From Nitriliruptoraceae bacterium (lineage in GTDB: Bacteria; Actinomycetota; Nitriliruptoria; Nitriliruptorales; Nitriliruptoraceae), in NCBI GenBank assembly GCA_003565155.1, contig PXDB01000073.1:1-60633 (forward strand): DNA of 60,633 bases, read 5' to 3'. Below the pieces are notes generated by a model. The model was not told the origin of the DNA and made no database searches. It saw only the letters and a program-made list of their open reading frames with translations. Below, piece by piece: positions 1-60,633 of this stretch (the stretch's first letter is position 1; each line of letters opens with the position of its first letter). Both the position numbers and the translations under genes were made by a program.

Positions 1-98
1 TCGACCGCTACGCCCCCCGCCGATGACCAGGAGTGGGTAATACACCCGGCCATCCCAGAAACCACCCCTGACCTGCAACAATGCCAGCCCCGCACCAG

Positions 99-120
99 CT
101 AGCCCGGAAACTCGGGCTAG
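99..120. terminator. Hairpin, possible terminator
   Basis: Perfect 8-bp inverted repeat (CTAGCCCG / CGGGCTAG) around a 6-nt GAAACT loop. No T-run follows, so it may end transcription from the left or be a structural element. I see no coding feature in bases 1-98. Confidence 0.4.
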
Positions 121-148
121 GCGCCCGGCGACATGAACAGCGCGGGCC

Positions 149-167
149 TGTAGCGTCGTGCGCTACA
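149..167. promoter_or_regulatory. Inverted repeat upstream of the SelU-like gene
   Basis: Perfect dyad TGTAGCG-TCGTG-CGCTACA lying 100 bp before the GTG start at 269. A TTGACC hexamer at 202-207 could be a -35 element, but no clear -10 follows. A repressor site or an RNA hairpin are both possible. Confidence 0.35.
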
Positions 168-268
168 CCACCCTGACCGTCGCGGAGCCCGACCACTCCG
201 GTTGACCGGTCGTCGACAGGAGTGGCCCACGTCCCGCGACCGTACGACCACCGACGAGAGGGCCCCTC

Positions 269-829
269 GTGACCAGCGCACCGATCCCCGGTGATCCGGC
301 ACCCCCACTCGATCTGCCGCGACTGGACGGTGCTCACGCGCGGCTTAGCGACCTGCGTGGCCGTCCCGTCCTGGTGTCCTTCCTGCGACACGCCGGTTGA
401 CTGATCTGCCGATCGCACCTCGTGAAGGTGCAGCAGCGGTGGAACCGGTGGGACCAGCTCGGCGCGGCAGCCGTGTTCGTGACCTTCGACGAACCCGAGC
501 TGCTGCAGCGCACGATGTTCGATGACATCGAGGTGGCCGCGCTGCCCTTCGCGGTCGTGGTCGACCGCGATCGCACCACCTACCGTGCCTGGGGGCTTCG
601 GCGGGCCCGTCGCCGGGAGATCTGGCTGGATCCGAACGTCTACCGCACCTACTGGCAACTGCTCCGCGCCGGTGATCGGCTCCGCCGGGGTGGCTCGGAC
701 CTGATGCAGTTCGGCGGTGACTTCGTGGTGGATCCGCAGGGCACCGTCGCCTACGCCCGGCCCCAGGAGCGCGACGATCGGCCACCGGTGGGGGAGCTGT
801 TGTCCGCAGCCACACGGGCTGTGAGCTGA
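269..829 (+). CDS. SelU/peroxiredoxin-like selenoprotein, in-frame TGA = Sec44
   Basis: Encodes a 186-residue thioredoxin-fold protein of the AhpC/TSA peroxiredoxin-like family (SelU / PRXL2 type), probably a thiol- or peroxide-reacting enzyme; the substrate is unknown. The frame is open from GTG 269 to the stop at 829 apart from TGA 398-400. The local sequence is FLRHAG-U-LIC-RSHL, where Cys homologues have FLRHFGCPFC, so Sec sits exactly at the first redox position of a UxxC motif. The C-terminal half keeps the family's LPFAVVVDRDR and GGDFVVD blocks. A GAGAGGG ribosome site lies 6 nt before the start. It sits beside tRNA-Sec and selD. Read without Sec recoding, only a false downstream start at 422 would be annotated. 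Confidence 0.85.
398..431 (+). promoter_or_regulatory. Candidate bacterial SECIS after Sec44 codon
   Basis: The TGA (398-400) is followed after 14 nt by a 6-bp stem GCACCT / AGGTGC (415-420 / 426-431) closing a CGTGA loop (421-425). The apical loop begins 20 nt after the TGA, within the spacing known for SelB-binding bacterial SECIS elements, and holds a G-U pair of residues as expected. Found by eye; folding energy not calculated. Confidence 0.55.
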
Positions 830-871
830 TCCGCCGGGCCAGGGGCACTGGCATCGAGGTGCCTGCAGCAC

Positions 872-943
872 GGCGCAGGTCGGTGGTGGGGCCATGGCGC
901 AGGTCGGTGGTGGGGCCGGGGCGCGGGTCGGTGGCGCCGCCGT
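872..943. repeat. Three tandem copies of a 24-bp GC-rich unit
   Basis: Units at 872-895, 896-919 and 920-943 begin GGCGCAGGTCGGTGGTGG; the first two differ at the last two bases and the third is more diverged. A partial fourth copy follows. The array sits between the SelU-like gene and the 3' side of tRNA-Sec, so it would be in the trailer of a tRNA-Sec transcript. Confidence 0.75.
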
Positions 944-963
944 GGCGCGCGCGGACCCGGTAG

Positions 964-1056
964 CGGAGGTGGACGGGAATCGAACCCGCCGGGGACGCAT
1001 CGCGTCCCCCACCGGTGTTGAAGACCGGGGGCCCCACCAGGGAACCGGACACCTCC
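964..1056 (-). tRNA. selC: tRNA-Sec (anticodon UCA)
   Basis: Read on the minus strand, the RNA begins GGAGGTG and ends CACCTCC plus a G discriminator. The anticodon stem CCGGT/ACCGG encloses loop CTTCAAC with anticodon TCA (plus-strand 1019-1021). The D stem can form 6 bp (GGTTCC/GGGGCC with wobbles), as in bacterial tRNA-Sec. The long variable arm is a perfect 8-bp hairpin GGGGACGC-GAT-GCGTCCCC. The T loop is TTCGATT. About 93 nt is typical for tRNA-Sec and far longer than an ordinary tRNA. No CCA is encoded; GCTA follows the acceptor. It lies between a selenoprotein gene and selD. Confidence 0.95.
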
Positions 1057-1241
1057 GAGCACGTCGGTGCTCGCGGCGCACCGTAGCGGTCGCGCCGGCG
1101 TCGTCGTCGGGGGCTGCTCGTGTGGCGGCGAGTGCGCCGGAGGCTGGGCCCGCGGGGGCGGGTTCGCCTCGGTTATCCGTGCCGGCAGCGGTGCCCATCC
1201 GTCATACTGGCCGCCGTCCCTGGCACCGACACCGAGGGCCC

Positions 1242-2444
1242 GTGTCCACCACATCCCCCACCACCACGCCGCGGTTGAGTTCGCTGAGTCACGGCGCCGG
1301 CTGCGCCTGCAAGCTCAGCCTGGACGAGCTCCAGGGGATCCTCGCCGGGGTGTCCTGGCCGGGACACGACGATCTGCTCGTGGGGCTTGCCAGCGGTGAC
1401 GACGCCGCGGTGTGGCGGCAGGGCGACGGGCGGGTGATGGTCGCCACCACGGACTTCTTCACCCCGCTGGTCGACGAGCCCCGGGACTGGGGCCGGATCG
1501 CCGCCACCAACGCGGCCAGCGACGTCTACGCCATGGGCGCGACACCACGCGTCGCGCTCAACCTGGTCGGCTGGCCGGGCGATCTGGACTTCGACGTGCT
1601 GCGACAGGTGCTCGACGGCGCCGTCGAGGTGGCGGGCGCCGCCGGGTACGTGATCGCGGGCGGCCACTCGATCGACGCGGTCGAGCCCTTGTTCGGCCAG
1701 GTCGTGATCGGCGACGCCGACGAGGCGGCGCTGCTCACCAACGCCCGGGCGCGTCCGGGCCAGGCGATCGTGCTCACCAAGCCGATCGGCACCGGCGTGG
1801 TCACCACCGCGCTCAAGCGTTCGGACCCGCTGCCCCCCTCGGCCACAGCCGGCGGCGCGGCGCCACGCGTCGACGTCGGCACCGGGACCGACGCGGGCAC
1901 CGGGCTTGATGCCGGTACGGGAGACGTCGCCGCTATCGACACCGCGTCCGTCCTCGCCCCCGCCTACCGGGCCGCGGTCGCGGAGATGACCCGGCTCAAC
2001 CACGATGCTGCTCGGGTCGCCAGCGCGCACCGGGCCACCGCCGCCACCGACGTCACCGGGTTCGGGCTGCTCGGCCACCTCCACCGGCTGACCACGGCCA
2101 GCGGCCTCGCCGCGACGGTGCACGCCGACGCGGTGCCGCTGCTGCCACACGTCGGTGCCCTGCTCGACGCGGGCTTCGTCCCCGGCGGCTCGCAGCGCAA
2201 CGCCGAGCAGGCTGCCCGCTACCTCGACGGCGGTCCTCCCTCGGACCGCACCCGCCTGCTGCTGGCCGACGCCCAGACCTCCGGGGGGCTGCTGTTCACC
2301 GTCGACCCCGACGCCGCCGATGCGGCGGTGTCCGACCTCATCGACCTCGGACACCGCGCCGCCTGGATCGGCACCACCTCGACGGGTGCGCCCGGCAGCA
2401 TCGAGGTGGTCGGGGACGTGGCGGCAGCGGCGGGTCCTCGGTGA
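1242..2444 (+). CDS. selD: Selenide, water dikinase SelD
   Basis: Makes selenophosphate from selenide and ATP, the selenium donor for SelA. The 400-residue protein opens with the SelD motif SHGAGCACKL, so the catalytic position is Cys, not Sec. The family blocks ATTDFFTPLVD, NAASDVYAMG and TDVTGFGLLGHL follow in order, and the ADAQTSGGLLF block is near the C-terminus. GTG 1242 is chosen because GAGGG lies just upstream and the motif starts about 15 residues in. An unusual Gly/Thr/Asp-rich insert with repeated GTG(T/L)DAGTG units lies at roughly residues 198-228. The stop overlaps the selA start. Confidence 0.95.
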   Translation: MSTTSPTTTPRLSSLSHGAGCACKLSLDELQGILAGVSWPGHDDLLVGLASGDDAAVWRQGDGRVMVATTDFFTPLVDEPRDWGRIAATNAASDVYAMGATPRVALNLVGWPGDLDFDVLRQVLDGAVEVAGAAGYVIAGGHSIDAVEPLFGQVVIGDADEAALLTNARARPGQAIVLTKPIGTGVVTTALKRSDPLPPSATAGGAAPRVDVGTGTDAGTGLDAGTGDVAAIDTASVLAPAYRAAVAEMTRLNHDAARVASAHRATAATDVTGFGLLGHLHRLTTASGLAATVHADAVPLLPHVGALLDAGFVPGGSQRNAEQAARYLDGGPPSDRTRLLLADAQTSGGLLFTVDPDAADAAVSDLIDLGHRAAWIGTTSTGAPGSIEVVGDVAAAAGPR

Positions 2445-3916
2445 GCGACCCCCGACGTGCCGTACCGGCGCTCGGCCGCCTGGTGACCCACCCGGCCGTG
2501 GTCGCCGCCGTCGCCGAGCACGGGCGTGCGCCGGTGATGGCGGCGTTGCGCGGCGTGCTGGAACACGCGCGCACGGCCGCCGCGAGCGGGACACCGGTCG
2601 AAGGTGAGGACGTCCTCGTCGCCCACGCGCTCGCCGCGATCGAGGATCGCCCGACGCCGCAGCTCACGCCGGTGATCAACGCCACCGGCGTGCTGCTCCA
2701 CACCAACCTCGGCCGGGCGCCGCTGTCGGTGGACGCCGTGGCCGCGCTGACGGCGGCCGCGGGCACGGTCGACCTCGAGGTGGACCTCGACAGCGGGCAG
2801 CGGGGCGGCCGGGACACACCGATCCGTGACACCCTCGTGCGCCTGACCGGCGCCGGATCGGCCTTCGCGGTCAACAACGGGGCGGCAGCCCTGGTCCTGG
2901 CGCTGTCGGCGCTGGCGGGTCCGGGTGGTGTCGCGGTCAGCCGTGGTGAGCTGGTGGAGATCGGCGGTTCCTTCCGGATCCCCGACATGGTCCGCTCGGC
3001 CGGCACGCAGCTCGTCGACGTCGGTACCACCAACCGGACCCATATCGCGGACTACCGGGCGGCGCTGGCCGCGGGGGCCAGCGCGATCCTGCGCGTGCAC
3101 CCGAGCAACTTCCGGATGGAGGGCTTCGTCCACCGCCCCACCACCGCTGAACTGGCCGAGGTCGCGGCGGCGGCCGGGGTGCCCTTGATCGACGACCTCG
3201 GCTCGGGGTTGCTGCGCGCGCATCCGACGGCAGCCGACGAGCCGGTCGTCGCCGAGGCGATCGCGGCCGGCGCATCGGTGGTGGTGTTCTCCGGCGACAA
3301 GCTGCTGGGCGGACCCCAGGCCGGCATCATCGCCGGCGATGCCGAGCTCGTGGAGCGCTGTCGACGTGCGCCGCTGGCACGCGCGCTACGTCTCGACAAG
3401 CTGCGGCTCGCCGCGCTGGCGGCGACGCTGACCGCCTACGAGCGCGACGCCCGCACCGAGCTCCCCGTGTGGGCGATGGCCGAGGCGGACGTGGCCGTCC
3501 TGCGCCGCCGGGCGGAAGCCGTGGTCGCCGGCTGCAGCGCGCGCGGGGGGGATGCCGACATCGAGGTGGTGGCGCTCGACGCCGTGCTCGGTGGTGGCTC
3601 CACACCGGGGGCCACGCTGCCGAGCGTAGGGGTCGCCCTGGCCGTGGGCACCGCGGCCGACGAGCTCGCCCGTGCGCTGCGCACCGGCACGCCGTCCGTG
3701 GTGCCGCGCATCGTCGAGGAGCGGGTGGTGCTCGACCTCCGGTCGGTCCCCCCGGCTGCGGATGCGCAGCTGATCACCGCTGTCGGTGCGGTGCTCGAGG
3801 CGCTCCCGCCGGCCGACCGCGGCCAGCTGACCGACCGCGGTGAGCCATCGGGCCACGGTGACACCGCCCCCACCTGCCACGAGGGCGACCCCGCCAGGGC
3901 TCGGGACAGCGTCTGA
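2441..3916 (+). CDS. selA: L-seryl-tRNA(Sec) selenium transferase SelA
   Basis: A PLP enzyme that turns seryl-tRNA(Sec) into selenocysteinyl-tRNA(Sec) using selenophosphate. The 491-residue protein has the N-terminal tRNA-binding domain, the INATGVLLHTNLGRAPLS block, and the PLP lysine in FSGDKLLGGPQAG near residue 287. Length matches bacterial SelA, with a disordered extra tail of about 30 residues. GTG 2441 overlaps the selD stop by 4 nt, and its own stop shares one base with the selB start, so the three genes are translationally coupled. Confidence 0.96.
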   Translation: MSDPRRAVPALGRLVTHPAVVAAVAEHGRAPVMAALRGVLEHARTAAASGTPVEGEDVLVAHALAAIEDRPTPQLTPVINATGVLLHTNLGRAPLSVDAVAALTAAAGTVDLEVDLDSGQRGGRDTPIRDTLVRLTGAGSAFAVNNGAAALVLALSALAGPGGVAVSRGELVEIGGSFRIPDMVRSAGTQLVDVGTTNRTHIADYRAALAAGASAILRVHPSNFRMEGFVHRPTTAELAEVAAAAGVPLIDDLGSGLLRAHPTAADEPVVAEAIAAGASVVVFSGDKLLGGPQAGIIAGDAELVERCRRAPLARALRLDKLRLAALAATLTAYERDARTELPVWAMAEADVAVLRRRAEAVVAGCSARGGDADIEVVALDAVLGGGSTPGATLPSVGVALAVGTAADELARALRTGTPSVVPRIVEERVVLDLRSVPPAADAQLITAVGAVLEALPPADRGQLTDRGEPSGHGDTAPTCHEGDPARARDSV

Positions 3917-5889
3917 TGCGGGTGGTCGCCACCGCCGGGCACGTGGACCACGGCAAGAGCGCGCTGGTCCGCTCGCTCACCGGCCGTGAGCCGGACCGCC
4001 TCGCTGAGGAGCACCGTCGCGGCTTGACCATCGATCTGGGGTACGTCTGGACGGACCTCGCCGCGGAGGGGCGCAGCGTCACGGTCGCCTTCGTGGACGT
4101 CCCGGGGCACGACCGTTTCCTGACCAACATGCTCGCCGGTGTCGGCGCCGTGCAGGACGTGTTGTTCGTCGTGGCCGCCGACGACGGCTGGTCGGCACAG
4201 TCCGAGGAGCACCTGGAGATCGTGACGCTGCTCGGTCGGCGCATCGTGGCGGTGGCGGTGACCAAGGCCGCGCCGGCCGGTGCGAGCCGCACCGCCGAGG
4301 TCGTCGCCGAGGTCCGTGACCGGTTGGACCTCGCCGGGGTCGTCGACACCCCGGTGCTCCCCGTCGATGCGCTCGAGCCCTCCGGCCTCGAGGAGCTGCG
4401 GGCCGCCCTTGTGACCGCCCTGGCGCCCGCTGCCACCGACGCTGCGGCCACCACCGCCACCGCAGGCACCAGCCACGCCAGCGTTGCCGGCGCCACCAGC
4501 GACGCCAGCAGCACGGCGGGCCGCTTCGCCCGACTGTGGGTCGACCGGGTGTTCACCGCCCCGGGTGCGGGCACCGTGGTCACCGGCACCCTCGACAGCG
4601 GTCGGCTCCAGCGTGGCGCGCAGGTCGTGGTCCTTCCGGCCGGCGTCCGGGGTCGGATCCGCGAGCTGCGCAGCCTCGAGGTGCCCGTGGACGACGTGAC
4701 GGCCACCGCCCGGGTGGCCGTCGCCCTCGCCGGTGTGGACGCTGCGCAGGTCGACCGCGGTGATGTCCTGGTCGGCGTGCGCGGCGCCGGCACGCCTCAG
4801 GGGCTGGCCACCACGGCGCTCGACGTGGCGATGACGGCGCTGCCCCACGGGGTGGTCGGCCAGCGCGGTGCCTGGCAGCTGCACCTCGGCTCCGCCCGGC
4901 GGGACGCGCGCTTGCTGCCGCTGCTCGGTGACCTGCAGCCGGGGGAGCGGGGCCTGGTCCGCATCGAGGTGGAGCGGCCGCTGCCCGCTCGGGTCGGTGA
5001 CCGCTTCGTGCTGCGGGAGGTGGGGCGACGTACCACCGCTGGAGGGGGCACCGTCCTGGAGGTCGCACCACCCGACACCCGTCGCGGGGTGACCGCCCGG
5101 CTGGTCCACGCCGAGGCCCTGGAGCGCGTGCGTGATGCCGTAGCCCGTACCGACCGTGTCGCTGGGCTGGTCGCCTTGCGGGGCGGCGCTGCTGCCATCG
5201 ACGCTGTGGAGGACGCCATCGGTACGCCGATCGAGGCCGGGGTGTCGGACGTCGACCCGCTGACGTCGGTCGACGGGCTGCTGGTCGAGCGTCAACGGTT
5301 CGCCGGGTGGCGCGAAGCCGCCGTGGTCGCGGCGCGCGACGCGCCGGCCCTGCCCGAGTTCGGCGCCCCGATCACCTCCCGGGACCAGCTCGCGGCGGCC
5401 GTCACCGACCACGGGTGCCCGGCCGAAGTGGTCCCTGCGGTGCTGCGTGCTGCGATCGCCGACGGCGAGGTGGTGGACGTCGGCGGCCGCGTCGTCCACC
5501 GTCGCTACCACGACGACTACCGGACCGCCCGCCGGACCCGGCAGGAGCGGCTCCTGGCGGCGCTCGAGGGTCCGGGCGTGCGCGTGCTCGACGCCGACGC
5601 TGCCGAGCAGGTCCACGGCCTGCCGCGTTTCGAGCTGCAACCGCTGCTCGATGCGGGAACCGTCGTCCAGCATGGTGGTGTGCTGGTGACTCCTGCGGTG
5701 GTGTCGACGGCGGTGGCGCTGCTCGACGACGGGCCCGGTGCCGGGGGTGCAGCGTTCACCGCCTCGGATGCGCGGCAGGCGTGGGGGCTGACCCGCAAGC
5801 ACGCGATGCCGCTGCTCGAGCACCTCCGGGCCGTGGGACTCACCACCTTCGACGGCACGCACCACCGTCGGACCCGCGAACGGCGTTGA
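3916..5889 (+). CDS. selB: Selenocysteine-specific elongation factor SelB
   Basis: A GTPase that carries Sec-tRNA(Sec) to the ribosome at UGA codons marked by a SECIS hairpin. The 657-residue protein shows G1 AGHVDHGKS at residues 7-15, G3 DVPGH near residue 60 and, in place of the usual NKxD, a VTKA sequence near residue 115, as in SelB. EF-Tu-like beta-barrel domains follow, then winged-helix domains at the C-terminus for SECIS binding. An Ala/Thr-rich stretch (about 175-195) separates the G domain from domain 2. ATG 3916 overlaps the selA stop (TGATG). Converges with the GrdB-like gene after 32 bp. Confidence 0.96.
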   Translation: MRVVATAGHVDHGKSALVRSLTGREPDRLAEEHRRGLTIDLGYVWTDLAAEGRSVTVAFVDVPGHDRFLTNMLAGVGAVQDVLFVVAADDGWSAQSEEHLEIVTLLGRRIVAVAVTKAAPAGASRTAEVVAEVRDRLDLAGVVDTPVLPVDALEPSGLEELRAALVTALAPAATDAAATTATAGTSHASVAGATSDASSTAGRFARLWVDRVFTAPGAGTVVTGTLDSGRLQRGAQVVVLPAGVRGRIRELRSLEVPVDDVTATARVAVALAGVDAAQVDRGDVLVGVRGAGTPQGLATTALDVAMTALPHGVVGQRGAWQLHLGSARRDARLLPLLGDLQPGERGLVRIEVERPLPARVGDRFVLREVGRRTTAGGGTVLEVAPPDTRRGVTARLVHAEALERVRDAVARTDRVAGLVALRGGAAAIDAVEDAIGTPIEAGVSDVDPLTSVDGLLVERQRFAGWREAAVVAARDAPALPEFGAPITSRDQLAAAVTDHGCPAEVVPAVLRAAIADGEVVDVGGRVVHRRYHDDYRTARRTRQERLLAALEGPGVRVLDADAAEQVHGLPRFELQPLLDAGTVVQHGGVLVTPAVVSTAVALLDDGPGAGGAAFTASDARQAWGLTRKHAMPLLEHLRAVGLTTFDGTHHRRTRERR

Positions 5890-5921
5890 GCGCGGATCGA
5901 GGGTGCCGGTCGGCGCGCCTG

Positions 5922-6962
5922 TCAGCCCGCCCGCGGGACCTCGGGAGCGAACCGGCGGACGGTGCCGCCCGCGCTGGCCTCCGCGAGCAGCCCCAGGGCC
6001 GCATCGACCACGGCGCGTTGACGGTGTCGGTCCCCCACCGGCCCGATGGTGCGGCCCATCAGGTGCGGGGTCACGAGCGTGCGTGGCACCTGCAGTTGGA
6101 CCGCGCGGTGTTCGAAGGCGCGGATGAACACGCTCACGGTGGCGATCCCGATGCGCTCCAGGGCACGTGCGACGAGTCCGACCGACCCGTGGCAGACGGG
6201 TCAGGTCGCCACCAGGAAGCAGACATCGACGTCGCGGGCCGCCATGTACTCGGCCCACCGTGGTGCCACCTCACGTTCGAGGGTGCGCTGCGAGGTCGCC
6301 CCGGTGAAGGCGTAGTGCTCGTCGGCCAGCTCGAGACGTCCCTCCCGGGCCAGGTCGCGGAGGTGGCTGAGCGGGAAGACGGTGTCGGGGTCGCGCTGCG
6401 CGGTGCGCGCGTCGTAGCCGGGATGACGCGCCGTCAGCTGCGCCGTCGGCGTGGTGACGTCGATGGTGGACAGGGTCGGTGTGCCGTTCAGGAAGGCGCT
6501 GATCATGGACAGCGTCTGGGCCTGGGTCGGTCCGTTCGGGCCCATCGGGTCGTGGTCACGGTGGAACACGCCGCCCGCGGTGATCAGCGCCAGGCGTTGT
6601 GCAGCGACAGGACCACCCAGCGGGGCGAAGGGTGCGTCGTCGACCTGCGGCTCGGCGGGTTCGTCAGGGCTGTAGGCGGCCGCCTGGAGTGCGGCCAGGC
6701 GAGCGCGCAGGTGCTCGAGATCGCCGGTGTCCACCACCTCGCCGACGGTGGCGAGCACCGCGGCGATGGCGTCGGCGGCGTCCTCGTCCTCCAGGCCGGC
6801 GAGGTACTTGAACTGCATGTCCGCGTGCTCGCCGTAGTAGAAGGACCGCCGGAAGGCACGCATCGTCAGCGGTCGTGCGGCCCGCCGGGCAGCGGGGTCC
6901 TCGCCACGCGTGCCGTCGTCCGCGCCGTTGTGCGTGGGGTCGTGTCCCTCAGCCTCGCTCAC
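5922..6962 (-). CDS. GrdB-like selenoprotein, in-frame TGA = Sec254
   Basis: Member of the glycine/betaine/sarcosine/D-proline reductase selenoprotein B family. 346 residues if TGA at 6203-6201 is read as Sec. The frame runs unbroken on both sides: VAT-U-PVCHGSVGLVARALE matches the family block UPVCHQSVGLIARHLE. Upstream are ALITAGGVFHRDHDP and a VFPLSHLRDL block; downstream PRTLVTPHLMGRTIGP. True GrdB works in a clostridial complex with GrdA and GrdE; none is seen here, so the actinobacterial role is likely different and not known. GTG 6962 overlaps the stop of the deiodinase-like gene by 14 nt, so both are co-translated. Confidence 0.85.
6172..6203 (-). promoter_or_regulatory. Candidate SECIS after Sec254 codon
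   Basis: After TGA (6203-6201) and 10 nt comes a 7-bp stem ACGGGTC / GACTCGT (6190-6184 / 6178-6172, one wobble) with loop GGTCG (6183-6179). The loop resembles the GGUC loop of the E. coli fdhF SECIS and starts 18 nt after the TGA. A competing 7-bp hairpin GACCCGT-CTGCC-ACGGGTC starts inside the TGA itself. Confidence 0.6.
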
Positions 6963-7674
6963 GCCAGATCTCCTCCGCCCGGACGAACTCGTCGTAGCTG
7001 CGGGGCCCGTTGCGCCGGAGGCGTCGGTCGAAGGCCTCCCGGTCCTGATCGCGGTACTCGAGCTGCTCGCTGATGTAGGGGGCCCTTCCGCCCTGGGCCG
7101 GTCGGTGGCGGCGCTGGGACTCGAACCTGGTCAGGAAGGCGGCCACGTTCGCCGCCGAGGTCCAGTCGGCCCGGTAGATCAGCCGCCCACCGCGCCCGAT
7201 CACGTAGGTCATGTTCGGGAGCAGCCCGTAGGCGTGGTGCGCGGTCCCCGCGAGGTCGTCGAGCAGGATGGGGCGACGGATGCCGACCTCGTCGCGCAGC
7301 AGCCGTGCGTTGGCCCGCTTGACCTCGAAGGAGGTGTGATGACCGACGTGCTCACCGGGGTGGGCCTCCCGGGTGTAGAGGAAGTACCAGGCCGCGTCCC
7401 TGTGCTGGTCTGCGGCTGCGTCGAGCAGAGGACCCTCCGCCGCGCAGTAGGGTCAGGTGAAGGACCCGAACTCGACCACGACGGTGCGCTGCCGCCACAC
7501 CGAGGACAGGGCGATCCGCTGGCCGGTATCGAGCTCGGTGGCGACGATGTCAGGAGCCGGCTGCCCGACGTGCAGGAGGTCGGGCCACGCCGCGAACTCA
7601 CGGTCGTCCGCCCCGGAGGCGACGTACCCATCGAAGCTGGCGTAGTTGTACGCGGCGATCGCATCCGTGGTCAT
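6949..7674 (-). CDS. Deiodinase-like redoxin selenoprotein, in-frame TGA = Sec74
   Basis: A 241-residue thioredoxin-fold protein related to the iodothyronine deiodinase family (T4_deiodinase). The core reads VVVEFGSFT-U-PYC, comparable with the animal FGSCTUPPF, followed by YFLYTREAHP, where Glu103 and His105 correspond to the conserved deiodinase EAH, and then TYVIGRGGRLIYRADW, matching the family's C-terminal strand. The Sec codon is TGA 7455-7453. A Cys at +3 makes a UxxC redox pair absent from animal enzymes. ATG 7674 is preceded by AGAGGG. The bacterial substrate is unknown; reductive dehalogenation or a thiol-redox role are both possible. Overlaps the GrdB-like gene. Confidence 0.85.
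7425..7455 (-). promoter_or_regulatory. Candidate SECIS after Sec74 codon
   Basis: After TGA (7455-7453) and 12 nt comes stem GCGGAG / CTCTGC (7440-7435 / 7430-7425, one G-U) with loop GGTC (7434-7431); one more G-U pair can extend it. The loop starts 19 nt after the TGA and again is GGUC, as in the GrdB-like gene. Confidence 0.6.
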
Positions 7675-7878
7675 CGGTCCCTCTGCTCCCGTGTCCTCAC
7701 CCCGGTCGATGGCTGGTCGTCGGGCTCGTCGTGGACCCCGACCACGCAGGTGCTCGCTGGGGGCCACGTGGCCGGGACCGACGGGTACCCGGCCGATGGA
7801 GGTGTGCGCTCCGCAGCAGTGCACCCGGTGACGTAACCCGCCGCGTCCGCCCGCCATTCCGTACGCACCGCTGTGGTG

Positions 7879-8646
7879 TCAGGCCAGGCGCAGCAGGGTC
7901 CCGGCCGCGAAGGGTGCGGCAACGCTGATGCCGAGCCGTCGGTACACCCAGGGCGGCACGGCGATGTCGGCGGCGAACAGCGCGCCGACGACCTCTTGTG
8001 CCGAGCGAAGGCCCCGCTTGGGCAGCGCCAACGTCATCGTCGCGTCCGCGACGACGCAGGGCGTGCCGACCCGGCCGCGGCTCAGGTCCAGCCCACTGGG
8101 CGCGTCCAGGGCCAGGACCGGCGCGCCGACACCGTTCGCCCACGTGATCAGCTCCGCAGCACCCCCGCGCGGATCACCGCTGCCGCTGTAGCCGAGCACC
8201 GCATCCACCACGAGGTCAGCCGGCTGCGGCTCCTCCGCCACCGGCACCGACATCCGGCGCAGGATGCCGAGCTGGTGGTCGGGCACCTCGGTCATCGCAC
8301 CGGGGGCCGACAGCACCACCTCGACATCGACGCCGCGGTTGGTGAGGTGACGCGCGGCCACGAGACCACCGCCGCCGTTGCCGCCCGGGCCGGCGAGCAC
8401 GGTGCAGGTGGAGGGCCCGTACCTGCTGATCGCCAGGTCGGCGAGGTTCCGGCCGGCGTTCTCCATCATCTGCATCAGGGTGATGTGCAGCTCCTCGACC
8501 ATGATCCGGTCGACCTCGCGCATCTGCTCGGTCGTCACCTCCGGGAGCTGGGTGGGTGGCTGGTGTGCCATCGCGCGCGAGCCTGCCGTCTCGGGCCGGT
8601 CGTAGACGGCGGCGCCGGATCGCAGGGTGGACGGCGGCTCCATCAT
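7879..8646 (-). CDS. nnrE: NAD(P)H-hydrate epimerase (YjeF N-terminal type)
   Basis: Repairs damaged NAD(P)HX by epimerising the S and R hydrates. The 255-residue protein has only the epimerase domain: EQMREVDRIMVEEL, the MMENAGRNLADLA helix, VLAGPGGNGGGGLVAARHL nucleotide-binding loop, and DAVLGYSGSGDPRG; no C-terminal dehydratase (NnrD) domain. ATG 8646 overlaps the stop of the debranching enzyme gene, placing it as the last gene of that unit. A second ATG at codon 27 (MAHQPP) is an alternative start. Confidence 0.85.
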   Translation of the reverse strand: MMEPPSTLRSGAAVYDRPETAGSRAMAHQPPTQLPEVTTEQMREVDRIMVEELHITLMQMMENAGRNLADLAISRYGPSTCTVLAGPGGNGGGGLVAARHLTNRGVDVEVVLSAPGAMTEVPDHQLGILRRMSVPVAEEPQPADLVVDAVLGYSGSGDPRGGAAELITWANGVGAPVLALDAPSGLDLSRGRVGTPCVVADATMTLALPKRGLRSAQEVVGALFAADIAVPPWVYRRLGISVAAPFAAGTLLRLA

Positions 8647-10568
8647 CGTTCCGATCGTCGTCGCGGGGTGCGGTCGTACAGCGCTCGCCGCACCCGGAGG
8701 AGCTCCGCGACCGACCAGGCCTGGAACGGGGCGCCGGTCGCGTGGTGGGGCGGATCACCGTCCGCGGTCTCCGACACCGCGCCGACCCCCCAGTCGGCGA
8801 GGTGGCGTTCGAACGGCTCCAGGACGGCGCCCACCTCCACCCCGGTACGCAGCGCCGCGTCGACGAACGGGCCCACCAGCCAGGGCCACACCGTCCCCTG
8901 GTGGTAGGCACGGTCCCGGGTGGCGCCGTCACCGCGGTGGCGTCCGAGGTAGTCGGCATCGTCGCCGGCGAGGCTGCGCAGCCCCAGCGGCGTCAGAAGC
9001 GCGCGGGCACACCGCTCCACCACCGCCCGGTCGTCGAGCGGGGCGTAGGGCAGCGAGACGGCCAGCAGCTGGTTCGGCCGCAACGAACGATCGTCACCTT
9101 CGGGGCCGTCCACCACGTCCAGCACGTCCCCCTCGACCACGAACCGCCTGCGCAGCGTCGTGGCCGCACGGCCGGCCAGGGCGTGCAGGTCCGCGGCGTC
9201 CTCGCCGAGCAGTTCCGCGAGCAGCGCGGTGGTGGTCAGCGCGTTCACCCACAGGGCGTTGACCTCGATCGGCTTGCCGTGGCGCGGGGTCACGGGTGTG
9301 CCGTCGATGCGCGCGTCCATCCAGGTCAGCGCCACCCCCGCTGCGCCCTGGCGCAGCAGCCCGTCCGCCGGGTCGACGCCGATCCCGAACCGGGTGCCGT
9401 GCACGTGGTGGTCCACGATCCCCCGGAGCCCCGGCAGCAGCGCGGCGGCCAGGTCGGTGTCGCCCGTGGCGGCGACGTGCCGGCCCAGCGCGTGCACGAA
9501 CCACAGGGTCCCGTCCACGGTGTTGTACTCGAGCTGCCCCGTGTCGGCGGTGTTGGCGAGCATCCCCTCCGACAGCCCCGCCGCTGCCCGTGCCAGCAGC
9601 GCCCGACCCTCCTCGGCCCGGCCGGTGGACAGGAACAGCCCCTCGTAGCTGATCATCGTGTCGCGGGACCACTCCCCGAACCACGGGTAGCCGGCCACCA
9701 CCGTCGGGCCGTCGACGATGAAGGCGTCGGCCGCCAGGACGAGCTGCTGGTCGATCGGGTCACCGGGATCGGCGTCGGCGCCGACCAGCAGTGCACCGGC
9801 GCGTCGGCGCGCGGCATCCACCATCGCGGTCGCGGGCGGGAGCTCGTCAGCGAGGTCGTCCGCCCAGGCCCGGACCTCGGCCACCTCGCCGATCCCGAGC
9901 TCGGCGACGAACCGTCCGGCGTGGAACAGGTCCTCGGTCGCGGTGAGGCCCCGGGCCGCCTCCTCGTCGTGATGGACGCCGAGGTACCACGTGCCGTCCG
10001 GGACGAAGCCGGGACCGGACACGCGGTAGCGATCCTCGAACACGAACCCATCAGCGGTCCGCGGGAGCTCCGGCGTCGCGCCGGCCGCGCGCTCCCCGTG
10101 GACGTCCCGCCAGGTGCACAGGGCTTCCAGCTCCAGCCGGACACCTCCGCCCGCGGACAGCAGTCGGTGGGTGATCGCCACACCGGGACGGCCGTGCGCA
10201 CACGCGAGCTCGCGCTCGAGGACCACCTCGCCGACCTGCCAGCGCCACCGCGGCACACCGTCGGCCAGGCTGAAGGCCGCGAGGTGGTGGTGCCCGGTCG
10301 GGGCGAGCGCACCATCGGCCCAGCGGTGGGTGGCGAGCGGGACGCGCCGGTCGCCGAGGACCAGCACCGCGTCGAGCGAGGCCAGGGCGAGCATCCTTCC
10401 GCCCGGCGGCGCGGTGGCCACGACCAGCAGGCCGTGGTAGCGGCGGGTCCGCAGGCCCGACACGGTGCCCATCGCGTAGCCGCCGCAGCCGTCGGTGACC
10501 AGCCACTCGCGGCTCGCCCCGGCCGCCAGCTCGGTGGTGGTCTGTGGACCGAAGGTCAGCTGCGTCAC
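8643..10568 (-). CDS. Archaeal/bacterial-type glycogen debranching enzyme
   Basis: Amylo-alpha-1,6-glucosidase-like protein of 641 residues that removes glycogen branch stubs. The N-terminal beta domain starts with REWLVTDGCGGYAMGTVSGLRTRRYHG, split here as REWLVTDGCGGYA and RTRRYHGLLV. The catalytic (alpha/alpha)6 barrel has WFGEWSRDTMISYEGL, QLEYNTVDGTLWF and LTWMDARIDG, with the acidic residues expected in this family. The C-terminus has YHQGTVWPWLVGPF. GTG 10568 overlaps the stop of the upstream glycosidase gene (GTGA), and its stop overlaps nnrE. Confidence 0.9.
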   Translation of the reverse strand: MTQLTFGPQTTTELAAGASREWLVTDGCGGYAMGTVSGLRTRRYHGLLVVATAPPGGRMLALASLDAVLVLGDRRVPLATHRWADGALAPTGHHHLAAFSLADGVPRWRWQVGEVVLERELACAHGRPGVAITHRLLSAGGGVRLELEALCTWRDVHGERAAGATPELPRTADGFVFEDRYRVSGPGFVPDGTWYLGVHHDEEAARGLTATEDLFHAGRFVAELGIGEVAEVRAWADDLADELPPATAMVDAARRRAGALLVGADADPGDPIDQQLVLAADAFIVDGPTVVAGYPWFGEWSRDTMISYEGLFLSTGRAEEGRALLARAAAGLSEGMLANTADTGQLEYNTVDGTLWFVHALGRHVAATGDTDLAAALLPGLRGIVDHHVHGTRFGIGVDPADGLLRQGAAGVALTWMDARIDGTPVTPRHGKPIEVNALWVNALTTTALLAELLGEDAADLHALAGRAATTLRRRFVVEGDVLDVVDGPEGDDRSLRPNQLLAVSLPYAPLDDRAVVERCARALLTPLGLRSLAGDDADYLGRHRGDGATRDRAYHQGTVWPWLVGPFVDAALRTGVEVGAVLEPFERHLADWGVGAVSETADGDPPHHATGAPFQAWSVAELLRVRRALYDRTPRRRSER

Positions 10569-13282
10569 GCGGTCACCACCGCACCGTCGGGCCGGTCCGC
10601 ATCGCCGCTGGGCCCGTGCGGGTCGGCGTCGCCGTGCTGGGGCGGTGTGGCGTCGTTGACGGTCGTACGCCGGCCGTGGCGTTGGATGATCAGATCGATC
10701 ACCAGCCCCGTCCAGCCGGTCTGGTGGGAGGCGCCGAGCCCGGCGCCGGTGTCACCGTGGAAGTACTCGTGGAACAGCAGGCGGTCGTGCCAGACCGGGT
10801 CCTCCTGCAACCGCGTGGCGTCACCGAACGCCGGACGCCGGCCCCGCTCGTCGTCGAGGAACAGCGCGGTCAGCCGTCGTGACAGCTCGTCGGCCACCTC
10901 GCCGAGGGGGGCCTGGTGGCCGGACCCGGTCGGCAGCTCCACGGTCCACTCGTCGCCGAGGAAGCGGTGGTAGCGCCGCAGCGACTCGATCACCAGCTGG
11001 TTGACGGGGAACCACACCGGACCGCGCCAGTTGGAGTTGCCCCCGAACAGCCCCGTGGTGGACTCGCCGGGCTCGTAGCCGACGCTCGCCTGGCTCCCGG
11101 CGAGCTCGAGGGTGAAGGGCCGGTCGTGGTGCTCGCGCGACAGCGAGCGCAGGCCGAAGGGGGAGAAGAAGGCGTCCTCGTCCAGCATGGTGGTGAGGAT
11201 GCGGCGCAGGCGCTCTGGCGAGGCGATGGAGAGCATGCGGCCCTCGTAGCCGTCGAGGGTGCGCACATGGCCGACGGCCTCGCGGTACTGCGGCTTGTGC
11301 TCGAGGAACCAGGCGAAGTGTCCGGCGAAGTCCGGGAGTCGACCGAAGGTCGCCGTACCGAGGGTGGTGACCGCGTACAGCGGGATCAGCCCGACCATGG
11401 AGCGGACCTCGACCGCAGCGGTACTGCCGTCGTCGCAGCGCAGCTGGTCGTGGTAGAAGCCGGCGTGCTCGTCCCACAGTCCCTGGTCGTGGATTGCGGT
11501 GGCGATGTAGGCGAAGTGCTCGTTGAACTTCACCGCCAGGTCCTCGTAGGCCGGGTCGCGTTCGGCCAGCACGAGCGACATCTCCAGCAGGTTCAGGCAG
11601 TACATCGCCATCCACGCGGTGCCGTCGGACTGCTCCAGGCGCACACCTTCGGGCAGGGTTGCCGAACGGTCGATAGGGCCGATGTTGTCGAGGCCGAGGA
11701 ACCCGCCCTCGAACACGTTGGAGCCGTGGCTGTCCTTCCGGTTGACCCACCAGCTGAAGTTCAGCAGCAGCTTGTGCAGGATCCGGGCGAGGAAGGTGGT
11801 GTCCTGTGCGCCGTCGATCTCGAACACCCGCAGCGCCGCCCAGGCGTGGACGGGTGGGTTGACGTCACCGAAGGCCCACTCGTAGGCGGGCAGCTGACCG
11901 TTGGGGTGCTGGTACCACTCGCGGCACAGCAGGATGAGCTGTGCCTTGGCGAACTCCGGGTCGAGGTGTGCCAGCGCCACCGTGTGGAACGCCAGGTCCC
12001 AGGCGGCGAACCACGGGTACTCCCACGGGTCCGGCATGGAGATCACGTCGTAGGTGTTGAGGTGGTGCCAGTGGGCGTTGCGGCCGTGGCGGCGCTCGGG
12101 TGGCGGGGACGGCTGTGCGGGGTCGCCCTCCAGCCACCGCTCCACATCGAGGTGGTAGAACTGTTTCCCCCACAGCATCCCGGCGGCGGCTTGGCGCAGG
12201 ACGGCCCGCTCCTCGGCCGGGGCCGCCGGGGCCAGTGCGGCGTAGAAGGCGTCGGCCTCCTGCTCGCGACGCTGCAGCGTGCGCTCCCAGTCCGCCCCGA
12301 GGTCCGGCGCACGCTCGGTGCTCAGCCGCAGCCGCAGCTCCACCTGGCCGCCCGCGGGCACCGTGACGCGGGAGCGCAGGGCGGCCTTGGTCCCCGTGCG
12401 CTCGGGGTTGACCGTGGGTGCGCCGTGCACCACGTGGTCGTTGATGGCGTCCTTGGGGTGTGCCGGGCCGTCGACCCCCCACAGGCGTCGGGCGTTGGAC
12501 ACGTTGTCACAGAACAGCGGTGTCGGCTCGCCGTCGGCGGCCAGCGTCAGCACGGGCAGCTCCGGGTGGGTCGCGACGATGCGGCCGTCGTCGGCGTGCA
12601 GCGCCGGGACGGGCCCCTCGGCGACGTCCCACGACCAGGTGTTGCGGAACCAGATCGTCGGCAGGACCTCGAGGGTGCTCGTCTCCGGTCCGGCGTTGAC
12701 GACCGTGACCCGGATGCAGACGTCGTCCGGCGCGGCCTTGGCGTGGTCGACCGTGATGTCCCAGTGGCCGTGGTCGAACACCCCGGTGTCGAGCAGCTCG
12801 TACTCCGCCTCGTCGCGCCCCCGGGAGGCGTTGGTCGTGACCAGGTCGTGGTAGGGGAACGGGGCCTGCGGGTAGGCGTACTGCCAGCGTGACCAGCTGT
12901 GGGTCGGCGTGGCGTCGCGGTACCACCACAGCTCCTTGGCGTCCTCGCCGTGGTTGCCCTCGTTGCCGGTCAGCCCGAACAGCCGCTCCTTGAGGAGGGG
13001 GTCACGGCCGTTGTGGAAGGCGAAGGCGACGCACAGCCGCTGCTGGTCGTCGCACAGCCCGGCCAGCCCGTCCTCGTTCCACCGGTAGGCCCGGGAGCGG
13101 GCGTGGTCGTGGGGGAGCGCCTCCCAGGCGGTGCCGTGCGGGCTGTAGTCCTCCCGGACCGTGCCCCAGGCCCGCTCGCTGAGGTAGGGGCCCCAGCGTC
13201 GCCACGCGGCGGCGTCGGGACCGGCGAGCCGCGCCCGCTCCGGGTCCGGGCTGCCGGCCGCCTGCTGTGTCGCGTGATCCAT
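10565..13282 (-). CDS. GH63/MGH1-like glucosidase
   Basis: A 905-residue protein of the MGG/GH63-like (alpha/alpha)6-barrel glycosidases. Seen: SPHGTAWEALPHDHARSRAY near the N-terminus, DPWEYPWFAAWDLAFHT and PAYEWAFGDVNPPVHAWA in the barrel, and NSNWRGPVWFPVNQLVIESL near the C-terminus. Related enzymes hydrolyse mannosylglycerate, glucosylglycerate or alpha-glucosides; the substrate cannot be told here. ATG 13282 is preferred over longer upstream frames that have no family similarity. First gene of a three-gene minus-strand unit with the debranching enzyme and nnrE; divergent from the FNT channel gene. Confidence 0.8.
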   Translation of the reverse strand: MDHATQQAAGSPDPERARLAGPDAAAWRRWGPYLSERAWGTVREDYSPHGTAWEALPHDHARSRAYRWNEDGLAGLCDDQQRLCVAFAFHNGRDPLLKERLFGLTGNEGNHGEDAKELWWYRDATPTHSWSRWQYAYPQAPFPYHDLVTTNASRGRDEAEYELLDTGVFDHGHWDITVDHAKAAPDDVCIRVTVVNAGPETSTLEVLPTIWFRNTWSWDVAEGPVPALHADDGRIVATHPELPVLTLAADGEPTPLFCDNVSNARRLWGVDGPAHPKDAINDHVVHGAPTVNPERTGTKAALRSRVTVPAGGQVELRLRLSTERAPDLGADWERTLQRREQEADAFYAALAPAAPAEERAVLRQAAAGMLWGKQFYHLDVERWLEGDPAQPSPPPERRHGRNAHWHHLNTYDVISMPDPWEYPWFAAWDLAFHTVALAHLDPEFAKAQLILLCREWYQHPNGQLPAYEWAFGDVNPPVHAWAALRVFEIDGAQDTTFLARILHKLLLNFSWWVNRKDSHGSNVFEGGFLGLDNIGPIDRSATLPEGVRLEQSDGTAWMAMYCLNLLEMSLVLAERDPAYEDLAVKFNEHFAYIATAIHDQGLWDEHAGFYHDQLRCDDGSTAAVEVRSMVGLIPLYAVTTLGTATFGRLPDFAGHFAWFLEHKPQYREAVGHVRTLDGYEGRMLSIASPERLRRILTTMLDEDAFFSPFGLRSLSREHHDRPFTLELAGSQASVGYEPGESTTGLFGGNSNWRGPVWFPVNQLVIESLRRYHRFLGDEWTVELPTGSGHQAPLGEVADELSRRLTALFLDDERGRRPAFGDATRLQEDPVWHDRLLFHEYFHGDTGAGLGASHQTGWTGLVIDLIIQRHGRRTTVNDATPPQHGDADPHGPSGDADRPDGAVVTA

Positions 13283-13488
13283 CGTCCTGGCGCTTCCGTC
13301 GTCGAGCCGTCCGGCACCCGGGCACGCGCCGCGGGACACGGCACGCCGAGGGGCAACCCCCGAGCTCCGCTCGGCCTTCCATCCGCCGGATCCGGCAGTG
13401 GGTGGAAGCCGGCAGCCGCCTGGGGTGTTGCCCTGCGCGGCCACCGCTGGCCCGCGGTGGGCGAGCACGAGACCGAGGACCGTGAACC

Positions 13489-14337
13489 GTGGCCGATCCT
13501 GCGCCCGAACGCGATGGTGTCCCGGATCCCCAGTACCTCGATGCGTCCCGGGTCGTCACCGGCATGGCGGTGTTCGGCCGAGGGCGGGTCGCGGAACTGA
13601 CCGTTCCCCGCATCCTGGTGCTCGCCGTCCTCGGGGGCGGGTTCATCACCACCGGCGCGCTGTTCTCCGTGCTGCTGGGAACGGGGATCGAGCCGGCCGG
13701 CACCCGCATGCTGATCGAAGGGTTCGCCTTCAGCGCCGGCTTCTTCTTCGTCGTGCTGTCGGAGGCGGTGCTGTTCACCGAGGCCAACGTCGTCATGCCC
13801 GCCACCCTGCTGACCGACCGGCGGATCTGGCCCAGGGTGCTGCGGTTCTGGGCGTTGGCGTGGCTCGGCAACCTGGCGGGCGCCTGGCTGCTCGGCAACC
13901 TCGTCGCCGTCGCCCAGGTCTCCCCGGGCGAGGTGCTGGCGGGCCTGGGCGAGACCGTCGACGCCAAGCTCGCCCACCAGCAGCTCGGTGGCGCAGCGAA
14001 CTGGTGGCGGCTGGTGCTGTCGGGGATCCTCGCGAACTGGCTGGTCGGGATGGCCGCGTTCTTCGCCTTCATGGGTCGCACCATCATCGGCAAGTACATC
14101 CCCGTGCTGCTCGCGGTCATGCTCTTCGTCGCCGCCGGGTTCCAGCACAGTCCGGCGAACATGGGCTTCTTCTCCCTGTACATCGCCCACGGGGGTGACC
14201 TCGACTGGCTGACCGCGCTCGGCTGGAACATCATCCCCGTCGGCATCGGGAACATGCTCGGTGCTGCGCTGCTGGTCTCCATCCCGTACTGGTACGTCTT
14301 CCAGCATCCGGCCGCGGCGAGCTCCACCTCTGCCTGA
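13489..14337 (+). CDS. Formate/nitrite transporter family channel
   Basis: A 282-residue inner-membrane protein of the FNT (FocA/NirC) family, which move formate, nitrite or similar monovalent anions. Six membrane segments are visible from about residue 44 to 270. Family blocks include FFFVVLSEAVLFTEAN, LAWLGNLAGAWLLGN, LVGMAAFFAFMGRTIIGKYIP and GFQHSPANMGFF. Start GTG 13489. The 205 bp to the left hold the divergent promoters with the glycosidase gene. Confidence 0.88.
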   Translation: MADPAPERDGVPDPQYLDASRVVTGMAVFGRGRVAELTVPRILVLAVLGGGFITTGALFSVLLGTGIEPAGTRMLIEGFAFSAGFFFVVLSEAVLFTEANVVMPATLLTDRRIWPRVLRFWALAWLGNLAGAWLLGNLVAVAQVSPGEVLAGLGETVDAKLAHQQLGGAANWWRLVLSGILANWLVGMAAFFAFMGRTIIGKYIPVLLAVMLFVAAGFQHSPANMGFFSLYIAHGGDLDWLTALGWNIIPVGIGNMLGAALLVSIPYWYVFQHPAAASSTSA

Positions 14338-14353
14338 CCTGAGGAGCTGTCCG

Positions 14354-15088
14354 ATGCCGCTCGATCCCGTCCCCGCGACCGACGCGCTGTCGGCGACGCG
14401 TCACAGCTGGCACCTGCTGGCGGCCCACGTGGTCGCCGAGGCACGGTTCCGTCGCGTCGCGCACTCCGGTCTGGAACCCACCCCCGCGGGCTTTCGGACA
14501 CCCGAGGACGAACCCGTGCGTGTCGAGGTGGCCCTCGACCACCTGCTCCTCCGGCGGGGCGGCGAGGTCGCGCACCGTCCGGTCAGCACCGTCGGCGACG
14601 CGCAGAGGTGGGTGCTCGGCGAGGTGGGACCGCCGCGCTGGGGTGCGCAGCCGGGCCTCCACGACCCACCGCCACCGGTCCCTGCCGACACCCCACTGCC
14701 GATCGACCCGGCGGTGGCCAGCTGGCTCGGTGGCTGGCTCCACCTCGGCTACGAGGTGCTGCGCGTGCTGGTCAGCGACGAGGCGTCCGCCGACGCGGGT
14801 GTCCCGACGCTGTGGCCGGAGCACTTCGACGTCGGGATCGAGCTGCTGGGTGGGGACCGCCGGGCCTCCTACGGGGTGTCACCGGGCGATGCGACGATCG
14901 CCGAGCCCTACGCCTACGTCGCCCTCTGGCACCCGGAGCGCGACGGGGTGGGCACGGACCCGTGGTGGAGCGCGACCGACCTTGCGGGGGCCACGCGCAC
15001 CGCGCGGGAGCTCGCGGCAACCGACGAGCCGGCCCGCGAGCTGCTGTCGTGGTTCTGGGCGGGTCGGGACCGCCTGCTCGCCGTGTGA
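14354..15088 (+). CDS. Hypothetical protein
   Basis: A 244-residue soluble protein with no membrane segment or signal peptide and no domain I recognise. It has conserved-looking tracts LRRGGEVAHRP, DPAVASWLGGWLHLGYEVLRVL, and LWPEHFDVGIELLGG, and ends with RELLSWFWAGRDRLLAV. GAGGAG lies 8 nt before ATG 14354. It follows the FNT gene by 16 bp and so is probably cotranscribed. Confidence 0.75.
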   Translation: MPLDPVPATDALSATRHSWHLLAAHVVAEARFRRVAHSGLEPTPAGFRTPEDEPVRVEVALDHLLLRRGGEVAHRPVSTVGDAQRWVLGEVGPPRWGAQPGLHDPPPPVPADTPLPIDPAVASWLGGWLHLGYEVLRVLVSDEASADAGVPTLWPEHFDVGIELLGGDRRASYGVSPGDATIAEPYAYVALWHPERDGVGTDPWWSATDLAGATRTARELAATDEPARELLSWFWAGRDRLLAV

Positions 15089-15290
15089 GGGGTGTGCCGG
15101 CGCGGCCGGCCACCACCCCGGCCTCCCGATCTCCACGGTCGCACCACCGCGGTCGTCGCGTTGCGTGTGCCGGGCGCATGGAAGCCACCGGGCGACCCAC
15201 AGGTTGCCCAAAGGTGCGACCGGCATCGTCGCTCTCCCCGGCCGCGGATCGGCGGCCACCACCCGTCAACGATCCCCGAGGAGGACATCG

Positions 15291-17918
15291 ATGGGAGCGC
15301 TGCAGGACCTCGCCGCTGCAGGACAGAGCGTCTGGTACGACAACATCCGTCGGGCCCTGATCGACAGCGGTGAGCTGGCCCGCTACCTCGACGCCTACGC
15401 GGTCACCGGGGTGACCTCCAACCCGACCATCTTCGAGCAGGCCATCGCGGGCGGCGGTGACTACGACCAGGGCATCGCCGCCGCGGTGAGCGAGGGGATC
15501 GACGATCCGGAGGTGGTCTTCTGGCGTCTTGCCATCCGCGACATCCAGGACACCGCCGACCTGCTGGCGCCGATCCACGAGCAGACGCAGGGTCGCGACG
15601 GCTACGTGTCCCTGGAGCTGCCGCCACGGCTCGCGCACGACACCGACGGCTCGATCCAGATGGCGCTCGAGCTCGCACGCCGGGTCGACCGCGCCAACCT
15701 GATGGTCAAGGTCCCCGGGACGGCGGCCGGGATGGGTGCGCTGGAGGAGCTGATCGCCAGCGGGATCAACGTCAACGTCACCCTGCTGTTCTCCCTGTCG
15801 CAGTGGTCGGACACCGCCGAGGCCTACCTCCGCGGTCTCGAGCGGCGCCGGCAGGCCGGCCAGGACCTCGACGTGGCATCCGTCGCGTCGTTCTTCATCA
15901 GCCGCATCGACGCGGCGGCGAACCAAGAGCTCCCCGAGCAGCTCCAGAACCGTCTGGCGGTGGCCAACGCGCAGCTCGCCTACAGCGCCTACCTCGACCT
16001 GTTGGACAGCGACCGTTGGCAGGACCTCACCGCGGCCGGGGCGCGCCCGCAACGGCTGCTGTGGGCCAGTACCTCGGCGAAGGACCCGCGTCTCGATGAC
16101 GGCCACTACGTCCGGGCGCTGGCCGCCGACGGCACCGTGAACACGATGCCCGAGCACACGATGCTGACCTTCGACCGCGACGGGGCGGTGACCGAACGCC
16201 TGCGTCGTGACACCGCCGAGGCCGAAGCCGTCGCGGCCGCCGCCAGCGACGCGGGCGTCGGCTTGGAGTCGCTGGGGCGGCGGTTGCAGCACGAGGGCGA
16301 CGCCAGCTTCGCCGCCTCGTTCGACAACCTGCTGGCGTGCATCCGCACCAAGCTGGCGGCCATGCAGTCCGCCGCCGAGCGGACCGAGGCCCGGCTGGCG
16401 CCCATCGCCGGTGAGGTCGCCGACGCGACGGCGGATCTCCAGCGCCGCGAGGTCGCGTCGCTGCTGTGGAAGCGAGACCACACCGCCTGGCAGGACGACC
16501 CCACCGAGGTGGCCGACCGGCTCGGGTGGCTGACCGCACCGCAGGAGCTGGCCGAGGAGGCCGACGACCTCGAGCGCTGGGCTGAGCAGGCGCGCGCCGA
16601 CGGGCTGACCCACGCCGTGGTGCTCGGGATGGGCGGGTCGAGCCTGTTCCCGCTGGTGGCAGCCCGCACCCTCGCCCGGGCCGAACGGGGGCTGGAGCTG
16701 CACGTGCTGGACTCCGTCGACCCGCAGGCCATCGCCCGTCAGGCCGGCGCCCTCCCCCCTGAGCGGACGTTGGTCCTCGCCTCCTCGAAGTCCGGGACGA
16801 CCGCGGAGACGCGGACGCTGCTGGAGTGGTTCTGGCAGCGGCACCCCGACCCCGCGAACTTCGTCGTGATCAGCGACCCCGACACCCCCCTGGCCCAACT
16901 CGGCCGTGAGCGCGGCTTCCGGCGCATCTTCGCCAACCGGTCGGACATCGGTGGCCGCTACTCCGCGCTCTCCCACTTCGGGCTGGTGCCGGCGGCGCTG
17001 GCCGGGGCGGACGTCGCCGAGCTGCTCCGACGCGCAGGGTGGATGCTGTCCGCCTGCGCCGACTGCGTCCCCGACGACGGTCACCCCGGCCTCGAGCTCG
17101 CCGGCATCCTCGCCGGCGCCGTGACGGCCGGTCGGGACAAGCTGACCCTGCTCGTCGACCCCGCGCTGGACGGGTTCGGGATGTGGCTCGAGCAGCTGGT
17201 CGCCGAGTCGACCGGCAAGCACGGCACCGGTCTGCTGCCGGTGGTCGGCGAGCCGCTGGGACCGCCCGAGGTCTACGGCGACGACCGCCTGTTCGTCCAG
17301 CTCGGTGGAGACCCCCGCCAGCTGCACGCCCTGGCCGCGGCCGGCCACCCGACCTACCACCTGCCCGTGGACGGTCCGCTCGACCTCGGCGGCGAGGTGC
17401 TGCGGTGGGAGATCGCGATCGCGCTCACCGGGGCGGCGCTCGGCATCAACCCCTTCGACCAGCCCGATGTCGAGGCGGCCAAGCAGGCCGCCCGCCGGGC
17501 CCTGGACGAGGGCGTCGACGAACCCGAGGTGGAGCCCATCGCCCCGCTGCTCGCGCAACTGCAGGCCGGCGACCACCTGGTGATCCAGGCCTACGTCGAC
17601 CCGGAGGACCCGGTCGTGCCAGCGCTCGAGCAGGTGCGCCAGCGACTCCGCGACCGGGAAGGGGTCGCGACCACGCTCGGCATCGGTCCGCGCTACCTGC
17701 ACTCCACGGGCCAGCTGCACAAGGGTGGGCCGAACACCGGGGTGTTCCTGCAGGTGGTCGGCGATGACGGCGACCACGACCTCGACATCCCCGGCGAGCG
17801 GTTCAGCTTCGGTGCGCTCACGCGCGCCCAGGCCGCCGGTGACCTGGCGGCGCTGCGCGATCGCGGCCGCCGTGCCGCCCGTGTGTCGCTGGCGGAGCTG
17901 CTGCGCTCCGGCGACTGA
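15291..17918 (+). CDS. tal-pgi: Bifunctional transaldolase / glucose-6-phosphate isomerase
   Basis: 875 residues. The N-terminal part (about 1-365) is transaldolase: SVWYDNIRRALI, VTGVTSNPTIFEQAI, the Schiff-base lysine in NLMVKVPGT, and SVASFFISRID. The C-terminal part is a phosphoglucose isomerase: VVLGMGGSSLFPLV (sugar-phosphate loop), ASSKSGTTAETRTLLEWF, and HKGGPNTGVFLQV at the end. Both reactions join glycolysis and the pentose phosphate pathway. Fusions of this kind are known in actinobacteria and cyanobacteria. GAGGAGG lies 6 nt before ATG 15291. First gene of the pentose phosphate cluster. Confidence 0.95.
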   Translation: MGALQDLAAAGQSVWYDNIRRALIDSGELARYLDAYAVTGVTSNPTIFEQAIAGGGDYDQGIAAAVSEGIDDPEVVFWRLAIRDIQDTADLLAPIHEQTQGRDGYVSLELPPRLAHDTDGSIQMALELARRVDRANLMVKVPGTAAGMGALEELIASGINVNVTLLFSLSQWSDTAEAYLRGLERRRQAGQDLDVASVASFFISRIDAAANQELPEQLQNRLAVANAQLAYSAYLDLLDSDRWQDLTAAGARPQRLLWASTSAKDPRLDDGHYVRALAADGTVNTMPEHTMLTFDRDGAVTERLRRDTAEAEAVAAAASDAGVGLESLGRRLQHEGDASFAASFDNLLACIRTKLAAMQSAAERTEARLAPIAGEVADATADLQRREVASLLWKRDHTAWQDDPTEVADRLGWLTAPQELAEEADDLERWAEQARADGLTHAVVLGMGGSSLFPLVAARTLARAERGLELHVLDSVDPQAIARQAGALPPERTLVLASSKSGTTAETRTLLEWFWQRHPDPANFVVISDPDTPLAQLGRERGFRRIFANRSDIGGRYSALSHFGLVPAALAGADVAELLRRAGWMLSACADCVPDDGHPGLELAGILAGAVTAGRDKLTLLVDPALDGFGMWLEQLVAESTGKHGTGLLPVVGEPLGPPEVYGDDRLFVQLGGDPRQLHALAAAGHPTYHLPVDGPLDLGGEVLRWEIAIALTGAALGINPFDQPDVEAAKQAARRALDEGVDEPEVEPIAPLLAQLQAGDHLVIQAYVDPEDPVVPALEQVRQRLRDREGVATTLGIGPRYLHSTGQLHKGGPNTGVFLQVVGDDGDHDLDIPGERFSFGALTRAQAAGDLAALRDRGRRAARVSLAELLRSGD

Positions 17919-18001
17919 CGATGCCGCGACCTGCGTCGGGGCCACGGCATCCCCCCGTGTCCGTGGCCCCGGCGCACCATCGGACACCGACCCCGAACAC
18001 C

Positions 18002-18043
18002 CCACCAGCGACACCCCACCAGCGACACCCCGCCAGCGACACC
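18002..18043. repeat. Three tandem copies of a 14-bp unit
   Basis: CCACCAGCGACACC is repeated at 18002-18015 and 18016-18029, then with one change at 18030-18043, in the 146-bp gap between tal-pgi and gnd. No coding or operator role is evident; it lies just before the gnd ribosome site. Confidence 0.8.
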
Positions 18044-18064
18044 CCACCACCGCAGGAGCATCCC

Positions 18065-18937
18065 ATGAAGCTCGGCATGATCGGACTCGGCAAGATGGGC
18101 GGCAACATGGCCACCCGGCTCCGGCGCAACGGCCATGAGGTCGTCGGCTTCGACCGCGACCCGGACACCCGCGACGTGGGCTCCCTCGAGGAGCTGGTCG
18201 CCGCGCTCGACGGGGAGCCGCGCCGCATCGTGTGGGTGATGGTGCCCGCCGGCGCGCCGACGGCCGACACCATCACCGCGCTGGCCGATCTGCTGCAGTC
18301 CGGTGATCTGGTCATCGACGGCGGCAACTCGAACTTCCGTCACTCCCAGGCCCACGGCGACGCGCTGGCCGCGCACGGCATCAGCTTCATCGACGCCGGC
18401 GTCAGCGGCGGGGTGTGGGGGCTCGACGAGGGCTACTGCATCATGGCCGGCGGCGGGACCGACGACATCTCCGACGTGAGCGCGATCTTCGACGCGCTGG
18501 TCACCGACGACGGCTTCGCCCACGTGGGCCCGGTCGGTGCCGGTCACTTCACCAAGATGGTCCACAACGGCGTCGAGTACGGGATGATGCAGAGCTTCGC
18601 CGAGGGCTACGAGCTCCTGGCGGCCAGCGACCTCGACATCGACCTGCCGTCCGCCCTGGAGGTGTGGCGCCACGGGTCGGTCGTGCGCTCCTGGCTGCTG
18701 GACCTCTTCGCCGCCGCGGTCCACGCCGACCCGAAGCTGGACGGCGTGCGCGGCTGGGCCGAGGACTCGGGCGAGGGACGCTGGACCGTCGAACAGGCGG
18801 TCGAGCTGGCCGTGCCGGCGCCGGCGATGACGGCCGCGCTGTTCGCACGCTTCGCCTCCCGTCAGGACGAGGCACCGGCCATGAAGGCGATCGCCGTCAT
18901 GCGGAACGCCTTCGGTGGCCACGAGGTGCGGTCGTGA
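18065..18937 (+). CDS. gnd: 6-phosphogluconate dehydrogenase (decarboxylating), short NAD-type
   Basis: Oxidatively decarboxylates 6-phosphogluconate to ribulose 5-phosphate. 290 residues, the short GndA/YqeC-like form without the duplicated C-terminal helical domain. Rossmann motif GLGKMGGNMA at residues 6-15, catalytic tracts GGNSNFRHS, DAGVSGGVWG and GHFTKMVHNGVEYG with the catalytic Lys and substrate-binding Asn. GCAGGAG lies before ATG 18065. Its TGA overlaps the zwf GTG. Confidence 0.93.
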   Translation: MKLGMIGLGKMGGNMATRLRRNGHEVVGFDRDPDTRDVGSLEELVAALDGEPRRIVWVMVPAGAPTADTITALADLLQSGDLVIDGGNSNFRHSQAHGDALAAHGISFIDAGVSGGVWGLDEGYCIMAGGGTDDISDVSAIFDALVTDDGFAHVGPVGAGHFTKMVHNGVEYGMMQSFAEGYELLAASDLDIDLPSALEVWRHGSVVRSWLLDLFAAAVHADPKLDGVRGWAEDSGEGRWTVEQAVELAVPAPAMTAALFARFASRQDEAPAMKAIAVMRNAFGGHEVRS

Positions 18938-20334
18938 GCGAGCGTTCCGACGCCCTGGTGCTGTTCGGGGGCACCGGTGACCTCGCCCAGCGCAAGCTCT
19001 ACCCCGCGCTGTACGAGCTGGCACGCGCCGGCCGCCTGCCACGGCGGGTCATCGCGGTGGCGGCCTCGGAGTGGACGCTTGACGAGCTGCGGAAACGGGT
19101 CGAGGCAGCGGTCGAGCGGTTCGAGAGCGGCGCGCCGGACCGGGCGGCGCTGTCACGGCTGCTCGACGCCCTCGGCTACGTCTCGGGTGACTACCGCGAC
19201 CCGGGCACCTTCGCCGCGCTGTCCTCGGCGCTGGGCAACAGCGCGTGTCCCCTGCTCTACCTCGCCATCCCCCCGAGCCTGTTCGAGACCGTGACCGCTG
19301 GTCTGGCCCGCGCCGGGATCGCCGCGCGGGGTCGGGTGGTGCTGGAGAAGCCCTTCGGTCGCGACCTGGCGTCGGCCCGGGAGCTGAACCGGTGCGTGCT
19401 GGCGGCCTTCGACGAGAGCTCGGTGTTCCGCATCGACCACTTCCTGGGCAAGGACCAGGTGCTGGACCTGCTGGTGTTCCGGCTCGCCAACTCCCTGCTG
19501 GAGCCCGCGTGGAACCGCCACCACATCGCCAGCGTGCAGATCACCATGGCGGAGTCGATCGACGTGGAGGGGCGTGGCGCCTTCTACGACGAGGTGGGGA
19601 CCCTGCGCGACGTGGTGCAGAACCACCTGTTGCAGGTGCTCGCCCTGGTGGCCATGGAGCCCCCCGTGGACACCAGCGCCGACGCGCTGCGGGACGAGAG
19701 GGTCAAGGTCTTCCGCGCCATGCCCACCCTCGAGCCGGCGCAGGTGGTGCGGGGTCAGTACGTCGGTTACCGCGATGAGGACGGGGTCGCCCCCGACTCC
19801 GAGGTGGAGACCTTCGTGGCCCTGACCACCTCGATCGAGTCGTGGCGGTGGGCGGGTGTGCCCTTCACGATCCGGGCCGGCAAGGCCATGGCGGCCACCG
19901 TCACCGAGGTGGTGGTCGAGTTCAAGCGCCCGCCGCTGCGGTTCTTCGCCCGCTGCGATGCACCCCCACCGGCACCCAACCGCCTGCGGTTCCAGATCAA
20001 GCCCGGCGGAGAGGTCGGCCTCCAGATCCAGATCAAGGCCCCCGGCGGGGAGATGGTCAGCCACCCCGTGGAGCTGTCCTACCGCTACGAGGAGGAGGAC
20101 GGCACCCGGGAGGAGGCCTACGCGCGCCTGCTCGACGACGCGCTCGACGGTGACCAGCGGCTCTTCGCCCGTGCCGACGGGGTCGAGGAAGCCTGGCGCG
20201 TGGTCGGAGAGGTCATCGGGGCGGCCGGCGCCGTGCACCCCTACGAGCGTGGCACCTGGGGCCCGGACGCCGCAGCGCAGCTCCTGCCCACCGGCACCAC
20301 CTGGCACGTCCCGGAGGTCGCGCGCGATGGCTGA
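18934..20334 (+). CDS. zwf: Glucose-6-phosphate dehydrogenase
   Basis: First step of the oxidative pentose phosphate pathway; 466 residues, the usual length. N-terminal nucleotide motif LFGGTGDLAQRKLYPAL at residues 9-25; catalytic signature RIDHFLGKDQV; C-terminal WAGVPFTIRAGKAM substrate block with the conserved Lys. GTG 18934 overlaps the gnd stop (GTGA); the stop overlaps the next gene by 8 nt. Confidence 0.96.
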   Translation: MSERSDALVLFGGTGDLAQRKLYPALYELARAGRLPRRVIAVAASEWTLDELRKRVEAAVERFESGAPDRAALSRLLDALGYVSGDYRDPGTFAALSSALGNSACPLLYLAIPPSLFETVTAGLARAGIAARGRVVLEKPFGRDLASARELNRCVLAAFDESSVFRIDHFLGKDQVLDLLVFRLANSLLEPAWNRHHIASVQITMAESIDVEGRGAFYDEVGTLRDVVQNHLLQVLALVAMEPPVDTSADALRDERVKVFRAMPTLEPAQVVRGQYVGYRDEDGVAPDSEVETFVALTTSIESWRWAGVPFTIRAGKAMAATVTEVVVEFKRPPLRFFARCDAPPPAPNRLRFQIKPGGEVGLQIQIKAPGGEMVSHPVELSYRYEEEDGTREEAYARLLDDALDGDQRLFARADGVEEAWRVVGEVIGAAGAVHPYERGTWGPDAAAQLLPTGTTWHVPEVARDG

Positions 20335-21910
20335 GACCCTGGCCGTCGACCTCGGCGGCACCCACATGCGCGCCGCCATCGTCACCGACGACGGCGTGGT
20401 CGCCCTGCGACGCACCCAGCCGACGCCGCGGCAGGACCGCTGCCCCGACGCGCTGCTCGTCCTGGTCGGTGACGTGCTCGAGACCCGGCCGGTCAGCGCA
20501 GCGGTGATCGGTGTGCCCGGACGCATCGACCACGCCGCGGGTGCCCTGGAGTACGCGCCCAACCTCCCGCCGCACTGGCCCGAGGCGCTGCGCGAGGATC
20601 TGCTCAGCGACGACCTCGGTGTGGCCGTCTCCCTGGCGAACGACGCGGACCTGGCCACGGTCGGGGAAGCACGCTTCGGTGCGGGTCGGGGTGCCGGCGA
20701 CGTGGTCTACGTCACGGTCTCCACCGGCATCGGCGCCGGCGTGCTGCTCGGTGGTCGCCTGGTCCGTGGCCGTCGGTCAGCCGCCGAGCTCGGCCACACG
20801 ATCGTCGACCTCACGGCGCACGGCCACGGGGAGATGGCCACGGCAGAGGATCGGGGCTCCGGCACGGCCTTCGGCCGCCTGGGCGCTGCACGGGGGCTGC
20901 CGGCCTCCGGCGCGCAGCTGGCCGCACTGGTGGAGGCCGGTGACGACGCCGCGCGGGAGGTCTGGGAGCAGGTGGCGGGCGTGGTGGCGGTCACCGTCGC
21001 CAACGTCGCGCACCTGTTCGCCCCCGAGGTGGTGGTGCTCGGTGGCGGCATGGGACGTGACCCGCAGCTGCTGGCGCCGGTACGCCGCGCCCTGGAGCAG
21101 GACGGCCCGCAGGGGTTGGCCGCGGCGGTCGAGGTGCGCACCGCGGAGCTCGGCGACGACGCCGGCCTGGTCGGCGCGGCCGGCTGGGCGGCGGCCAGCC
21201 CACCCGCACCGGCCCCGACGACCGGGCGCGCAGCTGCTGCGACACCGCCCGCGTCTCCGCGTGCCGCACCCGCCGGGGCTGCGGGCACGGAGCGTGCGCC
21301 GCTGCCGTCGCGGGGGTCGCTGCAGCGGATCGTGCTGGTGCGCCACGCGGAGACCGCGTGGAGCCTGACCGGCCAGCACACCGGCTCGACCGACCTGCCC
21401 CTGACCGACGCCGGACGGCGCAAGGTGGCCCTGGCGGGTGCGCGCCTGACCGGCCAGCGCTTCACCCGCGTGCTGACCAGTCCGCTGCAGCGGGCGGCCG
21501 AGACCTGCGCGATCACCGGCTTCGACGGCCGGGCCGAGGTCCACGAGGCGCTCCGGGAGTGGGACTACGGCGAGTACGAAGGTCGCACGACCCCCCAGAT
21601 CCGCGAGCAGGACCCGGGGTGGGAGCTGTACCGCGACGGCGCGCCGGGCGGCGAGTCGCCCGAAGCGGTGCGCAGCCGCGTCGACGCCCTGATCCAGGAG
21701 CTGCTCGCGCTGTGCCGCGAGGGCGGGGACGCCCTGCTGTTCAGCCACGGCCACCTGCTGCGGGCGCTGGCGGCCCGATGGCTGGGGGAGCCGGTCGCGC
21801 TCGGTCGCCACCTGGGCCTGGGCACCGGGAGCCTGTCCACGCTCGGGTGGAAGCGGGAGCTGACCGTGATCGAGGTGTGGAACGACCGCGCCCACCTGGA
21901 GGATGTATGA
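20327..21910 (+). CDS. ROK-family sugar kinase fused to histidine phosphatase
   Basis: 527 residues in two domains. Residues 1-285 form a ROK kinase, probably a glucokinase: ATP loop AVDLGGTHMRAAIV, VIGVPGRIDH, and VSTGIGAGVLLGGRLVRG. The Cys-rich zinc motif (CxCGxxGCxE) that usually follows GH in ROK glucokinases is absent; LGHTIVDLTAHGHG stands in its place. A linker of about 35 Ala/Pro/Thr residues leads to a phosphoglycerate-mutase-like histidine phosphatase (about 325-527) with RHAE phosphohistidine motif and the second catalytic His in LFSHGHLLRAL. The pairing is unusual. It overlaps zwf and pgl at its two ends. Confidence 0.88.
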   Translation: MAETLAVDLGGTHMRAAIVTDDGVVALRRTQPTPRQDRCPDALLVLVGDVLETRPVSAAVIGVPGRIDHAAGALEYAPNLPPHWPEALREDLLSDDLGVAVSLANDADLATVGEARFGAGRGAGDVVYVTVSTGIGAGVLLGGRLVRGRRSAAELGHTIVDLTAHGHGEMATAEDRGSGTAFGRLGAARGLPASGAQLAALVEAGDDAAREVWEQVAGVVAVTVANVAHLFAPEVVVLGGGMGRDPQLLAPVRRALEQDGPQGLAAAVEVRTAELGDDAGLVGAAGWAAASPPAPAPTTGRAAAATPPASPRAAPAGAAGTERAPLPSRGSLQRIVLVRHAETAWSLTGQHTGSTDLPLTDAGRRKVALAGARLTGQRFTRVLTSPLQRAAETCAITGFDGRAEVHEALREWDYGEYEGRTTPQIREQDPGWELYRDGAPGGESPEAVRSRVDALIQELLALCREGGDALLFSHGHLLRALAARWLGEPVALGRHLGLGTGSLSTLGWKRELTVIEVWNDRAHLEDV

Positions 21911-22635
21911 GCATCGAGGTGCTGGAGACGCCGCAGACGTTGGCCGACCGCGCCGCGCAGGTGCTGGCCGAGCACCTGCGCTCGGCGATCCGGGCGCGTG
22001 GTCGTGCGACCATGGCGGTCTCCGGCGGCCGCACCCCCGAGGCCCTGCTCGCCGCGCTGGCCCGCCACGAACTCGCGTGGCAGCAGGTCCACGTGTGCCA
22101 GGTGGACGAGCGGATCGCCCCCGATGCGCACCCCGAACGCAACCTCGGGCTGCTGCAACGTGCCCTGTTCGGCCACCGCGCCGGGCCGGTGCCGCAGCTG
22201 CACGCGATGCCGGTCACGGCGACCGACCCGGGGACCGCCGCCGCCCGCTACGCGGGCCTGCTGGTGGCCCTGGCCGGCCGGCCGCCGGTCCTCGACGTCG
22301 TGCAGTTGGGGCTGGGCGTCGACGGGCACACCGCTTCCCTGGTGCCCGACGACCCGATCCTCGACGTCACCGACCGCGACGTCGCCGTGACGCAGCCCTA
22401 CCAGGGCCGCCGCCGGCTGACCTGCACCTTCCCCCTGCTGGCGCGCGCCCGACACCGGGTGTGGGTCGTCAGCGGGACGGACAAGGCCCCGGCGTTGTCC
22501 CGTGTCCACGCGGGTGACCTGCAGCTGCCTGCCGCCCGCGTGCCGCGACAGGACGCGCGGTGGCTCGTCGACCGTGCCGCCGCTGCCCAGCTCGACCCCG
22601 CCAACGTCCCGACCCTCGAGGAGCAACGACCATGA
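21907..22635 (+). CDS. pgl: 6-phosphogluconolactonase
   Basis: Hydrolyses 6-phosphogluconolactone made by Zwf. 242 residues of the DevB/SOL type: TMAVSGGRTPEALLAAL, CQVDERIAPDAHPERNLGLL, and QLGLGVDGHTASLVPDDPIL. ATG 21907 overlaps the fusion-gene stop (ATGA), and its own stop overlaps the tkt start in the same way. Confidence 0.94.
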   Translation: MSIEVLETPQTLADRAAQVLAEHLRSAIRARGRATMAVSGGRTPEALLAALARHELAWQQVHVCQVDERIAPDAHPERNLGLLQRALFGHRAGPVPQLHAMPVTATDPGTAAARYAGLLVALAGRPPVLDVVQLGLGVDGHTASLVPDDPILDVTDRDVAVTQPYQGRRRLTCTFPLLARARHRVWVVSGTDKAPALSRVHAGDLQLPAARVPRQDARWLVDRAAAAQLDPANVPTLEEQRP

Positions 22636-24659
22636 GCGTGACCACCGACCCCGTCCTGCGCGACGACGTCGTCGTCATCGGGCACGGCAGCCCGGGGGCG
22701 CCTCCCGCCGGCCCGCAGCGTGATGCGATCGACGCCGTGCGTTTCCTGGCCGCCGACGCGGTCGAGCGTGCCGGCTCGGGCCACCCCGGTACCGCCATGG
22801 CGCTGGCACCCGTGGCCTACGAGCTCTACGCACGGCAGTTGCGGCACGATCCCACCGCCCCGCACTGGCCCGACCGGGACCGCTTCGTGCTGTCCGCCGG
22901 GCACGCCTCGATGCTGCAGTACGCCGCCCTGCACCTGTCCGGCTACGACCTCGACCTCGAGGACCTCCAGCGCTTCCGGCAGCTCGGCTCGCGGACCCCG
23001 GGTCACCCGGAGCGCGGCCACACCGACGGCGTCGAGGTGGGTACCGGCCCGCTCGGCCAGGGGATCAGCATGGCGGTCGGCCTGGCGCTGGCGGAGCGGA
23101 TGCTGGCTGCGCACTTCAACCGCGGCGAGCACAGGATCGTCGACCACCGCACCTGGGTGATCGCGGGCGACGGCGACATGATGGAGGGAGTAACCAGCGA
23201 GGCCACGTCCCTGGCGGGAACCCTCGGGCTCGACCGTCTCACCGTGCTCTACGACGACAACCACATCACCATCGAGGGCGACACCGACCAGGCCTTCTGC
23301 GAGGACGTCGCCCGGCGCTTCGACGCCCACGGCTGGCAGGTGCTGCGCGTCGATGACGTGAACGCGTCCGACGAACTGGCCGCAGCGCTGGACGCGGCGC
23401 GCGCCGACACCGAGCGGCCGACCCTCATCATCGCGCGCACCCACATCGGCTACGGCTCCCCGAAGCAGGACGATGCCGGCGCCCACGGTGCCCCCCTCGG
23501 TGCGGACGCGCTGGCAGCCACCCGCGAGACGCTCGGCTGGGAGCACGCGCCCTTCGAGATCCCCGCCCACGTCTACGACCACTGGCAGGAGCACGTCGCC
23601 GCGCGGGCGAGCGCCCGCTCGGCGTGGGAGGACGCCTTCGCCCGCTACCGCGACGACCACCCGGAGCTCGCCGCGGAGTTCGAGCGCCGCAGGAGCGGGC
23701 AGCTGCCCGAGGGCTGGGCGGACGACCTGCTGGCCGCGGCCACGAGCCAGGCCCCCGTCGCCACCCGGACCACCCTCGGCGAGGTCCTCAACGCGGCTGC
23801 GGCGCGCGTGCCGGAGCTGGTCGGCGGCAGTGCCGACCTCGCGCCCTCCACCGTCACGACCCTGCACGGCGAGGGGGACGTGACCCGGGCGGACGCCTCG
23901 GGGCGCAACCTGCACTTCGGTGTGCGCGAGCACGCCATGGGCGCGGTGCTCAACGGCCTGGCGGCCCACGGGGGGGTGCGACCTTTCGGCGCGACCTTCC
24001 TGGTGTTCAGCGACTACCTCAAGCCGGCCATCCGCCTGTCGGCGCTGATGCAGTTGCCGGTGGTGTACGTGTTCACCCACGACTCGATCGGGCTCGGCGA
24101 GGACGGTCCGACCCACCAGCCCGTCGAGCAGCTCGCGAGCCTGCGCGCCACACCCGGGCTGACGGTGCTCCGCCCGGCCGACGCGCACGAGACGGCTGCC
24201 GCGATCGACACGGCGCTGGAACTCGACGGGCCCGTCGCCGTGATCCTGTCGCGCCAGAAGCTGCCGGCGCTGACCACCGACCGGCTCGACATGGCGGGAC
24301 GGATCGTGGCCGACGGCGGGGACGCGGCCATCGTCGCCACCGGCTCCGAGGTCGAGATCGCGCTCGAGGCCCGGGACCTGCTCGCGGCGGACGGGGTGGC
24401 CGCCCGGGTGGTGTCCCTGCCCTCCTGGGAGCTGTTCCGCGCGCGGCCGGTGGCCGAACGCGAGCAGCTCCTGCCGCCGGGCCTCCCGACGGTGGCGGTG
24501 GAGGCGGCCTCATCCCAGGGGTGGTGCGAGTTCGCCGACGAAGTGGTCGCCCTCGACCGGTTCGGGGCCTCCGGTACCGCCGACGCGCTCTACGAGCAGC
24601 TCGGCATCACCGCCGAAGCGGTGGCGTCCCGGGTCCGCGGGCTGCGAGCAGCACGATGA
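22632..24659 (+). CDS. tkt: Transketolase
   Basis: Thiamine-diphosphate enzyme of the non-oxidative pentose phosphate pathway; 675 residues. Visible: GHPGTAMALAPVAYELY, GPLGQGISMAVGLALAE, the TPP-binding GDGDMMEGVTSEA with the following NHITIEG, and in the pyrimidine domain LHFGVREHAMGAVLNGLA. The first about 35 residues are an extension ahead of the usual start. Coupled to pgl and to the downstream GH15 gene by 4-nt overlaps. Confidence 0.95.
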   Translation: MSVTTDPVLRDDVVVIGHGSPGAPPAGPQRDAIDAVRFLAADAVERAGSGHPGTAMALAPVAYELYARQLRHDPTAPHWPDRDRFVLSAGHASMLQYAALHLSGYDLDLEDLQRFRQLGSRTPGHPERGHTDGVEVGTGPLGQGISMAVGLALAERMLAAHFNRGEHRIVDHRTWVIAGDGDMMEGVTSEATSLAGTLGLDRLTVLYDDNHITIEGDTDQAFCEDVARRFDAHGWQVLRVDDVNASDELAAALDAARADTERPTLIIARTHIGYGSPKQDDAGAHGAPLGADALAATRETLGWEHAPFEIPAHVYDHWQEHVAARASARSAWEDAFARYRDDHPELAAEFERRRSGQLPEGWADDLLAAATSQAPVATRTTLGEVLNAAAARVPELVGGSADLAPSTVTTLHGEGDVTRADASGRNLHFGVREHAMGAVLNGLAAHGGVRPFGATFLVFSDYLKPAIRLSALMQLPVVYVFTHDSIGLGEDGPTHQPVEQLASLRATPGLTVLRPADAHETAAAIDTALELDGPVAVILSRQKLPALTTDRLDMAGRIVADGGDAAIVATGSEVEIALEARDLLAADGVAARVVSLPSWELFRARPVAEREQLLPPGLPTVAVEAASSQGWCEFADEVVALDRFGASGTADALYEQLGITAEAVASRVRGLRAAR

Positions 24660-26497
24660 GCGACATCGCGCTGGAGGACCACGCCTTCCTGTCCGACTGC
24701 CACTCGGCGGCGTTGGTGACCCGGGAAGGTTCCGTCGACTGGCTGTGCTTCCCGCGGTTCGACGCGCCCAGCGTGTTCGGTCGCCTCCTGGACGACGACG
24801 CCGGTCATCTGCGCACCCGCCCGGTCGGCCACGCCGAGGTGACCCGCCGCTACCTCGACGACAGTCTGGTACTCGAGACCACCTTCACCACCGCATCGGG
24901 CACCGCGGTGCTGACCGAGGCCCTGGCGCTGCGACCTGACGACAGCGGTCACCAGCTCGGCCAGGACGCGCCCCACGCCCTGCTGCGCCGTCTGGTCTGC
25001 ACCGAGGGCAGCGTCGAGGTGGAGGTCGTCTTCGCCCCCCGACCGGAGTACGGGCTTGCACGCCCGCTGCTGGTCGCGGTCGAGGGTGGGGTGCTGACCC
25101 GTGGCGCCCCCGCAGCCTTGGCGTTGTGGACCGAGCTGCCCCTGCGGATCGGCCCCAGCCGGGCGGAGGGTCGCTGCACGCTGACCGCCGGTCAGGAGGT
25201 GACCGTCGCCCTGCAGTGGGCCAGGGCCTGGGAGGCGGAACCCGCCAGGTGGCGGCCCACGGAGGTCGTGGAGCGGCTGTCGGACACCACCGCGGCGTGG
25301 CAGCGGTGGGCTGCGGAGCACCAGCGCTACGAGGGGCCGTGGCGCGAGCTCGTGCGCTGCAGCGGGCGGGTGCTCCAGGGGCTGACCTTCCAGCCGACCG
25401 GCGCGGTGATCGCCGCCGCCACCACCTCGTTGCCGGAGGAGATCGGCGGGTCCCGGAACTGGGACTACCGCTACGCGTGGCTGCGCGACGCCTCCCTGAC
25501 CCTCGACGCCCTGTGGATCGCCGCCTGCCCGGATGAGGCACGGGCCTTCGTCGCGTGGCTGGTCGGTGCGGCGGCCGGGGACCTGCGGGTCGGCTCCACG
25601 CCCCAGATCATGTACGGGGTGGCCGGCGAGCACGACCTGGCGGAGCGCACCCTCGACCATCTGGCTGGCTGGCGTGACAGCCGGCCGGTCCGGGTCGGCA
25701 ACGGCGCCTACGACCAGGTGCAGCTCGACGTCTACGGCGAGGTGCTGTCCGCCGTGGCCAGGCTCCGCAAGGAGCTTGGCCCGCTCGACGACACCACGTG
25801 CTGGTTCCTCCGGCAGCTCGCCCAGGCGGCGATCGACGGCTGGGAACAACGCGATCAGGGGCTGTGGGAGGTCCGCAGTGCGCCGCAGCACATGCTGAAC
25901 TCCAAGCTGATGTGCTGGGTGGCGCTCGACCGGGCCATCGAGCTGGCGGACGACCTGGGCCCGTCGGCGTCGGAACTGGCCAGCTGGGAGCGCGAGCGCG
26001 ACCGGATCCGCACCGAGATCCTCGAGCGGGGCGTCGATGCGGACACCGGCGCCTTCACCCAGGCCTTCGGCTCACCGGTGATGGACGCCAGCGCGCTGCG
26101 CGTCGCCCTGGTCGGTTTCCTGCCCGGCGACGACCCGCGGGTGCTCGCAACCATCGACGCGGTCCGCGATCGGCTCACCGACGACCAGGGTTTCGTGCAC
26201 CGCTACGAGGGCGACGACGGGCTGGAGGGGGAGGAGGGCAGCTTCCTGCTGTGCACCTTCTGGCTCGCCCACGCCCAGGCCCTGGCCGGCGACGTCGACG
26301 CCGCTCGGGCGACCTTCGAGCTGGCGGCCGGCGTGCGCAACGACGTCGACCTGCTCGCCGAGGAGTACGGCGGTGGGGTCCTGCTCGGCAACCTGCCCCA
26401 GGCCTTCAGCCACATCGGCCTGGTCACCGCCGCCGAGGCCATCGCCGCGTGCGAAGCCGTCGCGCCCGAGGCCTCCGCGCTGGAGGCCGCCGAGTGA
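24656..26497 (+). CDS. GH15-family glycosidase (trehalase/glucoamylase type)
   Basis: 613 residues. N-terminal trehalase-like beta domain: ALEDHAFLSDCHSAALVTREG and GSVDWLCFPRFDAPSVF. The barrel has GSRNWDYRYAWLRDASLTLDAL and LLAEEYGGGVLLGNLPQAFSHIG with the acidic residues expected for inverting catalysis. Bacterial members act on trehalose or alpha-glucans; glucose produced could feed the neighbouring ROK kinase and zwf. Last gene of the cluster; it meets the convergent sigma-like gene with no gap. Confidence 0.88.
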   Translation: MSDIALEDHAFLSDCHSAALVTREGSVDWLCFPRFDAPSVFGRLLDDDAGHLRTRPVGHAEVTRRYLDDSLVLETTFTTASGTAVLTEALALRPDDSGHQLGQDAPHALLRRLVCTEGSVEVEVVFAPRPEYGLARPLLVAVEGGVLTRGAPAALALWTELPLRIGPSRAEGRCTLTAGQEVTVALQWARAWEAEPARWRPTEVVERLSDTTAAWQRWAAEHQRYEGPWRELVRCSGRVLQGLTFQPTGAVIAAATTSLPEEIGGSRNWDYRYAWLRDASLTLDALWIAACPDEARAFVAWLVGAAAGDLRVGSTPQIMYGVAGEHDLAERTLDHLAGWRDSRPVRVGNGAYDQVQLDVYGEVLSAVARLRKELGPLDDTTCWFLRQLAQAAIDGWEQRDQGLWEVRSAPQHMLNSKLMCWVALDRAIELADDLGPSASELASWERERDRIRTEILERGVDADTGAFTQAFGSPVMDASALRVALVGFLPGDDPRVLATIDAVRDRLTDDQGFVHRYEGDDGLEGEEGSFLLCTFWLAHAQALAGDVDAARATFELAAGVRNDVDLLAEEYGGGVLLGNLPQAFSHIGLVTAAEAIAACEAVAPEASALEAAE

Positions 26498-26498
26498 C

Positions 26499-27023
26499 CT
26501 AGCCGTCCCCGGCCAGCCCCAGGTGCGGCGTGCCCGCCGCCGCGCGGTGCGTCGTGCCGGCGGTCACCGGCGGGATCGCGGTCAGGACCGGCCGCAGCTG
26601 CCGGCGTGCGTCGTGCAGCAGCGAGGCGGCCTCGTGGAGGTCGGTGTCGAGCACCCGGGCGAGCTGGGCGTAGGACAGCCCCTCCCCGTCCACGAGCTGG
26701 ACGGCGGCCCGCTGCGGTGGCGGCAACGCCGCGAGGGCCGCCGCTGCGGACGTGCCGTTGCCGGCCGCGCCGCCGTCCCGCGGTGCCGCGCGGAAACGGG
26801 CCCACAGGTGGGCGTGGAGCCAGGCGGTGGGGTCCTCCTCGTCCAGCACGCTGCGCGCCGCAGCGCGCAGGGTCTGCTCCACCAGCGCCTCGGCCCGCTC
26901 GTGGGTGCCGAGGTAGACCAGGGCCGTGCGCAGGAGTCCAGGGAGCTGTTCGTGCACGAGCGCACGCTGCCGGCTGCTCCAGCCGACCACGGGCTGACCA
27001 CGGAGGTGGGCTGCTCGCCGCAT
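26499..27023 (-). CDS. Sigma-70 family (ECF-like) protein
   Basis: 174 residues. The middle resembles ECF region 2 (LLRTALVYLGTHERAEALVEQTLRAA) and the second half region 4 (LPPPQRAAVQLVDGEGLSYAQLARVLDTDLHEAASLLHDARRQL). Divergent from the typical factor, so it may be a degenerate or non-canonical sigma. Divergently placed from the PAS kinase at 27239; the 215 bp between hold both promoters. Confidence 0.65.
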   Translation of the reverse strand: MRRAAHLRGQPVVGWSSRQRALVHEQLPGLLRTALVYLGTHERAEALVEQTLRAAARSVLDEEDPTAWLHAHLWARFRAAPRDGGAAGNGTSAAAALAALPPPQRAAVQLVDGEGLSYAQLARVLDTDLHEAASLLHDARRQLRPVLTAIPPVTAGTTHRAAAGTPHLGLAGDG

Positions 27024-27238
27024 GGTGTTCTCCCTCGGTGACGGGACATCGACGGTGGCCGGTCGCAGCTGCGCTGACCGGTGTCACGCTGACGTCGATG
27101 ACGGTACGTGCGGGCCTTTGGGCGACCTTTTGCTGCCTGGCGCGGCGACCCTGCACCGTTGTAGGTTGCGGGGCGGGGTTCGATGTCCGCCTCGGCGATC
27201 CCCTGCGCGACCCCCGTCCCACGACCACGGGCCTGTTG

Positions 27239-29107
27239 GTGCTACAGCGTGAGCTCAGCGACCAGGCACAGCGTGCCGCCCTGGAGTCCGCGCCCTTCGC
27301 CGTCGTCGCCTCCGACGCCGACGGTCGCATCCTGCTGTGGAACCCGGCGGCCGAGTCGCTGTTCGGGTGGACGGCAGCCGAGGTCCTCGGTACGCCGCTC
27401 ATGGAGCTGGGCATCGTCCCACCGGGGGAGGAGGCCGCCCAGTACGAGGCGCAGCGGGAGCTGGCGCTGTCGGGTACCCGGGTAGGAGGGTCGCTGGACG
27501 CGACCCGGCTGCGACGTGACGGCAGCCCCTTCATCGCCCGGGTCTGGCCCTCCCCGCTCCGCGACGCCGAGGGCGAGCTCAGTGGCTTCCTCGGCCTGCT
27601 GATCGACGTCACCGAGGAGCGGCGTCGCGAGGAGGCCCGACGTGTCGACGAGGCGCGGTTCCGTGCCATCTTCGACCGCTCGCACGACGCCATCCTGGTG
27701 TTCGACCCCGACCGCGACGTGGTGCTGGACGCCAACCCGCGCGCCTGTGACCTGCTGGGCTACTCCCGTACCGACCTGCTGCGCGCACGACCCTCGACGA
27801 TCCACGCCCACGAGCCGGTCGCCTTCCAGGGGTTCGTGCGGCGCGTCCGCGAGGACGGCGTCGCACGGACCGACCGCCTGACCTGCGCGGACAACCGTGG
27901 CGATCGGATCCCCTGCGAGATCTCCGCGTCCTGGGTCCGTGTGGAGGAACGCAGCTGGGTCCTGGCCATCATCCGCGACACCCGGGTCCGGCGGCGGATG
28001 GAAGCCGACCTGCGGGCCGCGGAGCAGCGCTACCGCGACCTGTACGAGCAGGCGCCCTTCGCGTACTTCTCCGTCGGCGTGGACGGTCGGATCCGCCTGG
28101 CCAACCGCGCGGCGGTGCGGTTGCTCGGCCGTGACGATCTCGTCGGCAGCCCGGTGCTGGAGCTGTACCACCCGGATCTGCCCGAGGGTCGCTCCCGTGC
28201 CCGGCAGCTGCTCGAACGCTTCCGTGCGGGAGAGCACATCCGCGGGGAGGAACTGGCGATGCGCGCCGCGGACGGACGGACCGTGTGGGTCTCGCTGTCG
28301 GTGGCGCCCGTGCGTGACGAGGACGGCGTGGTGACCTCGAGCCGGTCGATCGCCGAGGACATCACCGCACGCAAGGCAGCCGAGTCGCAGCTGGCCGCCT
28401 CGCTGGAGGAGCTGGAGCAGCGCAACGCGGAGCTGCAGCAGCTGGCCTTCGGGGTCGCCCACGACCTGGCGTCGCCGCTCAGGACGGTGACCGCCTCCGC
28501 ACGCCGGCTCGAGGGGCGCTTCCGTGCTGCCCCCGACCCCGGGACGGAGGAGCTGTTCTCCCTCCTCACCGACGGGGTGGAGCGGCTGCGTGCCCTGTCC
28601 GACGGCGTGCTCGGCTACGCCCGGGCCGGCGAGACGCCGCACACGCTCGGTGAGGTCGACATGGCCGCGTTGGTGCAGCGGATCCGCGGCGCGCTGGCAG
28701 ACCAGCTGTCGACCACCGGGGCACAGGTCTCGGTCGGTGCGCTGCCGACGGTGTGGGGCGAGGAGGAGGGGCTCGGCACGGTGGTGCAGAACCTGCTGGG
28801 CAACGCCGTGCGCTTCGCTGCGCCCGGCCAGCCCCCGGTGGTGTCCATCACCGCGCACCGGGAAGCCGCGGCGTGGCGCGTCGAGGTGGCCGACCGGGGC
28901 GTGGGGATCGATCCCGCGGCCCAGGAGCGGATCTTCGAGATGTTCCGTCGTGCGCGCGACCAGCAGCAGCGCCACGGTGCGGGCATCGGGCTGGCCACCT
29001 GCCGGCGCATCGTCGAGCAGCACGGTGGTCGTATCTGGGTGCGCTCCGCCCGTGGAGCCGGCAGCACCTTCTGCTTCACGATCCCGGATCGCCCCCCGAC
29101 GCGGTGA
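27239..29107 (+). CDS. PAS-domain sensor histidine kinase
   Basis: About 622 residues, cytoplasmic, no membrane segment. Three PAS domains: about 1-125 (ALESAPFAVVASDADGRILLW), 135-255 (FRAIFDRSHDAILVFDPDRD) and 260-380 (YRDLYEQAPFAYFSVGVDGR). HisKA has the His in LAFGVAHDLASPLRTV, a phytochrome-kinase-like H box, and HATPase follows (NLLGNAVRFAA, VADRGVGIDPAA, GIGLATCRRIVEQHGGRIW). Start uncertain: GTG 27239 gives a good first PAS, but the frame is open further up. The 3' end overlaps the convergent regulator by 32 bp; they may form a pair. Confidence 0.85.
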   Translation: MLQRELSDQAQRAALESAPFAVVASDADGRILLWNPAAESLFGWTAAEVLGTPLMELGIVPPGEEAAQYEAQRELALSGTRVGGSLDATRLRRDGSPFIARVWPSPLRDAEGELSGFLGLLIDVTEERRREEARRVDEARFRAIFDRSHDAILVFDPDRDVVLDANPRACDLLGYSRTDLLRARPSTIHAHEPVAFQGFVRRVREDGVARTDRLTCADNRGDRIPCEISASWVRVEERSWVLAIIRDTRVRRRMEADLRAAEQRYRDLYEQAPFAYFSVGVDGRIRLANRAAVRLLGRDDLVGSPVLELYHPDLPEGRSRARQLLERFRAGEHIRGEELAMRAADGRTVWVSLSVAPVRDEDGVVTSSRSIAEDITARKAAESQLAASLEELEQRNAELQQLAFGVAHDLASPLRTVTASARRLEGRFRAAPDPGTEELFSLLTDGVERLRALSDGVLGYARAGETPHTLGEVDMAALVQRIRGALADQLSTTGAQVSVGALPTVWGEEEGLGTVVQNLLGNAVRFAAPGQPPVVSITAHREAAAWRVEVADRGVGIDPAAQERIFEMFRRARDQQQRHGAGIGLATCRRIVEQHGGRIWVRSARGAGSTFCFTIPDRPPTR

Positions 29108-30314
29108 GGGGCCAGAAGGCCTCGATGGCCCGGACGACCTCGGACAGCTCATCGGGATCGGTCGGCTTGGTCACGTAGCTGTTGGCGTGCAGGTCGTAGC
29201 TGTGGTCGATGTCGGCCCGGCTGGTGGACGAGGTCAGCATCACCACCGGGATCCGCCGGAGCGCGTCGTCCTGCTTGAGCTCGGCCAGGACCTCGTGCCC
29301 GCTGAGACCCGGCAGGCCGAGGTCCAGCAGCACCAGATCGGGTCGGGGGTCGGCGCACCGCAGGGACTCCAGCGCGGTCTCACCGTCGGCGACGTGCTCG
29401 ACCCGGACCGGGACGGCCCCGGTCTCCAACGCCTCGGTGATCAGGATCGCCTCGGCGGGTGTGTCCTCGACCAGGAGCACGCGCAGCGCCCGGCCCCGCC
29501 GGCCGGCGGCGCTGGACGCCGCCGGCTCGCGCGCCGCGCTGGCACCGAGGTGGGCGATGAGCGTCTCCGGCGAGCGGCCGCGCAGGAGGTCACGGTGCAG
29601 GTCCTCGGTCGCCTCGCTCGGGTCGGTGCCGAGCTCCTCCGCCAGCTGGTCACGACAGCGGGTGTAGGCCGCGAGGGCTGCGGAGCGCACCCCGGCCAGC
29701 TGGTGGCCCACCATCGTCACCCGGTGTGCCCGTTCATCGAGGGGATCCTCCACCAGGACCTGCGCGGCATGGCGCAGCGCTCCGGGCGCGTCGCCAGCCG
29801 TTGCGGCCGCGGTCCCGGCCGCAACGCGGGCGTCGAGCACACGCTGCCGGTAGTGGACGCGGGTGTCCTGGAGCCAGTCCGCGTACGGCTCGTCCTCGAG
29901 GACCTCGCCGGCGGCCAGCGCGAGAGCCTCCTCGAGCACCTCGCGCTGCTCCGTGCCCGGCGCGCTGGCCGCGGCGCGGGCGACCAGCGCGTCGAAACGG
30001 TCGAGGTCGACCGACAGCTCGTCACGGGCGAGGCGGTAGGCCTGGTGCTCGGTCGCCAGCACGTGGCGCCAGTCCCCGAGGGTGCGTCGCAGCACCGAGA
30101 CGTAGGTGTCGATCGTGCCGGGGACGTTGCGGGGCGGGTCACGCTGCCACAGCAGGGACGCGAGCCGCTCGCGGGGCACCGGGTGGCCCTCGGCCAGCAG
30201 GAGGATCTCCAGCAGCAGCTTCGGCTTGCGTCCGCCGAGGTCCCGCGGGCCGAGGACGCGCCCGTCGAGCTCGAGCTGGAGGGGCCCGAAGGCGCGGAGC
30301 TCGGGCGTGTGCAT
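29076..30314 (-). CDS. BTAD (SARP-like) regulator fused to receiver domain
   Basis: 412 residues. Residues about 1-95 are an OmpR/SARP winged helix (LRAFGPLQLELDGRVLGPRDLGGRKPK, LLWQRDPPRNVPGTIDTYVSVLRRTLGD), about 100-245 a bacterial transcriptional activation domain (VDLDRFDALVARAA; AYTRCRDQLAEELGTDPSEATEDLH), and about 275-405 a CheY/Rcp1-like receiver (RVLLVEDTPAEAILITEALE, phosphoacceptor Asp in LVLLDLGLPGLSG, Lys in SYVTKPTDPDEL). The order DNA-binding/BTAD then receiver is unusual. Convergent with and overlapping the PAS kinase, its likely phosphodonor. ATG 30314 chosen by the domain start. Confidence 0.85.
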   Translation of the reverse strand: MHTPELRAFGPLQLELDGRVLGPRDLGGRKPKLLLEILLLAEGHPVPRERLASLLWQRDPPRNVPGTIDTYVSVLRRTLGDWRHVLATEHQAYRLARDELSVDLDRFDALVARAAASAPGTEQREVLEEALALAAGEVLEDEPYADWLQDTRVHYRQRVLDARVAAGTAAATAGDAPGALRHAAQVLVEDPLDERAHRVTMVGHQLAGVRSAALAAYTRCRDQLAEELGTDPSEATEDLHRDLLRGRSPETLIAHLGASAAREPAASSAAGRRGRALRVLLVEDTPAEAILITEALETGAVPVRVEHVADGETALESLRCADPRPDLVLLDLGLPGLSGHEVLAELKQDDALRRIPVVMLTSSTSRADIDHSYDLHANSYVTKPTDPDELSEVVRAIEAFWPLTASGGDPGS

Positions 30315-30440
30315 CGGACGATCCTTGCGCTGGGCGTGATCCCGCACCGGCGTACGGTGCCGGTCGCCGCGGCGGGTCGTCGGGTGGCCGGCGCCCAGCA
30401 TGCCACGACACGGTCGGCGTCGTGTCGCGACGGGTCGCGC

Positions 30441-30872
30441 TCAGACGAAGGTGACGTGGTCCTCGAGGTGCACGCCCTTGTCGAGGGTCTTGTGCACGGG
30501 GCAGCTGGCAGCGACCTGGGTGAGTCGCGTGCGCTGGGTCTCGTCGAGGTCGCCGCGGATCGTGATGCGGCTGACGATGCGGTCGATGTAGCCGCGGTGG
30601 TGCGCCTCGCAGTCGGCGCAGTCGTCAACGTGGATGCGGTCGTGCTCGTAGGCCACCTCGATGCGCTCGACCGCCCAGCCCTTGCGTTGGGCGTACATCG
30701 ACACGGTGATGCTGGTGCACGCGGCCAGGGCACCGAGCAGGAGCTCGTAGGGGTTGGGGCCGGTGTCGGTGCCGCCCACCCCGGTGGGCTCATCGGCCGC
30801 CCACGCGTGACCGGAGGTGGAGCTGAGGCTGACGGCGTAACCTTCGGTCAGCTCGCCGGTGATGGTGTGCAT
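30441..30872 (-). CDS. OsmC family thiol peroxidase-like protein
   Basis: 143 residues. Both redox cysteines of OsmC/Ohr-type proteins are present, in LAACTSITVSMYA (about residue 52) and in ASCPVHKTL (about residue 124), with ANPYELL-like GPNPYELLLGALAA ahead of the first. It contains extra Cys/His residues in DDCADCEAHH. Likely reduces organic hydroperoxides, or acts on sulfur species. Upstream of the BTAD-receiver gene on the same strand and separated from the membrane genes by a strong hairpin. Confidence 0.9.
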   Translation of the reverse strand: MHTITGELTEGYAVSLSSTSGHAWAADEPTGVGGTDTGPNPYELLLGALAACTSITVSMYAQRKGWAVERIEVAYEHDRIHVDDCADCEAHHRGYIDRIVSRITIRGDLDETQRTRLTQVAASCPVHKTLDKGVHLEDHVTFV

Positions 30873-30916
30873 CGGTGTGCTTTCGGTCGCCGGGGCGTCG
30901 ATGCTGGCATGTCGGC

Positions 30917-30943
30917 GGGGTGGACGGTCGAACCGTCCACCCC
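30917..30943. terminator. Strong 12-bp hairpin, probable terminator
   Basis: Perfect inverted repeat GGGGTGGACGGT / ACCGTCCACCCC around a 3-nt CGA loop, in the gap between the membrane gene (ends 30965) and OsmC (starts 30872). No T-run follows, common in such GC-rich genomes. Confidence 0.65.
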
Positions 30944-30964
30944 GGTGCGGTCGCGGTGCGCCGG

Positions 30965-31672
30965 TCAGTCCGACGTGGAGCGCGGCGGCCCCGCCAGCTC
31001 ACCGATCCGCACGGTCTGGAACCGAAGGACCTGGACGATCGTGGCCAGACCGAACGCGATCGCGACGAGGTGGAGGGCGACACCCACCCGTCGGACCGCC
31101 TCGAGGATCACGAAGACCTGGTCCGCTGCGGCCACATCCGCCGTGGCCGCGAGCTGCCCAGCCACCACGAAGTGGGCGATCACCGCCACGATGATGGCCA
31201 TCATGCCCATCATCATCATGACGATCATCAGCTTCGCGGTCCCCGGCATCCGCAGCGTCTGCACGGGGTTGCCGACCGTGTGCTGGAGCTGACCGCCACC
31301 GTCGCGGAACACCCCCAGGATGCGGGCGATGGCGAAGGCGATGGCCGACAACACGGCCGTGAAGCCGATGAACATCACGCCGGCGGTGACGTGCTGGAGC
31401 TGGGCGAGGCGGACCGCATCGTCAGGTGTGGTGGCGACCGCGTCGGCCCGCAGGATCCCGAGCACCATCGCCGCGGCGAAGGCCATCAGCGCCATCACCA
31501 GCATCGGGGCCCACAGGCGCGTCCCCATCCGCTGGGGGAGGTTGGTGCTGGGGCTGCGGTCGGACGTCTCCACGGCGAACCCGTCGCGGCGCGACTCGCC
31601 GCTGCGCGGGACACGATCGGTCCTGGTGTTGGTTCGGGTCCTGCGCTTCGTGGTTGGTGTCGGAGTATTCAT
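30965..31672 (-). CDS. Membrane protein of unknown function, paralogue A
   Basis: 235 residues. A basic, hydrophilic N-terminus of about 50 residues precedes four membrane segments (LVMALMAFAAAMVLGIL; GVMFIGFTAVLSAIAFAIA; a Met-rich LMIVMMMMGMMAIIVAVIA; VALHLVAIAFGLATIVQVL). It shares the order and the tracts VQTLRMPGTAK and RMG with the next gene (VHTLKMPTTAK), so the two arose by duplication. GAGAGG precedes ATG 31672. Neighbours (Crp/Fnr, OsmC) hint at a redox or respiratory setting, not more. Confidence 0.75.
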   Translation of the reverse strand: MNTPTPTTKRRTRTNTRTDRVPRSGESRRDGFAVETSDRSPSTNLPQRMGTRLWAPMLVMALMAFAAAMVLGILRADAVATTPDDAVRLAQLQHVTAGVMFIGFTAVLSAIAFAIARILGVFRDGGGQLQHTVGNPVQTLRMPGTAKLMIVMMMMGMMAIIVAVIAHFVVAGQLAATADVAAADQVFVILEAVRRVGVALHLVAIAFGLATIVQVLRFQTVRIGELAGPPRSTSD

Positions 31673-31693
31673 GATCGGACCTCTCGGTTGTGC

Positions 31694-32638
31694 TCAGGCG
31701 GCGAGCTGACGGACACGGTGGAACTGGAAGCCCAACGCGCGCGCGATGGTGGCCAGCGCGAGGACGATCCCGGCGAGCAGGGCCCCCAGCGCGACCTCTC
31801 GGAAGGGGCCGAGCCAGCTGACCCACACGGCGTAGGTGGCGGGGTCACCGGCGGTGGCCGCGGCGATGCCGTAGAGCACGAACTGGGCGATGGCGGCCAT
31901 CATGCCGAGCGCCATCAGGGCGATGAAGGCCTTCGCGGTGGTGGGCATCTTGAGCGTGTGGACGGCGACGCCCAGGGACTCCTGGACCTCCGCGCCGCCA
32001 CGGCGCAACGAGGAGAGGATCGTGGCGAGCAGGAAGGAGATGCCGGCGAGCAGCAGCCCCTCACCGAGGAACAGTGTGCCCTGGCTCCAGGCGGACGCGG
32101 CACGGAAGGTCGCCGTACCACCACTGAGGGAGGAGGCCCACAACCCGAGCAGCAACCCGGCCAGCAGCGCCATCGCCCCCATCGCCAGCACGGGGAGCCA
32201 CATGAACTCGGCCATACGGTGGACGCGCAGCGGTGATGGCGCGCCCTTCGAGGCGGTTGCGGGGCCGTAGGGGGTCTCGAGATCACCGGTGCGGGAGCCG
32301 GTGGCTGCGTTCGAGCCCGTCGGCCGCAGCGTCGCCAGCGCACTGCCCACCGCGTGCACCCGCCGCCACAGGGCGAGGATGATGCCCACAAGGACGATCG
32401 CGATGCCGACCTTGGTGACCCCGAGGCCGAAGGTGGCGGCGGCGAAGCTGCCGGCCAGCGCAGCAGCGCTGTCGCTGCCGGCGCCGACGTCGGGTGCGGT
32501 GGTCAGGTTGAGGACGGCGGCGATCGCGACGAGCACGAAGCCGAGGCCGGCGATCGCCACACCAGCGTTGCGGTGCCAGGTCTGGGCGTCGGGGCGTTCT
32601 GTGCGGGGTGGACGTTCGATCCACGCGGTCTTGCTCAT
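31694..32638 (-). CDS. Membrane protein of unknown function, paralogue B
   Basis: 314 residues and about six membrane segments. The first pair (NAGVAIAGLGFVLVAIAAVL, VTKVGIAIVLVGIILAL) is extra; the C-terminal four match paralogue A (PVLAMGAMALLAGLLLGLW; EGLLLAGISFLLATIL; AFIALMALGMMAAIAQFVL; GALLAGIVLALATIARAL). GGAGGAG precedes ATG 32638; an upstream in-frame extension is rejected because it lacks that site. Lies 108 bp after the Crp/Fnr gene. Confidence 0.75.
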   Translation of the reverse strand: MSKTAWIERPPRTERPDAQTWHRNAGVAIAGLGFVLVAIAAVLNLTTAPDVGAGSDSAAALAGSFAAATFGLGVTKVGIAIVLVGIILALWRRVHAVGSALATLRPTGSNAATGSRTGDLETPYGPATASKGAPSPLRVHRMAEFMWLPVLAMGAMALLAGLLLGLWASSLSGGTATFRAASAWSQGTLFLGEGLLLAGISFLLATILSSLRRGGAEVQESLGVAVHTLKMPTTAKAFIALMALGMMAAIAQFVLYGIAAATAGDPATYAVWVSWLGPFREVALGALLAGIVLALATIARALGFQFHRVRQLAA

Positions 32639-32746
32639 CGGGTTCTCCTCCCAGGGACGGCGGGTGCCGATCCGTTGGGGGAGGAACAACGCCGACGGGG
32701 ACGCGGCGTCCCACACTGTCGCATCCGACACACGTTGCCTGCGTCG

Positions 32747-33424
32747 TCAGCGCAGCGCGTGCTCGAGGCCGACCGGGTCGGACACCTCGATGCGGCGGTA
32801 CTGCAGCTGGACGTAGCCCGCCTGCTCGAAGGCCTTGAGCACCCGGTTCACGCTCGGGCGTGTCGTACCGAGCAGCTGCGCGATGGTCTCCTGCGACAGG
32901 CTGACCGCTCCGCCACGCGGGCCCACTTCGTCGAGCAGCAGTGCTGCCACCTTGTGGGTGAGGTCCCCCGCGGTGACCGTCAGCAGGCGGCGCTCCAGCT
33001 GTTCCAGTCGGGAGGCGACCGAGAACAGCACCCGTCGACAGACGTGTGGACGCTGCTCGAGCAGGGCCCAGAACCGCGGGGCGTCCAGCTCGATCACGGC
33101 GACCTCGCTGGCTGCACGGACACCGAACAGCGTCGGGACCGCGCACAGCAGCGCGATGTCGCCGTAGACCTCCCCGGGATGGAGCACCTGCAGCACCTGC
33201 CGGCGGCCACGGCGCCGATGGCTGCACTCGACCTCACCGCTGATGATGATGCCGATGCGGTCGACGTCCGCGCCCTGGTGCAGGAGCTGGGTGCCGGCAG
33301 GGGCGGCGCGGGCGCCGATGCGGCGTTCCAGTTCGGTCAACTCGGCCGGAGAGAAGGGAGCCACCGCGCCGCGCCCCACACACCGAGGTGGCTGGTGGAC
33401 CTGACCGAGCTCAGCCCCGCTCAT
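32747..33424 (-). CDS. Crp/Fnr family transcriptional regulator
   Basis: 225 residues. Cyclic-nucleotide-type beta-barrel at about 25-140 (GTQLLHQGADVDRIGIIISGEV, LHPGEVYGDIALLCAVPTLFGVRA), dimerisation helix, and a C-terminal winged helix with VSLSQETIAQLLGTTRPSVNRVLKAFEQAGYV as recognition region. No N-terminal Cys cluster for an FNR-type Fe-S centre; Cys residues are at 15, 67 and 93 only approximately. The start overlaps the zf-HC2 gene by 14 nt, suggesting linked expression. Confidence 0.9.
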   Translation of the reverse strand: MSGAELGQVHQPPRCVGRGAVAPFSPAELTELERRIGARAAPAGTQLLHQGADVDRIGIIISGEVECSHRRRGRRQVLQVLHPGEVYGDIALLCAVPTLFGVRAASEVAVIELDAPRFWALLEQRPHVCRRVLFSVASRLEQLERRLLTVTAGDLTHKVAALLLDEVGPRGGAVSLSQETIAQLLGTTRPSVNRVLKAFEQAGYVQLQYRRIEVSDPVGLEHALR

Positions 33425-33683
33425 GGTCGGTCAGCTCCTCCGCCACCTCGACGAGCCGGGTGTACGCCGCGAGATCGAGGTCGGGACGCAGCCGGCGCAG
33501 GGCGTCGATCACCCCGGTCAGGACCTGCTCCTCGACCTGGCAGCGCGCGCAGCTCTCGAGGTGCGCCGCGACCAGCTCCCCTTGCAACGGGTCGACCTCA
33601 CCGTCCAGGAACGCCTGCAGCACGCGGTGCACCTCCCGGCATCCGAGCCGGGATTCCGCCCCACCGTCGATGGCCCCTCGCAC
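33411..33683 (-). CDS. zf-HC2 anti-sigma-like protein (orphan)
   Basis: 90 residues. The ZAS motif is seen as CREVHRVLQAFLDGE followed by AHLESCARC (His-x3-Cys-x2-Cys), then a helical tail. No membrane segment. It closely resembles the anti-sigma protein at 37221-37520 in motif and tail (RLRPDLDLAAYTRLVEV versus RQRPEFDRGTYARLTGV), but no sigma gene is next to it. Confidence 0.8.
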   Translation of the reverse strand: MRGAIDGGAESRLGCREVHRVLQAFLDGEVDPLQGELVAAHLESCARCQVEEQVLTGVIDALRRLRPDLDLAAYTRLVEVAEELTDHERG

Positions 33684-33736
33684 CTTCGACCTCCCCTGTG
33701 CTCGTCCATCGACGGTGTGGGTGGCGGCTGGCCGCG

Positions 33737-34999
33737 TCAGCTGCCCACCACCTCGGTGTCGGGTTTGAAGGCGACCCAGACGAACCAGAAGGTGTCGTCG
33801 TGGGTCACCGCCTCGAGCTGCTCGCCCTCCAGCGGGCCGTCGATGGCCCGGCCGCGCAGGTCGAAGGTGGAGCCGCTGCGCTCGTCGACGAACCGGCCGT
33901 CGGTGTCGCCGGGTCGCAGTTCGACGGGTTCGCCGTCGATCTCGGCCACGAAGGCGGCGGTCTGGCCGACGTCGCGGCCCTGGTCGATGACGCCGTCATC
34001 CAGCGCGGAGGCCTGGCCGGGGGTCCACAGCACCACCAGGTCGCGGCCGCCGACGCTGGTCTCGATGGTGCGCTCGTCGGAGAGGTCCTCGAGCATGATG
34101 GCTGCGGCGTCGTCGCCCTCAGCGAGGCCGACCACACGGGCCATGGCGCTGAAGCGGTCGTCGAGTTCGCCGTCGAACAGGAACGGTGCGCGACCTTCCT
34201 GGTCGTAGGCGACGTAGGGGTTCGCGCCGTAGTCGCGGTTGTGTCCGGTGTCGCGTGAGAGCACCTGCGCGTCCGGGTGGAGGTCCTGCAGCTCGGCGAA
34301 GCCGAACAGCCAGGCGGGGACACGCGTCAGCTCGGTCCCGAGGAAGCGCTCACCGATGATGCCCTCGCCCTCGAACTGGGTCCACAGGTTGCGGGACTGG
34401 CGGTCGTACATCACCAGGTTGGACAGGTACAGACGGCCGGAGGTGCCGAAGTCGAGCTCGACCTCGCCGTCGGGGGTGTCGACGATGCGCTCGAAGACCA
34501 GCGCCGAGTTGCACAGCGGGCAGTAGGTCACCAGGAGGGGGACATCGCCCACGACGTCGTTGACGATCTCGTGCCAGGTCAGGATCGCCAGCGGGTAGGC
34601 ACGCACGTCGTCGTTGACGTCGACGACCATCACCGGGCTCTCGTCCTCCAGCCACTGCGCGGCGTCCTCGATCGACTCGAAGACCGGGTCGTCGATCGGT
34701 GGGATGCCGTCGGGCGGCGGACCGCCCTCGATGAGCCGGTCGAGGTCGATGGAGGTCGCCGGTTCGCAGCCGTCGACGCGCCAGAAGAACTCGCCATCCT
34801 CACAGCCGACGGACTCGGTCCGCACCTCGACGTCATCGGGGCGCGCTGGTGTGGCAGCCGGATCGTCGTCGGTGCCGGTGTCCGGTTCCTCCGTGCCGTC
34901 GGGGTCCTCGGCCGGTGGTGGGTCGTCGGTATCCGAGGGCGCCGCGCAGGCGGCGGCCAGCAGGGCGAGCCCGGTGAGCAGGAGCAGGGTGCGGCGCAT
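33737..34999 (-). CDS. DUF3179 domain lipoprotein
   Basis: 420 residues. Signal peptide with lipobox LLAAAC, then an acidic Asp/Pro/Thr linker (to about 60). The DUF3179 core follows: AYPLAILTWHEIVND, VTYCPLCNSALVFER with a CxxC pair, LDFGTSGRLYLSNLVMYDR, and LWTQFEGEGIIGE. Function of the domain is not established; the CxxC and the CcdA/TlpA genes just upstream suggest extracytoplasmic thiol or metal chemistry. ATG 34999 is the start that gives the signal peptide, 10 bp after the ccdA stop. Confidence 0.88.
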   Translation of the reverse strand: MRRTLLLLTGLALLAAACAAPSDTDDPPPAEDPDGTEEPDTGTDDDPAATPARPDDVEVRTESVGCEDGEFFWRVDGCEPATSIDLDRLIEGGPPPDGIPPIDDPVFESIEDAAQWLEDESPVMVVDVNDDVRAYPLAILTWHEIVNDVVGDVPLLVTYCPLCNSALVFERIVDTPDGEVELDFGTSGRLYLSNLVMYDRQSRNLWTQFEGEGIIGERFLGTELTRVPAWLFGFAELQDLHPDAQVLSRDTGHNRDYGANPYVAYDQEGRAPFLFDGELDDRFSAMARVVGLAEGDDAAAIMLEDLSDERTIETSVGGRDLVVLWTPGQASALDDGVIDQGRDVGQTAAFVAEIDGEPVELRPGDTDGRFVDERSGSTFDLRGRAIDGPLEGEQLEAVTHDDTFWFVWVAFKPDTEVVGS

Positions 35000-35009
35000 G
35001 GTGGGGGCC

Positions 35010-35900
35010 TTACGTTCGGGGTGGGTGCGGTCGGTCGGGCGTGCCGGGGGCGGACGCATCGCGGTCGCTGCGGCGCGCCGCGAGCCAGGCACCGGCCAGA
35101 GCGGCCAGCAGCACGCCGACGGCGATCGCTGCCACGGTGCCGGGGGCGCCGGCCACCGCGTTGGTGGCACGGGAGGAGAGCTGCTCCACCCACTGCACCG
35201 CGGCGGGTTGGCTGAGGCCGTCACCCGCCAGGGTGGTCGCCCAGAAGAAGATGATGTAGGCGCCGGCCAGCACCAGGATGACCCCGGCGATGCGGTTGAC
35301 GTGCTGGGAGGCGGCTCGCAGTCGCGTGACCAGGGCGCGCTTGCCGAACGCCAGGGACAGGGTGACCAGCAGCAGCAGGGTGGACATCCCGAGCCCGTAC
35401 ACCAGGAACGTGGCGATCCCGGCGACCAGGCCGAGCTGCGGGATGGTGCCGGCGACGACCACCAGGAAGATGGGCAGGGTGCACGACAGGGAGGCGATGG
35501 CGTAGGACACCCCGAACCAGAACACCCCGGCGGTGTTGCGCCCGGCGGGTGCGCTGCCGGCCTTCGGCAGCCGCAGGGTGAGCTGGCGGCCGGTCAGCAG
35601 TGCCACGCCGAGCGCGATCACGCCGACACCGACCACCATGGCGATCCACGGCAGCGCGTCGATCACGGCACGCACCCCGAGGGTGATGAGCAGGCCGGCG
35701 ACCCCGAACACCCCGAGGAAGCCGGCGGACACGACCCCGCCGACCTGCACGGCCCGGCGCACGCTGGACGTCGTGCTGGTCTCGCCGGCGTCGTCCAGGC
35801 CCATGAAGTAGGACAGGTAGGCCGGCAGCATCGCGAAGCCGCACGGGTTGAGGGTGGCCACCAAGCCGGCGGTGAACGCGAAGGCGAAGGGCAGTTCCAT
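35010..35900 (-). CDS. ccdA: CcdA-type thiol-disulfide electron transporter
   Basis: 296 residues, about seven membrane segments. Moves electrons from cytoplasmic thioredoxin to the outside for TlpA-like proteins. The redox Cys lie in TLNPCGFAMLPAYLSYF (TM1) and ASLSCTLPIFLVVVAG (TM4). The C-terminus is extended by a membrane helix and a hydrophilic tail. ATG 35900 shares its first base with the TGA of the upstream TlpA gene. Confidence 0.92.
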   Translation of the reverse strand: MELPFAFAFTAGLVATLNPCGFAMLPAYLSYFMGLDDAGETSTTSSVRRAVQVGGVVSAGFLGVFGVAGLLITLGVRAVIDALPWIAMVVGVGVIALGVALLTGRQLTLRLPKAGSAPAGRNTAGVFWFGVSYAIASLSCTLPIFLVVVAGTIPQLGLVAGIATFLVYGLGMSTLLLLVTLSLAFGKRALVTRLRAASQHVNRIAGVILVLAGAYIIFFWATTLAGDGLSQPAAVQWVEQLSSRATNAVAGAPGTVAAIAVGVLLAALAGAWLAARRSDRDASAPGTPDRPHPPRT

Positions 35901-36400
35901 CAGCCGGCCACCAGGTGCTCGTCGATCAGGTCCCGCAACTGCTGCTCGGTCAGCAGCCCGGCATGGCGGTGGACGACCGCGCCGTCGGCGTCGACGAAGA
36001 AGGTGCTGGGCATCGACACCACCTCGAAGTCGGTGAACAGGGCCCCGTCAGGGTCGAGCCCGAGGTCGTAGGTGACGCCGGTCTGCTCCACCAGCGCGTC
36101 CGCCTGGTCCCGGGTGTCCTGGGTGTTGAGGCCGACGAAGCGGACCTCGTCACCCCGGTCGACGTGGACGCGCTCGAAGTCCGGCATCTCCGCCACGCAC
36201 GGTGGGCACCACGACGCCCAGAAGTTGACCACCAGCGGCCTGTCCGACAGCTCCGGCAGCGACACCTGCTCGCCGTCGAAGGTCTCGAAGGACCGGTCCG
36301 GCACCGGCGGGCCGGCGGCGGTCTCCTCGGCGCCGCCGCAGGCCGCCAGCACCACCGCCGCGACGGCGAGGAGGACCGTGCGGGGACCTGGAGGTGACAC
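35900..36400 (-). CDS. TlpA/ResA-like thioredoxin lipoprotein
   Basis: 166 residues. GTG 36400 follows AGGAGGG by 6 nt and gives a signal peptide with lipobox LAAC (Cys21). Thioredoxin fold with active site NFWASWCPPC (Cys65/Cys68), cis-Pro tract VVSMPSTFFVDADG. Reduces or exchanges disulfides outside the membrane, supplied with electrons by the overlapping ccdA product. Confidence 0.92.
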   Translation of the reverse strand: MSPPGPRTVLLAVAAVVLAACGGAEETAAGPPVPDRSFETFDGEQVSLPELSDRPLVVNFWASWCPPCVAEMPDFERVHVDRGDEVRFVGLNTQDTRDQADALVEQTGVTYDLGLDPDGALFTDFEVVSMPSTFFVDADGAVVHRHAGLLTEQQLRDLIDEHLVAG

Positions 36401-36606
36401 GCTACGCCCTCCTGTGAGGTGTGATGACCGGGTCGGCTGACGGGTGCTGCGCTCGTGCGTTGGTCGGCGACGGCACCAGCGGCCACGGTCAGGGAGCAGA
36501 AGGAACCGGTGACGCCCGGCGAGGCTTCCATCGTTCTGATCGGTGTGCGCCGGTCGCAAGGCAGGTCGGCCCGGTGTCGGACCGGCGCGGTCGAACCGGG
36601 GATCGG

Positions 36607-37224
36607 ATGGAAGGCAGCAGCGCCGCAACGTGTTGCCACTGCATGAGCGCAGACGAGTACGCCACGACCCGGCCGGCCACGGCCTCGGACGACGGTCCGC
36701 GCGAGGAGCGGTTCCGCACGCAGGTGCTCACGGAGCTCCCGGTGCTCCTGCGCGTCGCGCGCCGTCTGACCCGCGACCCGGTCGACGCCGAGGACCTGGT
36801 GCAGGACACCCTGGTGCGGGCCTACCGCGCCTTCGACCGCTTCGACGGGCGCCACCCCCGCGCCTGGCTGCTGACCATCCTGCGGAACACCCACACCAAC
36901 CAGGTCCGCAAGCGCCGCCCCGACCTGATGGATGACGAGGTGGCCGGTCGGATCCCCGATCGGGGCAGGGGTGGCCGCGTCGACGGTGTCCCGGAAGCCG
37001 CCCTGCACGATGACCTCGACCCGGTGGTGCGGGCCGCCCTCGGCGCGCTGTCGGCCCGCCATCGGGCCGTCGTCGCCCTGGTCGACATCGACGGGCTGAC
37101 CTACAAGGAGGCCGCCGAGATGCTGGATGTCCCCGTCGGCACGGTCATGAGCCGGCTCCACCGCGCCCGAGCCAAGGTGCGGTCCCACCTCGAAGCCCAC
37201 GGGATCACGGGGGTGCAGCGATGA
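36607..37224 (+). CDS. ECF RNA polymerase sigma factor
   Basis: 205 residues from ATG 36607; ATG 36643 is an alternative and neither has a clear ribosome site. Region 2 shows LLRVARRLTRDPVDAEDLVQDTLVRAYRAFDRFDG and WLLTILRNTHTNQVRKRRP; region 4 shows LSARHRAVVALVDIDGLTYKEAAEMLDVPVGTVMSRLHRARAKV. A Cys-rich CCHC sits in the N-terminal extension. Its stop overlaps the start of the anti-sigma gene, a normal sigma/anti-sigma pair. Confidence 0.92.
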   Translation: MEGSSAATCCHCMSADEYATTRPATASDDGPREERFRTQVLTELPVLLRVARRLTRDPVDAEDLVQDTLVRAYRAFDRFDGRHPRAWLLTILRNTHTNQVRKRRPDLMDDEVAGRIPDRGRGGRVDGVPEAALHDDLDPVVRAALGALSARHRAVVALVDIDGLTYKEAAEMLDVPVGTVMSRLHRARAKVRSHLEAHGITGVQR

Positions 37225-37520
37225 CGCCGCTGCGCCGCAGACCCACCCTCCAGGTCCCCTCGCGACCGGACTGCCACGAGGTCGCTGCGGTCCTGCAGGC
37301 CTACCTCGACGGCGAGCTCGGCGAGGACGAGGCAGGGCGCGTGGCCGAGCACCTGCAGCACTGCCAGCGGTGCGACATCGAGGCGAGCACGGTCCAGCAG
37401 GTCATCGCCGCCATACGACGGCAGCGACCCGAGTTCGACCGTGGGACCTACGCCCGGCTGACGGGCGTGCTGGACGACCTGGTCGGCCACGACGGACCCG
37501 AACAGGAGACAGCCGGGTGA
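37221..37520 (+). CDS. zf-HC2 anti-sigma factor
   Basis: 99 residues. ZAS motif: CHEVAAVLQAYLDGEL with EHLQHCQRC (His-x3-Cys-x2-Cys), which binds zinc and the sigma factor in RsrA-like proteins and can sense thiol stress. Soluble. ATG 37221 overlaps the sigma stop. Paralogue of the orphan at 33411-33683. Confidence 0.88.
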   Translation: MTPLRRRPTLQVPSRPDCHEVAAVLQAYLDGELGEDEAGRVAEHLQHCQRCDIEASTVQQVIAAIRRQRPEFDRGTYARLTGVLDDLVGHDGPEQETAG

Positions 37521-38260
37521 GCCGCACCGAACCGATGTCCGGGTCCGCGAGCGCCACACCCACCTCCGAGCGGGCCGCTGCGCGCGGCGCGGTGCTGTCA
37601 CGCGTGACCCACCCGGCGGTACGCGCCGCTGCGCTGGGTGTGCTGGTGGTGGGGGCCACCGTCGTCGGGCTCCGATCCGATGGCATCGGCGTCGAGCCGC
37701 TCCAGGCGGCGTTCGCCGACCTCGGCCTGCTCGGCCCGGTGCTGTTCGCGGCCGTGTACGCCATCGTCGCGGCGCTGCTGGTGCCGGCATCGCCCTTCAC
37801 GGTCGCCGCCGGGCTGCTGTTCGGACCGGTCCTCGGCAGCGCGACCGCGTTGGTGGGGGCGACGGCCGGCGCAACGGGTGCGTTCCTGCTCGGCCGGGGT
37901 CTCGGGCGCGAGGCGGTCGAACGCTTCGGGGGCCGCCGTCTGGCAGCACTCGACCGCCACCTGGCGGCGCGCGGGTTCGTGTCGCTGCTGCTCATCCGGT
38001 TGGTGCCGCTGTTCCCGTTCAACCTGGTCAACGTCGGCTCCGGCGTGACCGGTCTGCGCCTCAGGGAGTACGTGCTCGCGACCGCGGTCGGGATCGTGCC
38101 CGGCACGGTGGCCTTCGCGGCGCTCGGCGGCACGATCACCGACCCGACCTCGCCGGCGTTCCTCGGGGCGGTCGCGCTCTTCGTGGTGGTCACCGTGGCG
38201 GCCGGGTTCGCGGCCCGCCGGATGCGGGCGAGGGAGGCGCCCGGTCAGGCCGTGCGGTAG
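37517..38260 (+). CDS. TVP38/TMEM64 family membrane protein
   Basis: 247 residues. A DedA-related (VTT) fold: LGPVLFAAVYAIVAALLVPASPFTVAAGLLFG is split here as LGPVLFAAVYAIVAALLVPA and SPFTVAAGLLFGPVLG; then GRGLGREAVERFGG and RLVPLFPFNLVNVGSGVTGLRL. Role in the family is uncertain (lipid or metal handling). GTG 37517 overlaps the anti-sigma stop. Converges with the next gene, overlapping by 16 bp. Confidence 0.85.
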   Translation: MSRTEPMSGSASATPTSERAAARGAVLSRVTHPAVRAAALGVLVVGATVVGLRSDGIGVEPLQAAFADLGLLGPVLFAAVYAIVAALLVPASPFTVAAGLLFGPVLGSATALVGATAGATGAFLLGRGLGREAVERFGGRRLAALDRHLAARGFVSLLLIRLVPLFPFNLVNVGSGVTGLRLREYVLATAVGIVPGTVAFAALGGTITDPTSPAFLGAVALFVVVTVAAGFAARRMRAREAPGQAVR

Positions 38261-39348
38261 CGGTCCAGCCAGCGCTGGTCGATCCCCTCCTTCAGCCACG
38301 CCATCGCGGGGCCCGTGAGCGACCACCGTCCGCGGCTGGCCACGGCCGCGCCACCGCCGAGGTCGAGGATCTGCAGGGCGTGGCGTTGCGGTCGGTAGAC
38401 CGGTAGGGGGCGCCCCGCCGCCCGGGCCAGCAGGCTCTCCACCAGCAACGGGCCCTGACGCACCCCGTGCACGCCCAGTTTGGGGAAGGGTCGGGGGGTG
38501 AACCAGGCCGCGTCCCCGACGGCGTAGAGATCGCGGTGCCGCGGATGGAGGAGCTCGCGCGTGACCGGGACCCCACGGTCGTCACCGAGGCCGCTCGCGG
38601 TGACCAGCGGTGGTGCGATGAGCCCGGTGGCCAGCACGGCGGTGTCGTGGTCGTGGCGGCTGCCGGCCATCAGGAGATGGTCGCCGTGCACGGCGGTGAT
38701 CGCTGCGTCGGTGTGGATCCCCACCCCGCGTCGTCCGAGCTGCCGAACCGCCACGCGTCGTGCGCGCGGTGCCAGCGATGCTCCGGGCACCGGCCCGCGG
38801 TCGAACACGGTGACCTGCACGCGGTCCCCCCACCGGTGCGTCAGCAGCCCGGCCAGCTCGAGCCCCGTCGGCCCGCCCCCCACGATGCTGCACCGTGCCC
38901 GTGCGCCGACCGGCAGCTCCGCGAGCCAACCGGCCAACTCCAGGAGCCGCTCGAAGGGCTTGACCGTGGCCACGTCCGCGCCGACCACGATCGGGTCGGT
39001 GCGGACCACGCTGCCGAGGTTGAGCGACGCGACCCGGTAGGCCAGCTCCTCACCGTCTGCCAGCGTCAGTCGGTGGCCCGCCGGATCGATGCCGGTGACG
39101 CGGGTGGCGAGGTGGCGGACACCCCGCCGGCGCGCGAGGTCGGCGACGTCGATCGCCGCCTCGTCGAGGTGACGCAGGCCCGCGGCGACCACGCTGGCAC
39201 GGCCGCTGTAGACGAAGGTCGACGGGGCCACCACGGTCAGCTCGACCCCCGCGGCGCGCAGCCGGGGCGCGTCGTCGATGACGTGCAGGTGGGTGTGGCC
39301 GGCGCCGACGAGGACGACCTCGAGAGCGCCGCGGGATCCGGATGGCAG
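38245..39348 (-). CDS. FAD pyridine-nucleotide oxidoreductase, SelD-associated type
   Basis: About 367 residues. FAD motif VVLVGAGHTHLHVI at the N-terminus, second nucleotide fold SIVGGGPTGLELAGLL near residue 155, and LYAVGDAAWF near 305. The GHTH variant is typical of NDH-like proteins that occur fused to the N-terminus of SelD; here it stands alone, 36 kb from selD. No ATG, GTG or TTG lies between the likely start and far upstream non-homologous sequence. The best ribosome site (AGGAGGGGG, 39355-39363) precedes a CTG at 39348, so a CTG start is proposed. Confidence 0.75.
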   Translation of the reverse strand: MPSGSRGALEVVLVGAGHTHLHVIDDAPRLRAAGVELTVVAPSTFVYSGRASVVAAGLRHLDEAAIDVADLARRRGVRHLATRVTGIDPAGHRLTLADGEELAYRVASLNLGSVVRTDPIVVGADVATVKPFERLLELAGWLAELPVGARARCSIVGGGPTGLELAGLLTHRWGDRVQVTVFDRGPVPGASLAPRARRVAVRQLGRRGVGIHTDAAITAVHGDHLLMAGSRHDHDTAVLATGLIAPPLVTASGLGDDRGVPVTRELLHPRHRDLYAVGDAAWFTPRPFPKLGVHGVRQGPLLVESLLARAAGRPLPVYRPQRHALQILDLGGGAAVASRGRWSLTGPAMAWLKEGIDQRWLDRYRTA

Positions 39349-39564
39349 TGTGGCCCCCTCCTGCGCTGGGCGATCCGTCGGCGGCGTGTCCGGGGAGCGG
39401 CGCTGCCGCGCCGGGCCCGGTACGCCCGTGCACGGTTCGGGAACCCCGACGACGGCGGGTTGCTTCCCGAGGAAGAGCAGGTTGCGCTCGCGGGTTCCCT
39501 CCGCGGGCCGTGCTCGCCCCGGCCCCGAACCGTCCTCGCACCTGCCTACCACCAGGAGCTGACC

Positions 39565-41013
39565 GTGCCCACCTACGACCTGGTCGTGCTCGGCGGCGGG
39601 ACCGCCGGGCTGACCGCCGCGATCGGTGCCGCCAGCCAGGGCGCGCGCACGCTCCTCATCGAGCGTGACCGTCCCGGGGGCGACTGCCTGTGGCGCGGCT
39701 GTGTGCCCTCCAAGGCCCTGCTGGCGGCGGCGGAGAGCGCGTACGCCGTCCGCGCCGCGGGGGAGCTCGGTATCCACACCCAGGCGCCCCGCGTAGACCT
39801 CGCCGAGGTGATGGGGCACGTGCGTGCCGCCATCGCCACCATCGCCCCGCACGACGCACCGGAGCGGCTGCGTTCCGAAGGCGTCGAGGTCATGGAGGGC
39901 GTCGGCCGCTTCACCGGCGGCGACCGGCTCGAGGTGGCCGGCCGGCGTGTGCGCTTCCGCCGGGCGATGATCGCCACCGGCGCCACGCCGCTGGTGCCGC
40001 CGATCCCGGGGCTGCGTGCGGCCGACCCGCTCACCTCCGACACCGTGTGGGACCTGACGGAGCTGCCCGAGCAGCTCATCGTGCTCGGCGGCGGGCCGAT
40101 CGGGGCGGAGCTCGGCCAGGCCTTCGCCCGGCTCGGTTCCCGGGTCACCCTCGTCGAGCTCGCCGACCAGCTGCTGCCGCGGGAGGAGCCGGCGGCCGGC
40201 GCGGCCGTCGCCACGTCACTGACCAGCGATGGCGTCGAGGTCCGGGTCGCGACCGAGGCGGTCCGGGTCGAGGAGGACGCACAGGGTCGCTACCTCGTGG
40301 TCCGTGACGCCGACGGCGAGCATCGCCTGCCGGCCCAGCACCTCCTCGTGGCGCTGGGCCGGCGTCCCAACGTCGCCGACGTGGGGTTGGACGCGGCGGG
40401 CGTGGCGCTGACCGACCAGGGCGCGGTCGCGGTCGACGAGCGCCTGCGGACCACCAACCCCCGCATCTACGCCGGCGGCGACGCCACCATGCTGCTGCCC
40501 TTCACCCACACCGCGTCCACCCACGGTGCGACGGTGGTCCAGAACGCGCTCTTCGGCCTGCGCCGCGCCGTGGAGCACGAACGCATCCCGTGGGTCACCT
40601 TCACCGATCCCGAGGTGGCGAGGGTCGGGCGCAGCACCGCCGAGGCCCGCGAGCGTTACGGCGGTCACGCCCGGGTCCGCACCGCGTCCCACGCGGAGCT
40701 CGACCGTGCGGTCACGGCCGGGCGGACCGGCGGCTTCGCGACCCTGGTCGGCGATCCGAAGGGGCGCATCGTCGGCGCGACCGTGGTCGGACCGCGGGCC
40801 GGCGAGACGATCGGCGAGGTGGTCGCCTGGATGGCTTCCGGGGCCAAGCTCTCCACCATCGTGCGGTCCTCGACCCACGCCTACCCGACCTGGAACGACG
40901 ACGTGGCGGCGGCGTCGCTGGAGGAGTTGCGCGTCGGCCTGGCCCGCCTGCGGCCGCTCACCTCCACGCTGCTGCGGCTGCGGCGGCTCGTGCCGGTGCG
41001 CGACCCGCGATGA
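39565..41013 (+). CDS. Mercuric-reductase-like FAD disulfide oxidoreductase
   Basis: 482 residues of the class I pyridine nucleotide-disulfide oxidoreductases. FAD motif DLVVLGGGTAGLTAA, redox disulfide GGDCLWRGCVPSKALL, NAD(P) motif LIVLGGGPIGAELGQAF, and IYAGGDATMLLPFTHTA; C-terminal dimer domain with the interface His in SSTHAYPTWND. No C-terminal CC pair of true MerA, so mercury reduction is unlikely; thiol, quinone or dihydrolipoyl-like roles possible. AGGAG precedes GTG 39565. Confidence 0.88.
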   Translation: MPTYDLVVLGGGTAGLTAAIGAASQGARTLLIERDRPGGDCLWRGCVPSKALLAAAESAYAVRAAGELGIHTQAPRVDLAEVMGHVRAAIATIAPHDAPERLRSEGVEVMEGVGRFTGGDRLEVAGRRVRFRRAMIATGATPLVPPIPGLRAADPLTSDTVWDLTELPEQLIVLGGGPIGAELGQAFARLGSRVTLVELADQLLPREEPAAGAAVATSLTSDGVEVRVATEAVRVEEDAQGRYLVVRDADGEHRLPAQHLLVALGRRPNVADVGLDAAGVALTDQGAVAVDERLRTTNPRIYAGGDATMLLPFTHTASTHGATVVQNALFGLRRAVEHERIPWVTFTDPEVARVGRSTAEARERYGGHARVRTASHAELDRAVTAGRTGGFATLVGDPKGRIVGATVVGPRAGETIGEVVAWMASGAKLSTIVRSSTHAYPTWNDDVAAASLEELRVGLARLRPLTSTLLRLRRLVPVRDPR

Positions 41014-41025
41014 CGCACGCCGGCC

Positions 41026-41625
41026 TCACCCGAGGAGGCGCACCGCCAGGCGGATCCGCTGACCGATCGTGACCAGCACCGCCGCCGCGAACCCCCACGC
41101 CAGCGCGGGCATCCACGCCGGGAGCAGGACCATCAGGCTGTGCACCACGATGGTCTCCGTGCCCTCGGCCAGCCCGCGCGTGAAGTGGAACGTCCGGTCG
41201 TCGGCGCGTGCGATCCGGCGCTCGTGCGCGGCGGCTGACAGCGCCAGCAACGACCCGCCGTTGACGTAGTAGGTCACCAGCAGCACCAGGCAGGCCACCC
41301 GGGCGTCCGGGTTGCCGATGGCACAGCCGGCCACGAAGGTGCCGTAGGCAGCCAGATCGGCGGTGATGTCCGCCCACCCTCCGAGCGCGGTCCCACCGCC
41401 CTGGGCCCGGGCAACCGGACCGTCCAGCCCGTCAGGCACGCGGGAGGCCAGCCACAGCACCAGCGCCGTGCTCCACCAGGCGGCCGCGGCGGCCGCAGCC
41501 GCCGCCAGCGCCAGGAGCAGGCCGACCAGTGTCAGGGCGAGCGGCCGGACACCGCGGCGCGCCAGCCAGGCACCGGCCCGGTCGAGACCCGGACCGAGCC
41601 AGCGGCGCACCTCGGTGTCGATCAC
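41026..41625 (-). CDS. CDP-alcohol phosphatidyltransferase family protein (YnjF-like)
   Basis: 199 residues, several membrane segments. Signature D-G-x2-D-G-x2-A-R-x8-G-x3-D-x3-D is seen in PDGLDGPVARAQGGGTALGG then WADITADL (first DG replaces nothing essential). Transfers a phosphatidyl or similar group to an alcohol acceptor; the acceptor is unknown. ATG 41625 overlaps the ATPase gene stop; the same gene neighbourhood (ynjB, C, D, F) exists in E. coli. Confidence 0.85.
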   Translation of the reverse strand: MIDTEVRRWLGPGLDRAGAWLARRGVRPLALTLVGLLLALAAAAAAAAAWWSTALVLWLASRVPDGLDGPVARAQGGGTALGGWADITADLAAYGTFVAGCAIGNPDARVACLVLLVTYYVNGGSLLALSAAAHERRIARADDRTFHFTRGLAEGTETIVVHSLMVLLPAWMPALAWGFAAAVLVTIGQRIRLAVRLLG

Positions 41626-42731
41626 GATCGCTCCGTGGCCTCCTGGGCCCCGTCACCTGTGCTGGTGGGCAGCGACAGCGTCGCGCCCGGCTCCCGGGGG
41701 ACGGTCCACAGCGCCGCCGGTGGCAGCGCCAGGGTCAGCGCGGTGCCCGGGCCGGCGTCCGCCAGGGCGTCGTCGGCGGCGTCGACGGTCAGGACCACCC
41801 CGGCGACCTCCACCTCGGCGCGGGTACGGGTGCCGAGGTAGACCGACGATCGGACCCGCCCGGTGACCTCCGGGTGGCCGTGCGGACCGCGGGCCACCAC
41901 CAGCCGCTCCGGGCGGACCAGGACCCACACGTCCACACCGCCCGGTGCCCCCTCCGGCACCTCGAGCCGGCCGAGGGGGGTGTCGACGATACGGCCGGCG
42001 CGCGTGCCGGGCACGAGGTTGTGGTTGCCGAAGAAGCGGGCGGTGCGCGCCGTCGCCGGGCGTTCGTAGAAGGCGCGTGGCGCACCGTGCTGGTGCAGGC
42101 GGCCGTCGAACAGCAGCCCGACGTCCTCGGCCAGCACGACCGCCTCCTCCTGATCGTGGGTGACGACGACGGTGGTGAGGGCGCGTTCGCGCTGGACGTC
42201 CAGGATCAGCGCACGCAGGTCGCCGCGCAGGTGCGCGTCGAGGTTGGCCAGCGGCTCGTCGAGCAGCAGCACCGCGGGATCGAGCACCAACGCCCGTGCC
42301 AGGGCGACCCGTTGGCGTTGCCCACCGGACAGGGCGGCGGGTCGGCGCGCCGCGAGCCCGTCGAGGCCGACCCGTTCCAGGGCCTCCTCGGCAGCGCGCC
42401 GGCGTTCTCTGCGGCCAACACCACGCATCCGCAGCCCGAAGGCCACGTTGTCACCCGCCGTCAGGTAGGGGAACAGCCGGTGGTCCTGGAACACCATCAC
42501 CGCACCGCGCCGTTCCGCCGCGATCCCGGTCACGTCGCGTCCGTCGAACAGGACCTGCCCGGCACTCGGCGGCAGCAGCCCGGCGATCAGCCGCAGCGCC
42601 GTGGTCTTCCCGCAGCCGGACGGCCCGAGCAGGGCGGTGATCGTCCCCCCGGCGACGTCCATGTCGAGGTGGTCGAGGGCCACCACGGCCCCGAACCGTC
42701 GGGTCAGGCCACGCAACTGCACGTCGATCAT
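41622..42731 (-). CDS. ABC transporter ATP-binding protein (YnjD-like)
   Basis: 369 residues. Walker A GPSGCGKTTALRLI, Q loop FQDHRLFPYLTAGDNV, signature LSGGQRQRVALARAL, Walker B AVLLLDEPLANLD, switch His in VVTHDQEE. A C-terminal TOBE-like part (about 245-360) is present, so it is longer than E. coli YnjD. ATG 42731 overlaps the permease stop. The transported solute is not established for this family. Confidence 0.9.
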   Translation of the reverse strand: MIDVQLRGLTRRFGAVVALDHLDMDVAGGTITALLGPSGCGKTTALRLIAGLLPPSAGQVLFDGRDVTGIAAERRGAVMVFQDHRLFPYLTAGDNVAFGLRMRGVGRRERRRAAEEALERVGLDGLAARRPAALSGGQRQRVALARALVLDPAVLLLDEPLANLDAHLRGDLRALILDVQRERALTTVVVTHDQEEAVVLAEDVGLLFDGRLHQHGAPRAFYERPATARTARFFGNHNLVPGTRAGRIVDTPLGRLEVPEGAPGGVDVWVLVRPERLVVARGPHGHPEVTGRVRSSVYLGTRTRAEVEVAGVVLTVDAADDALADAGPGTALTLALPPAALWTVPREPGATLSLPTSTGDGAQEATERS

Positions 42732-43624
42732 CGCATCCCCCCAACGCTCGCGAAGGCGCCGGTGCCCAGCACCCGGCTGACGACCACGAGCAGGACCAGC
42801 GCCGGCAGCGCGTGGAACAGCGCGGTCGCGGCGGTGATCGAGGCGTCGCCCCCCGAGGCGGTCGAGAACAGCAGGATGGGCAGCGTCACCACACGACCAC
42901 CACCCACCACCAGGGTCAGCACGTACTGGCCCCAGGACACCAGGAACCCGAACAGGGCGGCGACGGCCAGCCCCGGGGCGACCAGCCGGAGGGTGACGTG
43001 GCGCTGCGCCTGCCAGGCCGAGGCGCCGAGCGCCCGCGCCTGCTCCTCGAGCGCCAGCTCGGCGTTGGCGAACACCCCCGCGCTGAGCAGCACGACGTAC
43101 GGCGTGGCGGGGACGAGATGGACGAGCACCACCCCGGGGATCCCGCCGGCCAACCCCAGCCGCAGGAACACCACGTGCAGTCCGATCGCCACCGCGACCG
43201 CGGGGACCAGCACCGGCAGGAGCAGCAGGAGCTCCACGGCACGGCGGCCCCGGAAGCGCCGGGTGCCGAGCACCCTGCCGGCCGGTACCGCGACCACGAG
43301 CGACAGCACGGCCACGCTCACCCCGATCGTCACCGTGTCGCGCAGCGCGGCCCACGTGCCGCTGCCTGGGTCGAGGACCACCTGCCAGGCCCGGCTGCTC
43401 CACCGTTCGGGCAGCACCTGCGGGTAGAAGTAGGCGTCCGCCAGGCTGGCGAGCACCAGCGGCACGAGCGGGAGCAGCAGCAGGGCGAGCAGCAGCGTGA
43501 CGGTCAGCACGACCCACGCCCGCGGACGTGACGGCCGGTCTGCCTCGGTCGCTGCGGCCGCTGCGCCCGGCCGTGTGGCGGCCGGCCAGCGGCCGGTGTC
43601 GTCGCCCACCTCGATGTGCGTCAT
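42728..43624 (-). CDS. ABC transporter permease, YnjC-like C-terminal half
   Basis: 298 residues. Hydrophilic N-terminus of about 35 residues then six membrane segments. The EAA motif is EEQARALGASAWQAQRHVTLRLVAPG. Overlaps the companion permease and ATPase genes by 4 nt each. In E. coli YnjC both permease halves are one protein; here they are two genes. Confidence 0.88.
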   Translation of the reverse strand: MTHIEVGDDTGRWPAATRPGAAAAATEADRPSRPRAWVVLTVTLLLALLLLPLVPLVLASLADAYFYPQVLPERWSSRAWQVVLDPGSGTWAALRDTVTIGVSVAVLSLVVAVPAGRVLGTRRFRGRRAVELLLLLPVLVPAVAVAIGLHVVFLRLGLAGGIPGVVLVHLVPATPYVVLLSAGVFANAELALEEQARALGASAWQAQRHVTLRLVAPGLAVAALFGFLVSWGQYVLTLVVGGGRVVTLPILLFSTASGGDASITAATALFHALPALVLLVVVSRVLGTGAFASVGGMR

Positions 43625-44529
43625 GCGGCCTCGCTCCGGATCGAGCGGCGGGCCACGGCCGCGCTGATCAGCACCACCGCGATGACGACCACGGTCAGCA
43701 CCACGCTGATGGCCATCGCCTCGGGTCGGGCGGCCAGGTCGGTGTCGATATAGCGGCGGTGGGCCAGCACCGGCAGCAGCGTCGGTGAGGTGGGGCCGAG
43801 CAGCAGCGGCACCTCGAAGGCGCCGAAGGTGAACGCGAACACGATCACCGCGGCGGACAGCACCCCCGGCAGCAGCAGCGGCAGGGTCACGTGCCGCAGT
43901 CGCTGCCACCGGGTGGCTCCGAGGGTCCGGGCGGCGTCATCGAGCTCGTCACCGCGGGCGGCCAGGATCGCGAGCGCGACGATGCCGATGAACGGCACCT
44001 CCTTCCACACGTACTGGACGATGACGCCGATCGCCCACGGGTCGAAGGTGATGGCGGGGAAGGCCGCCGGCCCGTCCACCACGCCGGTCTGCGCCCCGAT
44101 GCGGGACAGCAGCCCGCTCTGGCCGAGCAGCGCGAGGATCGCGACCGCGCCGATGACGTGGGGGATCGGCAGGTTCAGCTGGAAGAGGGTGGTCGCGAGC
44201 TTGCGTCCGCGGCCCAGCCGGTGCAGCAGCAGCGCGGCGGCGATCCCCAGCACGACCGACACCGCGGTGGCGATCACCGCGACGGCGGCGGTCAGCACCA
44301 GCGAGCGGCCGACCACCGGGTCGGTGAGCAACGTCCGGTAGGCGGCGAGGCTGAAGGTACCGCCCGCGCCGGTGCCGAGCAGCCCGGCCGAGCGCAGGAT
44401 CGTCTGAACCACCGCACCGCCGAACAGCACCCCGACCAGCAGCAGGGAGGGGGCCAGCGCCGCCCACGTACGGATGTGCTCCCGCGTGCGCCAGCGGGGT
44501 CGTACAGGAGCGGGATGCCGCCCGCTCAC
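43621..44529 (-). CDS. ABC transporter permease, YnjC-like N-terminal half
   Basis: 302 residues, six membrane segments (first AALAPSLLLVGVLFGGAVVQTIL). EAA loop DELDDAARTLGATRWQRLRHVTLPLLLPG. Coupled to the substrate-binding gene upstream and second permease downstream by 4-nt overlaps. Confidence 0.88.
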   Translation of the reverse strand: MSGRHPAPVRPRWRTREHIRTWAALAPSLLLVGVLFGGAVVQTILRSAGLLGTGAGGTFSLAAYRTLLTDPVVGRSLVLTAAVAVIATAVSVVLGIAAALLLHRLGRGRKLATTLFQLNLPIPHVIGAVAILALLGQSGLLSRIGAQTGVVDGPAAFPAITFDPWAIGVIVQYVWKEVPFIGIVALAILAARGDELDDAARTLGATRWQRLRHVTLPLLLPGVLSAAVIVFAFTFGAFEVPLLLGPTSPTLLPVLAHRRYIDTDLAARPEAMAISVVLTVVVIAVVLISAAVARRSIRSEAA

Positions 44530-45791
44530 GAGCGGGGCTGCCGGTCCTGGATGACGCGCTGCCAGTCCCGGTCGAGCGCGTCGGTGAGCGCAGCCGGCGC
44601 ATCGGGGAGGCGGACCGCAGCGAGCTCCTCCGACGGGACGGCCAGCTCCCCGAGGCCCTGCGTGACCTCCTCGGCTGCGGACCGCTCGGACGCGGAGAGG
44701 CGCGTGACATCGATCGCGAGCCCGTCCCCCCAGCCGCCTGCGGGATCGAGCTTGGCGAGCTGGAGGTCCGGCTCCAGCGCCAGGTTGGCCAGCACCATCG
44801 CCGCGCCGGCGTCGCCGGCGTTGACCGGGATGGCGAGGTAGTGGTGGTCACCGATCGTGCCGGTGTCGAACACGAAGGGACGCGCGGTGGACGGCAGTGT
44901 GCCCGCGTCGACGTTGGCGCCGATCCCGGCCGGCAGCTGGGTGAAGGTCAGGTCCACCTCGCCGTTGGCGAACAGCCGGTCGAGGTCGGCGATGTCGGTC
45001 GGGTAGGTCTCGCCTTCGCGCCACAGGAACGGTCGCAACCGCTCCAGCAAGGCGAACAGCTCCTCGGAGGCCGCGAGGTAGGCCTCCTCGTCGAAGCCGT
45101 CGGTCCAACGCTCGGCACCACCGGACAGCTCGAACAGCCACTGTGTCAGGAACCGCGTGCCGTGGAAGGCCGGCAGGGCCGGGTAGGTGAACCGGCCCGG
45201 GTTGGCCTCGATCCACTCGGCCAGCTCCGCGTAGCTGCGGGGCAGGTCGTCCGGATCGGTGCGGGTGCTGTCGTACACGAACTGGAACTGGGCGCTGCCC
45301 CAGGGCGACTCGGCCCCGTCGACGGCGATCCCGGCATCGAAGGCGACCGCCGGGTCATCCCAGTCCACCAGCGCGGCGTTCGGCAGCGACTCCGACCAAC
45401 CGGTGTGCAACGCTTCGGCCTGTCGCATGGTGGCGTGGTTCTCGCCGTTGATCCAGATCAGGTCGACCGAACCGTCCGTCGTCCGGCCGGCCTCCAGCTC
45501 GCCCAGGACCGCGTTGATGGCGTCGGCGGTGTCCGCCAGCGGTACACGGCGCAGGGTGATGCCGAGCTCCTCGAGCCGGGGGCCGTACACCTCGTCCACG
45601 AACCGGTTGATCTCCGTGCTCCCGCCCCACATGTGCAGGTCCACGGTCGTGCCGTCGGCCTCGGACAGGACCGCATCCCAGTCCGCCGGGTCGGGCAGGG
45701 GCGCAGACGCCTGGTCACCGGTGTCGGCGCAGCCGGCGGCCACCACCAGGGCAGCGGCGAGGAGCACCACGACGTTGGTCACACTGCGCAC
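44526..45791 (-). CDS. ABC transporter substrate-binding lipoprotein (YnjB-like)
   Basis: 421 residues from GTG 45791 (GTG 45782 also possible). Signal peptide with lipobox VVAAGC. The mature part resembles YnjB: VDLHMWGGSTEINRFVDE, LADTADAINAVLGE, VDLIWINGENHATMRQ and WGSAQFQFVYD. Binds an unidentified solute outside the cell and delivers it to the YnjC-like permeases. First gene of the five-gene unit. Confidence 0.88.
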   Translation of the reverse strand: MRSVTNVVVLLAAALVVAAGCADTGDQASAPLPDPADWDAVLSEADGTTVDLHMWGGSTEINRFVDEVYGPRLEELGITLRRVPLADTADAINAVLGELEAGRTTDGSVDLIWINGENHATMRQAEALHTGWSESLPNAALVDWDDPAVAFDAGIAVDGAESPWGSAQFQFVYDSTRTDPDDLPRSYAELAEWIEANPGRFTYPALPAFHGTRFLTQWLFELSGGAERWTDGFDEEAYLAASEELFALLERLRPFLWREGETYPTDIADLDRLFANGEVDLTFTQLPAGIGANVDAGTLPSTARPFVFDTGTIGDHHYLAIPVNAGDAGAAMVLANLALEPDLQLAKLDPAGGWGDGLAIDVTRLSASERSAAEEVTQGLGELAVPSEELAAVRLPDAPAALTDALDRDWQRVIQDRQPRS

Positions 45792-46208
45792 GTTGTTCGT
45801 TCCCGGTCCGACGGCTTCCTGCCAGCGTTCGCAGCCGCCAGGTCGCCCGGCGCTGTCGCGGGAGGGGGAACACGGCACGGTGTCCGGGCATTCCCTCGGC
45901 AGCCGGTCGTCGGTGACTGGCCAACCGGCTGTGGGGCGCCACGAGGGACGCAGACATCGCGTACGTCGAGTGGCGCTGCGCGGCCGTCGCAGGATCAGCG
46001 GGTTCCAAGGATCACCCGGGACGACACGGCCACCAGGCTCGCACGTCTCCACCACTCGATCCCGTGAAAGTGGCCGGTCTTCAGCGACCCACCACCCGCG
46101 CCCGCACGACCGTCCACGACTGGGCGGCTCGAGGGCACCGACCGCCCCGGCGGGTCTCGCGCAGCACGTACCGCCCTGCCCGACCTTCCTGCCATCCTCG
46201 CCGGCGAG

Positions 46209-46225
46209 GTTGTGGGATCCACAAC
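46209..46225. promoter_or_regulatory. Perfect 17-bp operator-like palindrome
   Basis: GTTGTGG-GAT-CCACAAC lies 9 bp upstream of the proposed -35 box of the hydrolase promoter, a position typical of an activator or repressor site. No regulator gene is adjacent. Confidence 0.5.
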
Positions 46226-46234
46226 GCGGACACG

Positions 46235-46262
46235 TTGACCCCTGACGGCCGCGGCGTAACGT
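46235..46262 (+). promoter_or_regulatory. Sigma-70-type promoter of the hydrolase gene
   Basis: TTGACC (46235-46240), 16-bp spacer, TAACGT (46257-46262), about 75 bp before ATG 46337. The match to consensus is fair. Confidence 0.45.
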
Positions 46263-46336
46263 CTACCTCGGGAGCGGGCCGTGGGGAGCGGCGCAGCTTG
46301 GAGGGAGACCGGCCGCGTGCCGGGGGAGGAGCCACC

Positions 46337-47392
46337 ATGGGACGGGAGATCACCGAACGCGACGTCGACACGCCACGAGGCCGACTGTACGTTCGAGAGA
46401 CCACCGAGGGCGGCACCCCGCTCGTGCTGGTCCACGGCAACTGTTCGTCGTCAGCGTTCTTCGACCGTCTCCTGGCCGACCTGCCTGAGGGGGTGCACGG
46501 CCTGGCTGTCGACCTGCGCGGTTTCGGTGACACCGAACCGTTGCCGATCGATGCGACCCGCGGTGTCCGGGACTTCGCCGACGACGTCCACGCCCTGCTC
46601 GACGCCGAGGGCCTGGACAGGCCGGCCTTCGTGGCGCACTCCGCCGGCGCCGGCGTCGTCATGCAGCTCGCGATCGATCACCCCGACCGCATCGGCCCGC
46701 TGATCCTCGAGGCGCCGATGTCGCCGTACGGCTTCGGGGGCACCCGAGACGTCCACGGCACGCCCTGCTGGCCTGACTTCGCCGGCTCCGGCGGCGGCAC
46801 CGCCAACCCCGACTTCACGGCCGGCATCGCCGCCGGTGACCGCGGCAGCGAGGACCCCGCGGCACCTCGCAACGTCCTGCGTGCCTTCTACGTCGCCCCT
46901 GACTACGCCTATGACGACGAAGAGGCCCTCCTGGACTCGTTGCTGACGACCCGTATCGGCGACGACCACTACCCGGGACCGGCGACGCCGAGCCATCACT
47001 GGCCGGGCACCGCGCCGGCGGACACCGGCATGAACAACGCCATCTCGCCCCGGTACTTCGATGTGAGCTCGTTCGCCGACATCGATCCCAAGCCGCCGGT
47101 GACCTGGGTGCGCGGCTCGGTCGACCTGATCGTCTCGGATACCTCGATGCTGGACATCGGCCATCTCGGTGCGCTCGGCGCGGTGCCCGGCTGGCCCGGC
47201 GAGGACGCGTACCCGGCCCAGCCGATGGTGACCCAGATGCGTGCGGTGCTCGACCGGTACGCCGCCGGTGGTGGCCACTACGACGAGGTGGTCCTCGATG
47301 GCATCGGGCACAGCCCGCACCTGGAGGCCCCTGACCGCTTCCTCGAGCTGGTGCTCGACGCGCTGCACGACCACGCCGACCTGGACGCGTGA
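46337..47392 (+). CDS. Alpha/beta hydrolase
   Basis: 351 residues, cytoplasmic. Oxyanion tract LVLVHGNCSSSAFFD, nucleophile elbow AHSAGAG (Ser near 107), acidic residue in TWVRGSVDLIVSD and His in DGIGHSPHLEAPDRF near the end, so the triad is complete. A long cap region with TPSHHWPGTAPAD lies between. GGGGGAGGAG precedes ATG 46337. Substrate unknown. Confidence 0.88.
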   Translation: MGREITERDVDTPRGRLYVRETTEGGTPLVLVHGNCSSSAFFDRLLADLPEGVHGLAVDLRGFGDTEPLPIDATRGVRDFADDVHALLDAEGLDRPAFVAHSAGAGVVMQLAIDHPDRIGPLILEAPMSPYGFGGTRDVHGTPCWPDFAGSGGGTANPDFTAGIAAGDRGSEDPAAPRNVLRAFYVAPDYAYDDEEALLDSLLTTRIGDDHYPGPATPSHHWPGTAPADTGMNNAISPRYFDVSSFADIDPKPPVTWVRGSVDLIVSDTSMLDIGHLGALGAVPGWPGEDAYPAQPMVTQMRAVLDRYAAGGGHYDEVVLDGIGHSPHLEAPDRFLELVLDALHDHADLDA

Positions 47393-47576
47393 GACGGGCC
47401 GCAGCGCGTTGCAGGGCGACCTTTCGTCGTAGGCCCGCCCGCCGCTGCATCGATGGCCTGCCGCACTGGCGTCACGCCGGCGGTGAGGTGGCGGCCCCGC
47501 GGTCGACGGCGTGACCGCTCGGGGGTACCGACGGGCTGCTGCGGCAGCCGGCTGGTCTGCGGCTCGGGTGATGGGC

Positions 47577-47930
47577 TCAGGCTGAACCGCCGGACCCCGG
47601 CGGAGGCGTCAGGGTCTCGCCGGTGAGCTCAGCCAGCTTGCTTCGGATCCGGGCGAGCAGTTCCACGCCCTGCTCGGTGGCCTCGTAGAACCGCCGGCGT
47701 CGGCCGTCATCGATGCGTTCGGTACTGGCGAGGTAGCCGTGCTCCTCGAGGGTGTGCAGGATGGGGTAGAGGGTGCCCACGGAGATGTCGTAGCCGTGCT
47801 CGACGAGCTCGTCGCGCATCCACAGCCCGTAGATGGGGTGCTCCGCGGCGTGGTGGAGGACGTGGATACGGATGAACGCGAGCTCGATGTCGCGGAGCAG
47901 CTTCGGGTCGTCGCCCATCTCGGACCTCAT
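47577..47930 (-). CDS. PadR family transcriptional regulator
   Basis: 117 residues. Winged helix: IHVLHHAAEHPIYGLWMRDEL, VGTLYPILHTLEEHGYL, and the wing DGRRRRFYEATEQG, with a short C-terminal dimer helix. It lies 13 bp downstream of chrA on the same strand, the chrA-PadR arrangement known in actinobacteria, and probably binds the dyad at 49278-49305. Confidence 0.9.
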   Translation of the reverse strand: MRSEMGDDPKLLRDIELAFIRIHVLHHAAEHPIYGLWMRDELVEHGYDISVGTLYPILHTLEEHGYLASTERIDDGRRRRFYEATEQGVELLARIRSKLAELTGETLTPPPGSGGSA

Positions 47931-47943
47931 CCCGCGTCGGCCG

Positions 47944-49248
47944 TCATCCCAGGAACCGTACGAGCAGGTAGCCGGCGAGTCCCGCGATCGGGATGAGGGT
48001 GATGGCGCTGATGCGGGTCAACAGCAGCAGGGCGAGGGCGCCGGCCGCCAGGAGCGCGGTGGGGAGGTCGACCACCACACGCAGGGCGATCTCGATGGCG
48101 ACGGCGAGCATGACGCCCAGCACCGCGGCGGTGAGTCCCTTCAGGACCTTCGTGGCGAGGGTGGAGCGCTTGATGGCGGGCATGATGCGCCCGAGCAGCA
48201 TCGCGAGGAAGAAGGAGGGGACGAAGATGGCAAGGGTGGCCACCACCGCGCCGGGCAACCCACCGAGGAGGTAGCCGATGGCGGTGGAGACGGTGAACAG
48301 CGGGCCGGGGGTCATCTCGCCGATGACCAGCGCCTCGATCAGCTGTGGGGTGGTCAGCAGCCCGGTGCGTTCCACCAGGTCGGTCTGCAGGTAGGCGACC
48401 AGCAGGTAGCCCGAGCCGTAGAGGGTGATACCGAACTTGAGGAACAGCCAGGCCAGCTGCCCGATGGTCTCCGGGTCGGCCGAGGGTGACGGGGCGGCAC
48501 CCAGCAGCCACGGCGAGGAGCTCAGCAGCATCGCCGGTGCGCCGCCCCGCCGCCAGGTGCTGTACAGCGCGATACCCGCGATCGCGCCCAGCGCGAGCAC
48601 GAGCAGCTCGTTGATCCCGAACAGCCCGAGCGCCAGCGCGACCACGAACACGCCGCGGGTGCGCAGGTCGCTGGCGGCCTTCGGTGCGAGCTTGACCATC
48701 GCGACCGCGATGATGGCCAGCACCACCGGCTGGATGCCGTAGAAGATGGCGTCCATCACGGGGAGTTCGCGGAAGGTGACGTACAGCCAGGTGACAGCCA
48801 GGGTGATCAGCGCGGCGGGGAGCATGAAGCCCATGCCGGCCGCCCACACCCCGAGGTTGCCGCGCTGGACGTAACCGATGTGCATGGTCATCTGGGTGGA
48901 GTTCGGCCCGGGCAGCAGGTTGGTGGCCGCCATCAGGTCGAGGAAGTGGCGGCGGTCCACCCACCGGCGTTTCTCCACGATCTCGCTGTCCATCATCGCG
49001 ATGTGGGCGACCGGGCCACCGAAGGCGATCACCCCCAGCTTGACGAACATCCCGATCAGCTGTCCCCACGACGCCCCCACCTCTGCGAACTCCGGCTGGA
49101 ACGGACGGAGCCCGGTTGCGCTCGCTGACCTCCCGGATGGTGTCGAGGACCCGTCGGTGGTCTCGTGACCCTCACCAGTGGTGGTCGCCTCACTCGCACC
49201 AGGGTCCTCGGACGGGCGCTGGCCATCCCCCTCCGCAGCGTCGGTCAT
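47944..49248 (-). CDS. chrA: Chromate transporter ChrA, two-domain form
   Basis: 434 residues with duplicated CHR domains and about ten membrane segments. First repeat has FVKLGVIAFGGPVAHIAMM and ATNLLPGPNSTQM; the second FLKFGITLYGSGYLLVAYL and IGEMTPGPLFTVSTAIGYLLGG. Exports chromate. A hydrophilic N-terminal tail of about 50 residues precedes the first domain. AGGAG precedes ATG 49248. Confidence 0.93.
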   Translation of the reverse strand: MTDAAEGDGQRPSEDPGASEATTTGEGHETTDGSSTPSGRSASATGLRPFQPEFAEVGASWGQLIGMFVKLGVIAFGGPVAHIAMMDSEIVEKRRWVDRRHFLDLMAATNLLPGPNSTQMTMHIGYVQRGNLGVWAAGMGFMLPAALITLAVTWLYVTFRELPVMDAIFYGIQPVVLAIIAVAMVKLAPKAASDLRTRGVFVVALALGLFGINELLVLALGAIAGIALYSTWRRGGAPAMLLSSSPWLLGAAPSPSADPETIGQLAWLFLKFGITLYGSGYLLVAYLQTDLVERTGLLTTPQLIEALVIGEMTPGPLFTVSTAIGYLLGGLPGAVVATLAIFVPSFFLAMLLGRIMPAIKRSTLATKVLKGLTAAVLGVMLAVAIEIALRVVVDLPTALLAAGALALLLLTRISAITLIPIAGLAGYLLVRFLG

Positions 49249-49277
49249 CGACCCGCTCCTGTACGGCCGAGGCCGTG

Positions 49278-49305
49278 TATCGGAACCCGTTATCGGGATC
49301 CGATA
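49278..49305. promoter_or_regulatory. 28-bp dyad, likely PadR operator of chrA
   Basis: Arms TATCGGA / TCCGATA frame inner arms CCCG / CGGG: the 28-bp site matches its own reverse complement at 24 positions. It starts 30 bp upstream of the chrA ATG, so it overlaps or abuts the promoter. Also readable as two direct repeats starting TATCGG. Confidence 0.7.
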
Positions 49306-49406
49306 GTACAGTGTTGGGCCCCGATGCAGCCTCCGCCCGTGACCGCGACGTGCGGTGGCGTAGCCCGCGCGCGCCAGGACGACCGATGGGGGACGGAGGT
49401 GGATGG

Positions 49407-49734
49407 GTGAGCACCGCGCGGACGCTGGCCGGCCGCCACCTGCGCCGTGCTCCCTGGATGACCGCGGTGATCGCCGTGGCCATGCTCGCCCTGGCGTTCA
49501 CTGACAGCGGATCGAAGGAGCCGGCCGACGAGCACTCGCTCATCGGGGAGCGCGTGACGCTTCGACCGGTTCTTCCGGGCCGGCCCCGCGCGCCGTCACG
49601 TGGCTGGCAGCCGTATCGGCCTGACCATCAGCCGGGCGATCGTCGACGGCCACGGCGGCACCCTGACCGCCCACAGCGACGGGCCGGGACGCGGTGCGAC
49701 CTTCACGGTACGCCTGCCCCGTCGTCGACCGTGA
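49407..49734 (+). pseudogene. Histidine-kinase remnant
   Basis: Codons 49558-49734 encode RFDRFFRAGPARRHVAGS, IGLTISRAIVDGHGG and GRGATFTVRLP, the C-terminal G2 part of a HATPase domain, but the frame opens only after a TGA at 49555-49557. The part before it (from GTG 49407), in another frame, has one membrane helix (PWMTAVIAVAMLALAF) and ends in a GERV tract where kinases read ERVFDRFF, so a frameshift near 49555 is likely. The HisKA domain and most of HATPase are missing. The 3' end overlaps the ATPase gene by 32 bp. Confidence 0.7.
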
Positions 49735-51817
49735 GCTGTACCCGCCGCAGCAGCTGGGCGTTCAGGGCGACGATGACCGTGGAGGTGCTCATCAGGATCG
49801 CCCCGAGCGCCATGGGCAGCACGAACCCGACCGGCGCGAGCACCCCGGCAGCCAGGGGGATGGCGACGAGGTTGTAGCCCGCGGCCCACCACAGGTTCTG
49901 CAGCATCTTGCGGTAGCTGGCCGCCGACAGCCGACGGACGGCGACGACGCCGCGGGGGTCGTCGGAGGCGAGCACGATCCCGGCGGACTCGATCGCGACG
50001 TCGGTGCCGGCCCCGATCGCGATGCCGACGTCGGCGCGTGCGAGCGCCGGGGCGTCGTTGACGCCGTCGCCGACCATCGCGACGGTCATCCCACGGGCCT
50101 GCAGTTCGGCGACCTTCGCGTCCTTGTCCTCGGGCAGGACCTCCGCGAAGACCTCGTCGATCGCCAGCTCGCTGGCGACCGCGTCGGCGACCTGCCGGGC
50201 ATCACCGGTGACCATGGCGACCGTGACACCGGCGGCGTGGAGCTGGTCCACGGCCTGGCGGGACACCTCCCGGACCTCGTCCTCCAGGCTCAGCGCGCCG
50301 ATCACCTCGTCAGCACGGACGACGTACAGCACCGCCGCGCCGCGTTCGCGCCACACGTCGGTCGGGTCGGAGAGCTCGGAAGCGACGTCCAGGTGGCGTT
50401 CCCGGAGCAGCGCGGGACCGCCGACCGCGACCATGGCGCCGTCGACCTCGGCCTCGACGCCGCGGCCGGTCATGGACCGGAAGCCGGCAGCGATCGGGAG
50501 GTCCCCGACCCGATCGCGTGCGAAGGCGTGGATGGCGCGTGCCAGCGGGTGCTCCGAGTCCGCCTCGACCGCTCCAGCGACTGCGAGCAGCTCGTCTTCC
50601 TCGTGCCCATCGACGCTGGCGAGGTCGGTGACGACGTGCTCGCCGCGGGTCAGTGTCCCGGTCTTGTCGAACAGGACCGCGTCGACCGTGCGTACCTTCT
50701 CCAGCGCCAGGCGGTCCTTGACCAGTACCCCGGAGCGGGCGGACTTCGAGGTGGAGATGGCGGTCACCAGCGGGATCGCGAGCCACACGAGAGCTGTGAT
50801 CGCGCCAGCCGCGATGGCGAGGTAGAACAGCAGCGCGGCCGCCCGGTCAGCCAGCACCTGGGTGCGTGAACGGGACGCCTGCGCCTCGGCGACCATCCGT
50901 TGGATGCCGGCCAACGCCGTCTCTTCGCCGGTGGCGGTCACCGCGATCCGCAGGGACGCGTCCGCGACCACCGTGCCGGCCACCACCCGGTCACCGGCCG
51001 AGCGCGACACCGGGGTGGACTCACCGGTGATCATCGACTCGTCCACATCGCCGGTGCCCTCCACCACCTCCCCGTCGGCCGGGATGCGTGCCCCGGGGCG
51101 CACGAGCAGGACGTCGCCTTCCGTGAGCTCTGCGATCGCCACGGTCTCCACCGACCCGTCGTCGCGGACCCGGTTGGCGTCGTCGGGCAGCAGCTCCGCG
51201 AGCGCCGCGAGCGCACCCTGCGCCTGCCCGATCGCACGCATCTCGATCCAGTGACCGAGCAGCATGACCGCGATCAGCAGGCTCAGCTCCCACCACACCT
51301 CCTGGGTGAACAACCCGAGTGCGGTCGCCATCGACGCCACGTAGGCGACCGTGACCGCGAGCGAGATGAGCAGCATCATGCCCGGACGACGGTCCCTGGC
51401 CTCCTGCACCCCACCGGTCAGGAACGGCCAGCCGCCGTAGAAGAAGATGATCGACCCCAGCACGGGGCCGAACAGCGCCACGCCGGGCACCTCCGGCGCC
51501 GTGAAGCCGAGCAGGTCCTGGACCTCCTGCGACCAGATCAGCACCGGCACCGACAGCAGCGCGGTCAACCAGAAGCGGTCCCGGAACACCGCCGCGTGGT
51601 CGCCGTGGTGGCCGTGGCCGGCCTGGTCGCCGTGGCTGCCCTGCGAGGTGTCATGTCCGTGGTCGTGGTGGTCGCCGTGGTCGTCGCGCACCACGGGTGC
51701 GTCGTCGGTCGGAGCAGCTGCCGGCCGTTCGGTCCGGCCATCGTGCGTAGCGTCGCGGTCCTGTGCGGTGAGCCGGCTTCCGGATGGGTACGCGCGCTCG
51801 TGCGTGGGCTCGGACAT
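49703..51817 (-). CDS. CopB-like copper P-type ATPase lacking the CPH segment
   Basis: 704 residues. His-rich N-terminus (DDHGDHHDHGHD at about 45-56), membrane helices, actuator loop with DESMITGESTPVS, phosphorylation Asp384 in LFDKTGTLT, ATP-binding domain, and MVGDGVNDAPALARADVG hinge. Between ITALVWL (to 346) and AIPLVTAIST (347 on), relatives carry about 30 residues with the metal-binding CPH motif (ACPHALGL); here they are absent, in frame. Metal transport is therefore doubtful. AGGAG precedes ATG 51817. A CsoR-like box lies upstream. Confidence 0.88.
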   Translation of the reverse strand: MSEPTHERAYPSGSRLTAQDRDATHDGRTERPAAAPTDDAPVVRDDHGDHHDHGHDTSQGSHGDQAGHGHHGDHAAVFRDRFWLTALLSVPVLIWSQEVQDLLGFTAPEVPGVALFGPVLGSIIFFYGGWPFLTGGVQEARDRRPGMMLLISLAVTVAYVASMATALGLFTQEVWWELSLLIAVMLLGHWIEMRAIGQAQGALAALAELLPDDANRVRDDGSVETVAIAELTEGDVLLVRPGARIPADGEVVEGTGDVDESMITGESTPVSRSAGDRVVAGTVVADASLRIAVTATGEETALAGIQRMVAEAQASRSRTQVLADRAAALLFYLAIAAGAITALVWLAIPLVTAISTSKSARSGVLVKDRLALEKVRTVDAVLFDKTGTLTRGEHVVTDLASVDGHEEDELLAVAGAVEADSEHPLARAIHAFARDRVGDLPIAAGFRSMTGRGVEAEVDGAMVAVGGPALLRERHLDVASELSDPTDVWRERGAAVLYVVRADEVIGALSLEDEVREVSRQAVDQLHAAGVTVAMVTGDARQVADAVASELAIDEVFAEVLPEDKDAKVAELQARGMTVAMVGDGVNDAPALARADVGIAIGAGTDVAIESAGIVLASDDPRGVVAVRRLSAASYRKMLQNLWWAAGYNLVAIPLAAGVLAPVGFVLPMALGAILMSTSTVIVALNAQLLRRVQLTVDDGAGVP

Positions 51818-51925
51818 GCTGCGGGCTCCTGTGCGTTGCGGGTTGCCCGGGGGCGTGACGCACTCGGCGCAGTGCTCCGCCCGACCTGGTGTCCGGACCG
51901 GGGGTCCCTCGACGATCGCTCAGGG

Positions 51926-51940
51926 TACCCTAGGGGGGTA
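51926..51940. promoter_or_regulatory. CsoR-like operator
   Basis: TACCCTAGGGGGGTA, a pseudo-palindrome of the kind bound by copper-sensing CsoR regulators, 109 bp upstream of the P-type ATPase ATG. No csoR gene is in the window. Confidence 0.55.
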
Positions 51941-51986
51941 TTCTGCCAACCGGGTGACGTTGGATGCCCCAGCCGACCGCCAGGAT

Positions 51987-52013
51987 CTGCGACACGACGG
52001 TAGTATGTCGCAG
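51987..52013. promoter_or_regulatory. Operator-like dyad upstream of blaI-family gene
   Basis: Perfect 8-bp arms CTGCGACA / TGTCGCAG with an 11-nt spacer, containing GTAGTAT at 52000-52006. It ends 14 bp before the regulator's start, fitting autorepression. Confidence 0.6.
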
Positions 52014-52027
52014 GGATCGGGGAAGGC

Positions 52028-52438
52028 GTGGAGGCCGTCGTGAGCGCAGCACGTGCGGAAGGGTTGCTGGGCCCGTTGGAGTACGCCGTCATGCAGGCGC
52101 TGTGGGACACCTCGCCGGCGTCGGTGCCGGCGGTCCTCGAGGTGGTGAACAGCCAACGGGCGGCCGAAGACCAGCTGGCGTACACCACCGTCATGACGGT
52201 CCTGAGCCGTCTGCACGAGAAGGGCCTGCTCGTACGGGACCGTCGAGGGCGTGGCTACGACTACGCACCTCGCTACAGCGAAGCGGGCCTGGTCGCGCAC
52301 CTGAGCGAACGGGAGGTGCAGGGGCTGCTCGACCGCTACGGCGAGGTGGCACTGGCGCAGTTCGCCGCCGCGGTCGACCGGGCCGATCAGGGCTTGTTGG
52401 CCAGGTTGCGTGACGCCGCGGAGGCCGACGATGCGTGA
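52028..52438 (+). CDS. BlaI/MecI/CopY family repressor
   Basis: 136 residues. Winged helix: LGPLEYAVMQALWDTSPASVPAVLEVV, LAYTTVMTVLSRLHEKGLL and the wing DRRGRGYDYAPRYS; C-terminal dimer helices. Regulators of this family are inactivated by a membrane protease or by copper. GTG 52028 follows GGAAGG; GTG 52040 is an alternative. It overlaps the M56 gene by 8 nt, the classic BlaI-BlaR1 pair layout. Confidence 0.92.
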   Translation: MEAVVSAARAEGLLGPLEYAVMQALWDTSPASVPAVLEVVNSQRAAEDQLAYTTVMTVLSRLHEKGLLVRDRRGRGYDYAPRYSEAGLVAHLSEREVQGLLDRYGEVALAQFAAAVDRADQGLLARLRDAAEADDA

Positions 52439-53177
52439 GCGGCTGGTCGTTGCAGCCTTCGGGCTGGGCCTTGGGGTCTTCTGCGGCTCCGGTCTCCTCG
52501 TGGGCCACCACCACCCGGGGCTGGGGTTGTTGGTCGGTGTCCTCGCCGCACTCACCACCTCGCTCCTCTTCTGGGCGGCGTTGCGGCATGTGGCCCTGGT
52601 GCGCGGGCTTCGGCGATGCTCGGCTCCTGCGCAGCTCGCTGGCATCCCGGTGCGGACCGGGCAGATCGGCGAAGCCGCCTTCGTGGCAGGGCTCCACCGG
52701 CCGACCATCTACTGCGATGCGGCGCTGCCGGAGCGGTTGACCGCAGCCGAGTTGCGTGCCGTCCTGCTCCACGAGCGTGCGCACCAGGTAGCGCTCGATC
52801 CGGCACGACTGCTCCTGCTCGGGCTCGTGGCCCCGGTCCTTCGACGGTTCGCATGGGGGCGACAGTGGCTCGCCGTCGCCGTCGCACGACGCGAGATCGA
52901 GGCGGACCGGTACGCGTTGTCGCGCGGCGCACGCCGTCAGGATCTGGCGAGCGCGCTGCTGCAGCTACCGGCGATGACGAACGCCCACGTTGCCGGCTTC
53001 ACGTCGGCCGTCGACCTGCGGCTGCAGGCCCTGCTCGGTGACATCCAGCAGGTACGCGCGCCGCTGGCGGTGCGGTCCGGCATGACCTTCCTCGGTGGCA
53101 GCGTGGCCGGGGCCGTGCTGTGCACCTGGCTGCTGCATTGGTGGTTGTCGTCGAGCTTCGGCCTCTTGTGCTGCTGA
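52431..53177 (+). CDS. M56 family (BlaR1-like) metallopeptidase
   Basis: 248 residues. Two N-terminal membrane segments (about 5-50), zinc motif H114-E-R-A-H118 in LLHERAHQ, the downstream Glu in RREIEADRYAL, and a C-terminal helix (GSVAGAVLCTWLLHWWL). Lacks the penicillin-binding sensor domain of BlaR1, so its signal is not a beta-lactam in any obvious way. Probably cleaves or controls the overlapping BlaI-type repressor. Confidence 0.9.
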   Translation: MRERLVVAAFGLGLGVFCGSGLLVGHHHPGLGLLVGVLAALTTSLLFWAALRHVALVRGLRRCSAPAQLAGIPVRTGQIGEAAFVAGLHRPTIYCDAALPERLTAAELRAVLLHERAHQVALDPARLLLLGLVAPVLRRFAWGRQWLAVAVARREIEADRYALSRGARRQDLASALLQLPAMTNAHVAGFTSAVDLRLQALLGDIQQVRAPLAVRSGMTFLGGSVAGAVLCTWLLHWWLSSSFGLLCC

Positions 53178-53641
53178 GTCGCGTCCGGAGCGCGGCCAGC
53201 GACGCAGTGCGCCGGCGGACGATCCTGCGTCCGCTCGGGCCGGCGGCGCTGGTGGCCGTCAGCCTCCTGGCCCTGGCGAGCTGTGGCCAAGCGGCGTCAG
53301 ATCCGCGCGTCGTCACCTTGGCCGAACTCGTCACCGAGCAGGATGCCCACGATGGCTCCATGGTGATCACGGAGGGCATCGTCCAGACCTTCGAGCAGCC
53401 GCGACACGCCTGGATCGAGGACGTCGACCAGCGCCGCGTCGAACTCCTGCCGCCGGACCCTGTGGAGGACCTGGAGGGACGCCGTGTCCGGGTCACCGGC
53501 CGGTTCACCTTCGTGGAGGACCGTGGTCGCGGGATCGAGATCGACAACATCGAGGTGCTCAGCGACCCACCTGCCGCCTGGTCGGCCCCGCTGGGCGCTG
53601 CAGTACGCGCAGCGTCACCTCGGCTCGTCCCTGAGCGCTGA
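53168..53641 (+). CDS. Putative lipoprotein of unknown function
   Basis: 157 residues from GTG 53168, overlapping the M56 stop. Arg-rich N-region, hydrophobic stretch and lipobox LALASC. The mature part has VVTLAELVTEQDAHDGSMVITEGIVQTFEQ, HAWIEDVDQRRVELLP, and VRVTGRFTFVEDRGRGIEIDNIEVL, read as an OB-fold-like beta barrel. Function unknown. Its 3' end overlaps the convergent SHOCT gene by 27 bp. Confidence 0.7.
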   Translation: MLLSRVRSAASDAVRRRTILRPLGPAALVAVSLLALASCGQAASDPRVVTLAELVTEQDAHDGSMVITEGIVQTFEQPRHAWIEDVDQRRVELLPPDPVEDLEGRRVRVTGRFTFVEDRGRGIEIDNIEVLSDPPAAWSAPLGAAVRAASPRLVPER

Positions 53642-53908
53642 TCTGCGGCGCTCGAACTCCTCCTGGTCGATCTCTCCACGGGCGAAGCGTTCCTCGAGGG
53701 TGCGCAGCGGGTCGGGACGGCCCACCCCGCCGGTGGCCTGGTCCTGCCGGCTGTTCCGGACGAGGAGCCACACCAGCAGCGCGACCACCAGGACCGGCAC
53801 CAGCATCCACAACCAGCCCCATCCCCCCATCCACCACGTCATCATCCCGTCGGGGCAGGGCATCCCTGGCATCAGCGCTCCTCCCAGGCAGCGGTTCGCG
53901 TCGCTCAC
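53615..53908 (-). CDS. SHOCT domain membrane protein
   Basis: 97 residues from GTG 53908 or 85 from ATG 53872. One membrane helix (WLWMLVPVLVVALLVWLLV) preceded by a Met/Trp/Gly/Cys-rich stretch (MPGMPCPDGMMTWWMGGWGW) that could bind copper, then a C-terminal SHOCT motif (DPLRTLEERFARGEIDQEEFERR). The operator at 53907-53925 covers the GTG, which favours the ATG start. Confidence 0.8.
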   Translation of the reverse strand: MSDANRCLGGALMPGMPCPDGMMTWWMGGWGWLWMLVPVLVVALLVWLLVRNSRQDQATGGVGRPDPLRTLEERFARGEIDQEEFERRRSALRDEPR

Positions 53909-53925
53909 TACTCCATCGTCGTAGT
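53907..53925. promoter_or_regulatory. GTAGTAT box, SHOCT gene
   Basis: ACTAC-9 nt-GTAGT dyad with GTAGTAT at 53921-53927, at the 5' end of the SHOCT gene. Shares its half-site with boxes at 52000, 53991 and 54121. Confidence 0.55.
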
Positions 53926-53978
53926 ATGATGAAGCGGATCTCGCGTTGCAACTGCTCTCTGCCTACGAACGTATATGC

Positions 53979-53996
53979 TACTATAAAACAGTAGTA
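53979..53996. promoter_or_regulatory. GTAGTAT box in the SHOCT-cupredoxin gap
   Basis: TACTA-8 nt-TAGTA dyad within an AT-rich patch rare in this sequence (TATAAAAC). GTAGTAT at 53991-53997. Could serve the minus-strand SHOCT promoter or a plus-strand one. Confidence 0.5.
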
Positions 53997-54115
53997 TTAA
54001 GGTCGGTGCACTTCGCGTGTCGCTCCTGCGGGGAGCGCAGCATCCTCGAGGAGCGTGTGGTGGTCATCCGCAGTCGTGCCCGGTGGCCTCGTTCGGCACC
54101 ACCTCGAAGCGTGCT

Positions 54116-54144
54116 TTGTGATACTACGCAACTGTAGGAGTATT
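54116..54144 (+). promoter_or_regulatory. Promoter and box of the cupredoxin gene
   Basis: TTGTGA (54116-54121), 17-bp spacer, AGTATT (54139-54144). The dyad ATACTAC ... AGTAT (54121-54143), with inner arms CTAC/GTAG, fills the space between the two hexamers, as a repressor site would. ATG 54177 follows with GAGGAG upstream. Confidence 0.5.
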
Positions 54145-54176
54145 GGGCGGAGCCCTTCGGTCGAGGAGTTGCCCGG

Positions 54177-54632
54177 ATGAACCGCATCACGCGCGCTGTG
54201 AGCATCGGCGTCGCAGCGCTGGCCTTGGCGGCCTGCGGCGCCGACGACACCCCCGATGTCACGACATCGCTGCCCGTCACGGGGACGGACGGCCTGGCCT
54301 TCGAACCCGACGCCTTCGCCGTGCCGGTCGGTGAGGAGGTCACCGTGACGCTGACCTCCGAGCCGGCCGTCGAACACGACCTGGTGATCGAGGAGGTCGG
54401 TGCAGCGGGTGCCGTCGGCGATGAGGGCCACGGCGACGGTGACGAGCACATGATGGATGATGACCACGCGATGGCCGAGGACGACCTGCACGTGGCCCAC
54501 GCAAACGCGGGCGAGACCGTCACCGCCACCTTCACCGTCGACGAGCCAGGCACCTACCAGGTGTACTGCAGCGTGCCGGGTCACCGGCAGGGCGGGATGG
54601 AAGCGACGCTGGCCGTGGTCGACGACGCCTGA
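54177..54632 (+). CDS. Cupredoxin-like lipoprotein
   Basis: 151 residues. Signal peptide with lipobox LAAC20. Type I copper ligands are in place: His67 (EHDLV), Cys131 and His136 (YCSVPGH) and Met141. Between them is an acidic Met/His-rich insert (DEHMMDDDHAM) not usual in plastocyanin-like folds and able to bind copper. Likely an extracytoplasmic copper carrier or electron carrier. It lies in the GTAGTAT-box region. Confidence 0.9.
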   Translation: MNRITRAVSIGVAALALAACGADDTPDVTTSLPVTGTDGLAFEPDAFAVPVGEEVTVTLTSEPAVEHDLVIEEVGAAGAVGDEGHGDGDEHMMDDDHAMAEDDLHVAHANAGETVTATFTVDEPGTYQVYCSVPGHRQGGMEATLAVVDDA

Positions 54633-54675
54633 CCACACCCCTGAGATCCAGCACCGGGGCTCGCAGAGTCCCGGC

Positions 54676-54705
54676 GGTGCCCGCCGTCCCCCCGCGGCGG
54701 GCACC
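54676..54705. terminator. Strong 11-bp hairpin, probable terminator
   Basis: GGTGCCCGCCG / CGGCGGGCACC around an 8-nt TCCCCCCG loop, 44 bp after the cupredoxin stop and before the next operon. No T-run. Confidence 0.65.
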
Positions 54706-54868
54706 ATGCATGTGCGCGCCTGCCGCCGGACGTGGCCTCCACACGTTCTCCATCTGTGCCCTGTTCACTGGGCGCAGTAGACGTCCGGCGCGCGGGCCAC
54801 CGATCCGGCGTGCGGGACCGGGGTGATCGCAGCTGCGGCGCTGCTGGGCGTAGGTGAGGGAGTAGGCG

Positions 54869-55561
54869 GTGGGTGCGATCCTCGTGGTCGAGGACGATGA
54901 CAAGCTGCGGGCGCTGGTCCGCTCCTACCTCGAGGCTGCCGGGTTGTCGGTGCTGACGGCGGGCACCGGCGCCGAGGCCATCTCCATCGGCCAGGCCGGC
55001 GACCTCGATCTGGTGGTACTGGACCTGGGTCTGCCGGACATCCCCGGCCAGGAGGTCGCGCGAACCCTGCGGGCGACGACGGCCGTGCCGATCCTGGTGC
55101 TGACCGCGCGGAGCAGCGACGAGGACCGTGTGGCCGGTCTGGAACTCGGGGTCGACGACTACGTCACCAAGCCCTTCGTCCCGCGGGAGCTGGTGTTGCG
55201 GGTGCAGGCGATCCTGCGCCGCACCGCTGCGACGGCCGGTGAGGAGGTCCAGCGGTTCGGGGACGGCGGGCTGTGCATCGACGCGGCACGTCGTGAGGTC
55301 ACCGTCGGCGGGGAGGTGGTCCACCTCACGCCCACGGAGTGGGCGCTGCTGCAGGCGCTCGCGAGCCATCCCGGTCGGGTGTACTCGCGGGCGGAGCTGA
55401 TCAACCGGACCCGCGGCTACGAGTACGAGGGGTACGAGCGGACGGTCGACAGCCACGTCAAGAACCTGCGCCGCAAGCTCCAGCAGGACCCGCTGGCCGC
55501 GCCGGTGATCGAGACGGTGGTCGGCGGTGGCTACCGCCTGGGGGTGCGTCGTGACCGGTGA
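54869..55561 (+). CDS. OmpR-family response regulator
   Basis: 230 residues. Receiver with acidic pocket VVEDDDKL, phosphoacceptor Asp in VVLDLGLPDIPG, Thr in LVLTARSS and Lys in DDYVTKPF; winged helix with LTPTEWALLQALASHPGRVYSR, ERTVDSHVKNLRRKLQ and VVGGGYRLG. GTG start 54869. Overlaps the kinase gene by 11 nt. Confidence 0.94.
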   Translation: MGAILVVEDDDKLRALVRSYLEAAGLSVLTAGTGAEAISIGQAGDLDLVVLDLGLPDIPGQEVARTLRATTAVPILVLTARSSDEDRVAGLELGVDDYVTKPFVPRELVLRVQAILRRTAATAGEEVQRFGDGGLCIDAARREVTVGGEVVHLTPTEWALLQALASHPGRVYSRAELINRTRGYEYEGYERTVDSHVKNLRRKLQQDPLAAPVIETVVGGGYRLGVRRDR

Positions 55562-57125
55562 GGGAACACCGCGCCGCGACGTGGGAGCCGGAGCGGCCCA
55601 CGACGACGGGGCCGCGGACACAGGGGCGGCAGCTGGAGGGCGAGCGGCACCGGAGCCGGCGCGGTTCGGGTTACGGGTGCGTCTGGTCCTGGCGTTCGTG
55701 GCCCTGGCGGTGCTGTCGGTGGTCGTGCTCGCCCTGGTCGTACTGCTGGCGGGTCGGGTGGAGCTCTCCTCCGCAGCGCAGGTCCGCCAGGAGTTGACCG
55801 CCGAACGGGTCGCTGCGCTGATCGCCGAGGCCCAGGACGAGGGGCAGCTCGATACCGCCGTGCTGCTCTCGGCCTCCGCGCTGGCCGCTGCCGAGGGCGC
55901 GGGCCTCTCCCTGCTCGACGGCGAGGGAGATCCGATCGATCCTGCCGACCTGGGTGTTGGCCCCGGTGACCACTTCGCTTCGATGCCGCACGGTCGGGGT
56001 GGCGCTGGCGGCAGTGGGCCGTCAGATGGGCGAGGCGACGGGCCACCGATGGGCGCGGTCCGTGACCACGCACGGATGATGGAGCGGATGGGGCAACCGC
56101 CGACCGAACCCGACGGGCCGACGCGCACCGTGGCCGTCGAGGGTCTGGCGGAACCGATCTCCACGGTGGCGCTGACCTTCCCGGCGACCCGCGCGGCCCC
56201 GGAGCAGCAGCTGGCAGCGGGGGTCAGCCGCAGCGTCTGGCTGGCGGTGGTGGCGGTCGCGGTGCTGGCCGTCGGGTTGGCGTGGCTGGTGTCGCGTCAG
56301 CTGGTCCGTCCGGTCGCGGCGCTGTCGACCACGGTCGAGCGCATCGCCCAGGGGGAACGGCAGGTCCGTACCGGCGCACGGGACGCACCCGGTGAGCTCG
56401 GCACGCTGGCAGGTTCCGTCGACCGCATGGCCGATGCACTGGACCGGCAGGAGGAGCTGCGTCGCGAGCTGGTCGCCAACGTCGCCCACGAGCTGCGCAC
56501 CCCCCTGGCCGTGGCGCTGGGGGAGGCGGAGGCGATGCTCGACGGTGTGCGTCCTGTCACGCTCGAGCAGGTGGCCTCCATCCGCGACGAGGTGGCCACC
56601 CTGGCCCGGCTGGTCGGCGACCTCGAGTCGCTCGCCGCCGCGGAGGCCGCCGTGCTCAGCCTCGACCGCGGGCCCGTCGACCTCGGGGCGCTCGTCGAGG
56701 AGCGGCTGGACCGTGCACGCGACCGCCTCGAGGTGGAGGACCGCACCCTCCTCCTCGATGCCGACACCGACTGCGTCGTCGACGGGGACGCCCACCGGCT
56801 CGCCCAGGTCATCGACAACCTGGTTCGCAACGCCATCGCCCACACGCCGTCCTCCGGACGGATCGAGGTGGCCGTCCGACGCGTCGCCGAGCGCGTGGAG
56901 CTGACCGTGCACGACGACGGTCCCGGTATCCCACTGCAAGAGCGGCCCCGGATCTTCGACCGGTTCTACCGCGGCGCAGCTGCCGCTGGCCGCCAGGGCA
57001 GCGGCGTCGGCTTGGCCATCGTCGCCGAGCTGATCACCGCACACGGTGGCCACGTGGCGGCCGTCGAACCACCGGACAGCCGGGGCGCGTGCCTGCGGGT
57101 CGTCCTCCCGGCCGCGGCGGGCTGA
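55551..57125 (+). CDS. Membrane sensor histidine kinase
   Basis: 524 residues. Two membrane helices (VLAFVALAVLSVVVLALVVLLAG and VWLAVVAVAVLAVGLAWLV) flank an extracytoplasmic domain of about 160 residues with a His/Met/Gly-rich stretch (HFASMPHGRGG; ARMMERMGQPP) compatible with metal sensing. HAMP, HisKA (VANVAHELRTPLAVALG), and HATPase (NLVRNAIAHTP, VHDDGPGIPLQE, GVGLAIVAELITAHGG) follow. Partner of the overlapping regulator; the copper-protein genes on both sides suggest a CusS/CopS-like role. Confidence 0.92.
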   Translation: MTGEGTPRRDVGAGAAHDDGAADTGAAAGGRAAPEPARFGLRVRLVLAFVALAVLSVVVLALVVLLAGRVELSSAAQVRQELTAERVAALIAEAQDEGQLDTAVLLSASALAAAEGAGLSLLDGEGDPIDPADLGVGPGDHFASMPHGRGGAGGSGPSDGRGDGPPMGAVRDHARMMERMGQPPTEPDGPTRTVAVEGLAEPISTVALTFPATRAAPEQQLAAGVSRSVWLAVVAVAVLAVGLAWLVSRQLVRPVAALSTTVERIAQGERQVRTGARDAPGELGTLAGSVDRMADALDRQEELRRELVANVAHELRTPLAVALGEAEAMLDGVRPVTLEQVASIRDEVATLARLVGDLESLAAAEAAVLSLDRGPVDLGALVEERLDRARDRLEVEDRTLLLDADTDCVVDGDAHRLAQVIDNLVRNAIAHTPSSGRIEVAVRRVAERVELTVHDDGPGIPLQERPRIFDRFYRGAAAAGRQGSGVGLAIVAELITAHGGHVAAVEPPDSRGACLRVVLPAAAG

Positions 57126-57258
57126 GGAGGGCCCGTCGGGCGGGACGTGCCGGCATCTCCACACCATCTCCATCCGGTCTCCACCGTCGATGCACCACCG
57201 GGGGGTTCCGTGAGGGGCGAGGTCAACACCCCGACAGCTCACGACCGACGAGGACCGC

Positions 57259-58197
57259 ATGCGACGCACGATCCCACTGGCCGCCACCGCCATCCTGCTC
57301 ACGATCGGTGTCGGCGCCGCCGTAGCACTGGCTGCGCCCACGACCGATGACGCACCTGACCGCATCGAACGGGGCGACGCCGGAGCGGACCGACCCGGTG
57401 GACGCTCGGGCCCGCACCACGATGACGGCGATGCGGGTCGCCACCACGGGCCCGCCGGCGACGGGCAACACGGTGACCACGCCGCCCACGCGGTCACCTC
57501 CGAGCTCGACTTCCTCACCCACATGATCCCCCACCACGAGGAAGCGGTGGAGGCGGCACAGCAGCTCCAGGCGTACAGCGAGCGCGAGGAGATGCAGGAC
57601 TTCGCGGCGCTGATCATCGAGGTGCAGCAGGATGAGATCGCGCAGATGCGCGGGTGGCTGGATGAGTGGTACGGGGACGACACCCACGATGCCGACTACG
57701 AGCCGATGATGCGTGACCTCACCGGCCTCGAGCCCGACGAGGTGGACCGGGTCTTCCTCGAGGACATGATCCCCCACCACATGAGCGCGGTCATGATGTC
57801 CATGCAGCTGCTGAACCGGGACCTGGTCGTCAACGACGACATCATCCCCTTCGCCCAGCAGATCGCCGATGACCAGCGCACGGAGATCATGCAGATGCGC
57901 CGCTGGCTGGCCGAGTGGTACGACGCGGAGCCGATGGGTCGGATGCAGGACGGCGCCGCGAGTGGTGATGGATGCGGACACCGGGCCGGTGACGGTCCCG
58001 GAGCGCGACGCTCCGACGACACCCCGCACACGCAGAGCCCTCGCCAGGGCGCGGCGGAAGGGCGCCATGGCCCGGAAGACGGGCGTCACGAGGGCGAGCA
58101 TCGCGGAGGCGAGCATCGCGGGGAGCGCGCGCCGGAGCGATCCGAGGGTCACGGTCCGGGCAGCATGTCCCGCGGCGGTGGGCCCGGCCAGGCGTGA
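57259..58197 (+). CDS. DUF305 (CopM-like) His-rich secreted protein
   Basis: 312 residues. Signal peptide (AATAILLTIGVGAAVALAAP), a His/Asp/Gly-rich region (about 40-78), then DUF305 with two half-repeats each holding a His/Met tract: FLTHMIPHHEEAVEAA and FLEDMIPHHMSAVMMSMQL, plus QDEIAQMRGWL and RTEIMQMRRWL. A His/Glu/Arg-rich tail (HEGEHRGGEHRGE) ends the protein. Family members bind copper outside the membrane. It follows the two-component pair by 133 bp. Confidence 0.88.
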   Translation: MRRTIPLAATAILLTIGVGAAVALAAPTTDDAPDRIERGDAGADRPGGRSGPHHDDGDAGRHHGPAGDGQHGDHAAHAVTSELDFLTHMIPHHEEAVEAAQQLQAYSEREEMQDFAALIIEVQQDEIAQMRGWLDEWYGDDTHDADYEPMMRDLTGLEPDEVDRVFLEDMIPHHMSAVMMSMQLLNRDLVVNDDIIPFAQQIADDQRTEIMQMRRWLAEWYDAEPMGRMQDGAASGDGCGHRAGDGPGARRSDDTPHTQSPRQGAAEGRHGPEDGRHEGEHRGGEHRGERAPERSEGHGPGSMSRGGGPGQA

Positions 58198-58476
58198 GCG
58201 GGCTTCGACGCCACGACGCTGCTGCGACCGCGCGCGTCTGCAGAGGTCCTGGAGGTCGGTTCGGTTCGCGAGGACGTCAAGGTCGCGCACACGCCACGGA
58301 GCGCCAACGTCCGGACCGATCGCGTGATCCAGGAGACGGCCAGTTTCGTCACCGTCCGGATCGGTGCGCCCAACGGTGTCGGAATTGGCACGGCGAGTAT
58401 CTGGAAAACGGCAAGGTGAAAGGGTAGGAGAACGGGAGGGTGAGGAAGGGGAAGCGGGTCTGGTCATGAGGGGCCG

Positions 58477-59754
58477 GTGGTGAGCGAGCGTGGTGGTGCG
58501 GCGGACAGGTACTGGCCGCGGGTGATCGATCGAGTGCTCGATCAGCGGATGGCGTCGTCGGCCGCGGTGCTGATCGAGGGCCCCAAAGCGTGCGGCAAGA
58601 CCGAGACGGCGTCCCAACGAGCGGCGTCGGTGGTGCGTCTGGATGTCGATGAGGACGCCCATCAGGCAGCGCAGATCAACCCGGGGCTGCTTCTCGAGGG
58701 TGCACGGCCACGGCTCATCGATGAGTGGCAGCTCTCCCCACGGGTCTGGGATCACGTGCGTCGCGACGCCGATGCCAGCGGGGAGGCCGGACAGTTCCTG
58801 CTCACCGGCTCGGCGAGCCCGGCCGCTGGTGCCCGTCGTCATTCGGGTGCGGGTCGGATCGCGACGGTTCGGATGCGTCCGATGACCCTGCATGAGGTCG
58901 GTGCATCATCCGACGAGGTATCGCTGGGGGATCTGTTCGCTGGCCGTGATCCCGCAGCTGCCTCCGGTCGTAGCGATCTGCGCGAGGTGCTCGAGCTGGT
59001 CGTCGCCGGTGGGTGGCCGCAGCAACTGCGGCGCGCTGACCCGCGGTTCGTCGTCGACTACCTCGACCAGGTCGTCCACGTCGATATCAACGCCGTCGTG
59101 GGCGCCGCTGGCCGGCGGGTCGCACGCCGGCGCGACCCGAAGAAGGTCCTGAGCTGCATCCGCTCGCTCGCCCGCAACGTCGCGACCGCCGCAGGCGTGC
59201 GGACCATCGCTGCGGACACGGGTCTGTCGCGCGAGGCGGTGACCCACTACCTCGATGCGCTCGAACGGCTCATGATCCTCGAGGAGCAGCCAGCCTTCAA
59301 CGTCCATCTCCGCTCGTCACGGAACCTGCGCACGACCCCGCACCGGCACCTGGTCGACCCGTCGCTGGCCACCGCGGCGCTGCAGGTCGATGCCGATGGG
59401 TTGCTCCGCGACCTCAACTACACCGGGCTGCTGTTCGAGTCGCTCGTCGTACGTGACCTGCGGGTGCTGTCACAACCGCTCGACACGTCGCTGATGTACT
59501 TCCACACCGACCACTACAAGATCGACATCATCCTGCAACGGCCGAACGGGGTCTGGGGTGCCATCGAGGTCAAGCTGGGCGGTGAGGAACCGATCGAGCA
59601 GGGCGCTGCATCACCGCTCGCCGCCGTGTCATCCATCAACCTCGAACGGGCCGGCAGTCCCGCGTTCATGGCGCTCGTCACCGCGACCGGCCGCTACGCC
59701 TACCGGCGGGACGACGGTGTCTGTGTCGTGCCGTTGTCGACGCTTGCGCCTTGA
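58477..59754 (+). CDS. DUF4143-type AAA ATPase
   Basis: 425 residues. Walker A IEGPKACGKTETA, Walker B-like RLIDEWQLSP, sensor LLTGSASP, then a winged helix (IAADTGLSREAVTHYLDALERLMIL) and a C-terminal DUF4143 nuclease-like domain (YFHTDHYKIDIIL, GAIEVKLGGEE). Proteins of this type are common in accessory DNA; role unknown. GTG 58477 or 58480. I see nothing clear in 58198-58476. Confidence 0.85.
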   Translation: MVSERGGAADRYWPRVIDRVLDQRMASSAAVLIEGPKACGKTETASQRAASVVRLDVDEDAHQAAQINPGLLLEGARPRLIDEWQLSPRVWDHVRRDADASGEAGQFLLTGSASPAAGARRHSGAGRIATVRMRPMTLHEVGASSDEVSLGDLFAGRDPAAASGRSDLREVLELVVAGGWPQQLRRADPRFVVDYLDQVVHVDINAVVGAAGRRVARRRDPKKVLSCIRSLARNVATAAGVRTIAADTGLSREAVTHYLDALERLMILEEQPAFNVHLRSSRNLRTTPHRHLVDPSLATAALQVDADGLLRDLNYTGLLFESLVVRDLRVLSQPLDTSLMYFHTDHYKIDIILQRPNGVWGAIEVKLGGEEPIEQGAASPLAAVSSINLERAGSPAFMALVTATGRYAYRRDDGVCVVPLSTLAP

Positions 59755-59869
59755 CGGGGCTGTAACCACACCAGCCAGCAGGATGACTACCAGCCCAACC
59801 TGGGGCTGCCCGAACCCGGGGCAGACCCGACGGTCGCTGCGAGCATGGGACCGATACGGTCCAGGAACC

Positions 59870-60295
59870 GTTGATGACATCGCGATTCGAAGTTGCGTGC
59901 TCGCCCTGGCCGGCAGCCTCGCCGCCCCCTTCGTCCAGGCCACCGTGGGCGCGGACGGCGCCGAGCTCGGCGAGTAGTGGTTCGCCGGCGGCGCCGCCAT
60001 CACCGGGGTCGGCATCGTGCTCCGCAGCCTCAGCGACTGGTCACCCACCGTCGCCATCGACGGGCACCCCTCCACCGGTCTGGGCACCATCCCCATGGCG
60101 CTCGGCTACCTCGCCGACATCGACCTGACCCGCACCATGATCGCCGTCTGGATCCTCGGTGTCTGGGCGCTGCAGCTGTGGTGGTCCACCGTGCGGCTGC
60201 AGCGCGAGCGCTACGGCCTCTTCGAGTGGGCCTGGAGCAGCGCCACGTACCGCTCGCGCCAGCGGCTGCGAAGGCCACGCGCCGCCAGCACCTGA
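59870..60295 (+). pseudogene. Broken membrane-protein gene, DUF418-like C-terminus
   Basis: One frame reads through membrane-like segments (SCVLALAGSLAAPFVQ; MIAVWILGVWALQLWWS) and ends with RERYGLFEWAWSSATYR, like the C-terminus of DUF418 proteins (FGPLEWLWRxLTY). TAG 59975-59977 interrupts it, and no start or N-terminal domain is found to the left. The similarity is from memory only. Confidence 0.45.
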
Positions 60296-60470
60296 GTGCC
60301 GTCCCGTGTGCGCACGCACGCTCGTTCGGAGGCGACCGTTGACACCTCGCATCTGACCGGATGGCGCGTACCGATCACCCGTGTTCGACCAGTGCGTTGA
60401 CCGCTGTCCGCGAGTCCGGCATCGTCTGGGCTTCGTCGGCGGTCCGACGCTGGTCGGTAGAGTGTCGAGC

Positions 60471-60633
60471 GTGGCTACCCCGCTCGAAGGGTTGGAGAGG
60501 ATCCGCGCCGCGGCGGCGTCGGGTGAGCTCGACCGCGTCTGCGAACGGCTCGGTGTCGGCATGCTGGTCGTGTTCGGCAGTGCCGTCGACCCCGACCGGG
60601 TACGTGCGCCGGGCGACCTCGACATCGCGATCA
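60471..60633 (+). CDS. Nucleotidyltransferase (MNT-type), 5' part
   Basis: Starts GTG 60471 and runs off the window at codon 54. The tract VVFGSAVDPDRVRAPGDLDIAI contains the GS...DxD signature of minimal nucleotidyltransferases, often antitoxin partners of HEPN proteins. The partner would lie outside the window. Confidence 0.75.
   Translation, partial: MATPLEGLERIRAAAASGELDRVCERLGVGMLVVFGSAVDPDRVRAPGDLDIAI

Follow-up and report, generated by a model that had tools for sequence, protein, structure and literature searches.

Does one end of this actinobacterial contig hold a compact set of selenocysteine (Sec) genes, in which the decoding machinery lies side by side with three selenoprotein genes that ordinary annotation hides? 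The window, meaning the whole stretch of 60,633 nucleotides that was analysed, comes from a metagenome bin of an uncultured actinobacterium. The assembly amounts to 3.52 Mb and gave no match for rpoB; because it is 83% complete, genes that were not found may simply be missing from the bin. The interpretation of the 7.4-kb stretch in Table 1 as a Sec island with three predicted, hidden selenoprotein genes is nevertheless well supported by comparative sequence analysis.

Table 1 Positions of the Sec machinery, the predicted selenoprotein genes and their recoding signals in the window
Feature	Position	Strand	Basis or detail
SelL-like / peroxiredoxin-like thiol oxidoreductase gene, Sec codon 44 (UxxC)	269..829	+	profiles, TGA conservation
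In-frame TGA, predicted Sec44	398..400	+	
Predicted SECIS hairpin, SelL-like	414..432	+	loop CGUGA, 20 nt after UGA
tRNA-Sec (selC), anticodon TCA	963..1056	-	ARAGORN, Rfam RF01852
selD, selenophosphate synthetase (start inferred)	1242..2444	+	TIGR00476 339.8 bits, cut-off 125
selA, selenocysteine synthase	2441..3916	+	TIGR00474 449.9 bits, cut-off 267.9
selB, Sec-specific elongation factor	3916..5889	+	TIGR00475 231.1 bits, just below cut-off 242.25; GTPase, SelB beta-barrel and SelB winged-helix (SelB-wing_3) domains
PrdB/GrdB-like selenoprotein gene, Sec codon 254 (UxxC)	5922..6962	-	profiles, TGA conservation
Predicted SECIS hairpin, PrdB-like	6172..6190	-	loop GGUCG, 17 nt after UGA
In-frame TGA, predicted Sec254	6201..6203	-	
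Deiodinase-like (DIO-like) thioredoxin-fold selenoprotein gene, Sec codon 74 (UxxC)	6949..7674	-	14-nt overlap with PrdB-like start
Predicted SECIS hairpin, DIO-like	7424..7441	-	loop GGUC, 18 nt after UGA
In-frame TGA, predicted Sec74	7453..7455	-	

Four components of the bacterial Sec-decoding trait, tRNA-Sec, SelA, SelD and SelB, are all encoded here. The tRNA-Sec gene, which lies on the strand opposite to selDAB, scores 73.5 bits against the Rfam gathering score of 47 and is the only one of twelve RF01852 matches in the 3.52-Mb assembly to exceed the cut-off. SelB falls marginally short of its family cut-off, yet its characteristic domains are detected by Pfam/NCBIfam. The start of selD is probably near 1242 rather than at 894, where a longer reading frame begins that overruns tRNA-Sec. 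The sequence-only reading had placed this machinery beside three genes that each contain a single in-frame TGA, and ARAGORN, Rfam, Pfam/NCBIfam and the translations confirm the arrangement. When the TGAs are read as Sec, each of the three frames shows the UxxC motif that had been reported for it, namely U-L-I-C in the SelL-like, U-P-V-C in the PrdB-like and U-P-Y-C in the DIO-like protein.

The case for the TGAs as sense codons is principally comparative. Among 61 genomes, the window's own counted, the SelL-like gene carries the TGA in 20 (identity at least 54%; the G051 copy is split in two), the PrdB-like gene in 13 (identity at least 49%) and a full-length DIO-like gene in eight. A wider scan for DIO loci, using one pattern that leaves the Sec column untouched and another that spells Cys or Trp there, found 85 loci across phyla, and all of the best 80 have TGA at the column. 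With four chosen partners per gene, the regions before and after the TGA gave 24 comparisons, and dN was lower than dS in all 24; judged from these alignments, purifying selection acts on the sequence to either side of each TGA, and the claim of unbroken homology across all three sites holds. Homologues with Cys at the Sec column, which had been proposed as a check, were found for all three proteins: Cys fills the column in 10 of the 14 column-spanning proteins among the 360 database homologues listed (nine SelL-like, one DIO-like), and a PrdB-like Cys homologue occurs in Haematobacter. When the 307 TGAs flanked on each side by an open frame of 40 codons were scored for codon usage, the PrdB-like and DIO-like TGAs took ranks 2 and 3; those at ranks 1 and 4 lie antisense to called genes. 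Poor scores of the codons upstream put the SelL-like TGA in 18th place, so that the case for this gene rests on homology and conservation. Sequencing errors at the TGAs, or decay of the genes into pseudogenes, might be suspected from the metagenome-bin source and from the fragmented DIO-like genes in G040, G045 and G046, but recurrence of the same TGA across many independent assemblies, together with the selection on the regions that follow it, reduces the chance of this to almost nothing.

We also examined the RNA behind each UGA for a bacterial SECIS element, whose apical loop is placed 16–37 nt from the UGA in the excerpted text of PMC10778597; the three predicted hairpins, at 17–20 nt, lie within that range. 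Folding energy was dropped as evidence, as it showed no enrichment over background: of 120 in-frame selA/selB windows, 85%, 75% and 17.5% were as strong as or stronger than the SelL-like, PrdB-like and DIO-like hairpins, respectively. Given that energy was uninformative, comparative evidence was used. The PrdB-like hairpin is paired in 97% of cells over 29 distinct rows, and double changes affect six of seven pairs and 28 cells, values that none of 500 shuffles matched. For the SelL-like hairpin, eight cells carry double changes, a count that none of 500 shuffles attained, while the number of pairs with double changes was reached by 209 of 500 shuffles; the DIO-like hairpin has one double change, reached by 30 of 500. 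Compensatory change is thus strong for the PrdB-like, fair for the SelL-like and weak for the DIO-like hairpin. Synonymous codon identity behind the UGA is 0.88, 0.80 and 0.82 in the SelL-like, PrdB-like and DIO-like genes, against 0.54, 0.58 and 0.61 in the rest of each gene. Other 11-codon blocks as conserved at synonymous sites number 0 of 57 in SelL, 19 of 177 in PrdB and 1 of 82 in DIO.

These data bear on a further reading of the TGAs, in which the genome is recoded and TGA stands for another amino acid, or is leakily read through without selenium. Two DIO-like database proteins (P0125 and P0126) do have W at the column, as gene calling with TGA as Trp would give. However, selD, selA and selB each end in TGA within the window, the complete set of tRNA-Sec, SelA, SelB and SelD is encoded, homologues with Cys at the column occur and the hairpins behind the PrdB-like and SelL-like UGAs covary, so that recoding is scarcely credible. 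In Sec decoding, by comparison, SelD would make selenophosphate, SelA would convert Ser-tRNA-Sec to Sec-tRNA-Sec, and SelB would bind Sec-tRNA-Sec and the hairpin and deliver Sec at the UGA. The locus as a whole is very probably explained by Sec machinery serving three UGA-Sec genes with hairpins, two of which would encode a DIO-like/PrdB-like reductase pair and the third a separate SelL-like oxidoreductase.

The expectation that standard annotation would yield truncated pieces or false starts was borne out. Homologues were taken as the best 120 of 254 (PrdB-like), of 594 (DIO-like) and of 126 (SelL-like), and with a tolerance of eight residues 346 of these 360 are cut at the Sec column. All 120 PrdB-like homologues listed end before it, whereas 117 of 120 DIO-like and 109 of 120 SelL-like ones start after it. 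The window's own database entries are of the same kind, with 253 aa for the PrdB-like (P0004) and 135 aa for the SelL-like protein (P0244). These figures show how often such selenoproteins are mis-annotated.

All three families are already known as selenoproteins, and it is well supported that the locus is mainly a new example of them, cut in two by ordinary annotation. A marine survey of 2005 already counted PrdB, Prx-like UxxC and deiodinase-like proteins among the selenoproteins (PMC1088965, in excerpt), and it offers no more than a guess at a redox role for the bacterial deiodinase-like proteins. The DIO-like protein shares with these last (PF00837; PMC1088965 and PMC13188914, in excerpt) the UxxC Sec, the thioredoxin fold and the PF00837 match (34 bits, gathering score 27), and scores 57 against an NF038285 cut-off of 250. 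Its structural model (pLDDT 96.2) has the catalytic core of mouse deiodinase 3 as the top PDB match (E 6.3e-11), and in the alignment to 4tr3, an entry titled as a Sec-to-Cys active-site mutant, Sec falls on the deiodinase catalytic residue. The likeness is thus one of sequence and predicted fold; the window gene differs from its known relatives in being paired and overlapping with the PrdB-like gene. The SelL-like protein shares with SelL-related redox proteins (NF040769) and Prx-like UxxC proteins the AhpC/TSA profile match and the Sec/Cys column. It has a single Sec (UxxC) and reaches 100 bits where NF040769 requires 120, and we therefore call it SelL-like rather than SelL.

The PrdB-like protein belongs to the GRDB superfamily (PF07355, 40.7 bits against a gathering score of 22), with the Sec/Cys column aligned, and shares the Sec column and UxxC with the PrdB/GrdB family. 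It could in principle be a genuine D-proline (or glycine) reductase subunit, as its similarity to TIGR04483 (84.6 bits) and the alignment of its Sec column with the TGA of Peptoclostridium PrdB might suggest. The TIGR04483 score is, however, far below the cut-off of 300 for PrdB; the pyruvoyl subunit PrdA exceeds its cut-off in none of the 61 genomes and has no match in the window's own (G000, 83% complete), weak PrdA-like matches being confined to G035, G040 and G046. The protein is also longer at its N terminus, by a helical stretch of about 105 residues. As PrdA was not found, D-proline reductase activity is unlikely, and we regard a reductase subunit of this type as very improbable. The structural model of the protein (pLDDT 84.1) gave no PDB fold match at E ≤ 0.001, and its sequence gave no PDB match at E ≤ 0.1.

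A further suggestion was that machinery and clients travel together as a transferable Sec-dependent redox unit. The adjacency of clients and machinery, the scatter of DIO-like and PrdB-like genes across several phyla, and a DIO-like gene beside selB-selA-tRNA-Sec in Haloechinothrix aidingensis would all fit such a unit. Against this, GC is flat across the window (0.70–0.75), no integrase or transposase was found among the 40 gene models scanned of 54 (six of the 40 had no match at all), and plasmid records, searched with the PrdB-like and DIO-like proteins, hold distant relatives only, with best identities of 32.5% and 31.7%, respectively. The expected recurrence of the gene set was found in part. 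Of the other genus members, G002 alone shows the full arrangement, split over two contigs that each break off within selB; G001 and G004 have its left part only, with no PrdB-like or DIO-like match, and in other family members the clients adjoin the machinery in other combinations or sit on other contigs. Horizontal transfer of the island as a unit is therefore unlikely.

Within the island, the DIO-like and PrdB-like genes form a recurrent pair. In six of the eight genomes with a full-length DIO-like gene, the window's own counted, this gene lies upstream of the PrdB-like gene on the same strand, overlapping it or separated by no more than about 65 bp; in G032 the two are 1.3 kb apart and in G023 they are on different contigs. 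Further afield, two Gammaproteobacteria carry them as adjacent, convergent genes; they lie 2.3 kb apart in a Thermomicrobiales bin and 3.4 kb apart in G162, which belongs to another family. A phylum-wide draw of 396 genomes gave 18 with a PrdB-like gene, and these include all four with a Sec-DIO, G162 among them. Pentose-phosphate genes lie between the two in G162 and at 15–25 kb in the window; glucose-6-phosphate dehydrogenase (G6PD) was matched in five of 121 loci searched.

Such pairing suggests a mechanism. The two proteins are probably translated in a coupled manner from one transcript and may act as a single Sec-dependent reductase pair, the DIO-like partner contributing a thioredoxin fold with UxxC and the PrdB-like partner its own UxxC. 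The PrdB-like Sec would attack the substrate, and the Sec/Cys pair of the DIO-like protein would then reduce the resulting oxidised centre; the activity would likely be other than D-proline reduction. Tentatively, this might be a new two-component Sec reductase, in which a GrdB-type Sec nucleophile operates without a pyruvoyl subunit and is recharged by a co-transcribed deiodinase-fold Sec protein; the pair and the SelL-like protein, rather than formate dehydrogenase, might then sustain Sec decoding in the lineage. The listed TIGR01591 matches of G000, G001, G002 and G004 include no TGA-bearing formate dehydrogenase, and the genus likely has none; many other relatives do have TGA-bearing TIGR01591 matches.

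The two genes could instead be functionally unrelated, and adjacent only since Sec-needing genes cluster. The PrdB-like gene adjoins tRNA-Sec and sel genes without an adjacent DIO-like gene in G012, G020 and G023, and no PrdB-like neighbour was seen in 71 of the 80 DIO loci, within the surrounding DNA examined (often short contigs); six of the nine that do have one are contigs already in the set of relatives. Likewise, four of the 13 genomes with a PrdB-like gene have no DIO match, G020 has a distant match only and G045 fragments only. Clustering does not, however, readily account for pairing where the stretch examined holds no sel gene (G019, G028 and G031; in G057 the contig ends inside the gene), for the pairing in two Gammaproteobacteria, or for the fixed order, strand and short gaps or overlap in actinobacteria. 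We consider unrelated neighbours a possibility to be kept in view, at well under an even chance.

Co-located selenoprotein genes have precedents in the grdA-grdB, prdB-prdC, SAO and Tso operons (PMC13188914), and the present locus resembles them in this respect. It differs in that the operon section of that article mentions no DIO-like/PrdB-like pair, and no cluster that includes the complete Sec machinery. The pair is likewise not described in the excerpts of PMC13188914, PMC1088965 and PMC2398784, and no paper in the literature collection searched mentions both Nitriliruptor and selenocysteine. The recurrent gene pair, a genus without a listed selenoprotein formate dehydrogenase, and recurring flavin or F420 oxidoreductase neighbours offer a concrete basis for the search for the substrates of these enzymes.

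The neighbours differ between the clients. Recurrent neighbours of the 80 DIO loci are mostly overlapping-frame noise; one cluster of 12 loci resembles MFS transporters, as judged by eye, and eight frames from seven loci are MerA/Lpd-like flavoproteins. The SelL-like protein would work apart from the DIO-like/PrdB-like pair as a Sec/Cys thiol oxidoreductase, and a flavin disulfide reductase, encoded close by in several relatives, would likely reduce it. F420-dependent PPOX-class genes lie directly upstream in four of the 14 SelL loci; none is found near the window's copy, where the contig begins 268 nt before the gene. A MerA- or Lpd-like flavoprotein occurs within 5 kb in seven of the 14, directly downstream in three loci of one genus, and the flavoprotein link, weak for the DIO-like gene, is better for the SelL-like one.

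The selenocysteine (Sec) genes of the window lie together with three redox genes: a peroxiredoxin-like thiol oxidoreductase (SelL-like), a PrdB/GrdB-like (PrdB-like) and a deiodinase-like (DIO-like) gene. Each has exactly one in-frame TGA ahead of its stop codon, and the last two overlap by 14 nt. The sequence-only reading proposed them as hidden selenoprotein genes beside the sel machinery, which is confirmed by conservation of the TGA in relatives and by homology across each TGA. selD, selA and selB themselves terminate with TGA, which rules out a simple recoding of the genome. The window is the entire contig C73 of a metagenome assembly (3.52 Mb, 129 contigs, 83% complete, 4.9% contamination); the closest named relative found is a bin labelled Nitriliruptoraceae, with 85% identity in the DIO-like protein. 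The Sec island is an ordinary kind of system and a good new example of it, its noteworthy point being the DIO–PrdB pairing.

Genes of the Sec island in the window
Feature	Position	Strand	Remarks
SelL-like gene	269-829	+	one in-frame TGA, U44, UxxC
tRNA-Sec	963-1056	-	
selD	about 1242-2444	+	
selA	2441-3916	+	
selB	3916-5889	+	
PrdB/GrdB-like gene	5922-6962	-	one in-frame TGA, U254, UxxC
Deiodinase-like gene	6949-7674	-	one in-frame TGA, U74, UxxC; precedes PrdB/GrdB-like gene

Among 61 genomes, own genome counted, TGA-bearing orthologues were found in 20 for SelL-like (at least 54% identity, one copy split), 13 for PrdB-like (at least 49%) and 8 for full-length DIO-like. A scan of genome contigs gave TGA at the Sec column in 80/80 DIO relatives (best 80 of 85) from Actinomycetota, Acidobacteriota, Chloroflexota, Pseudomonadota, Myxococcota, Planctomycetota and others. 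The two scan patterns, one missing the Sec column and the other encoding Cys or Trp there, do not spell TGA, so TGA was not selected for. Cys homologues, whose search had been proposed as a check, do occur: nine SelL-like and one DIO-like database proteins among the matches listed, and a Haematobacter PrdB-like protein. Among the same matches, two distant SelL-like proteins have Ser at this column and two DIO entries have Trp, the latter probably a gene-calling artefact. As anticipated, ordinary annotation cuts such genes: 346 of the 360 homologues listed end or begin at the Sec column (tolerance 8 residues). In 24/24 pairwise comparisons, covering both sides of the TGA and four chosen partners for each gene, dN was below dS.

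Predicted SECIS hairpins follow each UGA; their folding energy is uninformative in this GC-rich DNA. The PrdB-like hairpin (7-bp stem, 5-nt loop such as GGUCG or CGUGG, 17 nt behind the UGA) pairs in 97% of cells across 29 distinct sequences, with both-side changes in 6/7 pairs and 28 cells (0/500 shuffles as high). Slid controls paired in at most 47.8% of cells with at most 10 double-changed cells, yet reached 5 pairs at +2. In the SelL-like hairpin, double changes fall in 2/7 pairs, a count matched by 209/500 shuffles; its eight double-changed cells and covariation score were matched by 0/500. The actinobacterial DIO-like hairpin (18/82 contexts) is almost invariant, with one double change (matched by 30/500 shuffles); L202, a locus outside this alignment, shows a second. 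In all three genes, synonymous conservation behind the UGA exceeds that in the rest of the gene (permutation p 0.00015, 0.00005 and 0.0001); in an 11-codon block control, other blocks were equally conserved in 0/57 (SelL), 19/177 (PrdB) and 1/82 (DIO) cases. GU is present in all three loops, a resemblance to the E. coli fdhF SECIS loop. The spacings fall within the published range of 16-37 nt, as given in PMC10778597.

The DIO-like protein matches PF00837 (34 bits vs a cut-off of 27), and its predicted structure (pLDDT 96.2) best matches the mouse deiodinase 3 core in the PDB, whose catalytic position aligns with the Sec. The PrdB-like protein, which carries an N-terminal helical extension, scores above the PF07355 cut-off, and its Sec aligns with the TGA column of Peptoclostridium PrdB; sequence and fold searches returned no PDB match. 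Its TIGR04483 score is far below cut-off and PrdA exceeded its cut-off in 0/61 genomes, so it is not filed as a D-proline reductase, which it is unlikely to be; the window's own genome (83% complete) gave no PrdA match, and three genomes (G035, G040, G046) gave weak ones. SelL-like matches an AhpC/TSA profile and scores 100 bits against NF040769 (cut-off 120). Excerpts of PMC1088965 and PMC13188914 place all three families among known selenoproteins, and a portion of PMC2398784 counts PrdB, Prx-like and deiodinase-like proteins as such.

We infer that DIO-like and PrdB-like form a Sec-dependent reductase pair. PrdB-like was matched in 8/8 genomes with full-length DIO-like (partial, at contig ends, in G032). 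In six of these, own included, DIO lies upstream on the same strand with an overlap or a gap of at most about 65 bp; the genes are 1.3 kb apart in G032 and on different contigs in G023. Among the 13 genomes with PrdB-like, a DIO match is absent in four, distant in G020 and fragmentary in G045. A phylum-wide draw of 396 genomes held PrdB-like in 18 (E <= 1e-20) and DIO in seven; all four with TGA-DIO also hold PrdB-like, but three are from one family, leaving roughly two independent co-occurrences. The genes also neighbour each other in two Gammaproteobacteria and one Thermomicrobiales bin. Counting against pairing, the available flanking sequence shows no PrdB-like gene in 71/80 DIO loci, and six of the nine with such a neighbour are contigs already counted among relatives. 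DIO-like is broken into fragments in G040, G045 and G046 (L019, L026, L027), which suggests gene loss in some lineages. A deltaproteobacterial bin (L159 2935-7415) holds tandem DIO-like paralogues, in which the Sec column is Trp in one copy and TGA in other copies.

The island had also been read as a transferable unit. The Sec island with hidden clients stands, but a mobile unit is not supported: GC is flat across the window, 40 scanned gene models include no mobile genes, and plasmid matches of the PrdB- and DIO-like proteins are only distant. Nor does the whole set recur widely in related genomes: it appears in one other genus member (G002, two contigs, both ending inside selB), with partial or other combinations elsewhere. 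G001 and G004 have the left part only, with no PrdB- or DIO-like match. PrdB-like lies beside tRNA-Sec in G012, G020, G023 and G032 (in G012 and G032 just its end, at a contig edge), and clients are apart from selA in G007, G019, G027 and G031 within the stretches examined. In a named strain, Haloechinothrix aidingensis (L149 10016-13944), a DIO-like selenoprotein gene adjoins selB, selA and tRNA-Sec. The Sec system of G010 (L118, L119) is a mosaic: SelL, selD and selB share one contig, where no selA match separates selD from selB, and a different contig carries a further selD together with a divergent selA.

In 7/14 loci, SelL-like has a MerA- or Lpd-like flavoprotein gene no more than 5 kb away, and in three loci of one genus it stands directly upstream of that gene; in 4/14 it follows an F420-dependent PPOX-class gene. 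From these neighbours we infer its electron donor. The formate dehydrogenase matches listed for four genomes of the window's genus (G000, G001, G002, G004) include none with a TGA. The window encodes a VTT-domain membrane protein (37640-38260 +) followed by a MerA/Lpd-like FAD oxidoreductase (39073-41013 +) whose N-terminus is extended by about 165 residues. Flavoproteins related to this one are encoded near SelL-like genes in other genomes; at locus L187, about 1.3 kb separates a DIO-like gene from a flavoprotein frame whose N-terminal part is long.

ARAGORN called a tRNA-Arg at 8737-8831 +, within and opposite to a glycogen debranching gene; Rfam did not report it at gathering threshold, and it is probably a false call. 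A second redox-type cluster (30441-36355 -) comprises OsmC, a CRP-type regulator, DUF3179 and a redoxin; the DUF3179 family includes selenoproteins according to an excerpt of PMC13188914, and this member has no TGA within its called frame. Pentose phosphate pathway genes stand in a row at 15291-24659 + (transaldolase-PGI fusion, 6PGD, G6PD, ROK-phosphatase fusion, 6PGL, transketolase), and in G162 (L263), from another family, G6PD is located between DIO-like and PrdB-like.
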